Source: Antedon bifida | Lineage: Eukaryota > Echinodermata > Crinoidea > Comatulida > Antedonidae | Assembly (NCBI GenBank): GCA_963402885.1 | Contig: OY727096.1 | Coordinates: 32,159,820 to 32,223,819 of the forward strand | Direction of reading: 5' to 3' | Length of the DNA: 64,000 bases | Shown here: piece after piece, positions 1 to 64,000 of the stretch | Position numbering within the stretch: the first letter of the stretch is position 1 | Layout of the letters: each line of letters starts with the position of its first letter | Position numbers and translations under genes: made by a program | Notes under the pieces: generated by a model | Seen by the model: the letters and a program-made list of their open reading frames with translations, nothing else | The model's database searches: none | What the model was told of the DNA's origin: nothing

Positions 1-253
1 TTTGTCTTAGAATTTAAATAAAAATAAACTATTGTTTAAAAAAGTATATTCAATGTTCATAATAGCATGATTAAAAACAATTATATCTGGTGTCACAACA
101 GTAAATATGATACCAGTTTTTAACATATTGCATTGAGCGAATCAGGGACCTAGTGCCACTGAGGCAAGGTGCGACACATGAGCATAAAAGTGAAATGTTG
201 ATATAAATATTTACTTAAAATATTAGTTGTATACACATCTTATTTAACTATAC

Positions 254-741
254 CTTCAATTCCTTTCTTTTTTAATACTTGACTCGCATGTAGACTTATA
301 ACCAAAGAACTGAAAAAAGATGATATTTTCGGTGTACTATTATTGTGCAAATAATAACTTACATGTAAATTAAAACAAATGGATGATGTCAAATAGCCTG
401 CTCAAATCTATAAAGCATAACATAAACTCCTGCCGATGTACAATCATTAAGAGACAAATATTATATGGAACTGATTTGAGAGAGAGGAAAAATGGTACTG
501 ACTAAAATGATTAATTTGAAATTCTTTAATACCTTATATCCCGATTGAATTCTTGAACTGGATTATAAAATACCTCATTTGATTTTGGAAATAATATTTC
601 AGATGTTCCCTCTTTGACAATAGTATAACCTTCAGAAGATTCCTCCTTGACAATGGTATAACCTTCAGAAGATCCCTCTTTTGGAATGGTGGAAGCAGAA
701 TTAGAACTTTGCATGATTGTTGTAGCTGCCGTACCGGACAT
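254..741 (-). CDS. TRMT1: tRNA (guanine26-N2)-dimethyltransferase, N-terminal exons (partial)
   Basis: Two minus-strand exons are seen: 741-533 (from ATG at 741-739) and 309-254. They join in frame, phase 2 to 1, across a GT-AG intron. The first exon encodes an N-terminal tail and ends in [20 protein letters not shown], which I recognise as the conserved start of the Trm1 family, followed by [15 protein letters not shown]. Trm1 enzymes use S-adenosylmethionine to dimethylate G26 of tRNA in nucleus, cytosol and mitochondria. The catalytic SAM-binding domain must lie beyond the left edge; the second exon ends in phase 1 with donor GT at 253-252. The tail contains a 12-residue direct duplication ([10 protein letters not shown] core). 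The gene is head-to-head with the MXRA7-like gene, about 1.37 kb apart. Family assignment is good; the exact start is less sure because ATG 741 is simply the first Met of the open frame. Confidence 0.85.
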
Positions 742-2107
742 ACTTCAAGAAAAAGAAAAGAAGTACATACAAGGTTTATTCATCCAGAGAAGTTGTTGCA
801 GAGTTGTCTGCCGTCTGTTGGTCAAAAGGCAGCAAGTGGACAATTTGACAGGCTTATACTATGAAGTTGTACATAATAATAGAAAGAATGCAGTTATTGA
901 GTATTTATCATAATCTAAATTAAACTCTGGAAAAAAAGTGAGAAAAGACATTTTATGATTTAACACAATATTAATAATTTAAGATTTTTTTTAAAACAGA
1001 AAACCCAATTTAATGGAACTGAGCATATTTATTTAAACAAATAGTATTTACTTTCTTTGCACTAGGCCTAGTCTTGAAACAAAAACAAGAGGTGTTCTTA
1101 TTATCATTTGCAGCAATTACAATCATAGGTATAAACACTGGACGAAACGACTCGCAGATTATTTAGCACGGGTCTACCACACACTGCACTGCTGGCTGGT
1201 GCGCTACAAAAATAATAATATTTGGTGAGTAGGCCTAGGCCTACCAATTTTCAGTTTAATATTGTCCAATTCATGCTGAATACATATAATAATAACGAAT
1301 GAATATTGATCAATCAGTGTTATATAGAATTTAATGTACAAAATTATATTTAAAAGATATTTTTTACGTTTTTAAAGTGCTTTTTTATCCTCCGGGGTCG
1401 GGCCGACAGCGAGTTACGCTTCACTGATTAAAGCACGTGTGGATGATGTGAGAGATAAATGTATATGGTATTACGGCCCAGACCGGTAATTACCCGCCGT
1501 TTCGTATTTTATTTTTGTTAGCACAGCAGCAGTCAGCAGCACAGTACAGAAGATCAGAAAAAAAGACAGAGCGCTGAAAGAAGAGAGAAGTTAGATGTAC
1601 AGTATTGAAGATAAATTGGCCTAGTAATTTAAAGAATATTACACAAACAAGATCAGGTAAACTAATGTCTCCATTTGTAGGTAGTTATCTAGGCCCTAGC
1701 CAGGCTACTTGGTTTTAGTTAGGCCTATCTACTGGACTGGCCCCAGACAGACAGCAGCAGTACTACTAGGAGTAGGCCTAGGCCACACACATCATCATCA
1801 AACAACGATGTTGGTTGGCGGGTGGTTTTGTCAACAGAATTTTAGACTCTCGTCCAATTCTATTTAGTTCCACAAAAAATACATAAAATAGCATATTTAT
1901 TGTGTACAATAATGTCAATATTCATTAATGTCACAAAAAAAGTGAATAATTCTCACTCAAATCAAAAACCACTCTGGATATTCTTTTGTTTGTTGCTGTC
2001 CTATATTTTTGTATACTGACCAAATAAAGAAAGAGGAATGAATAGCGGAACATTAACATTTTCTTTATTTTTCATTTAAAATTATCTAAAGTTGTGAAAA
2101 ATAAGAA
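742..2107. promoter_or_regulatory. Divergent intergenic region between TRMT1-like and MXRA7-like genes
   Basis: This 1.37-kb gap separates two divergently transcribed start codons, so it probably carries both promoters. It is richer in CpG and GC than its surroundings near 1385-1500 and contains a CACGTG E-box near 1435. A plausible 5'-UTR exon for the plus-strand gene ends near 1656 at a good donor (ATCAG/GTAAAC), but no start codon is tied to it. The rest is AT-rich with AGGCCTAG-type short motifs. No TATA box or transcription start can be fixed from sequence alone. Confidence 0.35.
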
Positions 2108-3357
2108 ATGACAGAGATACCAGAAGATGTTGAGGGCAGTGTACATTGTATTACAGCAAGTCTCGTCACCCTCCTCGCTGTTTTGATTGTTTTTAGATTA
2201 TTCCAAAGAAAATTTGTGAATTCTCATGAAAAAGAACAGGTTAGTATTTCACAATCGCAACAATGAATGTTTCATGAACAAAAACAGCGTGTACACACAA
2301 CAAGTACTGACAAAATCATGCATACACCATTTTTTAATTTTTTTTACAAAATATTAAAAATTATTTTTTCAGGGAGACACAGATCCCTGATTAAATAAAA
2401 AAAACAAAGCAATTACTCTATATGATTGTGATAGACTCAATGTATAAAAACAATTTTCAAGTTTAAATGGAATGATTACTTTAGACAAAAAAACAATAAT
2501 TTTTAGTATTAATTTTTTCTTCTATTTTCAAAAGGAAAATAAAGTTGAAAGTAGCGAAGAGAAAGCCTCTTATAATGATATTGATGACTTACTCATCAAA
2601 CCTGAAGAAATAGAGGAGATTGAAGAATCATCGATGGCAACAGATGAGTGTGGAGACGAAGGGGATGGTGGCAGTGATTTCAGATGCGAGAGTCTTCAAG
2701 GAAAGCTGAAACAAGTGCGGCACAAAAAGATCAAAGAGAAACTTGAGGGCGATATGACAGAAACGCAGATCAATGCTGAATCCGAGTGAGTAAATGATAG
2801 ATTTGTTGATCCACGATTTTGAATTTTAATATGAATGATAATTGAATCATATTCATCTTAATGCTTAATCTTTTACTCCCTATGTATATAAATATAAATC
2901 AAAGAGCTGGTAGGCATAGGCAGGGTAGATGAAAAAAATCAAAATAAAACTGCCTTGATATAAATTTATTAACACAACATGTTTTGGGCATAGCCCATCA
3001 GGTGATGATATATTGTAATATTCAATCACAAGGATTTTGAACTTTGAAAAGTGCTAAGGATTGATCGATTATGCCAATGGACGACAAATAATTGGGAGGA
3101 GGGAGTATAAAATACTGAGAAAAACCTGGTAGTGTAAATGATTTGAGCGTTTAGAAACGCTATTCTAATCAATCAGCAATCAAAAGTGGCTATGTGTGAA
3201 ATTCATTTAAAATGCAAAACAATATTTATTGTTTTACAGAGCTAGAAAAACCCAGCTTGAAGCAATCTTTAAACTGATGGAACAAAGCAAAGACACATTT
3301 GGCATTGAGGACATGACAGAGGTCAAAGATCAACTGAAATTGTACGCAATCAACTGA
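2108..3357 (+). CDS. MXRA7: Small single-pass membrane protein, MXRA7-like
   Basis: Three exons, 2108-2239, 2535-2785 and 3240-3357, join in frame (phases 0, 2) to a 166-residue protein ending in TGA. Residues about 12-30 are one hydrophobic segment (ITASLVTLLAVLIVF) preceded by a short acidic N-terminus and followed by basic residues, so the N-terminus is probably outside or lumenal. The middle exon is acidic and low in complexity. The last exon encodes QLEAIFKLMEQSKDTFGIED then a QLKLYAIN end. This layout, and a C-terminus of the form QLEAI-x-LM...QL-LY, matches my recollection of matrix-remodelling-associated protein 7. The function of MXRA7 is poorly known, so none is assigned. Splice sites: GTTAGT donor, AAAAG acceptor, GTGAGT donor, TTTACAG acceptor. 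A polyA signal AATAAA lies at 4498-4503. The symbol is tentative. Confidence 0.65.
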
Positions 3358-3632
3358 AGTTTAGTAGTCCACAGATGCCAGTTGTAACAAAGCAAGCCAC
3401 CAAAACAGATGCATTATATTCGGTGCCATATTTTTTTTTTCTTGCCTTCACAAAAATAGAAATGTAAACATCATCGTCATCAATATTACTCAAAATTGTA
3501 GGCTTATAGGCTTGACTCATTGGACTAAATTCCTAGTGATAATTGGCAAATAATGAAACAAAGCTACTACTAAAACTCTAGTATATGTAACAATATTGAG
3601 AGAATCCAATATCCAAAACATGTGTGCTTTAA

Positions 3633-3732
3633 GCTTGGTTCCCACTAGGATGCAGCTTCTCATCCATCAAGATTGGCCAAATTACTAGCCTTGCTGTTAC
3701 GTCCTTGCATTGCACCTTAGTGGGAACCAAGC
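3633..3732. mobile_element. 100-bp MITE with 15-20 bp terminal inverted repeats
   Basis: The ends GCTTGGTTCCCACTAGGATGC and its near-complement (TGCACCTTAGTGGGAACCAAGC) face each other 100 bp apart. The inside has no coding potential. A single related end (GCTTGTTCCCACTAG) is seen again at about 52388, immediately beside another MITE, which supports a dispersed family. The superfamily is not identifiable from this. Confidence 0.6.
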
Positions 3733-3860
3733 TCAATGGACGAAGCTTACAACCAGTATGATGAGATGTAAGTCCTTATGAACAAACCTAGTTAGTACCA
3801 AAGATAGGATATCAGTTATCATTGTTGACCAAAGCAGTTAAAAGGACCAATAAAACCTCA

Positions 3861-4247
3861 AGTTGGTCTTTATTTCAATGGTCAGCTTCAAGTTGGTCTT
3901 TATTTCAATGGTCAGCTTCAAGTTGGTCTTTATTTCAATGGTCAGCTTCAAGTTGGTCTGTATTTCAATGGTCAGCTTCAAGTTGGTCTTTATTTCAATG
4001 GTCAGCTTCAAGTTGGTCTTTATTTCAATGGTCAGCTTCAAGTTGGTCTGTATTTCAATGGTCAGCTTCAAGTTGGTCTGTATTTCAATGGTCAGCTTCA
4101 AGTTGGTCTGTATTTCAATGGTCAGCTTCAAGCTGGTCTGTATTTCAATGGTCAGCTTCAAGCTGGTCTGTATTTCAATGGTCAGCTTCAAGTTGGTCTG
4201 TATTTCAATGGTCAACTTCAAGCTGGTCTGTATTCCAATGGTCAGCA
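3861..4247 (+). repeat. 30-bp minisatellite, about 13 copies
   Basis: The unit reads AGTTGGTCTTTATTTCAATG then GTCAGCTTCA, repeated nearly perfectly about 13 times. Two unit types alternate (GGTCTTTATT and GGTCTGTATT); late copies carry AGCTGG. Because the period is a multiple of three and the unit lacks stops in several frames, long open frames appear on both strands, but they are repeat artefacts. It lies in the probable 3' UTR or 3' flank of the MXRA7-like gene. Confidence 0.95.
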
Positions 4248-5249
4248 TGTATTTTTGTTAACAGTTATACAGTATTAGTTATGTATATTTATAGTGAATG
4301 TTTTATATGTGCAATTTATAGTAAAGTATTGTTTTATATGTGCAACTTCATTCATTTCAAGTTTATACAAGCCGTTTAGTAGAGCTAAGTGTTCACTAAT
4401 CTGTCACAGCCTTTTATTTTCGCTACAAAATGTATAAAAATATCTACTGTAGTACATATGTCTGTGACCAGTTTATTTTCTGGAAATGAAATATACAAAT
4501 AAAGGTATGGTATCACAAGGACGACAGGTGTAATCTGTGTTTGGGTTCATATTGGTCTTTAGCAGTTTTTCAATGATGGATTAGTTGCGTGTATAGTCCT
4601 AAAATAGTAAATGGTTTACATGTGTATTTCAAGTTTGTATTCTGGTGTAAATAGCTGTACATAGATTTACTCATAGTGTTGTTGTTTAATCTTGTATCCT
4701 CCCATGTTATATAATTAACAAGTTTTTGATTTGTGTAACCTCATAATTACAGACAGGTAAATGAGTGTTGGTGTTTCAAGCTGAATTTTAAATTGTTTAT
4801 TGATATTTACACCTTGATAAATTGGTAGTATTCAATGACAATAATACAATTCTCTACTGTATTTGTTTTAATATTTATAATGTATGGATTGTGGTTGAAA
4901 ATATTAATAAACAAAACCAAAAATTTTTTTTTATTTTTAACAGATTTTTTGTTTGTTTTTCACTGTGAAATAATACAGTAATTTTACAAATGCAATAGCC
5001 AATTTAGTAAGATGAGTTTTGTAAATTCATATGGCCATATTTCCTCTACCATAATACTATAATAGCTCTTAGTAAATAAATAATTAATCATTTAAATTAC
5101 AGGCAGTAGACACTTTGTGTTGTAAAAAGTATACAGTAATCTATTATAATACACAACCAAATTAAATACCGCCACCAATCACAAAAAGGAATTTTCAATA
5201 ATAAACAAACGCCGAACGGTGACTAGAAATTAGTGATAAAAAACACGAA

Positions 5250-8200
5250 ATGGCGGATATAAATCGGGCTAATTCTCCTATGAATATTTACCGAGAAGAT
5301 TTACTAGAAACTAAAGAAGATATTGATCATGCTCAATCAATATTACAAGATCAAATGACACGCAAAGCTCGTATCCTTTCGCCTAGTAGCTAGGCTAGTC
5401 ATATATCCGTCGATTGTTTTCAATAGAGGGTTGATTGTGTTGCCATCATACACTCAGCGTCCCGTTACTAGGGGCGAATATTCATACGATCTAGGGCTAG
5501 CCTAGTTTGCGAACTTATTGCATTATTTATACCATGGATCTTTGATTAGTGTCACCAATTTCTACGTATATTTCTGTGTCATTATTGATATTTGTCAAAT
5601 AGGCCTACTCATAATAATAATACTAGTTCTAGGCTAGGCCTACTAGGCCTAGATGGTCAACATAAACTAAAAAATCGTATATCCTCTCGAGTATAATCCC
5701 ACTTTGGGTGTAATCCACCCCCTGATTTCAGGCATATCACCAGGTTTAGTCCCAGTATTTACTTTTGGTCTGGATGTTGTAAGCCTCTCTATAGCCAGTT
5801 CAGATGAGTTTTTACAAGAAATGCTTACCATTTACCAATCATTTTTTTTTCCTGAATCCAAGGGTTTCCCCGGGTATAGGCATAAGGCTATAGTCTCACC
5901 CCACAAAGTTGGCCCAATTTTGTGTTCTAGGGGAGGTGGGGATTGTACCAGAGAATATAAATTATGGTAGTTATACTTACTAATTAATAATAATATTAAT
6001 AATATAAAAAAGCCATGCCACCGTGATGTCTATACAATAATTATAGTAGCGAAAAAGAAGAAAGAAATGTCATATAAGCTATAATTAGCTTGTTAACCGA
6101 CCCATAAACATCAAGCAAGTATCCAGCAAATATGAGAATTTGAACACAGGAACGCATGCATTTAGTGTCACTTTTTGTGTTTTCCTATTAAGAACTTTCA
6201 GCATTCTTGGTTGGCAGTATCGAACGAGTCAACGAACGAATTGCAAACCTAGACAGAGAGCTGCAGATGTTCTCCTCGCTCGTAATTGACAGCAGAGGGT
6301 CAAATGTGGAAGAGAGTAGAACGCCCTCACCGCCTCAAGACAGAATACTCACCAAAGGTCTGACTTTTGTTTGTATTGTAACTTTCTAATCATAATACTA
6401 ACTGATTGTGTATGGTGTAGTAAATTTGGTGCACCTGGCTGGTAGTACAGTAGTATGATCAGGGAGGTAACCTCCCTGGTATGATAATAGCAATATGTTA
6501 TTTTTCCATGACAAAATCCAAAACACATTTAGTATCAATTATTATATATTATTTTTCCAATAATTCATATTATTACTATATTAGTTTAATATCATGATTT
6601 ATTTTATAGCTCAAGACGTCAAACAATTGAATCAATTTGCAGGAGTTTACTCTGTGAAATCAAGTAAGCAATTTTGGTATATTATTATTTGATCCCTATC
6701 CTGCATGAACTAACTGCATGATATCTATTCTACCCTTCCCACAAACTCCATAAAGTCTTCTCCCCTTTTCTTACACTACCTAATCATCATATCCTTTTCA
6801 CTTCCCTACACTACCTATCATTCCCATAAACTCCATAAGGTCTTTTCCCCTTTTCTTACACTACCTAATCATCATATCCTTCTTTTCACTTCCCTACACT
6901 ACCTATCGTTCCCATAAACTCCATAAGGTCTTCTCCCCTTTTTTTACACTACCTAATCATCATATCCTTCGTTTCACTTCCCTACACTACCTATCGTTCC
7001 CACAAACTCCATAAAGTCTTTTCCCCTTTTCTTACACTACCTAATCATGATATCCTTCGTTTCACTTCCCTACACTACCTACCTAATATCCTTTCCCTTC
7101 TCACTAACTGCATGCATATTCTTAATCCCATTTTAGGTAATCATTTATCTCTAGATGAAGGTATGGTTGTCTGTCAAACAAATTGTATTATTGTGGGTGT
7201 CTGTATTAATAACCACATTTTATTAAATGATAACATTTTTTTAATGGTGTCTTTATTTTTCAACTAACTGACTACTAACTTCAATGAGTTTTGTTTATTT
7301 TTATTCAGTTAATAATCCTTAACAATATCATATGGGTCTGTATCTGTATTTATACATAGGCCTACTGTACAGTAGATCAAACACTAATTACAAATGTTTT
7401 TATTTGTTTTGGTTTATGCTGCACATTGGATCGTTTATTAACACCTTTTCACTGGAAATGCAATGATTGACACCTTTTTGCTTTTAATAGTGTTCATACC
7501 TAACTATATTTATATATTTAAATTAAATACTACAACAACATCACAATCAAGTTGGTACCTTATCTTTAGACCGTCAGCTCAGCTAAGTATAATCTAGCAG
7601 CACTAAAAATAACCTAAATAATACAGTTACTATTATTATAAATAATAAATGTGTCCCAAACAATCCAATGACCAGATTGGTCAAACATCAGAAATAAAAC
7701 AAAATTGGTTTGGTTGTGGTAACTAACACTAGGCCAGTTTTTAATACGTTTTTATTAACATGTTCTATAATTCAATTTGATTCTAATCATTGCCATCAAA
7801 ACTCCATAGCAATTATTAATATGCTCATTGCAAATTAAAAGCAAACATGTTGTTCTCATGATTTCAATATTGTCACTTTTTTAAAGCTTTACTTAATGAT
7901 GGCAAACAGAAAGTTTGGAAAAAAGTACAAGGGACTAAAAAGGTAACACATTTTGTTTTCTTTACGCCTAAAATGTTATTAAATTTGGATAAAAAAATGA
8001 TATAGAACAAACAAGTAAAATAACTTATCTTATTATATAATATTTTTATTATAATAGTTGTATTTAATATATACAACTAAAAAAAAACATCTTAAATGTA
8101 TTAAATTTATCAAGAAGAATAAAAGATATTATTTATAGAGCTGTGAAAACTGTATATTATATAATAATATTGCTTATTGATACTAATGTTATTTTGTGTT

Positions 8201-11200
8201 TTTGTATCAAGCCAAAAGAGAAGGCATCCAGTACCAGACCAAAACTGGTGGAGGTTAGTGTTATGAATTTAGTTTTATACCCTTTTCACATCTGCATAAA
8301 TTGTTATAACAAGTTGTAACCAGGTTTGATCTTCCGATTTATTACATATTTTCATACACACATACACGAACCGTGAGAAATCTCGGGAGAAAGCATAGTT
8401 GTGCGCTATTTGATTGGTCAGTTTAATACCAGGGCATACACATGCGCGCAGTAACAACTCGGGACATCTCGACAGGCCACTCGTTGGTATGTTTTTCTCC
8501 CCAAGATTTTCCAGAAAATTGTATTCACACTATGCAAACCTGGTAACAACTTGGCAGGTGCAGGCCCGTAACCAGGGGGGGATCGGGGGGATCGTACGAT
8601 CCCCCCGCTGAACAGCGAGTTCCGCTTGGCCTCCCACTTTTTTTTTGCTGGGGATACTAACACAACACGACGATTGTTCACTACAGGCCTAGTCAAGCCT
8701 TAATAAATTTAATTAATATATATATATATATTTTAACTAAAATATAAAAACCTAACACTAAAATTTACAAGATAAGTTCTATTTGATAACTGCTGAACAT
8801 CGTGGTTCTGGAGCTCTAGCGAGCTGTACACAGAGCATAGTTGTTTGCTTGACATAACAGGGTATTCCCCTACACAGGTCTCCGCGTGCGTGTGACGTGC
8901 CCAGCCAGCTGCTTGATAGAGAAAGCATGCAGCTCACACGCAAGTGCAAGATGCAACGGTTGAGTGAATTCAGAGATCATCTTAATTCCATGGTTTTTTA
9001 CCTAAACACCACATGATGGTGAATATGCATGTTAAAGTCTCAATGATACGATCCCTAATGTACCATGTTGTTGCTAGGAGGCTTGAAAGGAGGAGGGATC
9101 TAGCCTAATTTCGGTCGGCAAGAGAATGCCGTCCTCTGACAATATAAGGTCGGCAATTGAAATTTGTGGGCTGGAAATTACACCAACTTATAGTTCATAA
9201 ACAAAAGAGAATAGCCGGAAATGCGTTTTGCGGCCATAGGCCTATAGAGAAAAAAAATTCGATTGTATGGTTCCAGTGGTGGATCTAGCGGGGGTGTATG
9301 GGGCGTCCTCCCCCCCCCCCCCTATTTTTTAAAGATTTTTTTTTTTTTTTTTAAAATTAAATAGATTTTAAAAACACGTATCGTTTCGACGGTCATCAAT
9401 CACCGATGGTTTGCACATTTTCATATTGAAAATAGTACGTCGGAGCACATCGTCAGCTTGATCGCATTCCACCAAGCATACGTCGACATCCTTTGTGTAC
9501 TATCAATCTCTAGCGTCACAGTTAAGTGTAAAAGGAGCAAGTTGATAAAAGCCACGTGGTGAGCTTGGTCGCGTTCCACTAAGCAGGTCGGCATCCTTTG
9601 TGATCGTCACTCCCGTATTGTAGAATAGCGATCAATAGAGTTGATGAAGCCACATGGGGTCTGTTTCTGCTGCATAACGCAATTTAACCGGATATTTTAA
9701 AATAGATTAAAAATAGATAACAATAACATGGTCAGTGCTACTATACTACGCGCCCATTTATTAAGTACAATAAAAACAAAGGCTAGGACTGTATAGTGCC
9801 TATGAAAATTATCCCGTTAGGGCTACATTTTATTAAAACGTATTACTATTAAAATATTAACAATGCTGCAGCATTTCATGACCCTTGTTGTTTTATTTGC
9901 TTTCCCGTCGATGATTCTCATAAACACATCGCGATGACATCATGACAAAAGAGGTGTTTTGTTTTTTTTCAAATCACTAAATATAATGTAATCGAGCCGG
10001 ACCGCTAATTTTTAAACGATCGTTTAAACCAGGTCGTTGAATATGCCGTGATTTTAATTGTCAAAAACATGACCGTCAAGTTTCGATAAATCTCGCGTCG
10101 CATGTGTTGTGTGGTGAAAACACTCTCAGCAAGTTTGCTTCATTAATATGCATGAGACTCTGTGACGGCCCGCTTTAACGTGACGTCATGTTACTGCTGC
10201 ATGCGCGAAGTAGTGACCGCGATCGACCCGGCGCGCGTGTAAGAAAATAATACCGGCCTAGGCTGCTAGGACGTGACAAGTTTATAAAAGCTGAAAAACA
10301 TCGTCGCGTTGTAAAAATTTAGATGTAAAGTACAGGCATTTGGCATTTGGTACCCTAGGTAAGTATCAGCTGCATGTTCCACATGTCGTAATTTGCGAGC
10401 TTTAGAGTGTTTGGTAAATTACATTATGAGATGTTTGTAAATCGTTTTAAACGACTTACAATGCGCTAGAACGCCAAAATCTACGCCACCCCTATTTCAA
10501 TATCCTGGATCCGCCCCTGAGTTCCACTAAAGAACTTAACGATCCACCCCGCCGTCAAACCTGGTTACGGCCCTGAGGTGTGAAAAGGGTATCATATTGT
10601 TAATAATAGTTGCCACATTTTTTGCAAGATTAATACAAAGCCTTACACTTGATCATGCATTGTATAAATCCTTTATGACATGTTTTGTTATGTACCTTTG
10701 ATACACAGTTACACCAGTATCCTGGTTTTGAGAAAGACCGACTGACGTCAATACCGTATGTTGACATACTCAAAATGCTGGAAAGAGTAACAAATGCGCA
10801 GACTGGTCTAAGCAAGAAACATCAATACAAAGCAGAGTTCCAACGCCTCTTCTTTTCTAAGATGTCCGAGGCCATTCTGGTGGTAGGTATTGTGTACACC
10901 TTGACACAATGACCACTAATAAATGCTGCTAAAAACCTAGATGTTTACACCAATGGAGTTATGGTGTATTAGTGTACAATGCTGATAACAAGGTCAAATT
11001 GAACCCTCAGACAAAAAACAAAGGTGTTCAGACACAGGGCAATGATTATCATTACAGTAGAAGTTTTATCATTAGGATTCCTCCCGTTATAGGAAATTTT
11101 CTAATTGGATACAACACTGCATTACAACATCAAGTAGTACACTTGACTGTTTCCATTAATACAGGGTCTATGATACATCCCTCGTAAAACAGAGCCACAG

Positions 11201-14200
11201 TGTTTACTCCAGATGTCTGGTTTTTAGAAAAATAACCCGAGATAAAACAGTGTTTGTGTCACTTACCTGAATCAACCGACAAAAGACCTTTTCTTTTTTA
11301 TGAGATATTATAACATAGTTGGCCAACTCAGTTTGTGTTTTAGATGATCTAAAAGGGTGGATAGCAAGGCCTTTGTTGGTACATTTTCTAGATTAAAAAA
11401 TGAATAACTGCATAAGCTAAGGGTGAGAGTGTGATGAATCACACAACTTTTCAAAATCTGATTTTTTAAAGCTATAACCTGCATCAAACAATATGCCTTT
11501 GCCTGTCGCTACATTCCCAAAACCCTTTTTTTATTATCAGAAACTAACTTATATGTTTATAGATTAACATTAATATTTTTCATTCAGGATTTGTTTTGGT
11601 GGTTTTTTTTACATCGCTATCATCCAAGCAAAACATATCAAGAAAAAATATTCAATCGGGTGGCACACAACTATGCAAAGCTGTTGCTGTATGCTAAACA
11701 CCCTAAGTATAGAGATGTATTCTTTAAGGTAAGGATTTTTTTTTGGTACAGTATTTACACTTTAACCATCCAGGTGGCACACATATGCAAAACATCTTTA
11801 AACTGTTTGAGGAGAGTTAAAACATTTTTTTGCATACAAGAATTTCAAAATTATTTGAATATTTCTCTAGGCCTACCCTGATCTTCTAGCACAGTCTGTC
11901 TACTGCTGCTTCTGCGAAGCATTTCCAGACTCCTGGCGGCAGTTCAACGATGACTTTAAAGAAGACCTTTGTATGTTGACCTCTCAATGGATTGCTGGAA
12001 CTAAAGTTGTGCCCCGAACATGGATGAAATGGAATTATAAAGCTCTTGAACCAACAGATATGAGAAAGGCTGAAATTATACAAAAAGATTCCAGAAAAGG
12101 TATTAGAATTAAAACAATTAAACAGGTCCGTCAGTCTCAGTTTTTTAAAGTAAACTTCCAAATACAGAGCATTATTATTTTTTTTTATGACAATGAGAGT
12201 TACTGTACAATTCCTTAAAAAAACCCAATAACTGAACAGGTTCGTACAAAAATCTTGACCTGTGTGGAAGACTTCTGCATATTTGAGTTGGTACTTTATG
12301 TTCTTATAATGATTTGCTCCTTTTTTTTTCATTTTCTTTTTGATCCAATTTGTTTGCTCCTATTTGTCATGCATCCAATTCTTTCCGTCCTTCGTCCTTT
12401 TCATTTTCTTGATGTACCATCATTTTTATTTGTTTGTCTCCTGGTTTTTTTCTTTGATGTACAATATTGTAATTTGTGATCTTTATGAGCAAGAAATAAA
12501 ATAAACAAATTTCCCTTTGTAATTGCAGGACGGGGTTTTAGCTTTGAATTTGTGACTCCAGGATCATCCATGCATGACGAGGACACATCCAGAAAAAATT
12601 CGCAAACATCACATTTGATGTCACAGAGAAAAGCATCAATAGACCACCTTGGTGTAGCAGGAATCGACTCTGACACAAAAACAATTACAGCTATTTCAAA
12701 TGCTCAAAAAACCAGTAAAAGTGAACAATCTCAAAAGTTGGAGGTTAAAGGTCAGAAGACTTTGCAGCCAATCACAGAGAATGTTTCAGATGCATCAGGA
12801 AGTCTTTTAAGTCAAAAGACGGTGAAGAGTAGCAAAACATCAAATAGCCAGAGTAGTTTGAAAAAGAAGTCTGACGCAGGTTTGGAGGGAAAGAAAAAAG
12901 CAGACAAGAGCACATCATTAAAGCAATCATCAACAGTGTCACTAAAAGGAAAGGAGAGACCATTGTCACCAGAGGTATGGAATTTGTTTTAACGAAAAAT
13001 GTTTTTTGGTATAAAATGCTCTTGATTTACCTTACCTGCTCGTTTGTCCCTCGTGATCATTCTTGAAAACTCTTCATTTGTATATTAGCGATATTTAAAG
13101 TGGTGATCAAACCAGACTTTCTATAAGCAAGATTTTAATTTATTTACGGAAGAAGCACAAACAACATTTTAAAGAAGCGAGTTCCAATCCTCAACTGTAA
13201 AAAAATGTCTCGTTATTTCTAGTCTTGTTTTGAGCCTTGACAACTTTAAAGACTGACCTCGTGTTTTTGTGAAAGTTGATTTTTTAAATAGCCTATCTCT
13301 TGATTTCAACAACGTAGCAGAAACACCTGCATACATATAAATAAAATCATTATATGCATAAACCAATGCTGATAGTTCCAAACAAGAACATTTCAGAAGC
13401 TCTATTGTTTCTTGACCTTTGAAAACATTAAAAACATTTTTCACATTTCTTCATTTATTTCTTAGTCACATCCAGTTTATGAGAGTACGCAGTTTTCCAA
13501 AAGTGCGTTCAACGTGTGTGGTCAGAGTCCCTTGATGCAACATTTTATGCAACAAAAGAAGTTAGACAAAAGAGCTGGCATGGACATCTACTTACAACGT
13601 ACAGAAATCAAGAGTCTTCCTCCATATCCTTTTTACCATATATTACCTAGTATGTAGTTGTCCTCGGGCTAGGCCTAAGGGGTAGTTGTCCTGGGCTAGT
13701 AGTCCTGGGGAACAATTTTACTGGGGCTATTAGTCCTACAATCTTTTATTCTTGGCAACATTCTATTTTCACTATTCATCAGTACTTTTATAGATGGTCA
13801 GTTGAAGCAGAAATAGCTAGTTGACCAAATTCCAGCATAATTTGTCAGGACTTGGCTACATCTGCAAAATAACATATTTTCATTGTTTAGAATACTTTTT
13901 CAAAAATAGTGCAACTGTTGGAACTAGTGGCATAACAGCTATGAGCACTCACTGCACCCAGGGCCCCAAAGCATGAGCAGCCCAATACAACTAAGCCAGC
14001 ATTGGAGGACCCCTTAGGAGTGCTAAACCAGGGGCCCATTGCACCCTGTGCTACTGAATGTAAAACATCATTTTTTATAACAAGATATTTTTTCAATTAA
14101 ATACAATCTTTAAAGTAAACTAATATGAATCCAAAAATAATATTTTTATTTAGAAAAGAAATGTATGTTGCTTTATTTGTTTATTTTATTGTAATGATTT

Positions 14201-16075
14201 TACAACAGCAACTGCTTATAAATTATTCATACTACTGTTTTAAAGTACATTTGAAAACCCTTAAGTAATTCTCAAATGTAGTATAAAGTACAATATACAT
14301 CAGAATAGGGTAAACATCTGACCAATTAATTTAGCTCCCTGATGCAAAGCTACTCTCGTGGTTAATAAATCAAATAATTTGTCCTTAACTGATCACACTT
14401 TAAATGCGCCAACATACAGAGAACTTATAAATGAGACATATCACAGTATTCGTGAACTAGACCAAAATTACCAGGAAATGCATGAGGAGGGGCTTAGAGA
14501 GCATGCTCAGTTTTTGACCAAACAGAAGGAATACAGAAAAAGCCTTTTGAGGTAATAGTATTCTTCTTTCTTTCTTTATTTCCATTCACATAATCATAAA
14601 CATACATAAATAATCATAGTACAAAACAAAAGAATGGAAATTTTAGGACACTTAAATTACACAGCTCAGTTGTGGAATAGGTCCAAACAAACCAGAAACG
14701 TTTAGTTGAATAGTTTCGGGAAAGAAGTATATAAAGTTGAGAGAAGGTAGTGAGAGTTGTTTAACATAATACATAATGTTGGCCCTAAAAAAATAGCCAA
14801 TAAATGTCTTGATTTGGCACTTGTGTACGGGGTGAAGACATATAGAGAGAGATATACAGGTAATAAACATGAGCATAAACTACTTATTTGCCATAATCAA
14901 AACTAAAGAGATATTGTACTGATAAAAGAATTGGAATTGTATAGTGAAAAATAAGTGTAGCCAAGCAACTAGTCAAAGCCTGATGTGTTACCTGGTGAGA
15001 AAGATAATTACATAATATTGACATGAGATAAATTACTCCAAATCAAATACAAAGAGTCATTTGAGGTTAGTATTGTATAATCAAAGGTAAAGAAGGGTAA
15101 AGTTGAGGGAAGTTAATCGATGATTGCCACACAAATAACAGCCATATCTCCTGATGACACCTGGGGAGAGATAAAAGGTAATATAAACATGAGATACACA
15201 AGGAGAGGAGGTTAGTATGAAATCAAAGTTAAACAAGATACAAGATTTTATTGTGACATGCAATAAGATCACTAGAGCCGCCGTTTCCACGCAATACAGT
15301 AATTAACGATAAACTTTACAAATGTCACAATGTCCAGTTTGATCCTTTTTATTAACAAGCTGGCTTTAACAACCATGAGTGTGCCGCTTTATTCAAAACT
15401 GTTGTGCCCATGGACATGATGATGTCATATCATTACCATATCTGGGCATATCACTACCATATTTGGGCTCATCACACTTTTTTTGTCAAACTAGTTTGAT
15501 AGTGTAGACAAAGCTTAAGTTCAAAGGCAAATTTCCAAAGGACTCTGGGTGGGATGTTATCAGGTCCTCCTGCCTTCATGTATGTTAATTTTGCTTAAAC
15601 CAAATTACACATGGCATAAACTGAGGAGGCGGCACAGGAGCAGGTTGTCTGGTTATCGGAGAAAAAGAGAAATATTTGTAATTTATTAAAATAATTTATT
15701 ATTTTATTTTTCAGAAAAGAAAAGCTGTTAATGGCAAAACCTAGAGAAGTGAAACGGCTGAGTGATTTACTAGTCTTAGAATTATTGGTAAGTACATTCA
15801 ATGATTATGATGTCATGTTGACGACAAAATGAAGAATGGTCATGATATTGACTGATGATACAGAGTAATATTGACTATGAAGATATGACAATGATAAAGA
15901 TACACAGCAGTAGACTATACACGATATTGAATGATAGTAATACTGTACTATACTAACACTGACTATTTCTTTAAAATAACAGAAAGATGAAGATGAAGTT
16001 AGCACAGGAGCTGCATTGTCAGTGCAAGCTGCTCTGATGAATCAAGAAGACAGTAGCCAATCAGCTCCTAGATGA
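5250..16075 (+). CDS. FAM227: FAM227-family protein (FWWh domain), 13 coding exons
   Basis: Exons: 5250-5370, 6202-6357, 6610-6663, 7887-7942, 8212-8253, 10709-10882, 11588-11728, 11871-12099, 12529-12974, 13466-13623, 14399-14551, 15715-15787, 15983-16075. All phases agree, giving 631 residues and TGA. Residues 202-207 are DLFWWF, the signature of the FWWh region shared by FAM227A and FAM227B; flanking segments (HRYHPSK, NRVAHNYAKLL, FCEAFPDSWRQF) fit that domain at about 144-325. Residues 326-473 are a Ser/Lys-rich, probably disordered insert. A predicted helix or coiled coil (YRELINETYHSIRELDQNYQ) follows at about 530-575. The biochemical role of FAM227 is not established. I cannot tell A from B. 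Exon 10 to 11 uses a U12 AT-AC intron, and exons 12-13 are repeated downstream. AATAAA lies at 16237-16242. Small exons 3-5 are the least certain. Confidence 0.85.
6730..7115 (+). repeat. Tandem repeat, period about 83-91 bp, 4-5 copies
   Basis: Within FAM227 intron 3 a pyrimidine-rich unit containing ACTCCATAA, TTCTTACACTACCTAATCAT and CACTTCCCTACACTACCTA recurs with starts near 6743, 6826, 6917 and 7003. The copies differ by small indels. No coding meaning is seen. Confidence 0.9.
8277..10592. mobile_element. 2.3-kb composite insertion with terminal inverted repeats in FAM227 intron 5
   Basis: The left end ATACCCTTTTCACATC and right end GGTGTGAAAAGGGTAT are inverted copies (15 of 16 match). 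Both are followed inward by a GTAACCAGGTTTGA motif (left 8314-8330, right 10554-10570 in complement). A further CCCGTAACCAGGGGGG lies at 8565-8580, and a GGTGGATCTAGCGGGGGT end near 9277 faces CTGGATCCGCCCC near 10505, so smaller elements appear nested inside. The inside is unusually rich in CpG and G-runs compared with the gene. I see no transposase reading frame. It looks like a non-autonomous DNA transposon that has taken other insertions. Confidence 0.6.
13624..14398 (+). other. U12-type AT-AC intron in the FAM227 gene
   Basis: The intron begins ATATCCTTTTT directly after codon-phase-2 exon sequence (CTTCCTCC) and ends TCCTTAACTGATCACAC. ATATCCTT is the U12 5' splice-site consensus and TCCTTAAC is the U12 branch-point consensus. 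The branch A lies about 10-11 nt before the terminal AC, within the usual range. Removing 13624-14398 (775 bp) joins exon 10 to exon 11 in frame (CCT TTA AAT GCG). These introns are spliced by the minor spliceosome (U11/U12/U4atac/U6atac). Confidence 0.9.
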
Positions 16076-17421
16076 ATATGAATGATGACCAATCAGCTGA
16101 TTCATGACTTCACTCTGAAAATTAGAATCACCGTTATCAGTAGGACTTTCAGCCAATCAACCATTTAATAATTCTGGATGATTGGTAGATTTCAAGTGTA
16201 ATGCTTACACTGTAAATTGAAAATGTATAAATGTTTAATAAATATTGATAAACATAATGTTACTTTGCATGGCCTGGATTCATTTACATATGTAGTGGTT
16301 TTTTTTATATGGCAATTTAAAACATTTAAAATGCAAATTTTTGAACTTTTGATGACAATGGATTTGACCTACAGTAGTTCAGTAGTGTATTATATTCTAA
16401 ATTAATACTTTTGTGGCGTTTCATACTTGGTATTCAAGCATCATCATACTGAACTTTGTGTTTTGGAAAATGTTATTGTTAGCCACACCTTACCTGAATA
16501 CTCACTGTATATAATAGTGTAACCAAGCAACTAGCCAAAGTCTCCTATCCTGATGTGTCACATGGGGAGAGAGATAATTACATAATATTGACATGAGATA
16601 AACTACTCAAATACAAAGGGTTAGTATTGTACATGTATAATCAAAGGTAAAGAAGGGTAAAGTTGAGGGAAGTGAATTGATAATTGCCACACAAATAACA
16701 GCCATATCTCCTGATGACACCTGGGGAGAGATAACAGGTAATATAAACATGAGATACACAACTCAAACACAAAAGAAGAAGTTGTTAGTATGAAATCAAA
16801 GGTAAACAAGATACAATTTTATTGTGACATGCAATAAGATCACTAGAGCCGCCGTTTACACGCAATATAGTAATTAACGATAAACTTGTCACAATGTCAC
16901 AATGTCCAGTTTGATCCTTTTTATTAACAAGCTGGCTTTATCAGCACCATACTTTTTACAAATACATGAAGACATCTTTCTACTCTTCCTACACTGTACC
17001 TAATGGTACAGCAGTAACAGACTAACACTAAATGCGTAGCCATGTTGACTTTTATAAGAAGACACTGTTAATTAAGTTATGCTAAACAGCTGACCAGGCC
17101 ACCATGGTGTGTTTCACAATACGTAATATTACTGTATACACTATGCAAATACAAACCGATTTGAGGAAAAGTAATATAATCACAACATACAGTACATATA
17201 TAACAGAATAAAAACATGTTACTTCATACACAATTGACCACAAGCACTGAACTTAAATCATGCTCTATCATTTAAGTACAATACAATACAATAAATGTTA
17301 ATTTTGCTTAAACCAAATTCCACATGACTGAGGAGGTGGCACAGGAGCAGGTTGTCTGGTTGTCAGAGAAAAAGAGACATGTTTGTAATTTATTAAAATA
17401 ATTTATTATTTTATTTTTCAG

Positions 17422-17773
17422 AAAAGAAAAGCTGTTAATGGCAAAACCTAGGGAAGTGAAATGGCTGAGTGATTTACTGGTCTTAGAATTATTGGTAAGT
17501 AGCACTCTTGATCATGATGTCATGTTGACGACAAAATGAAGAATGGTCATGATATTGACTGATGATACAGAGTAATATTGACTATGAAGATATGACAATG
17601 ATAAAGATACACAACAGTAGGCTATACTCGATATTGATTGATAGTAATATAGTAATACTGTACTATACTAACACTGAATATTTCTTATAAAATAACAGAA
17701 AGATGAAGATGAAGTTAGTACAGGAGCTGCATTGTCAGTGCAAGATGCTCTGATGAATCAAGAAGACAGATAG
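17422..17773 (+). pseudogene. Second copy of FAM227 exons 12-13
   Basis: Exons 17422-17494 and 17699-17773 read in the same phase as the first copy and keep acceptor and donor sites. Compared with copy 1, exon 12 has three base changes in 73, one giving VKW in place of VKR. Exon 13 has a Val-Gln-Asp in place of Val-Gln-Ala and ends early at TAG. No independent promoter or upstream exons accompany it. It is either an alternative 3' terminal exon pair of FAM227 or a non-functional duplicate; the type label is the conservative choice. Confidence 0.6.
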
Positions 17774-19059
17774 CCAATCAGCTCCTAGATGAATATGAAT
17801 GATGACCAATCAGATGATTCATGACTTCACTCTGAAAATTAGAATCACCATTATCAGTAGGACTTTCAGCCAATCAACTATTTAATAAATCTGGATGATT
17901 GGTAGATTTCAAGTGTAATGCTTACACTGTAAATTGAAAATGTATAAAAGTTTAATAAATATTGATAAACATAATGTTACTTTGCATGGCCTGGATTCAT
18001 TTACATATGTAGTGTTTTTTTTTTACATGGCAATTTAAAACATTTAAAATGCAAATTTTTGAACTTTTGATGACAATGGATTTGACCTACAGTAAGTTCA
18101 GTAGTGATTATATTCTAAATTAATACTTTTGTGGGGTTTCATACTTGGTATTCAAGCATCATCATACTGAACTTTGTGTTTTGGAAAATGTTATTGTTAG
18201 CCACACCTTACCTGAATACTCACTGTATATAGATAGTGTAACCAAGCAACTAGCCAAAGTCTCCTATCCTGATGTGTCACATGGTGAGAGAGATAATTAC
18301 ATAATATTGACATGAGATAAACTACTCAAATACAAAGGGTTAGTATTGTACATGTATAATCAAAGGTAAAGAAGGGTAAAGTTGAGGGAAGTGAATTGAT
18401 AATTGCCACACAAATAACAGCCATATCTCCTGATGACACCTGGGGAGAGACAACAGGTAATATAAACATGAGATACACAACTCAAACACAAAAGAAGAAG
18501 TTGTTAGTATGAAATCAAAGGTAAACAAGATACAATTTTATTGTGACATGCAATAAGATCACTAGAGCCGCCGTTTACACGCAATATAGTAATTAACGAT
18601 AAACTTGTCACAATGTCACAATGTCCAGTTTGATCCTTTTTATTAACAAGCTGGCTTTATCAGCACCATACTTTTTACAAATACATGAACACATCTTACT
18701 ACTCTTCCTACACTGTACCTAATGGTACAGCAGTAACAGACTAACACTAAATGCGTAGCCATTTTGACTTTTATAAGAAGACACTGTTAATAAGTTATGC
18801 TAAACAGCTGACCAGGCCACCATGGTGTGTTTCACAATACGTAATATTACTGTATACACTATGCAAATACAAACCGATTTGAGGAAAAGTAATATAATCA
18901 CAACATACAGTACATATATAACAGAATAAAAACATGTTACTTCATACACAATTAATTGACCACAAGCACTGAACTTAAATCATGCTCTATCATTTAAGTA
19001 TTTACAGGAACTATACGTTGCAAGAGAGAACAATTTGTTAAATCAGTAACAAGATTACT

Positions 19060-19220
19060 AAAGTCTTGTCTACACTATCAAACTTCGTGTGACAAAAAAA
19101 TGTGATGTGCCCATGGACATGATGATGTCATATCACTACCATATATCGGCATATCACTACCATATTTGAGCACATCACATTTTTTTGGTCAAACTGGTTT
19201 GATAGTGTAGACAGAGCTTA
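19060..19220. mobile_element. MITE, TGTCTACACTATCAAAC family, copy in third FAM227 unit
   Basis: The ends CTTGTCTACACTATCAAACT and GTTTGATAGTGTAGACAGAGC are inverted. The core holds a paired CATGGACATGATGATGTCAT motif and repeats of CATATCACTACCATAT. The family recurs at 56349-56470 and 56953-57113 and as a truncated copy at about 15399-15515. It is about 120-160 bp long with no coding potential, typical of a non-autonomous DNA transposon. Confidence 0.8.
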
Positions 19221-19394
19221 AGTTCAAAAGCACATTTCCGAAGTATCAGGTCCTCCTGCCTTCATGTATGTTAATTTTGCTTAAACCAAATTCCACATGA
19301 CTGAGGAGGTGGCACAGGAACAGGTTGTCTGGTTGTCAGAGAAAAATAGACATGTTTGTAATTTATTAAAATAATTTATTATTTTATTTTTCAG

Positions 19395-19746
19395 AAAAGA
19401 AAAGCTGTTAATGGCAAAACCTAGAGAAGTGAAACGGCTGAGTGATTTACTGGTCTTAGAATTATTGGTAAGTACATTCAATGATCATGATGTCATATTG
19501 ATGACAAAATGAAGAATGGTCATGATATTGACCGATGATACAGAGTAATATTGACTATAAAGATATGATAATGATAAAGATACACAACAGTAGGCTATAC
19601 ACGATATTGAATGATAGTAATATAGAAATACTGTACTATCCTAACACTGACTATTTCTTATAAAATAACAGAAAGATGAAGATGAAGTTAGTACAGGAGC
19701 TGCATTGTCAGTGCAAGCTGCTCTGATGAATCAAGAAGACAGATAG
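19395..19746 (+). pseudogene. Third copy of FAM227 exons 12-13
   Basis: Exons 19395-19467 and 19672-19746 match the first copy more closely than the second copy does: one base change in exon 12, and residues VKR and VQAA are kept. It stops at the same early TAG as copy 2. Splice signals are intact. An MITE (19060-19220) sits upstream; a truncated form of the same MITE sits upstream of copy 1 (about 15399-15515) but not copy 2, so the units were shuffled or partly deleted after duplication. Confidence 0.6.
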
Positions 19747-20639
19747 CCAATCAGCTTCTAGATGAATATGAATGATGACCAATCAGCTGATTCGTGACTT
19801 CACTCTGAAAATTAGAATCACCATTTATCAGTAGGACTTTCAGCCAATCAACTGCTCTTTTGATGACAATGAATTTAACCGAAGTTCAGTAGCTGATTAT
19901 ATTCTAAATTAATACTTCTGTGGCATTTCATACCTTGTGATAATCATCAGGTCCTTTGCAAACAGAAAGAAAAAAGGTGACCGTTTGACCTACTTGAAAT
20001 ATGAATATGCAAGCTAGACTGCTCATGTATAATAATTACCTTTGGTATATAAATGGTGCCTGGTCACCTCTTTCCAAGTTGTATCAAAAAAAGTTCATGT
20101 CGCAGTTTGTGAAGCATCATCATACTGAACTTTGTGTTTTGTAAAATTGTATTGTTAGCCACACCTGAATACTCACTGTAGGTTACAGAATGAACAACTG
20201 GTAGATCACCACAAAGAAGTATAAGGTAGTTACAAACTAATTGTTATTTTGTAAACAGTAATATACACTTATCAAAAACATAAATGTTGAATTTTTTTAA
20301 TTTTTTATCTTGCCTATCTTGATATTGAAGTGTTTTTTTTCAAAATAACATAAATAATATCATAATAATAACATTTTGGCAAATTTAAGCCTAATGCAGG
20401 TCAAATTAGCAATTGAAATAACGGGTACCTATTTGTTGTATGTTAACAACAGTGAAAACTCATGAGGTAGATTTTGCTACGCACACTTGACGTCACAGTT
20501 ACGGCGGCAGCAAGTGCGTGTGGAGATATCGTAAATCTCACAATTGTTCTGAAATCCCTAATATGTTGTCAAAATATGGTTTTCCTTTGAAATAAAATAC
20601 TTGTAACCATTAACTGTTTAATCATTGTAAAGTTATAAA

Positions 20640-21250
20640 AGCTAGCTTTCATTGGATAGAACGCGTCATTCATTAACTGTACCTCAATACAGTAACTCTT
20701 TTTATTTAATTTAGAATTTTAAAAAAATCCTTAAACTGCTATCTTTTGATGCTAATGAAATTTGATTAGTTCAGAAGTCCCTGGTTTAGCAGTGAATTTA
20801 TTATAAATAATAGCGGAATAATACTTCTTTGGCGTTTCCTAATTGCAGGGTCCAAACAGCAACTGTATTGACGTCATAAAATTGAATAAAATCAATGAGC
20901 CCCACCTGTACTATAGATGAATGACGTGTTATAGTGCAAGATTTACATTACTAATTTTCTCTATATTACCACAAAGAAATTAAGGTTATTTATTAGTTAT
21001 TTTATGGTGCACTGTTTTTGGTGTCATGACGTCTTCTACTACTTGATAAAAATTCATAAGGACGTCTATTTTCTTTTTATTCAAAACAATGATTGGTGTA
21101 GACCTATCTACAACATTATCTACAACAATATATTTAAATACTTAATTGAATGAACTGTTGAGTATTTGTTTTATATTTTAATCATACATGGTGATAGAAA
21201 AGTTTTTAAAGGTGGAACTCCATTTAATAATATATTTTATTGTTCCAATA
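20640..21250 (+). repeat. Left copy of a diverged direct repeat (0.6-0.7 kb)
   Basis: Segments such as TTCAGAAGTCCCTGGTTTAG, GGCGTTTCCTAATTGCAGGG, CAAAGAAATTAAGGTTATTT, ATCTACAACAATATATTTAA and AAGTTTTTAAAGGTGGAACT appear here in the same order and orientation as at about 28660-29380, with many differences. The two copies flank the inverted 1.6-kb elements. No coding frame is conserved between them. Confidence 0.65.
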
Positions 21251-21254
21251 TAAA

Positions 21255-22850
21255 ACTAGACATGAAACTCGTCACTTTGACGAGTTAGTTATCCGCACCA
21301 CGACAAACGCCACGTGCACGTCATACGTTGGAATATTGCACACAGATAAAGTTTATGGCATTATGACAAGAACTGAAGAATATGATATGCTGTTAGTGCT
21401 GAATTCTGTCAATTTTGTGTCATATAGTATATACATGCAAACAGTATAAGCTGTATACATATTACATACAGTGTAGAATAGGTGAAATTACGGGACCCGC
21501 CATTTATTCCAATTTTTAACATGGCGACGGTATCAAAATGAAACACTTAGATAGCAATTTCAGAAGGAAATTATCTCAGGAACAACATATTAACGTGTAG
21601 AAGAAATTTGAATACGTAAAATATAGATGCGCACCCTTTTAAATGTGATGAACTATTACGCAAAATATGAAAATACAACTTTTTTTATTCAACTGGCCAT
21701 ATGATGACGTCACAACATCCGATTGGCAAAATGTTTACATAAATTCGTATCTACAATCCAATAGCTTCCAGAAAACGTTTTAATCGTGATTATCACATTT
21801 TATTCTTACGAGCTATAACAGATTGAAATTTACTGTAAAGATGAAAATAAGTGACCCACGTTATTTACGTTTTTAGACATGATGACGTAATAAAAATTAA
21901 AATATTTTTAACTCATGCGAAAGATAGTTGATTGACCTAGACACTATCAAAATCGGGGTGAAAATGGAAAACGGATAAGTAGAGATGCGCTCTATTAAAT
22001 GTGATGAGCTATGACGAAAGATACAAAAATCCTAAATTTTATATTCGCGTGGCCATACGATGACGTCACAATGTCCGGTTAACCATATTATTACATGATC
22101 TGATATCTACAACTCATCAACTTCAAGAATATGTCATCCACAAAAAGTTGACCGTCCAGTTTAGAAATTACGACTGTTTAAAAAAAGGCATAATTTTGAC
22201 AAATTTTGACGAATTTTAAAACTTTTTCATCAAAAACTCGCGAAAATTATCCAATTCTACGTGCCCGTATGACGTGATTTTAAGTCGAAATTGTTTAAAA
22301 GTTTGTAAAATTACTAGAAAAAGGCTGGAAAAACATAAATCACGCGAAAAAAAAGTTTTTTTGCGCTACGTGCGCACGCATGCGTAAAAAAATTGCGCGC
22401 GCCTGGGAATTTTTGACATGCTTAAAATGACATGAAACGCGTAGAAAGTTGATTAGTAATTGATTTTTCGCATTTTGAAATTTTAAACGCGCGTGCGCGC
22501 GTAACTTCGTGTGAAACATGTCATTTTTTGTCCACAGAAAGTTAGCGCATGATATAAATTAAACTTTTGCTAAGTTTCATTTGAAATTATTATATGGTTT
22601 TCGATCTATGTTAAATACGCGAAAAACGTAAAAACGCGCGTAAGTCACGTTGCGCAACTCTGACGTCATTCACAATAAGAGGTGCACAACTTCACGTGAA
22701 TGCCCATATGTTGACAAAGTTATGAAACGTTAACTGTACACGTTTTAGAGATACGCTCTGCACAAAAATGACGGAAAGAAAGAAGAATACAGAAAAAAAA
22801 AGATGAAACAGGACAGTTCCAAGGAGTTATCCGCTGAATGCGGATAACTA
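21255..22850 (+). mobile_element. Non-autonomous element, family H, copy 1
   Basis: It begins CTAGACATGAAACTCGTCAC with a short hairpin (ACTCGTCACTTTGACGAGT) and then GTTATCCGC. It ends in a GTTATCCGC...GCGGATAAC hairpin at 22826-22849. The GTTATCCGC motif near the start and GCGGATAAC near the end form subterminal inverted repeats. The interior is non-coding, CpG-rich in places (CGCGCGTGCGCGC) and carries several TGACGTCA motifs. Hairpin ends, subterminal inverted repeats and the absence of clean long terminal inverted repeats recall Helentron-associated (DINE-1/HINE-like) elements; this class call is inference. Confidence 0.7.
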
Positions 22851-23771
22851 ATTAGGCATGATGACGTCATAAAAATTAAAATATTTTTATCTCATGCTAA
22901 AGAAAGTTGATTGACCTACACAATATATAAATGTAGGAGAAAAAGGAATACAGATAAGCGCGATGCGCTCCATTGAATGTGATGAGCAATAACGAAAGAG
23001 ACAAAAATCCTATATTTTACATTCGTGTGGCCATACGATGACGTCACAATGTTTTTTTAGCCTTATTGATGCATGATCCGATATCTACAACTCATCAACT
23101 TCTAGATTTTGTAATAAAAATAAACGGTTAACGGTTTACTTTAGAAACTATGACTGTTTAAAAAAAGACATAATTTTGACGATTTTTTAAGCTTTTTCAT
23201 AAAAAACGCGCACGAATTGTCTAATTCAACGTGTTCGTATGGCGTTATTTAAACTGGAAAAGGTCTAAATTGTTTTCAAAATCACTGGGAAAGGCTTGAA
23301 AAATATAATTCAAGAGAAAAAAATATGTTTTCAACGCTATGTGCGCACCGCGCGCATAAAAAATTGCGCGCCCGTGGGAATTTTTGACATGCTCAAAATG
23401 ACAAGAAACGCGTAAAAAGTTGATTAGAAATTAATTTTGCGCATTTTGAAATTTTAAATGCGCGTGCGCGCGTAACTTCTTGTCAAACATGCCATTTTTA
23501 ATCCGTAGAAAGTTTGCCCCTGATATGACTTAAATTTTGTCAAAGTGTCAATACTAAATGACTTTTGGTTTTTAATCTATGATCAATCATTGAAATTCAT
23601 AAAATTGCGCATAAGTCACGTTGCGCAACTATGACGTCATTCAAAAATAGGAGGTGCACAACTTCACGTAAATGCCCATATGTTGTCAAAGTTATGAAAT
23701 GTTATGTTTACACATTTTAGAGGAACACGACTCACAAAAAGGAAGGAAGGAAAGAAGAATAATACAGAAAA
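22851..23771 (+). mobile_element. Family H copy 2, 5'-truncated
   Basis: It starts abruptly inside the family sequence (CATGATGACGTCATAAAAAT, equivalent to about 21880 in copy 1). It follows the interior order to the GAGGTGCACAACTTCACGT and GAAAGAAGAAT segments and lacks the terminal palindrome. It directly abuts the terminal hairpin of copy 1, so the two form a tandem. It is very close to the inner part of copy 5 on the opposite strand (32700-33600). Confidence 0.65.
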
Positions 23772-25412
23772 ACTAGATTTGAACTCGTCACTTTGACGAG
23801 TTCGGGTTATCCGCGCAAACGCAACATGCACATACTTAACTATATGAACCTTGACAATTATTATGCCATCCTATGAGATGAAATAAATATGTTTACAGTG
23901 CTGAATTGTACCTAATATGTAGCATACAGCATATTACAGTATTTACAGAATACACTGTATATGTTATACAGTGTAGCATAGACGAAATTACGAGACCCAT
24001 CTTTTAAATCCAATTATTAACACGATGATGTCATCAAATTGACATATAAACATAACTATTTTAGAAGCTGATTATCTAAATAATTACATTAATACAAATT
24101 TGAAGAATTTTGGGCACGTAAAAGTGAGATGCGCTCTTGTTTAAATGCAATGAACTTTTACGCAAGAGATGAAAATATGACTTTTTGAATTCAACTGGCC
24201 ATATGATGACGTCATGACATCAGATAGACAAAATTTGTATATGAATTCATATCTACAATTCAACAACTTCTATAATAAGTTTTAATCATGCACGTCACTT
24301 TTTATTCTGACGAGCTATAACAGATTAAAATTTACTGTAAAAATGAAAATAAGTGACCCATGTTATTTACATGTTTAGACATGATGACGTCATAAAAATT
24401 AAAATATTTTTAACTCATGCGAAAGATAGTTGATTGACGTAGACAATAATAAAATCTCGGGGGAAATGGAATACGTATAAGCGAGATGCGCTCTGTTGAA
24501 TGTGATGAGCAATAACGAAAGAGACAAAAATCCTATATTTTACATGCGTGTGGCCATACGATGACGTCATAACATCCGAGAGGTGAAAATTCTGCATGAA
24601 ATCATTTCTACAATTTATCTTCTTGCATAATAAGTTAAAAAAATTGGGGGTCACCTTCGATCCTGAAGAGCTATAATAGATTCAAAATAGGCATTATTTT
24701 GACAATATTTTGTAACTTTTTAAACAAAAACGCGCGCAAATGGTCTAAATCAACATGTTCGTATGACGTCATTTTAATTTGAAATGATGTAAATCTTTTT
24801 TAAAATGACTAAGAAAGGCTGTAAAATCATAATTCAACAAAAAAACACATGATTTTCATGCTCCGTGCGCACCTTACGCGTAAATTTTTTCGCGCGCGTG
24901 GGAATTTTTGACATGCTCAAAATGTCATGATCAGCGTAGAAAGTTGATTAGAAATTAATTTTGCGCATTTTGAAATTTTAAATGCGCGTGCGCGCGTAAC
25001 TTCTTGTGAAACATGCCATTTTTAATCCATAGAAAGTTTGCCCTTGATATGACTTAAATTTTCACCAAGTGTCAATACAAAATGACTTTTGGTTTATAAT
25101 CTATGATCAATCATTGAAATTCATAAAATCGCGCGTAACTTACGCTGCGCGACTCTAACGTCATATAACGAAGTTTCTTGCACATCTACAGCTACAGGTC
25201 AATCTTTTGACAAAGTTATACAAAGTTACGTTCACAAGCAATAGAGATATGCTGGTCACAAAAATCCGGGAAAGAAAGAAGAATAACAAAGAAGATGAAA
25301 AAGATATTTACAATCACAAGGGTTATCCGCAACTTTACAAGTTGCGGATAACCAAAAATATTGATCTCATACAATTACAAGGAGTTATCCGCTTGGTATA
25401 CCAAGCGGATAA
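23772..25412 (+). mobile_element. Family H copy 3
   Basis: It starts AACTAGATTTGAACTCGTCAC with the same 5' hairpin, then GGTTATCCGC. It repeats the family interior (CATATGATGACGTCATGACAT, TGACATGCTCAAAATG, GCGCGTGCGCGCGTAAC) and ends in hairpins at 25321-25352 and 25384-25413. No open frame of note. Together with copy 4, which lies inverted immediately to its right, it makes a palindrome of about 3 kb. Confidence 0.7.
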
Positions 25413-25561
25413 CTAATAATACAGAAAAAAAATATTGATCTCATACAATTACAAGGAGTTATCCGCTTGGTATACCAAGCGGATAACTAATAATACAGAA
25501 AAAAAATATTGATCTCATACAATAACAAGGAGTTATCCGCTTGGTATACCAAGCGGATAAC
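25384..25561. repeat. Three tandem copies of the family H 3' end, each with a perfect 30-bp palindrome
   Basis: A 74-bp unit is repeated three times, palindromes starting at 25384, 25458 and 25532. Each is GTTATCCGCTTGGTA joined to its exact complement, a perfect 30-bp palindrome. Between them lies ACTAATAATACAGAAAAAAA then ATATTGATCTCATACAAT. The same palindrome occurs once at 32625-32654 as the end of copy 5. A repeated terminus of this kind could come from aberrant end recognition or multiple terminations during transposition. Confidence 0.9.
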
Positions 25562-25596
25562 TAATAAATTACTGAAAAGTGTAATTATATATAATT

Positions 25597-26816
25597 GGTT
25601 ATCCGCACTTGGCGGATAACCCCTTGTTATTGTCAGGATCTTTTTTTTTTTTTTTTTTTTTTTTCTTTTTCTATGTTATTCTTCTTTCTTTCCCAGAATT
25701 TTGTGTCACGTGTATCTCAAATTCTGATCAACATTACATCGTATAACTTTGTCAGAAGATTTACCTCTATCTGTAGAAGTGCAGGACAGTTCGTTTTTTT
25801 ACTTTAGAGTCGCGCAGCGTAAGCTACGCGCGATTTTATGAATTTTGCGTATTTAACATAGACTAAAAACCAAAAGTCATTTTGTAATGACACTTGGTGA
25901 ACATTTAAGTCATATCAAGGGCAAACTTTCTATGGATTAAAAATGGCATGTTTCACAGAAAGTTACGCGCGCACGCGCGTTTAAAATTTCAAAATGCGAA
26001 AAATCAACTTCTAATCAACTTTCTACGCGTTTCATGTCATTTTGAGCATTTCAAAAATCCCCACGCATGCGCAATAATTTTACGCGCGCGTGCGCATGTA
26101 GCGCAAAAAAATAATTTTTTCGCGTGATTTATGTTTTTCCAGCCTTTTCTAGTTATTTTACCAACTTTTAAACAATTTCGACTTAAAATTACGTCATACG
26201 AGCACGTGGAATTTGATAATTTGCGTGCGTTTTTGATGAAAAAGTTCAAAAATTCATCAAAATTATGCCTTTTTTTAAACAGTCATAGATTCTAAACTAC
26301 AAGGTGAATTTTATTTTTATTGCATATTCTGAAAGTAGATGAGTTGTAGATATCGAATCATGCATTGATATGGCTAACCGGACATAGTGACGTCATCGTA
26401 TGGCCACTCGAATATAAAATAGCGGATTTTTGTCTCTTTTGTCATAGCTCATCACATTTAATAGAGCGCATCTCCACTTATCCGTATTCCATTTTCCCCC
26501 ATTTTTTTATATTGTCTAGGCCAATCAATTATCTTTCGCATGATATACAGTTTTTAAAATTGTGATGACGTCATCATGTCCAAAAACGTCAATAACTTGG
26601 GCCACTTATTTTCACCAATTCTTCACTGTATGTAGTACGTTTACAACATATAGTGTAAACTGATTATACTTAGACGTGACACAAAATAGAGAGCACACTA
26701 ACATTTTTTCAATGGCATAATCGTTTTTCTCTGCGCAATATTCTAACGTATGACGTGCACGTGGCGTTTGCTCTGCGGATAACCTAACTCGTCCGTAGTG
26801 ACGAGTTCAAATCTAG
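25597..26816 (-). mobile_element. Family H copy 4, inverted
   Basis: Read on the minus strand it starts CTAGATTTGAACTCGTCACT at 26816 and ends at a short GTTATCCGC-x-GCGGATAAC hairpin at 25598-25621 beside a poly-T run. The interior matches the family (GACATGATGACGTCATCACA, GCATTTCAAAATGACATG) with internal deletions. It is flanked on its outer side by a (TTA)n run from 26815. Confidence 0.7.
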
Positions 26817-28660
26817 TTATTATTATTATTATTAAAACCATAAAACATAAAATCCCACCAAAAATTGACTTAAACAATGATACAAACAATAAACATTATA
26901 TCATTAAAAATAGTTAATAATTAAGTTATTATTTAAACTATTTTATAAAATCTCTTTTATATATTAAACTCTTTTATGTAGATCGTTGAATTGTAGGATC
27001 ATATAAATCTCTAATCTCACTATTGCATCTCACATACAAATGGGTTATCTATTACATTCTACTTTCAATTTTACAGTACCAAAACTCAATTGATTTTTTT
27101 TATCAATGATAAAATAGAGAATAAATTTACTGAAAATAAAAGGTTTCTATTCAAGATAATTATACAAATATAACTTTATTAAAAAACAGATCTCTGTGAT
27201 TGATATAAAACTGAGTTTTGCCTCCACACAATATTTTTAGGATAGTTCTACAATACAGTTCTGTGGCGTTTCATACAAGTTATTTGCTTTCATAGTTGAG
27301 TTGAAAGGAAGAAAGGAAATTCCATTATAGCCATAATGGATTTTAAGCATCGTACAATTTTACACACTTTTGTTAAATAGTTGAAACAACACAATATCAC
27401 CAACTATGCATGTCTCCTGTACCACAATACCAATTCTAAACAGTATACTGTAATCAAACAGTATTAAACAAATATATGTTACAACAAAAGGAAAAAAGCT
27501 GAGTACAAGCGTGGAAGAAATATATATTTCCTATATGGTACAAGAAAGCGTGTGCAAGGAATTTTGATTGGAGCGATTTCTACTTCTAATAATTAGGAAA
27601 ACTAGTCATTGACGTACATTTTAAAGTCCCAAACAAAGGCACTTGTTTTACATTTTACACAAATAAGCCGATAAGTTTTGAAAAACGGAAGAAAATTTGT
27701 AGAAAATTAAAAACCTCAATACCAAAAAAATGCACACACTGAAAAATGGCTATTTTTTGAAAAGAAAATCCCTGATTGATTAGTCAAACCTAATTAAGTA
27801 CAACTTAACAAAATCAGTACATTTTTATTGCACATTTGAGATGAAAAATGTTCTATTTCAAACTGTATAACCTATAATTAAAATTATCATTCAGCTTTTA
27901 ACAATTCAGATAGTTTGGGAAAATTGTGTATGGATTGGTAGAAAAAATGATTTAACTTTGTTAAACGAGAGCGGCCTGATTAATAAGGCATACTGATCAT
28001 ACCAAGGTTTATCAAGAACTAACAATAAATGAACAAATGAGCAAGCTTTTGGGGAACATTTTATTACTCCTAATAAAAACTTGATTATTAGTACACAGTT
28101 AACCTGGGTGCTTGTAAATGAATTCTGTTAATATTTTTGGCGTTTCATACTTGTTATTTGTTCATATAACATTGCTAGGATCGTTCTATTATTAACAATA
28201 CAATTAATATCAATAGATAGACGCATCATTCATATGCATTGGTTGTACTTCGATACCATAACTCTCAATCTCTTAATTTAGAATGATAGCATAAAGCATA
28301 CAGTTCATACTACCGAGTTTATATGATCAAGACCTAAATCATAAATAAACAAATAATAGCAAACTTTTGGGGAACATTACATTTACTCCTCATAAAATAC
28401 ATACTTTGATTTTTAGTACACAGTAACATGAACTTATAATTTATAGGTCCATGGTTTAACAGTGTGCTTGTAATTTCATTCTTTTTAATTCTTTGGCGTT
28501 TCATACTTGTTATTTGTTCATATAACCAGGTCCATGACATCGCTTGGATGGTTCTATTATTAACAATACAATATCAAATGTTTGTAAGCATTGACTACGT
28601 TATTTGTACAGTTATAAAGTTTGCATTGGAAAGAACGTCATTCATGTTACCATAACTTCC
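26817..28660. other. AT-rich non-coding stretch with local duplications
   Basis: No gene is supported. About 28120-28345 and 28470-28665 are diverged direct copies of each other: both have GGCGTTTCATACTTGTTATT, TTGTTCATATAAC and GGTTCTATTATTAACAATAC segments. They belong to the same dispersed repeat that trails from the FAM227 3' units. Otherwise the DNA is simple, AT-rich sequence. Confidence 0.55.
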
Positions 28661-29400
28661 AATTTAGACATATGATAGGTTGATAATATAGCATAAACTA
28701 AGGAAACATTTAAAAAACAAAACAGCTTCTTTTGATGAAATTGGAATTTTTTAGTTCAGCAGTAAATTTATTATAAATTAATACTTCTCTGGCGTTTCAT
28801 ATTTGCAGGGTCCAATAGAAATTGTATAAACAGCATTGTATTGTTATTATAACTAAGTTCATGGCTGAGTGATTTTAGGCATCATAAAATTGAATAACAT
28901 CAATATGCATTGTCTGCAGCCACAGTTTATATCGCCTTAATGTATATGACTGACCCTTCCATTAGGAGGAAACAGGTACTAATTTCTCTGTAATACCACA
29001 AAGAAATTAAGGTTAGTTACTAAAATGTTAAAATGATTTTTTAGTAGTTATTTTATGGTACACTGTTTTTGATGATGTGATGTAACATTCCACTATTTGA
29101 TTAATTTTATTTAGGCCTACAAAAGGAAGTCTATTTTCGTTTTAATTCAAATCACATGATTTGTGTAGGCCTATCATAAGAATAGCATTATCTACAACAA
29201 TATATTTAAATACTTAATTAAATGAGCTATTAGTGGTTGTTATTACAAACCATGGTACACAGTGTTTAAAGATGTCCATGATGAGGAGAGTAGTACATTC
29301 CAACAAGTTTGTTTTATATTTTAATCAAACTCGATGATAGATAGGTATATGTCAAGTTTTTAAAGGTGGAACTCCACACACCATCTATTAGGCCAATCAG
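28660..29400 (+). repeat. Right copy of the diverged direct repeat flanking the family H cluster
   Basis: It matches 20640-21250 in order and orientation (TTAGTTCAGCAGTAAATTTA, GGCGTTTCATATTTGCAGGG, ATCTACAACAATATATTTAA, AAGTTTTTAAAGGTGGAACT). Its last part diverges where copy 1 of family H begins on the left side, consistent with that element having inserted into the left copy. Confidence 0.65.
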
Positions 29401-29535
29401 AAAGGGTAATATATATTTATAAATTGTTTATTTTTATTAGCTTGTTGAAATAGCTTTTATGATCATTGTGTTGAAAATTTGGATGAAAACAATGGATTTT
29501 AAGGGTGTTTTCGGCGTTTTAAAAAAGAGGGATAT

Positions 29536-29885
29536 TTAAAGATGTATTGTCCCCCAAAATCATGAAAAATATAGATTTTTAAAATCGGACTTTAAATAGG
29601 CCATTTTGCAGTTTTAATGAAGTTGTTCACTTCCATAAGAAAAAAAACGGGAAAAAAAATTATTTCACCTATAAAAAGACAAAATAAACAGTTAAATTAC
29701 CCAAAAACTCATTGTCTTCCAGACAATTTGACCATTTTTTGCTTTAAATTACATTTTTCTCAGGTAAATAAATTTTTTTCAGACCCAATTTTTTGTGAGA
29801 GTGAATAACTATTATGAGACATTAGAATAACATATTCAACAAAAAAATTTAAAAAAATATTTTTTTAGGGGGACAATATCTTTAA
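29536..29885. mobile_element. 350-bp TTAA-flanked MITE
   Basis: It is bounded by TTAA on both sides. Its inverted ends are AAGATGTATTGTCCCCC and GGGGGACAATATCTT. TTAA target duplication is the hallmark of piggyBac transposons, so this is probably a piggyBac-type MITE. The interior is AT-rich; the 63-codon open frame inside has no support as a gene. Confidence 0.65.
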
Positions 29886-29981
29886 ACATTGCCAACATGT
29901 AAAAAATGTATTTCATCAAAATTAGTAAATGTTAGTGTTTTTACAGTAGATTGTGGCCTTAATAATTTTATTGTTCCAATG

Positions 29982-30607
29982 TTAAAGCCCCCTTCCCTAC
30001 GTTTTTTAGATCTAATTTAAGATCACAAACTATATTTAATGTAAAAATAATACTATATGGTCCTATTGCGATAACTTTTTTCGTCTTTAAACGGTTAAAA
30101 ATGTGAAAAATAAGTCGATTCTAATAATTATAGCGGCCCGCTATAAATCCCAAAATGCATTGCGCGCGGATTGATAGTTTTGTTTTTCACCTGTAATTCG
30201 CCCACTTTTCGATCGATCGTGAGGCCAAAACAAATGGAAGACTCCTAACTTTTCAGTGAAAATACCGGGTTGTCCCCAATTTGTATCAACGGAGTCTGGC
30301 AAAAATAGAAAGACAATTAATGCAGCAACGTCAGGCTAGGTATATAGCTAGCGTACGATGTTCGTACGTTACCGATGTTTACCAGCTAGGCCTACAAAAC
30401 TAAGCCTAGCTAGGCTAGGCCTAAGACCGTCCACGAGAGGTCGACCGCCACGAGCTACTTAGGTAGTGCATTGTTTCTCACTTTTTATCATAATTTACCA
30501 TAAAACGTACATTTAAGACAAGGAATGACATGGTTTAATGTTTTTAAAGTGATATATATGTATTATTTTCCAAAAAACGTCCAAAATTGCAGGGAAGGGG
30601 TCTTTAA
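29982..30607 (+). mobile_element. TTAA-flanked MITE, family P, copy 1 (626 bp)
   Basis: TTAA, then AGCCCCCTTCCCTACGTTTT; the other end is GCAGGGAAGGGGTCT, then TTAA. The interior holds TAGATCTAATTTAAGATCAC, TCGATCGATCGTGAGGCC and a GCTAGGCCTA-rich segment. Three further copies are in this window (30693-31329, 38607-39239 inverted, 52023-52386). TTAA target sites point to piggyBac. It has no transposase. Confidence 0.8.
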
Positions 30608-30692
30608 TATATTAAACAAGAAATATTATATAACATTTTTAATCATTGTTCTTTCTTCAGATATAACGATTTATTATATCAATTATTTTTGC

Positions 30693-31329
30693 TTAAAGAC
30701 ACCTTCCCTACGTTTTTTAGATCTACTGTAATTTAAGATCACAAACTATATTTAATGTAAAAATAATACTATATGGTCCTATTGCGATAACTTTTTTCGT
30801 CTTTAAATGGTTAAAAATGTGAAAAATAAGTCGATTCTAATAATTATAGCGGCCCGCTATAAATCCCAAAATGCATTGCGCGTGGATTGATATTTCTGTT
30901 TTTCTTCTGTAATTCACCCACTTTTCGATCGATCGTGAGGCCAAAAGAAATGGAAGACTAACTAACTTTTCAGCGAAAATACCGGGTTTTCCCCAATTTG
31001 TATCAACGGAGTCTGGCAAAAATAGAAAGACAATTAATGCAGTGATACAACGTCAGGCTAGGTATATAGCTAGCGTACGATGTTCGTACGTTACCAATGT
31101 TTACCAGCTAGGCCTACAAAACTAAGCCTAGCTAGACTAGGCCTAAAGACCGTCCACGAGAGGTCAGTCGCCGCGAGCTACTTAGGTAGTGCATTGTTTC
31201 TCACTTTTTATTATAATTTACCATAAAACGTACATTTAAGACTAGGAATGACCTGGTTTAATGTTTTTAAAGTAATATATATGTATTATTTTTACAAAAC
31301 GTCACAAATTGTAGGGAAGGTTTCTTTAA
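30693..31329 (+). mobile_element. Family P MITE, copy 2 (637 bp)
   Basis: A near-identical direct neighbour of copy 1, with ends AGACACCTTCCCTACG and GTAGGGAAGGTTTCT inside flanking TTAA sites. Only about 85 bp separate the two copies. Differences are small (for example GATACAACGTCAGG in place of CAACGTCAGG), indicating recent spread. Confidence 0.85.
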
Positions 31330-32623
31330 CAATCAATAGTAAACATTTTGTGTAAATATATTCTGGCCTACTGTACAGAACAAAAATATAATCATAAACT
31401 AAACTATAGTATATCATTGATTAAGCCATGAGTGCTGTATGTACATGACCCAGCCCACATACCTGTACTATATAGGCCCCAGGCCTACTACCTAGGGATA
31501 ACGATGCAACATTAGAAGTTAACTTAGCTACATTACCTGTTATTATTTTGTATCAATATTAAAATAAAGAAAGAAGTATTAAAATCTGACTTGTAGTTTT
31601 CAAAATATAGGGTAAAAAAATCACCAAAAATAATAGCTTTTAGCCATGAACTAAGTAATAAATTGCGGTAGTGGGACAATTCGGCCTTGGGAAGATTCTG
31701 CCAGGGACAATTCAGCCCTGGGACGATTCTGCATTTTGGATTTATAAATTGCGCCCTCAGTAGGGAAATGTATGAACTTTAAAAATTACGGTTTTTAGTA
31801 TATTGATTATGTCCTCTAGGGTTTTAGCTGGCTAAAGCCGCGGTGCGATAAATTACTGACGAACATAATTATATGCATCTTATTATTTTGAAAACTTTCG
31901 CAATTCATTCATTCACCAACAGAGGGTGTAATTTTGTTTACATGGCAAAAAATGATTTTCTGCAATGTTTTGCCTTTTTAAAAACAAGTACGATTTCATA
32001 GTTATTTACTTTATTTGCATCGTTATCCCTATAGTCTCTCTGAAAATGAAACAAAAACAAATATTTAACAACCAATTAAAGCATTTATTATTTTGTTTAT
32101 CAAATCATAAATGCACTACAAAGTCGACAACATCAATTGGCTGAATCTTTGGTACCCAATGAATAACATATAGGAATAAACATTGGTGTGCATAAAGAGA
32201 AACACACATGGACATTATAATTTGCATGGAATACTAAATATCCTGAACCATTGACATATTAACAGCAAAGACAATAGGCAGCTTTTCAAGCGATAATGCA
32301 GTACATTTTTGTTCTTTCTTTCCCACTCTTCACATTACTAATAGTTAAATAATAAATAAAAGTGACTGATTAACAAAAAAACTACTGTATGCAAATGGAT
32401 GGAAAATATTATAATCTGAATTAATACTTCTCTGGCGTTTCATACATAATCACAAAGTTTCTTGGCAATTTCATGGTTGAGCAAGCCTATCATATTGAAC
32501 TTTGTGTTTTGTGTAAATATGCATTGGAATGGTAGCCACAAAGGCACCCTGAAGTAGGTTATTATTAGGCTCAGGTACCTGTATACTGTACAATATACAA
32601 AGAAATTTAGTTAAATTGTTATT
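31330..32623. other. Non-coding stretch between family P and family H elements
   Basis: No gene is supported. It includes a short tandem motif near 31670-31740 (GGACAATTC-GCC and GATTCTGC alternating), AGGCCTACTACCTAGG-type motifs and a copy of the TAATACTTCTCTGGCGTTTC dispersed repeat near 32422. The rest is featureless AT-rich DNA. Confidence 0.5.
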
Positions 32624-34210
32624 AGTTATCCGCTTGGTATACCAAGCGGATAACTCCTTGTAATTGTATGAGATCAATATTTTTTTTCTGTATTATTCTT
32701 CTTTCCTTCCTTCCTTTTTGTGAGTCGTGTTCCTCTAAAATGTGTAAACATAACATTTCATAACTTTGACAACATATGGGCATTTACGTGAAGTTGTGCA
32801 CCTCCTATTTTTGAATGACGTCATAGTTGCGCAACGTGACTTATGCGCAATTTTATGAATTTCAATGATTGATCATAGATTAAAAACCAAAAGTCATTTA
32901 GTATTGACACTTTGACAAAATTTAAGTCATATCAGGGGCAAACTTTCTACGGATTAAAAATGGCATGTTTGACAAGAAGTTACGCGCGCACGCGCATTTA
33001 AAATTTCAAAATGCGCAAAATTAATTTCTAATCAACTTTTTACGCGTTTCTTGTCATTTTGAGCATGTCAAAAATTCCCACGGGCGCGCAATTTTTTATG
33101 CGCGCGGTGCGCACATAGCGTTAAAAACATATTTTTTTCTCTTGAATTATATTTTTCAAGCCTTTCCCAGTGATTTTGAAAACAATTTAGACCTTTTCCA
33201 GTTTAAATAACGCCATACGAACACGTTGAATTAGACAATTCGTGCGCGTTTTTTATGAAAAAGCTTAAAAAATCGTCAAAATTATGTCTTTTTTTAAACA
33301 GTCATAGTTTCTAAAGTAAACCGTTAACCGTTTATTTTTATTACAAAATCTAGAAGTTGATGAGTTGTAGATATCGGATCATGCATCAATAAGGCTAAAA
33401 AAACATTGTGACGTCATCGTATGGCCACACGAATGTAAAATATAGGATTTTTGTCTCTTTCGTTATTGCTCATCACATTCAATGGAGCGCATCGCGCTTA
33501 TCTGTATTCCTTTTTCTCCTACATTTATATATTGTGTAGGTCAATCAACTTTCTTTAGCATGAGATAAAAATATTTTAATTTTTATGACGTCATCATGCC
33601 TAAAAATTTTAATTACGTGGGTCATTAATTTCATCTTTACAGTAAATTTTAATCTGTAATAGCTCGTAAGAATAAAATGTGATAATCACGATTAAAACGT
33701 TTTCTGGAAGCTATTGGATTGTAGATACGAATTCATGTAAACATTTTGCCAATCGGATGTTGTGACGTCATCATATGGCCAGTTGAATAAAAAAAGTCGT
33801 ATTTTCATATTTTGCGTAATAGTTCATCACATTTAAAAGGGTGCGCATCTATATTTTACGTATTCAAATTTCTTCTACACGTTAATATGTTGTTCCTGAG
33901 ATAATTTCCTTCTGAAATTGCTATCTAAGTGTTTCATTTTGATACCGTCGCCATGTTAAAAATTGGAATAAATGGCGGGTCCCGTAATTTCACCTATTCT
34001 ACACTGTATGTAATATGTATACAGCTTATACTGTTTGCATGTATATACTATATGACACAAAATTCAGCACTAACAGCATGTCATATTCTTCAGTTCTTGT
34101 CATAATGCCATAATCTTTATCTGTGTGCAATATTCCAACGTATGACGTGCACGTGGCGTTTGTCGTGGTGCGGATAACTAACTCGTCAAAGTGACGAGTT
34201 TCATGTCTAG
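32624..34210 (-). mobile_element. Family H copy 5, inverted, full ends
   Basis: On the minus strand it starts CTAGACATGAAACTCGTCAC at 34210 and ends with the perfect 30-bp palindrome at 32625-32654. The outer 600 bp are nearly identical to 21255-21870 of copy 1 and the inner 900 bp to 22850-23770 of copy 2. It may therefore be the simple element from which copies 1 and 2 were split or internally duplicated. It ends about 330 bp before the NACHT-ROC gene start codon. Confidence 0.75.
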
Positions 34211-34543
34211 TTTTGTTTTTTCTTGTAAATTTCTAGTAATAATAATATACATTTAGTTTTGCTCAGCTACTGCCCGAGATACTGATAAAACTCACTTTTA
34301 TTCAAGAATTATGTTATTTCTAGAGCATTCATAAATATAAAAGAAGGCTACCTCTCTGAATTAATTTTTATATTTAAATTAATTAAATGAATTTTGAACA
34401 CTTTAGTTTCTGATTTATTTATTGATATGATTGTTAGTTTAAAAGATATTTTTAATTGATGATTTATCCTGTGTTATATTGATTGATTTATCCTTTAATA
34501 CAACATTTTTTTTTTAGAAACAAAGACCTAAAAAGTTGACAAC
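34211..34543 (+). promoter_or_regulatory. Immediate upstream region of the NACHT-ROC gene
   Basis: AT-rich DNA between copy 5 of family H and the start codon. A TTTTTTTAG acceptor at 34511-34517 implies that the first coding exon is preceded by a separate 5'-UTR exon, which I cannot place. Because copy 5 lies just upstream, its TGACGTCA-rich sequence may now sit in the promoter or first intron; that is speculation. Confidence 0.35.
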
Positions 34544-37500
34544 ATGGCAGGTAAGAGAAAAATAAATTTACTTTTTAAAATAAATTACTTTTTCAAGCAA
34601 GTTTTAAAATAAATTTTTTGAGATGAATAGGATTTACTATTCATTATGTACTATTCACACAAAATATCATTCATATTGCACACATTATTGAATTATATTT
34701 CTTAACTGTCATGCTTAATTTATGCCGTTACCCATTGGTCTTCTTGTAAAAATTCAGTTCTTATCATTTGCTATTTATTAAACAGACTCAAAGCCAGTGA
34801 TACCAATGAACAGAGAAGAAGGTGAGTTTACTTGTAATGTTTACCATAATAATGCAATTCAATTTAAATAAGATACAGTAATCAACTGAAAAGAACGTAA
34901 ACATTTAAAAATATAGTCTTGGCAAATCAAATCAACTTGAAAAGGAATATAAAGTGTATATCTATTCATCTTAGAAATAGGAAACTGTTAATATAGTTAA
35001 TACAATTTCCATTTTATAATCCAGTACTTGTTGAATTCACTGATTGTCAAAAATAAACCTGCAACAATAATTATAAAATATAATCATTGAATTTCGAAGC
35101 CGGTCAATAATAAAGCTGCTACTGTACAATAATTGCTTTGTACACAATTATAAGGTTTCTTGGAACTAACGTTACTATGAACTATTTATATCAGTTTTGG
35201 ATGAAAGTGAATGATGTTATTACCCTTCACAATTTGGGATATATCAAACAGGTATGACTGTACAGTGTATCACTTATAATATCAAACACTTTTAATTCAT
35301 ACTGTATATCACATATAATAATATTAATCAGTATGCCCATGATAATTGTCTATAGTAATTAACCTTAAATTTTTACTTCTGAAGTATATGTTTGATAGTA
35401 ATAAAAATCAGACAAACTGAAGAAGTAAACTAACTATAATAAGATGCTAGAATTTATAAACCGATTTTGGATTTAATGATAAATTTACAAGTACAGTAAA
35501 TGGGATCCTTGTCTACAGCATGTCATTCCCACCATAGTAAACATATCCGCTCTTTCAATATTCCTTCAATAGGCTAAGGTTCGTATGCCTATACAGTGCA
35601 CCAAACCGTCATTGATATGGATAAAGAGAGATGTTATAACTAAGATAAATAAAAATATGTCTTAATGTTATATATTTTAGTTTTTAATATAATAATTTCA
35701 CTTTCACACTCATACAAGTTTTAGGTTTATTTTATTTTACTCTAAAGTGGAACTTAATTTCTATTGTCATAAAAATCCTTTGTGATAATTATATTTTTCT
35801 GTTTGCTGCCCTCTGTTGAGCATATTTTAAAAATTAAAGTTTCATATTCTGAAAATTATTACCGTAATCATAAATTATATTTGGTCACACTCACTCTATA
35901 AAGCTTAATTATGATTGCGTGACAAAAACCATTATAACAATAAAGTTAGATAATTTTAATTAATACAAAAATAAAAACATAAAAATAATTAGAGGAATGC
36001 AAAACATTTAACAATTTTATGAAATACCACATAATAAATTAATGTAATAATATACTGTATTAATAAAACTTTATATAGTTTAATCAAGCTAAAAATCTTT
36101 ATATTTAGAAAAGATACAACAATATCTGCTTCAAACACAAAAGGAATTTCGTAGACAGGCCAGGAGATTTACACCAACAATGCGTGGTAGATACAAAGTT
36201 GACATTTCACAGATGTTTACCGATATGGAACTACTGAAAGAAGCTAAAAACAATAAAGGCTGCAAACCAACAACATTAGAAGAAGTGGTAGATGTAATCA
36301 GTTGCATACCTGGATGTAGAGCTTTTATAGATGGTGAAGGAGGAATTGATAAAACTACCTTATTAAGGCATTTATCATACAACTGGGCTACGTCTGGTCA
36401 ATCAAATAAAGTGTTTGAAGGTAAAATTTTATTTCTTTTAAGCGTAAGAGATTTAGAAATAAACGACGACATCATTGATCTGATTGTAAAGCAACTAGAT
36501 ATGGAAGATTTCAATTTAGACACAGATCTTCCAAGCGATCCAAGGTTGATTAAACGATTCATCAAGAAACATGACGATAAGTGGTGTTACTATTAGATGG
36601 GCTAGATGAATTGAAATTTAATAATCCAAGCGTAATCCGTCTTTTCAAAAACAACAACTTAGAGAAGAGTACTGTAATACTTACATCAAATCCAGAAAAC
36701 ATTGAGGCATTCATAAAAGAGTGTGACATACATGTAAGAGTTAAGGGATTTAACAATCAGAGCATAGGAAAGTATATTGACAAACACTTCAAGTATTTTG
36801 GAAAACCAGAATTGGGAGAATCCCTCAGAGTAGAATTAGGTATTGCCACATGGGCCAGGCAAAAAGCATATTCAATGTGCAAAAATCCAATGACTTTGAT
36901 GATGATATGTTTGCTGTGGGAAGACCGTCAAAGTCTTCCTGAAAATAATGCAGAACTTTTTAAAGAACTATTTCGTACCATTTTTAATCAGTTTAACAAA
37001 CACAGACTGTACAACAGAATTAATACATTTGAAGATGCTCCAGCTGAATATATAAACGCTATGATTCTGTTAGGAAAGTGTATGTATAACGGCTTGAAAG
37101 TAAACCAACTTTCAATAAACAAAAGAGATTTGAAAGCTAACACAGATATGGTTGACCTGGCCCTAAAACTGGGGTTTGTATATGAAGAAGCACCATTTTC
37201 AAAATCCAGCTTTAGTCAGATATTCATGCCTTCTCACAAGTTGATAGCAGAGTCATTGGTAGGATTTTACTTGTGCAAATTATGTGAAAGTGAACACACA
37301 GAGGGTGAAAGTACAGGAGATGTAAGGCAATTACTTACTCCTTTGGATGATAATGAATGGAAGATGATAAGAGAAAGTAAGAATCTAAAGGTGGCAAGAG
37401 AGTTTGCAGTTGGTTTTCTTGGTACTACTACAATGTTACAGCATCCAAGTATATTACAAAAGCTCAGCAACTTTGATGGTAAGATATTGGTATTTTTTAA

Positions 37501-40500
37501 AGTATTCTATTTTATATTATTATTATCAACTGTTATTTACAAAATAAAATGTAACGGTTATTTTAATTAAATAACCTATACAAATTGTGTATTATAAAAT
37601 CATTCTAAAAGCAAATTAACAAGGATTACAAAGATTTAAAAAAGTGAGAGGTATTAATTAAGTGTCCAATGTGAATGCATAGTAATAATAAATATATAAT
37701 AACTTTATTATAAACTACTATTAAATCCTTATTTTTTAAGATTCCACTCCAATTGAGATACGGGCTCGAGGACTAGAAGCAATTAGAGCTTACAATGAAG
37801 CCCTGGAAGAAGGGGAAATTGTAGTTAAACAAGGCAGAGTTATTTTTGTAGGTCTTGAGGAAGTAGGAAAAACTTCTACTATCAATTCTTTACTAAGGAA
37901 AGGGTAAGAAAATCTAGAAATAACCTCTTTTTAAACACCAATTGTGGTGTTAATGTTGTTTGAGTTAATTTTTTACCCTCCTAATATCACTATTAAAGTA
38001 TAATGAGATGGTTTTGGGTTGAAGCTCTATCTACAGTCTCGGGAGAAATGTCTGTGTAAATTTTAGCTTCAATAAGCATTTAAACATAATTTCCTCTCAG
38101 TTTTAGCCATTTTTATTATTATGGATTTAAGGGAATAATGACGGAAAAACATACCTTATACACAATATAACAACATATGCCAGTGCCATGGCAACCAATT
38201 GGTTGCATTGGGGCACTAATTTTAATCGTTAAAATATAGGCAGACAATAAGAAAACAAAAAATACTGTATGGCCATTGTTTAGTTTAAAAAAAAATTATT
38301 TAATACAGTAAATATTTATTTTTTCTGTAGTTTTAATCCAAACCATGAAGTAACTAATGGTATAGCAGAAACAAGAACAGTGTACATTCAAAGGGAACAT
38401 GAAACAATTTTGGAAGAACAATCACCAGAGACTTGTAAGTAACATGAGAATTGAAACCAAAAAATTTGCAAAATACAAAATTAGTAACCAAATTAGCACC
38501 AAAGAGAGAGAGAGGCACAGGATTGGTTGCTATAGCTATTCATTCTAGCCAATCCTGCGTTTGAGTACAAAGACCTTGTCCCAGACTTGTTCCATTCTTA
38601 TCCTATTTAAAGACCCCTTCCCTGCAAATTTGGACGTTTTTTGGAAAATAATACATATATATCACTTTAAAAACATTAAACCATGTCATTCCTTGTCTTA
38701 AATGTACGTTTTATGGTAAATTATGATAAAAAGTGAGAAACAATGCACTACCTAAGTAGCTCGCGGCGATCGACCTCTCGTGGACGGTCTTAGGCCTAGC
38801 CTAGCTAGGCTTAGTTTTGTAGGCCTAGCTGGCAAACATCGGTAACGTACGAACATCGTACGCTAGCTATATACCTAGCCTGACGTTGTATAGTTGCTGC
38901 ATTAATTGTCTTTCTATTTTTGCCAGACTCCGTTGATACAAATTGGGAAAAACCCGGTATTTTCGCTGAAAAGTTAGGAGTCTTCCATTTGTTTTGGCCT
39001 CACGATCGATCGAAAAGTGGGTGAATTACAGGTGAAAAACAAAAATATCAATCCGCGCGCAATGCATTTTGGGATTTATAGCGTGCCGCTATAATTATTA
39101 GAATCGACTTATTTTTCACATTTTTAACCGTTTAAAGACGAAAAAAGTTATCGCAAAGGACCATATAGTATTATTTTTACATTAAATATAGTTTGTGATC
39201 TTAAATTAGATCTAAAAAACGTAGGGAAGGGGGCTTTAAAAAAGTAGTTTTTTTTTATTTTTTTTAAATTTTTTTTTTTATTTATTTTTTTTTATTTATT
39301 TTTTTATTTTATGTCTTTAGGCAATGTGGCCAAGGATTACCAATAGTGAATTAATCACTGTCCTATCAGATAGGTGGTAATCCCCCTGATACAGGGGCTA
39401 TTTTGTGAACCAGTTCACCGGGGTAACCCCCTACTCTTTTCAAATAATGAACTGGGTTCTTTAAAGTGCACACAGGTTATAACTGTGTACACTGGACCTA
39501 CGGTTTATAGTCCTTATCCGAGAAGACTTGTTTCACCACCAGAACTAGGAGCGAGTCGGCCTCGAACCCTTGCCGATGTTGTTGGCTCTTTAGGTACGGT
39601 AAACGGCGCCCCTGCCTTAACCGCTCGGCCATTTGACTCGCTAGTAGCATTCTTAAAATAATACTGTGTATATATAGAAGCATTACAATAATATACAAAA
39701 GTAAATTACACTTCTTTTAAGCTTCTGAAATGTATGAGAAAGCAGTTGCCAGAGAAGTGGTGAAACGAGTAAAAGGAAAGCAAAATGCAACAGCATCATC
39801 CACAGAAAATAGTTCTGATGACAAGCATGACGTGGAAGAGAAAAAAATTAAAACAGCATCAACAGAAAATGCTTCTGATAACAAGAATAGAATGAAAGAA
39901 GTTGCAAGAGCTTCAGCAAAACAGGCTTCTGGCAATTATGAAGACAAAATAGAAGAACAGTCAACAGAAAATCCAGCAAAATCAACTGAAACAGAAGAAA
40001 GCAAAATGGATGAGGGTAATAAAAAATGTTAATAGGAATTTCAAGTGCAGGGCGTATTATTATTACATTTCACACCTAATATTTTCACTGTCTGCTCTAC
40101 CAAAACTTAAAGCACTGAATTTTACATGGGCTGACTTGTGACCTGGGCTTTGATATTCGATTTAAGATGGAAGAGGTGGTTAAATTGAATAGAAGTTTAC
40201 TTTTAAAACAGTTGGTGTCTTCGAATGTTTGATCCATAATTCAAAACAAATATACTTTGCCTCTTTTAATTTTTTGTTTTTTAAAACTATGGGCCTCTGT
40301 GTCTTGAAAAAACTAGACCTATTATTTTCAAGGCACCTCTGCTCATGTTTTAACCAGAAACTATATTTGTTATTATTCTCAAAACAAACTCAATGAAAGA
40401 GGAACATCTTAAGAGGCATGTGCCAAATTCTCCTCTTAATAATTGACAAGGTTTTTTTTCAAGATATATGGCAATTGAAAAGTCACTATGACAAGTATTC

Positions 40501-43500
40501 TTGTCAATCAGGAAACGAAAAGTCGAGTAGAATCATTAGAAAAGCAAACTCAGGACCTGAAATCATCAGAAACGTTGATATTCTGTAGATCCTTCGTTAT
40601 TTTCACTTTCATTTCTAAAAATTAAATTGTCTGACAATGTACTTTTCTACAATAATTATTAATTTTAATTACCATTTATAAAATAATTAGAATCCTATAA
40701 AAAATTATCCCAAAAAAAGGCCTATAGAAATTACATACAGAAACATGATATTGATATTTTATTTGTCAACTAATACAATATTTTAACATTTTTAATTTAT
40801 TTAAATTACAAACAACCAAAAATATAGAACAAGAAAAATTTCAGAAAGACGGAAGTGATGACAAGACAAAGACTCCTTCAAAAAGAGAAAAAGAATTAAT
40901 AGAGATTGAGTTTCAGAAACAAGGAAGTAATGACAAGGTGACTAGCGACAAGTTTTTGATGAATATCTGGGATTTCGGAGGACAACAAATTTATCATGTG
41001 GTGCAGCGGGTAAAGTAGTTACATTTCATTACATGAAGCCCTTTTCTCACAGACATGCAAGCAAAATGCAGGGAATATAAATATACATATTGAATATTCC
41101 ACCCGATGCCTGAATGACCCATTCTGACAGAAAGTCAGACCCATTCTGACAGAAAGTCAGACCAGCATGGTTTTAGTTTATATATATTCCCAACACATAT
41201 TTCTGTGAGAAAAGGCCTAACAAGTTAGTTCTGCCTGCACAGGTCTTCCTCCTCAAATATAAGACAAAAGCAAAAGTTAGGAAAGGCCAACACTAATGTC
41301 GTAAAAAAATAAAAAAGTAAAATGTTATTAAGAATTCTAGTACTATGGTAAAATATCTATCGCAAATCTATAATAAATTTATTAGTAGTAGTTGTAGACA
41401 TGACATTTTTAAATCTAAAAATTAAAACACTATGAAACAAAAACCCTATATAATTCTAAATTTAAATGTTATTGATAATCAAGCATTATAATATACTTAC
41501 CATTCATTGAATGTCACTGTTTTATTAATCTCATAGCTCTTCATGGTATCTTTTGCTGTTGTATGCGTAGTATTCAACCTTTGTGATGATCTTGATGCCC
41601 AAGCTAAAGTTTTTGATCCAACAACTGTAAGCTCAGTTTTATTAGTTTTTAAACACTATTTTCAATTCCTTTATTGTGATTGCTTTATAGGGAAAAATGT
41701 ATACCTCTGCTCTGAACACATCTTAAAGTTTTAAGACTTATCAATTAGCTTCTCACATGTTATCCATAGACAATCAAGAAAAAAAGTACATCAATAATGA
41801 ACATTCTTTTCCTGCATTACTCAATAAATGAATAACAATTACGTTTTTGTCAATTGTTGATCAAAGTAATTAAAATTGAGTGTTCTACAAAATTTTTTTT
41901 TTTATCATATATACTTATAAAATTTAGGGTGAAAAGTATGACCACCGAATGACAAATCTGGAGTTCATTCTTTCTTGGATTTGTTCCATATACACAAACA
42001 GTAGACCTGATGCAAAGACAGAAGGTGGTACATCTTGTCCTCCTGTATTACTGATAGGTACACATTTAAATGGTCTTAAAGGAACTGAAGCAGAAAGGAA
42101 TTGTAAGGTAAAATAAAAGTTTAACAATGAAGAAACTATTCAGTAAACTGGAGAACTAATTTGATATTGATATTTTCAAAAACAACTTGAAGAATGTTCA
42201 CTGTAAATGTTTACTAGAACTTTTTACAGCCACGTTTTTATATTTTGAGATAGCAAATGTTAGTGCCATTATTATTTTTATCACTTTTACACCGCTTAGC
42301 TTAGAACAAACCCGTGTCGCATCCGGATATATTTCTCTTTCACACCTGATTCATTAACCCCGGAATGACACGGGTTGCATGCATTTACACTGAAAAATAC
42401 CAACCTGTGTAAATGTTCTAGATTAATAGAAATATCGCCCTTTCACACATGAAGAGACACTCTAGTAACGGTCTGCTCATTATCCTACCATCCTCCTACA
42501 ATTTGTTTTTCATGGCAATACAAAAAAATTGATTATACTCGTGAAGAATAATATTTCTTTAAATAATAATGAATAATAACCATTAATTGAATACTATAGT
42601 CAGCGAGGATAGCAACCAACCAGGAAAACATATACAATGGGACTGTTTTTCTGCGTCCCAGGTATGACTCGGGTTAGACAATTCCAGATCATCTCCGTAT
42701 TTATGCTGGCGGTGTAAAAGGGGTATTTGATTTTTTTTATTATTTTATTTTTTTGGTTGTAAGTAGTACACACATAAGATTGTTCTAATTTTACAAATTT
42801 TGGAAATAAAGTTATATATATGAATGTTAGATAATTAATCTGTTAAAGTTTATCATACACTATGATAACAAAATATTAAAATGTATAATTAACTTTATTA
42901 CAGCTTGCAGAAATAAAGAAGAGAATTTGGAAAGCCCTGAAAGGCAAACCATACAGAGCTATGGTGTGTTCAACTATCTTTGTCATTGAAAACAGTGTAT
43001 CATTTGCAGAGAGTAATGCTTCTGACATTATTAAGGAAATACTGGATTTGTTAAAGAAAATGATCCGCACTTTGCCAATAAAATGGCTAAAATTCCAGAA
43101 GGAAATAAAAAGCTTGAAACAGAAGTCCATATATTTACCAATTTCTCAGGTAGACAAAAATGTTTTTAAAATAATATTTATTCTAATTAGGTTATGTTAA
43201 AAATTGTTTTCCTCCTTAAACATAGACGAATTCATTGTGTTCATGCAATTTGATTGGTTAATTACATATCACGTGTCATTTGGAATTAGCCCTACTCATA
43301 AAAAAGGGATATCTAATGGTGATAATAATAAGACGACTCGTCGGGCTTCGTTGTACGACGCTGTCTGAGTTGGCCTTTACAAAACAAATAATTAAAGTTT
43401 TGTATTCGTTGAATGGAGATAATATTTCAATCGTTGAAAACTGCTCTATTCCTAACGAGGCGAAGCTGACTTTAAAACATAGAAGTCAATTTAGTCATAA

Positions 43501-46500
43501 ATTTGTTTTATAACACGCCTACTTTTATTCAAGCTATATCTATCGTATATCTATCGATAATACTTTTTCGTTAGATAGGGTTAATAATTCCAAATGACAC
43601 GTAATTGACCAACCAAATTGCAAGAATACAATCAGGTCTGTTTTATTTTTTTTTTAATAATCTATAATGCCCTTTGTGTTGTAAGATGCAAGATTCTGAT
43701 GGAATTAAAAATATCAAATAATCTAATTCTAATAATTTATCTTTCTTTTTTAGCTTTTGTTAAAAAATGATTTTTTATTTCTGTTACAATATTAAACTCT
43801 ACAAGCTTTAGAACTATTATAGCTTTAGATTATCATCAGGATTTAATCAATTTACTTCTTTTAGATCTTTGAAATATTAAAAGACTGTAAAGTTACAAAA
43901 GACCACAACGTTCTGCTTGACTATTTGCATGACATCGGCGAGATTCTCTACTACCCAGGTGATGAGGCACTAAGAGATATAATAGTAATAGACTTGATGG
44001 GACTAGTTGACATGTCAACAACAATCATCACTGTTATAGATCCAAAGCTTCAGGTTAGCAAACAAATTAAAAACACATTATTGAAGTAAGATATGAACTC
44101 AACGTAACATGCACATGCTATATATTAAGCTACAGTATGCTGTACTATGAACAGCATAGTCGTAGACATACACTCTAGCCATCTAGCCAGGCATTTCAGT
44201 TAATCTAAAAAGGCAATTTGTACCGTTCAACCGTTTACAGTATTATTGTAAACAGTTTAGTTAATGGTTAGTTTTATTTTACGCAACACCCATCTATTCA
44301 ATTGCTTGAATATGATGACTTTTAAAAAAATTGAAAACAATTTCATATGTCTGAAAGAGAATTGTTAGAGCAATAAATTTAGGAGAAAATTGATATATAA
44401 AATGGATGCAAGAAACGCTCTATTGAATGTGATGAACTGTGACAAAAAGATAAAAATCCAATTTTTAAAATTCGAATGGACATATGTCATAACATCTTGT
44501 CGGTTCAAATTTTACATAAATTCATATCTAAATCATTAGCTTTTATAATAAGTCACCATTGATAATGAAGAGCTATAATCGATTCAAAATAGGCTTATTT
44601 TTACACAAATTTGCATGAAATTACCCATTTTGACGTTATTATTTCACATTTATAATTCATCAAAAATCAAAGGAATTTATTCCAAAAGTATAAAGAACAA
44701 AAACGCTACGTACAAGTTTTGTGCATAAATGCGCCGGCAACATGAACAATTTGAAATACTCAAAATGTCCTAACCTGAAATTGATTTAAGATTAGATTAA
44801 AAAATTTGAATTCATAGTGAATCTTAGAATTTCGGGAAATTGCGAGTAGTTATGCTACTTGACTATATTCTTGACAATTCTTTACATAGAGCAATATCCC
44901 AATTATAAATTAAATATGTAAAAGTGAGGAAATAAATTTGTTGTCGGCAGTATAGACATATATCATTCAAATTTAATTATTAACATATTTCAAATTGTTT
45001 GGGTCCAAAAAATAAGGTCCCTTGTAACACTCTCGCCAAAAGAAGTGAAAAGAAATTTACACCATTATGAGAAATCATGTTCTTTATTAAGAGACAAATA
45101 TAAGTAAATACTATTAATATAAATGTCTTAATGAAAGTTTAGTGGTCAATCTGTAGGTCATGGGTTCTATCAAGAACAACTTTCACAAGTATTTGTTGAT
45201 TTGGTACCAATTATCTTTTATTTACTAAAATTAATTGACAAGATAACATTTTCATTTTTTTTATAAACATAATAGGATAAAGATATGAGAGATGCCTGGG
45301 ATGAACTGGAAAGGGGAATTTTAAAAGGTGAATTGTTGGAACATCTGTTGAAGAATTTCAGTAAATCTGTGACTTTGAAGGACTTCGTCTCTCTTATGCA
45401 AAAGTTTGGTCTAATGTGTGAACGAAAAAGTACAAAGGTATTGATAATATACAAAAGTTGCTCTGTTAAAACTCATCTTTAATTTTTTATTTATTTTCAA
45501 AAAAATCTATATACTTGTCTCAAATTCTTCATTTTTTTTTAACAGAATGATGAACGAATTTTCTATGTTTTTGCATGTTTGAAACCAGAAGCCAAAGAAC
45601 TGCAACAAAGAAAGCATGCAATTTCGCTCTTTCATGATTTTGGTAGCTATCTTCCAGATGATCTATTTCAACGTGTTGCAACAAAATTCATTGAGAAATT
45701 TCAAATGGAAGATTATGAACCTCACCTATCCTATGAGCATGTAGAATTGAATATTGATGCTGATCATCTAGTCATTCTATATGTGACTAACATTAATCAT
45801 TGCCGTATGTTACAGGTAAATATTATAATTGGTACAGACCACTCAACATGGAAAAATTAAATAGAGGGAGGTGTATGAAATTATGAGAGTATACTTGAGT
45901 ACTATGAAATCTAAAAAATTGGGAGAAATAGCATTTTGGCAGGAGATGACTCAAATATCTAGAGACTACCAACATTGTTTGCTTAATATCTGTATATGGT
46001 GGTTCCAAAGCTTACGATTCAAAAACACATCAACATGCCCCTTCAAAATCAGGTTTTAAAGTCTAGTTTTTTAAAATTTTACTAAATGGTCAGTGAAATC
46101 AATGAATCAACTGTAAATAATCAAGATTATGTAAATTTCAATTAGATGACAGTTGTATGGATGATAGGGGTCAAAGAAATTCTTTCAACTTCTATTAAAG
46201 TGTAAAATATCAAGCTACCAGATAAAAACCACAAAATTCAGTGTGTGCCAAACTGTTTACAAGGTTCTGTTTTAATTTCAGACAACAATAGTCAGAACAG
46301 AGAGTTACACTTCAGAACAGTGTACAGAAGACCTCGAGCCACTACCTGAAACCTGTCAAAAGGTAGACTTATAAATATTAAAATGCTAAACAATAGATGA
46401 GAATTATGTCCTTGCAAATTAGGTGAATAACCAAATACAGTACAGTACAGTTTTGTTCCTCCCACTGATGCCAGTCGCATCCAAGAGGCAGTCTTCTCTA

Positions 46501-49308
46501 GCATCCAAATATATGCTGGGTCCGACTGTTGAAGGGCTTCCTTGACTGGGTTAGCTTCTTAGCTTGACTAGGATCGCAGTGAATGAGATTGCTTAATTGC
46601 TGGATAGTATGGTTTTCGGGCTTGTGCAAAGAGCATTCGTTTGATATGAAATTGTTTCATGTTTGAAATAAAAGTAAATTGTACTACATTTGACTACAAA
46701 TAATAATGGGCCAATGTAAAAATAATGAATAGGACATCTGCATATCAAGCAGAAGGTTCCAGGTTCGATCTCGGTTGGGGCGAATTTTTTTCATTCTCAC
46801 AGATTTCCTCATCTTACTTATCATTTCAAATTAATTAATTAAATTTCTGCCTATCACCGGGCGGTTTAGAATTAATTTTCTGTGCCTGATGTGTTTATAT
46901 ATATCTATAAGATCTTGAGAAAGATGAAAACTTTGTTTTGTGATTTATACATTAAATACTATAATTTTGTAGGTCCTTCGTTTCCTTAAAGAAGAATTGA
47001 ATGTATTCAGTCAGAAGGATGCTCGAGGTCTAGAAGTAAGGATGTATATCCCTTGTGTTTGTAGTACAAATGCTCATATGCATCGTATTCGCAAGTTTGA
47101 CAAAGATAAGTTACCTTGTGGAAGCAATCACATGGAAGTGAAACTTTATCGTAAATTGTTTGGCGAAAATGAACTACCAAAAGGTAAACTTGTATCTTTT
47201 TTGTGTGAAAACAATTTTAAAATAAATAAAATGCAGAAATGCGTAGATCTGAGCTGTGTTAAGCTTTGATTAGTTTCTTTTAACTATATCTTATCACCTT
47301 TTGTCAATGATATGTTTATGTTGTTTTTTTGTTGGCAATAAATCAGTTATATATGTTATCAGCCATTAGAATTGATTCTCCAACAAACCTAAAAATATAT
47401 TAAACTTCAAGATCTTGTCTATAGATCTGGTAAGTATAATATTTGATCAGTTGTTATACAATAATTAAATATACCTGCAAAATACTATAATTTTTTACAT
47501 TTTTTTTTTTAACCAGCAGTACATAATAACAATGTGCGATAAATTATTGATGAATTTATATATTTATATCATTATAGCTTGTACTTCACAGTCTCAAGAT
47601 GAAGGTAAGTAGTTTTGTACCATTTATAGTTAATTAGGATAAAACTCACACAAATTAAAATGTAATTGTGGTGTTTTTATGGCAAAATAAAACAACATGT
47701 GTAGTCTATTCTGTCAAATTTAAATACCATATTTATTTGAATAAATGCCCCCCATAGAAGATCATTTTGAATAAACAACCCCATCAATATTTTTAGTTGT
47801 AATACTTCTGTCTTTAATGTCATTTTTAATAATATATAAATCTGTTTGTTTTCCTTGTTCTTTTTTATGTAAATCAAATGTATATTTTATGGCGATCCTG
47901 TATTGGTGTTTTTCTTGATACACTGTTGGATCTTGAATAAATAAATAAAATAAAAAAATAAAAACCGATCTGAACAATAAACACGGTATGTCATATTTCA
48001 TATGTGGCCAAGATATTGATTGATCACTTTATATGTTACACAATATTTTAACAGATGGGTAAAAATACTGTGCTTAATTACCAGTAGACCTATAGTAGTA
48101 TACAATGTGTAATTAACCCAAATACTTTAGTATAAACTATAATGTACTGTAAGTTGTAATTCACAAGTTTATGTGATTTTTATGACAATAATTATCCCGC
48201 AACATAATAAAAATGTGCATATGTTGTAAATCAATTTTGTATCTATTTATTTTTATAGCTAGACCATCACAGTCTCATATCAAAGGTAAGCTGTTTTAGA
48301 AGATTATGGCATTAAGAATCCAAGTATTGTTAATTTATCAGTTGGATAAATTTATAGAGGAAGTCTTCCAAGTTCTTACAGCAATTTTTCTATTTATTAT
48401 AGGTTATGTGGATGATAAAATTATTAGAAAAATATCTGAGGAAATCTATGGCTGGAAACTGTTTGGTGTTCGTTTGGGGATGAGTTGGACTAAAGTGAAA
48501 AAGATATCTGATAGTGAAATGGATCCAAATAAAGCAGCCGAAAAGATGATGATTTATTGGAGGAACAACAATATTAGTGAAGAGAATCAACTTGAAGTAG
48601 TTTGTATTGCTCTTATTCAACATGGCTTCAACAATGTTGCTAATATGTTTCAGAAGGATATCAAAGAAAGACCCCAAATAACCAAACTAGCAGGTATAAA
48701 TAACAAAAATAAAAATCTCACATTTATTGTTTTTTATTGACATTTTTCAAGCACATTATTTTGATTAATATTTATTTCACATGTATTCGATTTGTTGTCT
48801 GCAACAAAAGTAGCTTTGTATATTGTGAGTTTGCATAGTGTTATATAACATTTCAACTTTACTGTTTAAGACAGATCTTTACTGTAATGTGCATGGTGAA
48901 TTAAGTACTAGCCCAAGGAAAAATGTATAGTAAATTTAGCATAGGGGTGTGGGTAAATTTTGTTACAGGTGAATTCTAGTTTTTTACTCATTTTTTATAA
49001 TTTTTAAATGTCTCTTTTAATTTAATTCCACAGGAGAGTTAACAGACTTAGAATTCTTAATGATATCTGAAAAGATGGACGAGCACTGGCAAAATTTTTG
49101 TTGCAGGCTTTCTATTGACCTTGCAGAAATACGCCAGATTGAAGCAAAGTTTTCAAAGGAAATTGTAGAATCAACCATTGAAGCACTGGTACGATGGAGA
49201 GGAAAGCAGAAAAGCAGTGTACACCAGTGGGAAAAAATAAAAGTAATCTTGGAGGATATGGGAAAAATGAATATTGTTGATGAACTAGAAGCTAAAAAAA
49301 CCCCTTGA
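34544..49308 (+). CDS. NACHT - ROC GTPase - COR - Death - Death protein (NACHT frameshifted)
   Basis: Nineteen exons: 34544-34550, 34786-34821, 36109-37478, 37741-37903, 38331-38434, 39722-40015, 40828-41009, 41537-41626, 41928-42107, 42904-43149, 43865-44053, 45276-45437, 45546-45815, 46282-46362, 46973-47183, 47578-47604, 48259-48285, 48403-48693, 49034-49308. Phases agree throughout if one base missing near 36580 is allowed for, giving about 1401 residues. NACHT is at about 75-400 (P-loop GEGGIDKTT, Walker B LLLDGLDEL). ROC is at about 500-810: G1 GLEEVGKTS, G3 DFGGQ, G4-like GTHLN. COR is at about 810-1195 (LHDIGEILYYPGD). Two Death-like folds are at 1214-1310 and 1311-1401. NACHT ATPases and Roco GTPases are regulated oligomerisation switches, and Death domains recruit caspase or kinase partners, so a cytosolic immune or death-signalling role is inferred. 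As read, translation stops at 36594. Confidence 0.85.
36109..37478 (+). pseudogene. NACHT exon with altered P-loop and one-base frameshift
   Basis: This 1370-bp exon encodes the whole NACHT ATPase module. Two lesions are visible. The P-loop reads GEGGIDKTT, with Asp (GAT, 36348-36350) where NACHT and other P-loop proteins have the Gly of GKT; one base change explains it. Near 36580-36581 the frame shifts by one: DDK before the site and VVLLLDGLDEL after it lie in different frames, and the first frame stops at TAG 36594-36596, leaving about 176 residues. Downstream the frame stays open to 37478 with conserved features (RVKGFN, MCKNPMTLMMICLLW, SHKLIAESLVGFYL). The intact 3' frame and the exact phase match to exon 4 suggest a very young lesion, an assembly error or an allele. 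Confidence 0.8.
38607..39239 (-). mobile_element. Family P MITE, copy 3 (633 bp, inverted)
   Basis: It lies in intron 5 of the NACHT-ROC gene, bounded by TTAA (38607-38610 and 39236-39239), with ends AGACCCCTTCCCTGC and GTAGGGAAGGGGGCT. It is a close inverted relative of the copies at 29982 and 30693. It directly abuts the A-rich tail of the neighbouring SINE. Confidence 0.8.
39240..39645 (-). mobile_element. tRNA-derived SINE, apparently full length
   Basis: Read on the minus strand from about 39642 it starts AGCGAGTCAAATGGCCGAGC, GGTTAAGGC (a tRNA Ser/Leu-type A box), then GGGTTCGAGGC (B box) and ACTCGCT, which pairs with the opening AGCGAGT. After this tRNA-like head comes a body (AAGGACTATAAACCGTAGGT, CCAGTGTACACAG) and an A-rich tail of about 75 bp, seen as T-rich DNA at 39240-39320. 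The D- and T-stems are imperfect, so it is a SINE head and not a working tRNA gene. It sits in intron 5 of the NACHT-ROC gene. Confidence 0.75.
41038..41217. mobile_element. 180-bp MITE in NACHT-ROC intron 7
   Basis: The ends GCCCTTTTCTCACAGA and TTCTGTGAGAAAAGGCC are inverted copies. Inside is a 22-bp direct duplication (GACCCATTCTGACAGAAAGT). It is non-coding; the family is not identified. Confidence 0.7.
42284..42720. mobile_element. 437-bp MITE in NACHT-ROC intron 9
   Basis: It has the inverted ends CTTTTACACCGC and GCGGTGTAAAAG, with inner GCTTAGAACAAACCCGTGTC near the left and ATGACTCGGGTTAGACAA near the right. A partial relative (GCTTAGAACAAACCTGTGTC) is at about 52513. No coding potential. 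Confidence 0.65.
43235..43633. mobile_element. 400-bp fold-back element in NACHT-ROC intron 10
   Basis: The left end TTGTGTTCATGCAATTTGAT, then GTGTCATTTGGAATTA, is mirrored on the right by TAATTCCAAATGACAC and CCAACCAAATTGCAAGAATA. The arms are about 50 bp with small indels. The 77-codon open frame inside is not supported as a gene. Confidence 0.65.
44380..44950 (+). mobile_element. Decayed relic of a family H element in NACHT-ROC intron 11
   Basis: Segments such as CGCTCTATTGAATGTGATGA, CATATGTCATAACATC and GAGCTATAATCGATTCAAAA occur in the same order as in family H at 24480-24680, but CpG and CRE-like motifs have decayed and both ends are lost. It is an old insertion compared with the well-preserved copies at 21-34 kb. 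Confidence 0.6.
47578..48285 (+). other. Twin 27-nt microexons of the NACHT-ROC gene
   Basis: Exons 47578-47604 and 48259-48285 are each 27 nt, start and end in phase 1 and encode ACTSQSQDE and ARPSQSHIK. They share the CACAGTCTC core, upstream ACATAATAA-AATGTGC motifs and downstream GTAAG donors, so they arose by duplication of one exon with its flanks. Being multiples of three in the same phase, either or both can be skipped without changing frame. They encode the linker between the COR region and the first Death domain. Confidence 0.8.
48403..49308 (+). other. Tandem Death-like domains (exons 18 and 19)
   Basis: Exon 18 (48403-48693) encodes ISEEIYGWKLFGVRLGMSWT, KVKKISD and a spaced WRNNNIS...ALIQHGFNNVANMF, the W..LG..LGL and final helix pattern of Death domains. 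Exon 19 (49034-49308) encodes HWQNFCCRLSIDLAEIRQIE, ALVRWRGKQKSSVHQWEKIK and ends MNIVDELEAKKTP before TGA, again a Death-fold pattern. Each domain is one exon with phase-1 start, consistent with exon duplication, though the two are now quite different. Death domains pair with others of the same kind in signalling complexes; the partner is not predictable. Confidence 0.75.
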
Positions 49309-50196
49309 ACAAATTTAAGTAACAAGTCTTACTTTCCTATCATCTCAGTGATGCCAATTTCAGGGTTATTTTGTGGGGCAGATACTTAGTATTTGCGAAG
49401 CGAATTTAGGTAAAAATGACACCCTCTTATGCTCGGAAATGGTACTCTCGCACATAAAATTCATTATAAATGGCACGTACTACTTGTTGGCCCGGAAATA
49501 ACACTTCCGCACAGAAATCTATCTGGTAAACACAGGTGACATAACATTTTTTGCATATATTAGATGCGCATGTTCTGTGTGGGAACCGCCGATTGTTTGA
49601 TCGTTATTCACACAGAGTGGCGTGTTTTTGTTTTGACTTGCGTTCAATGCATACCATATAGCCTATACATGCACTGTCAAACAAATGGTAATTTAAAATA
49701 TTAAATTAAATGCAATGTAGAATGCAGTATTCAGTCGATAATATACGAAGATGTGGGGAACCCTCTGTACAACCCTCTTCCTTTAAAAATTAAGAATAAC
49801 ATTTTTTCATTTTATAAAAATAACAGAACTTTAGCATAGGTACAAATCTCCAAAAGCGGCACACACAATAATATTAAGCCGTGCAACTCGCTATACTAAT
49901 TATTGACCATTTAAATAGCCCTATATAAAATTGATTAGTCCTGTATTGTCATTCATTGATTATTTTACGAAGAATACCTATTTTTTCTCTCTTTTAAATA
50001 CAAATACGTGTTCTCATTTAAGTTATTAAATTATCTGGGCGTAGAAAGCGTTATTAAGCCAAAATGGTATTTTCATTGTAGAAAACTGTTACAATTCCTT
50101 CTCCGGGATAATGGTATAGTTTGTTCAATGTACCTAAAACCTAAAATCGTCATTATTCCTTTTCGTAACGCTGTTTATGTGTGTAATGAATTGAAA
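49309..50196. other. 3' flank of the NACHT-ROC gene
   Basis: No gene is supported. It should include the 3' UTR of the NACHT-ROC gene, but I see no clear AATAAA close to the stop. It has scattered CpG-containing segments (GCCCGGAAATAACACTTCCG near 49490) of unknown origin. Confidence 0.4.
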
Positions 50197-51297
50197 CAAT
50201 TGAAGAATTCCTGAATGGAACTACTAAAAAAAACTAAGTGTCGTACTCAGTTATCACGCATAGTGAAATACGTGAATTAGTACAGGCTTTGTTATCAGTG
50301 ATTCGTTGAAAATCGATATTTGAGGGTGTTCCCTAAAATAGAAATTAAGAGATACGTTTCAAACCGTTATTCTAGGCTAGAAAAAGACTAGAATAGAAAC
50401 AGATACGTTCTTAGAATTCCCCAACGGAACTACTAAGAAACAAAGATAACAAAGCTAAGTGTCATACTCTGTTATCACGCTAGTGAAATATGTGAATTAG
50501 TACAGGCTTTGCTATCAGTGATTCGTTGAAAATCGATATTTGAAGGTGTTCCCTAAAATAGAAATCAAGAGATACGTTTCAAACCGTTATTCTAGGCTAG
50601 AAAAAGACTAGAATAGAAACAGATACGTTCTTAGAATTCCCCAACGGAACTACTAAGAAACAAAGATAACAAAGCTAAGTGTCATACTCTGTTATCACGC
50701 TAGTGAAATATGTGAATTAGTACAGGCTTTGCTATCAGTGATTCGTTGAAAATCGATATTTGAGGGTGTTCCCTAAAATAGAAATCAAGAGATACGTTTC
50801 AAACCGTTATTCTAGGCTAGAAAAAGACTAGAATAGAAACAGATACGTTCTTAGAATTCCCCAACGGAACTACTAAGAAACAAAGATAACAAAGCTAAGT
50901 GGCGTACTCTGTTATCACGCTAGTGAAATATGTGAATTAGTACAGGCTTTGCTATCAAGGATTCGTTGAAAATCGATATTTTAGGGTGTTTCCTATAATA
51001 GAAATTAAGAGATACGTTTCAAACCGTTATTCTAGGCTAGAAAAAGACTAGAATAGAAACAGATACGTTCCTAGAATTCATCAATGGAACTACTAAGAAA
51101 ACAAAAATAACAAAGCTAAGTGTCGTACTCTGTTATCACGCTAGTGAAATACTTGAATTAGTACAGGCTTTGCTATCAGTGATTCGTTGAAAATCGATAT
51201 TTTATGGTGTTCCCTAAAATAAAAATTAATAGATGCGTTTCAAGCCGTTATTCTAGGCTAGAAAAAGACTAACTAGAATAAAAACCGATACGTTGAG
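50197..51297 (+). repeat. 220-bp tandem satellite, about 5 copies
   Basis: The landmark TTAGAATTCCCCAACGGAAC recurs exactly 220 bp apart at 50411, 50631, 50851 and, altered, 51071, with a partial copy at the left from about 50200. Central copies are nearly identical (one to three differences), outer copies more diverged, as expected of unequal crossover. The unit contains TTCTAGGCTAGAAAAAGACTAGAATAG, which can form a hairpin. No coding frame spans units. Confidence 0.95.
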
Positions 51298-52022
51298 ATA
51301 CGTTATCCTAATGTTACACTAGGATAGAAATAGGACTTTACTTTGTTAGGCTTGTGTTAGGGTCCGTAGGTTGCTAGTACCCACTATGCCTAAATCTGAA
51401 TGTGTTAATTATAGGGGGTCCCACCTCAATGACCCAAGTTTGATCTTATAGCTCTTCTTCAAATATTATCATGTGTGCCATGTTTCTAATATTACAAATG
51501 AAGCATACACTGTAAAACTCATTTATTTATTTACTTTTTATTCATAATGAATGAAGAATTATCATGCTAGTAATGTGAATTTTAAAGATATATTTGTCCA
51601 CCTGAAAAAAAAGTCGCATAATATGTAAAATATGATATTTAAATAATTATGAAGAACTGAATTTAGGTGGAATACAGAAAGTTTAAAAAAAAATGCACTA
51701 CCATTTCTAACGAATCTACTCAATGAATAGTGATTTTAACAGTTTCAGGGCACACCTCTATATTTATTCCATCAATTTGAACTGATAATCAATGTAATAA
51801 TAATAGTGTAAATAATATAATTTGTGTATGCTTTCTGTATATACTATACATTTTTATATTGTATTTTTATATATTAATGTGTTTTTCTACTTTGTTGCTG
51901 ACGTTTCTTTTTAATCTGTTTTTAACCATGTTAATTTGGCATACCAGCCACGATAACAATTGATTTGAATAAACCATAATAAATAAATAAAATATGTCGT
52001 ACAATGTTATTCTGTATATTGC
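51298..52022. other. AT-rich non-coding stretch
   Basis: I see no gene, RNA or mobile element here. The end holds a run of AATAAATAAATAAAAT (about 51975) that could be a decayed retroposon tail, directly before a family P MITE. Confidence 0.4.
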
Positions 52023-52386
52023 TTAAAGACACCTTCCCTACGTTTTTTAGATCTAATTTAAGATCACAAACTATATTTAATGTAAAAATAATAATATATG
52101 GTCCTATTGCGATAACTTTTTTCGTCTTTAAATGGTTAAAAATATGAAAAATAAGTCGATTCTAATAATTATAGCGGCCTACAAAACTAAGCCTAGCTAG
52201 GCTAGGCCTAAAGACCGTCCACGAGAGGTCAGTCGCCGCGAGCTAGTGCATTGTTTCTCACTTTTTATCATAATTTACCATAAAACGTACATTTAAGATA
52301 AGGAATGACCTGGTTTAATGTTTTTAAAGTAATATATATGTATTATTTTAAAAAAACGTCACAAATTGTAGGGAAGGTGTCTTTAA
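52023..52386 (+). mobile_element. Family P MITE, copy 4 (364 bp, internally deleted)
   Basis: TTAA flanks on both sides, with ends AGACACCTTCCCTACG and GTAGGGAAGGTGTCT, a perfect 15-bp inverted pair. Compared with the 630-bp copies it lacks the central TCGATCGATCGTGAGGCC part. It is the clearest evidence for TTAA-specific insertion in this family. Confidence 0.85.
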
Positions 52387-53072
52387 GCTTGTTCCCACTA
52401 GAGACGCAATGTAAGAATGTAAATGCAACACCAGCCAGTTAACCAATGACAAGCAACAGTTTGATATTCCATTGTCAAATCACTAATAGGCCTACCTCTT
52501 TTACAATGCCAAGCTTAGAACAAACCTGTGTCGTGTCAGCGCCAGTATGGCTGTTATGTCACGTACGGCGCTCCATATGAGCCCCCTCGTTGTTGTTGTT
52601 CTATATACAAATGTTTACTGTTTGCTTTGTTAATAAAGTTACATTATTGTTATACCTCAAGTATCGGTTATTCAGTTGTATTATCTGTGTGAGTATTGTC
52701 TATATTATTACCAAGTTCCATTTCAATCCATGGACAAATTTGAACCGGAATAAAGTTGTTGTCAAGGCAATATCGTATGATGTTTCGGTCAAAGAACGAA
52801 TTTGTCTAACCAAGCATTTAAATGTAAACACACAGAATGAATTACTTTGTTTACATAATTTCTTTCCTTTTCCATGAATCAATCCTCAAGATGGTTAACC
52901 ACGGGTGTGTAGAAAGCGACGACCTCGAATTGGACGATCCCAACGACCCGGGCGACCTCGAATTGGACGACCCATAACACGAAACCGACGACCCCTATAG
53001 CCTAGCCTAGCCTAGGCGTTAGGCCTAAGTGTGGTATAACATCCCGAAGCCGAACATAGCCAAAGATCTTTA

Positions 53073-53727
53073 AACCATACCTTATATAATACTCGCAAGC
53101 AAGCAATTGATTGAAAAAATACAGAAATATCGCCATTTGATACTGAATGTGTCGAAACGAACAAACGAACAGATATGGAACGCCAAGAGTGCATCATTAA
53201 AACTGCATTCGACTCGATTAGCACACGAAATATCATAAACATGGCAAACCAGGTCAAAACGGCCCCTTTTTCATCGGCGGGTAAGGTTTGCTCAGTGGAT
53301 TGGTCATTGGTATTTCGACAAACATATTAAAAAGAAATTCAAAAGAAATAAATATTATACATTACATGGTTAAACCATGGATGTATAATTACATCTCGTC
53401 TTCATATAACGAACACTATAGGCCTACCAAGCAGCGTGTTGCGAACATGTGCATGGGGAGGGCCATAAGAAAGCTTTACATTTCACATATGCATTGTATA
53501 CCGTCAAACCTTACCCGCCGCTGAAAAGGGGGCCGTTTTGACCTGGGTTGCCATGTTTATGATATTTCGTGTGCTAATCGAGTCGAATGCAGTTTTAATG
53601 ATGCACTCTTGGCGTTCCATATCTGTTCGTTTGTTCGTGTCGACACATTCAGTATCAAATGGCGATATTTCTGTATTTTTTCAATCAATTGCTTGCTTGC
53701 GAGTATTAAATAAGGTATGGTTTAAAG
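53073..53727. mobile_element. Fold-back element nested in the left arm of the 2.8-kb element
   Basis: Arms of about 220 bp (53073-53290 and 53504-53727) are near-perfect inverted copies around a 213-bp loop. They begin ATACCTTATATAATACTCGC and end with TAAATAAGGTAT. The flanks TTTAAACC and GGTTTAAA suggest insertion at a TTTAAA-type site. Apparent open frames of about 80 codons on both strands are the same arm read twice and are not genes. Confidence 0.8.
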
Positions 53728-54199
53728 GGATCAGGTGCCGTTTTCGGCCACCTCGACTTGTATGGACTATACCATTATAAAACGATGAGAAAATAGGGGT
53801 GTCCCATTTATTAATTGAGTGTGTTAATGTGTTAAAATACTTCTGCTTTTGTTTAGTGCATTATGTTTCGGCAACAAAGGAAAAACACCTACGCCCTGCA
53901 CCTAATTTCAGTTTTCAAGTTAATACAGTATATTATGGCTCTTTATTTCTATATAATATTTATGTATCCTTCCCTAATATGGATATTAGGTGGATTCCCT
54001 AAGGTGGATATTGAATATTTTTACGGATTTATAGATACAGAAAGTATAAAGAAATTAGGTTTTTTTTCAGTTACAAATAAAAAAATATAATTTATCTAAC
54101 GATAACACAGTAGTACATATTTAACAAAGATGACAGTAGTACATTTAATAAGATCTATCACATACTGATTATTAGGTAATCAGTAAAACAAATAAACAT

Positions 54200-54580
54200 T
54201 ATAATTTTTTATCAATGAATCTGTACCATTTTGTTCCCAGAAAACACAGATCGTTTGTTAAACGTAATCGAAATGTTTGACATTGCATGTTTTTAGGTTT
54301 GGTTTTTCTAAAACGTTTTAAACACGTTTTTAAATGTTTCCTCAAGCAGTACAGCCTTGTATTTAACTTCTTAACTATATGATCAACATGTCCACCCATT
54401 TAAGCTTTAGTCAAACACTACTCCCAGATACTTATAATTGTTAACAATCTCTACTTCCTTTCCTTTAATTAATGTATACTGTAAGACCAATTATGTTTTC
54501 GAAAATCAATTCTTATTTCTTTCGTTTTATTTATGTTTAGTTCAAGGAAATTGTTGCCATAATCGGTAAATCAAATAATC
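54200..54580 (-). mobile_element. Degraded LINE reverse-transcriptase fragment
   Basis: Minus-strand frames, broken by frameshifts and stops, read in order LNINKTKEIRIDFRK, IKGKEVEIVNNYKYLGVVFD, then HVDHIVKKLNTRLYCLRK. This is the familiar C-terminal reverse-transcriptase region of non-LTR retrotransposons of the CR1/L2/Rex type. Only about 120 residues survive; it is non-functional. Confidence 0.75.
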
Positions 54581-54641
54581 TCAGAAAGGTACAGAGAATA
54601 ATCGTTGTTATAAGTCCAACTATAGCCGAGTCGTAGTTGTT

Positions 54642-55180
54642 TCTGTATCTACAATCGTTTCATTTATTTACATTTAACATTAAATGTAAATGTATCAGGT
54701 AAAACAAATAAACATATAATTACGTTAATGAATCTGTTACCATTTTTTTTTGTATCTTCATTCGTTTCATTTATTTACATTTAACATTAAATGTAAATGT
54801 ATCAGGTAATCAGTAAAACAAATAAACATATAATTATGTCAATGAATCTGTTACCCTTTTGTTTCTGTATTGTAGTTTAACATGTTTTAATTCCGATTGT
54901 ACTGTAGTAGTTTTTAATATGTTTTGATTCCGATTGTACTGTAGTTTTTAATATGTTTTGATTCCGATTGTACTGTAGTTTTTAATATGTTTTGATTCCG
55001 ATTGTACTGTATTTAGTTGTATTGTAGGTAACATGTTTTAATTCCGATTGTATTGTAGTATTTAAGATTTTCTAATTTCGAATCCGATTGTACTAAAATT
55101 TAATGTGTTTAAATCCAGATAGGCATAACATAGTATTTAATGTTTTAATTTTGATTATACCGTAGTGTTTAGTTTAGTTT
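54642..55180. repeat. Local tandem duplications within the 2.8-kb element
   Basis: A segment of about 110 bp (TTCATTTATTTACATTTAAC, ATTAAATGTAAATGTATCAG) is present twice (from about 54655 and 54765). It is followed by imperfect 33-37 bp repeats of TTTTGATTCCGATTGTACTG with TAGTTTTTAATATG, about six to eight copies from 54880 to 55180. No coding meaning. Confidence 0.8.
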
Positions 55181-56348
55181 TTATATATAGTAAGTCAGTA
55201 TACCTACATAGGCCTAGTTAATAATAGTACTATTGTTACAAAATCTTGGCACAGTACCTAATATAATAACATGCCTTATAAAAAGTACATGCTTGCTAGT
55301 TTTTGATGTTCTGTATTGTTCCTTGTAGTTTGTGCTGTAGGTTACATAACAGAACGATTGTATTGTCTTCCCATTCAGTAGACACCCTTCTCTACATAAA
55401 ACATAATACACCACACCCCTATCATAATAATGGTATAGTCCATACAAGTCGAGGTGGCCGAAAACGGCACCTGATCCGGTTTAAAGATCTTTGGCTATGT
55501 TCGGCTTCGGGATGTTATACCACGCTTAGGCCTAGGCTAGGCTATAGGGGTCGTCGGTTTCGTGTTATGGGTCGTCCAATTCTAGGTCGTTCAAATCGAG
55601 GTCGCCCGGGTCGTTGGGGTCGTCCAATTCGAGGTCGTCGCTTTCTACACACCCGGTTAACCACAGATACTTTGAGGCGGACCGCAAATAAATTTAAACC
55701 ATTTAAACAAAACAAAAAATGTTGAAATAAGAAAATAAAAGTAACTTAACAATGTAACTAAAAATAATTCCGTTTATCAAACAAATTCTCTGAGTTGAAA
55801 ATTGTAATTTCCTACGCCCAGCCCTGTAGGTCCAGCTACAAGGTATAGTATTATTGTTGGTACCCCTCCATCATGACGGTCTGAAGGCCAGTCTCTAGTC
55901 ATCATGTGTGGCAAAACAAAGTAAGCAGGGCTAGACTCTTGGAGGTATGTGCAAAATCTGTTTTTAAATTTACGTTACAATAACATTATTAATATCAAGA
56001 GGGCTTACCTTTTCAGTTTCAGAAATCGAGTTTGGCTTCAGTAGAATATGATTAACAATTTTGCATTCGCTCACGATCCTGACTTGTGCCACCAACCTCT
56101 TCCACCACACTCAGTCCCCAACTTAACCAAAACCAGAACAAAATGATGACCATGCTCATTGTAGGTTGGCTGTAAATCTTTGTTCTGATTGGTTATTTGA
56201 TTAAAAACATCTGTACCGCATTTTTGCTTCTTCCACAAATAATTTAAGATTTTTTCTGTTAATGACATTTTTAAAAATAAAAATCTGTTCTATCCGAATA
56301 ATTGTCAGTAGGCTATTTGAGATGACCGAGCAATCTGGACAGAATTCT

Positions 56349-56470
56349 AAAGCTGTCTACACTATCAAACTAGTTTGACAGCAACAGTGTGATGTGCCCA
56401 ATGGTTGTGATAGACATCATCATGACTACATTTTTTTGTCACATAAAATTTGATAGTGTAGACAGAGCTT
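56349..56470. mobile_element. MITE, TGTCTACACTATCAAAC family (122 bp)
   Basis: Inverted ends AAAGCTGTCTACACTATCAA and TTGATAGTGTAGACAGAGCT, with TAGTTTGACA and GACATCATCATGAC inside. Same family as 19060-19220. Confidence 0.8.
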
Positions 56471-56952
56471 AAGTAGACATTCGTAGTTATTTGAAGAAGT
56501 CACACAGAGAAACTAATTTAATTGGTATTGCACTAAAAGTATGCTTTAATATCCAATATTAAACATATCCATATTAGTAAGTATTTCCATGTGTCCTCCA
56601 TTCAAATAAGTACTTTGTTGTAATTCATAATTACTGCTATATAATCATTATTATCCAACATGAGAACAAAATAAATGATGACTAAAAAATAATATCCAAA
56701 GAGACTTATTTCAAAATCATTTTATTATATTCACTTCATGGCAAATTACATTTCAATATATTTTTAATTTTATAATCTCTTAAATTTAGAAATTGTATTT
56801 ATAATAATGGACGGAACACTTTTTTTGGTATTTATACCACAAACAAAATTATAAAATGGACAGAATAGTTGACACCCACAAAAACAATCAAATGACATCT
56901 CCATAAATTGATTTGATGACAAAAAGAGGCCCTGCTATCTTAATCCTTTGCT

Positions 56953-57113
56953 AAAGCTCTGTCTACACTTTCAAACTAGTTTGACAAAAAAAGTGTGATG
57001 TGCTCAAATATGGTAGTGGTGATATACCCAAATATAGTAGTAATTTGACATCATCGTGTCATGGGCACATCACATTTTTTTGTCACATAAAGTTTGATAG
57101 TGTAGACAGAGCT
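56953..57113. mobile_element. MITE, TGTCTACACTATCAAAC family (161 bp)
   Basis: Inverted ends AAAGCTCTGTCTACACTTTC and AGTTTGATAGTGTAGACAGA; the inside repeats CAAATATGGTAGTGGTGATA-type motifs and ends CATCACATTTTTTTGTCAC. The best-preserved copy of the family in the window. Confidence 0.85.
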
Positions 57114-57526
57114 GAACACAATGCAATTCTAAAGCTTTTATGCAAGAAGATTGCATACTAATTCCAATGCAAGCAAAATTAGTTTGTTTTGCCATTTTGG
57201 TAAAAAAACCTAAAATAATATTTTATTTTATATATATGTATATATAGTTATTACATTTATCTATTGGCACAAATACAAAAAAGGTTGTTAAAAATAGATA
57301 AAAAATATGGACGGAAAGCACTGATAAATGGATGTATTGTTTATTTTTTTTAGAACAATGCATAGTATAGAATTTAACTTTTAAAATTAAAATATAAACA
57401 TATTTAGTAAATGCTTTGAAAACCAATGTCTTCTCGAGTGGTGGCTTTAGATCTAGCTCTATATAAACATTGAATTAGTATAATACAAGGTATAGTTGAA
57501 AACATTTGGATTAACAAACTTTTACT

Positions 57527-57532
57527 TTATTC
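57527..57532 (-). terminator. Probable polyadenylation signal of the dynein gene
   Basis: TTTATT on the plus strand reads AATAAA on the minus strand, about 280 nt downstream of the dynein stop codon, a typical 3'-UTR distance. A cleavage site cannot be fixed from sequence. Confidence 0.4.
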
Positions 57533-57810
57533 ATTTGAAAATACAGTAAACTTTCCAATTTATTAAGTTGCATTCAATTTTGCAAAAAGATGATGTTTAA
57601 TTTTAATTACATTTTTCAATAAACAATCAAATATAGAATAATAAATATACTAGATAATATACTAGAGGATGTAGTGTTTACCGGGACTTGTTCCCAAATG
57701 TTTCCCATAACAAGGCCTGGTAGTATATGAACATTAAAATAACAGAGTTTTATGAATTAGGTAACTTTAGTCATAACAGTTTTAAAATATTTTTGGAAAG
57801 GAATGAAAAC

Positions 57811-60800
57811 CTACGAAGACAGTAGAAGAGCAACACCAGCAAGAACCCATTTTGAAGCCTTCTCTTTGGACTTCAAGTTGAACGTCCAAACAAACGTCGG
57901 TCCTCGTATCTTAGTCTTGTACACTGGACACTCATAAATGTTTCGTGTCTCTTGCTTGTCAACAGGGATAGCCCGAATAAAGATTACTGGCATCGCAGGG
58001 GTGAGTTCTTTCAAACGTGCATCGGCTATCATACCTGTTTGAATATCCCATCTTGCACCTTCCATGAACAAGCCATGTACGTAAGCGCCCTCACGAGGTG
58101 CGCTGCTGAAATCTTCCTTATTTTTCTTCGTCACGTCGCACTGTAAACACATCTTGTCTAGAGGCCATTCATTCTTACGTGCCATCGACTGCATAATGGC
58201 CGTCAGGAACGACTGAGGGTTGAAGAAGCCAGCAAGCCAGACTACGTTTGGTAATGCAAAGTCTGATGTCCAGCTTTCAAGCTCTTTGATACGTAGTAGT
58301 AGATCAGTATACCATTGGCCTAGGCCAAATAAGCTAGGGTAGGCACGCTTCATCCATGAGGCTGGTACCTGATCAAGGTACAGGGCATTGCTAAGATCTT
58401 CCATATCTGCAGTGATTGTCAGTTCACCCTATAACACAAATTAAAATAACAATGATGAATTAACAGTGTGACTTTAGCTCCTACTGCATGAAGAAGAAAA
58501 CTACAACATAAATATAAGGCAAAGGTGATTTTTAATAAACCAATACAAAACCAGTTACTGTCCTAAAAATGATGCCGTACCTTTTATAATTATAAAGTTT
58601 TAAAATTGTTGGGTGAATTGCCTAATTTTTCATCTTGGAATTAATAGTAAGATGCTGGTATTGGCAGTAACCATCAAGGAAAACAGCATTACAAGTTTAC
58701 AAGTAATTATAAGACATTGATTATATTTACCTTAAGTCCAAGATCAAGTTCCTTAAGTGAGCGTCTAATCTCATTGGTCAACGTATTCATACGTTCACAT
58801 TCTTGGAAGGCAACCACAACATATGGTGATCTTTCCTCAACCTTTGCTGCCAGTTCCATGATGTTGAACTCTTCTGGTAACTTCTCAATGATCTCATCTA
58901 GCAAAGATTTTATCTGGAGAGAATAAAAGACATTTAAAAGAAAACAAGAAGAAAATGTATGCATGCCATAAATAAGCAAAGCAATTTAACTTGATTACAG
59001 TATTCAGCAGAAAATAAATAAATGACTTTTCTAAGATTGAAAAATGACACTGAAGTGTTTGCTTTCCAATATCAGGTTCCTAGGTTCTAATCCATTTTGT
59101 TACAACACTAGGGTTAATCCTTAGTTTACAAATAATGTTGAATTTAAGTTACAATAAAACAATCACCTTTTCCTCTCTGCTACTAGCGCCCCCACCGCCT
59201 CCGCTACTGTCTCTCGGCTGCATCTCAAGTACTGTCTTGAACAAGTTATCTGATGTAGTTGTAAGGAATCCAATTTCTGCGTTAGGATGAAGTCCGTACA
59301 GATATGGACTTTCCGCTGGTAGCATCTCGTCAATGTAAGTGTGATATGCTTTGTAGTCTGAGTTGCCAGGCACTGGGAAACCAGGGGCGAGGTACAATTC
59401 ACCGTCAAGCTGCAAAGATATCGAATAGATGTAATGATTAGTTGTTATGATTCAGGGATGTAATACAAAACATGAAATACTTTACTATTAAAAATGATAA
59501 CACTTTATCTATATTTGTAAATTTTGACTTGACAAGGCTATCCCATCGATGACAGAAAACATAGATGTTACATGGGAGCATTCCAAAAGGTGGCATGAAA
59601 AGTAATACAGGATATTTTGAAATATTGTCGGGGTTGATACATATTATGTTTGTGCTTACCATATCAACATGCATATACACTTCAAGATAAGTTCTGCAGA
59701 GTCTCCTGTCCCAGTCATCTGTGATGTGACCTCCGTACATGATTTCACCAAAGAGGTATCGTAGATCTTCCCATGGGACCTGTAACCATTGAAACAAGCA
59801 CACATTAAACACCTTGTACACAGCCTCAGGACACACAGAGGTATAGTGTCTTAGGGTATGTTCAGACTCACAGAGTTACGGTGGAGTTATGTAAGCGGCG
59901 TACATATTTTTGTGTCTGAACCATGCCAAGGATTAGCGTTAGGGAGCTGTTACTCCGCGCCAGTGGCGTTAATAATTCTAGCGTACCCTAGTATACGACA
60001 GCGAAATAGCTATGTCAAATGTATTTACAGGTTCAGATTTTAAAGAACAGTAAAGTTGGCGTCAGTGATATGATATTTTCATAAGTTAAATCAATTAATC
60101 AGATAAAATTGTCCGTGTAACAATTACTTTTTAAATTACTTTGAATTAAAATGCAATTCTACAAGTAGTAAGAACAAATCAGTATATTTGAAGGTAAACA
60201 TTATATAAATAAAAAAAACAAAAAACCATGAAAAAACAATGTAAATGATGCATTGTCATGAATGTATACATAATATAGTTCTATCTGCTTTGACCTGATA
60301 AGAGTGTTAAACGCAAGGCATTGGAATGTTGGTCGTTGTGTCTGAACACCTTGGCTTTTAACGCCACAGATTACCGTACGCCTTGCGTAGATAACTCCAC
60401 CGTAACTCCATGAGTCTGAACATACCCTTAGTAATAAAATAATTACTCTTTATCACTGAATAATAACTTTTAAAAAGGATAAATATTTTTCCATTAAATC
60501 ATGAATTATTATTAATACAGCAATTAAAAATCAGTTAATTTAGACAGAAATATATTTACAAAAGGGTTCAACAGAAGATTTTTACAAACCTTAGCATTTG
60601 CTTCAAGATAATTATAGAGCACATTGACAGAGATTGTCAAGTCTCCAGTATTGTATGGATAGACTCTATTCCAGCCCTGTGGTCCAAACTTACGACGCTC
60701 TGCGACGACTGCGTGGAAGTAACAGAGGGCAAAGAGAATGCTCTTGAACTCTGCCTCACGGGAGCACATCTCAAGTGTATCCTGCAATTAAAAATTTTAT

Positions 60801-63670
60801 GATAAAAATGTGGCTTAAACCATTATTCCTAAAGGGGTGTACTAATAGAACTGTATGCCAGTTTGTCAGTTTATTGTGTTTCATTTTCTATTTTGTTTCA
60901 TAGATAATATTTTTACATATATCACAAAAATAAAGTTGCTTGTACAGTACAAAAGATTCTGGTTTGGACAATTCTATTATTCCCAAGGTTTAATTACCCA
61001 AACATGATGATGTTGAGACATGTGAAAAAAAAAATTACCTGATTGAAGTTGTCAAGAGCCTTATGTAGATTTGCGTGCATGCCAGTCGGCGGTTCGTTTG
61101 TGATCTTGATAGAAGACTCCAATATGCCTTGAGGTATGATGTGCGACTCTGGTGTGCCTGAGGGCTCAGCACTCATGAACACTCTGTAATCTTTATGACT
61201 ACCATAGCTGTATGCTTCCAGCTTCTTTTCTAATGTCGATAGCCATTTGGCAACCAAATGGATGTTCTGTGGATAACAGCAGTGATGTACAAATGTGTCA
61301 TAAAATAAAGTAAAGTATGTGACATCCTGATTGTAACCTAGCCAAAAATTCAGATATTGTAAAAAAATATATAAATGCATTGAAACAAATGTAAAGATAC
61401 CTTACCTGTAAAATGACCCAATGGCCTTCTTTAGCTGCCAAATCCATGCACTGCTCGGCCACGATTTCCTGGCCTTGACCCAAAGACACATTGTGAAAGT
61501 TACCCTGGTCAAATGTCCAGCCAATCTTCTTACCCAACGCTTCCACGTCCTTCAACGGGTCAACACCAGGGGATAGAATAAAGAAGACGGGTGTTTCTGG
61601 ACCAGTTTCTTCAAATGATTTGGAAAACTCAACAGCACGATTTTCTGTGTACTGAGCACCAAGTTTCTCTTCAATGAAGTTACTAAAATGAATCAAATAT
61701 CAACTTATTACTTTAAAAAATTTAAATTTATAAAACAATGTAAATTTATAATTGAATTAAGATATGATATATTTCATTTGAGCTGATAAAACTTAACACC
61801 ATACCTGACAGCGTATGTCATCCTGTCTGGTCGGAGCGCCCTCATCATACATAGCTTCTGTAATGATGACTTGTTTTTCCATTCCTGTGGGAACTTCTCC
61901 TTCTCTGGACATTCACTCTCTACAAATTTCTTCCAACGTTTTGCAGAACCTTCAATGTCACGATCCAAGTTTCGGAATTCTTCCATACCAGACAGAGACT
62001 GAAGAGAATTAGGATTAAAGTCAAATCAGGCAACTAAATATGTACAATACGATACTACTTATTCATTTTAACAATGAGGTGCAAATGAAATTTGGTTGGT
62101 TGGTTTACACTTTGATTTACATACAATTATACAATAAATACAAAAAAGAGAGAGAGAAAAAAAATAGATCTTAACTTGCTATTAAATATGTGAATAAAAT
62201 TACAAAGAAATTTCCTAAAATTCATCAACACTACTGTATCACCATAAACTTAAAATGATTAGTATTAGCAAAAAATAAATAGAGAATATAGTGGCATACC
62301 TTGATGGCACCCCAAGAGTTGTTTGAAAGGAAGTCAACTGGACTGGTGACATTCATTTGTGATGGGAATCTTAGCAGGAACTCCAGCTCCAATGGGTTGA
62401 TCTCTTTCTTCATCAATAACACCTATATTAATTAATAATATTATAGTTACAAAGACATTATTACTTTTAATATGAAAAAGTTGAACAAGTGATGGCTACA
62501 AGGAACATTAGAAATGTGGATTTTTGTCAGAATTTTTTCCGATACAGAACATAATAACACAAGAACTGGCACAAGAGATAGTTTTATTAGCCCACAGCTG
62601 TACTTTCATTTAAAAAACACCTTATTGAGATCAACTATTTGTATTTTTCTTTGAAATAGTAGGGTTTGGTACCATGAGATTAAACATAAATGGGAAATTG
62701 GATGAAAACAAAACATAATCTACACACCTGGAAGGCGACTTGAGCAGTGAAAATAAGTTTGTCTTGTTCAAAGAGACCACGAGATGTGTACATGAACACA
62801 GAGTATGTGATGAAGTCAATCAGGTTCCCAACACGTTGCTTTACTTCCTCAGCAGGCTCAGCTTTGCTGATGGCATGTGCGAACACAACACTGAAAGCCT
62901 GCAAAAAAGACAATTAAATAATGAGATCAGGAGCCTTAGATAGTAATGCAGCATTGTGGGAACACAACAATAAAAGCCTGAAAGAAAGAACACATTAAAG
63001 AATTAGACCTTTACTTAAAGCATGCATAGAGATATTAGTTCACTATAATATCAGTGTCAGGAGTCTTGGATAGTAGTGCTGCTTTGATAATAAGGCAGAT
63101 TCTGGTATGATTTGAACTCATGAACCTGGCATTGTAAGCAATGAGCTAAATAATCACAAACACAATAATCCTCAAAATGCTACGTTTCAATACACTTTTT
63201 TAAACATTGCAACTGTATTATAAAGTAAAATATAAATCTTATCAAATTATGAGGTTTACAGATTCAATTTTTTCTATATGACACTACATCCTTGTTTGAG
63301 ATACTTGCTTTGTGTAAATAATTTCCAACTTATATAGAACAAAACAACTATAACATTCTTTTACCTTTAGAGAGAATTGATACATTGGGTTGATCCTGTT
63401 AAGATCGTTGAGAATGAAGTAGAGAAGAGATGCTCTTGCAGCAGCAGGTCTGTAGTGTTCTCTTGCTTCGTTGATCTGCACTTCTGTTGTTTTAGCTTCC
63501 GTCACCTTCACCTCGATCTCCGCTGCAGTTCGCTTTGTTGTTTCCAGATTTTCCACTAGAGCTGTATCTCCAAGGAAGTTGCCTTCTGCAGATGACAGTC
63601 GGGAGAGGAGATTGTCTTCAAGCTCTTTGAGGACAATCTTGAAGTCGTTCTGTTGTTTCGTCAAATCCAA
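57811..63670 (-). CDS. DNAH9/11/17-like: Axonemal outer-arm dynein heavy chain, beta type, C-terminal part (partial)
   Basis: Ten minus-strand exons, in transcript order: 63670-63365, 62898-62728, 62422-62300, 61998-61805, 61682-61406, 61266-61039, 60781-60590, 59779-59660, 59409-59167, 58913-58731 and, last, 58428-57811 (eleven segments with the terminal one). They join in frame to 884 residues and TAG. The order is end of AAA5 ([20 protein letters not shown]), AAA6 ([36 protein letters not shown]) and the C-terminal domain ([46 protein letters not shown], ending [12 protein letters not shown]). Dynein heavy chains are the ATP-driven motors of cilia and flagella. The sequence fits the outer-arm beta class (DNAH9, DNAH11, DNAH17) over inner-arm or cytoplasmic chains; which one I cannot say. 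Linker, AAA1-4 and stalk lie beyond the right edge. No lesions are seen. A Gly5 run before the exon 59167 boundary is a variable loop. Confidence 0.97.
59851..60430. mobile_element. 580-bp MITE with TTA flanks (PIF/Harbinger-like) in a dynein intron
   Basis: Flanked by TTA on both sides, with ends GGGTATGTTCAGACTCA and TGAGTCTGAACATACCC, followed inward by GAGTTACGGTGGAGTTA and its complement. A three-base TTA/TAA target duplication is typical of PIF/Harbinger elements. The interior is non-coding, although one end gives a 61-codon open frame. Confidence 0.75.
62880..63085. repeat. Small imperfect duplications beside a dynein splice acceptor
   Basis: The acceptor-side motif CACAACACTGAAAGCCTG (about 62884-62901) is echoed by CACAACAATAAAAGCCTG at about 62963-62980. 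The segment CAGGAGCCTTAGATAGTAAT near 62930 is echoed by CAGGAGTCTTGGATAGTAGT near 63058. The copies lie within the upstream intron and are not coding. Confidence 0.55.
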
Positions 63671-64000
63671 CTAACAATTGAGAAAAAAAATACATGTTTA
63701 CAAATACCAATCAACTGTGTGTGTTTGTCCTGTGAAGAGATTGCCATCAACTGAGACAGTCATTAGATTTGGTGGTTGAAGCCAATGCTTGGTTTTATAC
63801 TAGAATGGCTCTAACAGCTTGATTCAAGGTTTACTATGCAGTAGAAATCATAAATATTTATATTATTCTTCTCAAATTCTTTATAGAAACTATGAAAATA
63901 GCCAACTTTCTAGACTATCTCTAACAATGTATTTGAGATTGTGTCAGTTGGTTTGAGTAGTACAAGTAAGCTGAATTATTTTCAACCAGTGTTCTTATAC
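63671..64000 (-). other. Dynein intron running to the window edge
   Basis: Upstream of the acceptor at 63671-63672 I find no further dynein exon before the edge. The DNA is plain AT-rich intron. Confidence 0.6.

Follow-up and report, generated by a model that had tools for sequence, protein, structure and literature searches.

The window analyzed here is a 64,000 nt stretch of Antedon bifida DNA without any N, lying on contig C9 of the 315.6 Mb in 27 contigs that we searched (C7, C8 and similar names are contig labels). All of the named domains are on the plus strand between 34.5 and 49.3 kb of the window, in the order NACHT (36109–37423), ROC and COR (37741–47183), and two Death domains (48403–49308). 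The features of the locus are as follows.

34544–34550, plus strand: proposed exon 1 (Met-Ala); donor GTAAGA, phase-1 exit; unsupported
34786–34821, plus strand: proposed exon 2; GT-AG borders, phase 1; unsupported
36109–37478, plus strand: NLR-derived NACHT exon with frame break (open frames, Pfam, NLR DNA similarity)
37424–37505, plus strand: junction stretch, after NLR homology ends and before Roco-intron homology starts; contains the phase-1 donor at 37479
37506–37740, plus strand: Roco-type intron upstream of ROC; 88–89% identical to two C10 paralogs
37741–37903, plus strand: exon 4, ROC P-loop (GLEEVGKTST) (open frame, splice borders, paralogs)
38331–38434, plus strand: exon 5, ROC (splice borders, paralogs)
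39722–40015, plus strand: exon 6, charged insert within ROC (splice borders, paralogs)
40828–41009, plus strand: exon 7, ROC WDFGGQ motif (Pfam, splice borders, paralogs)
41537–41626, plus strand: exon 8, ROC (splice borders, paralogs)
41928–42107, plus strand: exon 9, ROC, GTHLN motif (splice borders, paralogs)
42904–43149, plus strand: exon 10, ROC-COR junction (splice borders, paralogs)
43865–44053, plus strand: exon 11, COR-A (Pfam, splice borders, paralogs)
45276–45437, plus strand: exon 12, COR (splice borders, paralogs)
45546–45815, plus strand: exon 13, COR (splice borders, paralogs)
46282–46362, plus strand: conserved exon in place of exon 14 (present in 7 of 8 paralogous loci)
46973–47183, plus strand: exon C-terminal of COR (present in 6 of 8 paralogous loci)
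47578–47604, plus strand: putative 27-base linker exon (from splice sites)
48259–48285, plus strand: putative 27-base linker exon (from splice sites)
48403–48693, plus strand: Death domain 1 (Pfam 23.2 bits; relatives downstream of ROC elsewhere)
49034–49308, plus strand: Death domain 2 and stop (Pfam 35.0 bits)

Other parts of the window carry an axonemal dynein heavy chain gene on the minus strand (57814–63670), whose fragment at 57814–58428 has DNAH17 and DNAH9 chains as its best PDB matches, and plus-strand frames at 11462–12989 that may resemble FAM227 proteins. By eye, there is a tandem repeat of about 30 bases at 3792–4376 that is open in several frames. A repeat-like segment at 34121–34210 appears akin, again by eye, to the DNA that immediately precedes ROC in two C10 paralogs, and is perhaps a small mobile element.

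Pfam finds each domain in the order originally predicted, NACHT – ROC – COR – Death – Death, and the NACHT halves precede Roc in this HMM search, a check that the original prediction had itself proposed; with both NACHT and Roc scored, two types of nucleotide switch are represented as claimed. The NACHT scores in two halves, at 26.8 bits (36093–36593) and 23.4 bits (36581–37567; cut-off 26.7), and other single pieces yield Roc (20.9 bits, 40755–41015), COR-A (27.8 bits, 43865–44086) and Death (23.2 bits at 48300–48737 and 35.0 bits at 49021–49305). Two of the ten pieces scanned have no family, and the P-loop and ROC-COR junction pieces match weakly. With exons 4–13 joined, Roc scores 47.8 bits (cut-off 27) and is followed by COR-A at 55.3 bits (residues 396–540), and the last five exons joined give Death at 52.3 bits across two stretches. 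There is no Pfam kinase at E 0.1 in exons 4–13, the last five exons or the NACHT exon, and no Pfam TIR in exons 4–13 or the last five exons.

Exons 4–13 join in a single frame of 627 residues with GT-AG borders, and GT-AG also bounds the exons of the whole chain, the exceptions being the start, the stop and the arbitrarily set end of exon 14. The proposed exon 14 (45865 onward) has no in-place match in eight paralogous Roco loci that we fetched (one stray match, E 0.87) and no phase-0 donor was found for it by eye; 46282–46362 is the conserved exon instead. Exons 4–13 together with 46282–46362 and 46973–47183 are complete in five of the eight loci (C10c, C12a, C16, C7 and C8). Near the edges of their fetched stretches, C10a is without the 46973–47183 exon and C12b is without exon 13 onward; C10b has no exon 4 and a stop inside exon 7. 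Exon 5 is weakly matched (E about 0.03–0.04) in C10a, C10c, C12b and C16. Where the ROC P-loop of the window has GLEEVGKT, six of seven paralogs have GLEGVGKT and the seventh has GLERVGKT, and exon 7 has FGGQQ in the window and FGGQP in seven of the eight loci, with a stop there in the eighth. Roco dN/dS between the window and five paralogs is 0.45–0.49 with zero stops (eight exons, 502 codons) and spans 0.38–0.64 when more exons are included; among the paralogs it is 0.38–0.51, one near-identical pair aside (eight exons). The proposed exons 1 and 2 (7 and 36 bases) have no convincing relative among the fetched loci.

At least 149 places in the genome, the window included, are related to the ROC of exons 4 and 5 (150 of 257 candidates were scored, giving 150 matches from which the window's exon 5 was dropped), and a search with exons 4–13 returned at least 78 matches (70 of 1456 candidates scored). 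Death domain 1 has 43 matches (68 of 68 candidates scored). One of these ROCs lies no more than 40 kb upstream of 41 of the matches, and the 13 kb downstream of each of the 43 contains no ROC. When the 54 closest of the 149 listed ROC places are followed downstream, 31 reach a Death exon ahead of the next ROC and at least 10 reach two, a lower bound because the window's second Death is absent from that list. ROC-COR-Death, often with two Deaths, is therefore a normal form of the family, and the paired Death domains, part of the combination described previously as unusual, are ordinary within it. The fetched stretches end soon after COR, and within them Death 1 is matched in C16 alone (49% identity) and Death 2 in none (best E 0.66). 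The firm part of the locus is a Roco gene, ROC-COR-Death-Death, that is a member of a large lineage-specific family.

Elsewhere in the genome, C15 has single-frame arrays at 13.46–13.55 Mb and 17.2–17.33 Mb, many of the frames being 950–1030 codons long, in which two Roc-profile pieces lie about 1.2 kb apart in the same frame. Caspase-like frames are present upstream of a Roco copy at C10:23.19–23.21 Mb (L037/L038), one of them with a Peptidase_C14 match of 106.7 bits, and reverse-transcriptase-like frames were seen by eye upstream of two other Roco paralogs (L027/L028 and L033/L034).

The NACHT exon is of NLR origin. Its second half matches at least 131 distinct places, many of them in C7 arrays (147 matches, 131 of 230 candidates scored; the count covers window-like NACHTs, as the query was the window's own second half, and includes the window), and it is 69–72% identical to the best five C7 copies. 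Five NLR relatives that we fetched have open frames of 674–870 codons, and one of these (L011) has LRRs together with a Pfam NACHT of 77 bits. DNA similarity to the five relatives begins at 36096–36107 and ends at 37423, and the window copy is therefore cut before the LRRs; the LRR part of L010/L011 has no better match in the window than E 3.2, in agreement with the earlier remark that recognizable leucine-rich repeats are lacking. None of four DED-like modules compared with the window identifies an N-terminal death-fold module there (best E 0.33).

There are two departures from the relatives within this exon. First, the frame of the first half ends at a stop at 36594 and the second half is open from 36581 in another frame, a one-base frame break located before Walker B; the frames of the relatives continue through this site. 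Exon 3 consequently hands the wrong phase to exon 4, and exons 4 onward are out of frame as assembled. The continuous, phase-consistent exon chain of the original prediction is thus interrupted inside the NACHT exon: its phase consistency stands for exons 4–13 and fails in exon 3, where the two halves are in different frames. Second, where all six NLR comparators (L010–L014 and one C7 copy) have GIGKTT as Walker A, the window has GIDKTT, such that the window copy has neither a single open NACHT frame nor a canonical Walker A. The sequence as assembled does not encode the proposed two-switch protein, and the suggestion that one polypeptide couples ATP-driven assembly to GTP-gated release is not supported by it, with the NACHT frame broken and Walker A altered.

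The damage is probably not old. There is no stop within either half of the exon, and if a relative's exon were decaying neutrally the probability of zero stops would be 0.30 at 2% divergence, 0.06 at 5% and 0.007 at 10%. Three-point estimates put NACHT dN/dS at 0.33–0.39 on the window branch, where dS is 0.23–0.30, and at 0.15–0.20 on the sister branches. Together the lack of stops and the branch dN/dS indicate that the exon was kept until recently with some relaxation, and they rule out an old pseudogene, although the constraint may stem from an earlier life as a full NLR.

Between the last NLR similarity (37423) and the first Roco-intron similarity (37506) there is a gap of 83 bases, within which is a GTAAGA donor in phase 1 at 37479. 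A genome search with 37424–37510 returns the self-match alone, and because the junction is unique there is no second copy to confirm a NACHT-ROC splice. The phase match is weak evidence, since four of the eight GTs in the open stretch are already in phase 1. As read from the sequence, NACHT would presumably be spliced to ROC at this donor.

NLR and Roco genes have in common a DED-like cassette of roughly 180 residues (L042, L045, L046 and L043/L044). Pfam matches DED in the first half alone of a module from a Roco locus (E 2.9e-8, 34.3 bits; cut-off 35.9) and of one from an NLR locus (E 7.6e-4), and does not match a module of the C12a type; our reading is that the module is a tandem. In at least 50 of the 131 listed NACHT places, a same-strand DED-like module is listed no more than 10 kb upstream (150 matches, scored from 609 candidates), and another NLR relative has a DED-like exon upstream of its NACHT. 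Within 15 kb of the 149 listed ROC places, DED-like modules are downstream in at least 55, upstream in at least 18 and on both sides in at least 13, and among the matches listed none is on the opposite strand on either side (counts from all 150 matches of one DED-like set and 45 of 150 of another). The upstream matches at 12–14 kb may belong to the preceding gene. We considered that the cassette might always be N-terminal, which these downstream and upstream counts rule out.

The modules of both families appear to meet in phase 1. The acceptor side of the NACHT exon is in phase 1 both for the window and for two NLR loci, a DED-like exon exits in phase 1 in one NLR locus, DED-like exons of two C12 Roco loci exit in phase 1 toward a ROC exon 4 that is entered in phase 1, and the NACHT-ROC border in the window is in the same phase, all as read from the sequence with putative splices. 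Such phase-1 introns, through which NLRs and Rocos alike appear to link their modules, would make capture of a NACHT exon easy.

Our leading explanation, which we advance tentatively, is that a NACHT exon was captured upstream of ROC by way of these phase-1 modules and is now broken. A NACHT exon of NLR origin that ends short of the LRRs would have been placed directly upstream of ROC in a Roco gene, and capture would have been eased by a phase-1 DED-like cassette that runs on into NACHT in NLRs and, in some Rocos, into ROC. The exon was probably included in the transcript for some time, with the copy sequenced here broken in both frame and Walker A. Counted in favor of capture are the homology borders at 37423 and 37506 with the phase-1 GTAAGA donor between them, as well as the branch dN/dS and the stop-free halves (0.06 under neutrality at 5% divergence). 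Counted against it are the number of NACHT-ROC pairs within 10 kb, which does not exceed chance, and C8, the closest paralog by exon 13 among the matches listed, which has neither a NACHT nor a listed Death exon; in C8 a DED-like module follows ROC at 12.0 kb downstream.

An explanation that we regard as unlikely, although it deserves serious weight, is that the NACHT is a remnant of an independent, truncated NLR gene that happens to lie upstream of an ordinary Roco gene with its own 5′ exon, for which no candidate was found. Both families are very large, and random placement predicts 0.65 NACHT-ROC pairs within 10 kb, an estimate in which the length of C15 is approximated and the NACHT and ROC counts are minima. 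The window is the single listed case on the same strand, the other 148 of the 149 listed ROC places having no listed NACHT within 10 kb upstream, and this rarity also weighs against the proposed coupling of two switches in a single protein. In the eight fetched Roco loci nothing NACHT-like is better than E 0.36 in the 7.3 to 13.1 kb upstream of ROC (of exon 5 in C10b). Two further listed NACHTs, both NACHT-LRR copies that we considered as candidate fusions, are upstream of ROC in two C7 Roco places, at 16.5 and 26.5 kb. The nearer one was rejected, as its frames stop about 14.6 kb before ROC. A chance neighbor also agrees with the frame break and the Walker A change, which suit a dying copy, and with the 131 of 149 ROC places for which the 15 kb upstream contain no DED-like module among the matches listed. 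Against it, the expectation falls to about 0.08 when reduced in proportion to the true spacing of 1.16 kb (0.65 × 1159/10000), there is a usable phase-1 donor at the border, and constraint on the stop-free NACHT halves extends over most of the branch. The closeness of NACHT to ROC is suggestive of more than chance, short of proof.

Less probable again is an intact fusion, in which the apparent frame break reflects a consensus error or a minority allele, and the full NACHT-ROC-COR-Death-Death protein is made, its NACHT perhaps a poor binder of ATP. In its favor, the break is a lone one-base event in about 430 codons with both halves stop-free, phase 1 fits both sides of the NACHT exon, and dN/dS is well below 1. 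However, the assembly as given does not encode a NACHT-ROC protein, one sequencing error does not explain the altered Walker A as well, and there is no second listed case within 10 kb among the 149 ROC places. We place the combined proposition, that this protein is made here and that its LRR-less NACHT was captured through a trade of phase-1 cassettes between NLR and Roco genes, a shade lower still. Very improbable is a switchable cassette in which exon 1 splices either to NACHT or directly to ROC, the broken NACHT being skipped to make a short Roco: exons 1, 2 and 4, each in its own open frame, all meet in phase 1, and skipping of exon 3 would therefore preserve the frame, but the first two exons are tiny and without convincing relatives in the fetched loci.

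If a captured and now broken NACHT exon is the correct reading, the behavior of the gene can be sketched from what is typical of the families concerned. As a dimer, the GTP switch of ROC-COR would expose or cluster the two Death domains, which would then recruit death-fold adaptors and caspases, and the NACHT, where included, might serve as an extra clustering module without ligand-sensing LRRs. Should the fusion be or have been expressed, it would place two nucleotide switches from separate immune families in one chain, and would represent an architecture observed shortly after it arose and close to being lost. The genome context carries more weight than the single locus: very large NLR-type and Roco-type families appear to share a death-fold cassette and a splice phase, so that new receptor-effector combinations would be possible by single recombinations. 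This provides a testable model for how invertebrate immune repertoires gain new architectures.

We found no NACHT-ROC-COR-Death protein in the portions of the literature covered (including parts of PMC8195603, PMC7159879 and PMC2246300), a body of text from which most subscription journals and all figures fall outside, and the comparisons that follow draw on portions of the papers cited. The window gene is similar to the DAPK1-group Roco proteins (PMC6337361) in having ROC-COR followed by a C-terminal Death domain with no LRR found, but differs in having no kinase in the exons scanned, two Death domains and a large family. DED-NACHT NLR proteins are reported in amphioxus, sea urchin and Nematostella (PMC2575513), and the window NACHT is of the NLR type, although this copy has neither LRRs nor a DED match, its frame is broken and its Walker A is altered. 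Immune-type domains on a ROC-COR core are also seen in other invertebrates: sea anemone NG1 has LRR, Roc/Ras, COR and TIR, NG3 has kinase, Death and TIR, with Roc/COR by SMART (PMC5094078), and Aplysia TIR proteins carry ROC and COR (PMC9334734). The portions covered of these reports name no NACHT, and the window exons scanned have no TIR. A figure legend for Dysidea avara NLRs includes COR among the domains (PMC12909245) and COR may therefore accompany NACHT-LRR in a sponge, although the text portion gives neither the domain order nor a Death pair. Finally, LRR-ROC-COR genes of brown algae, which are proposed immune receptors, are described as products of exon shuffling (PMC11378527). The likeness is in Roco sets built from shuffled, phase-matched exons, and the difference is in the phase used, the shuffled LRR exon of the algae being in phase 2 whereas the DED-like, NACHT and ROC exons here meet in phase 1.
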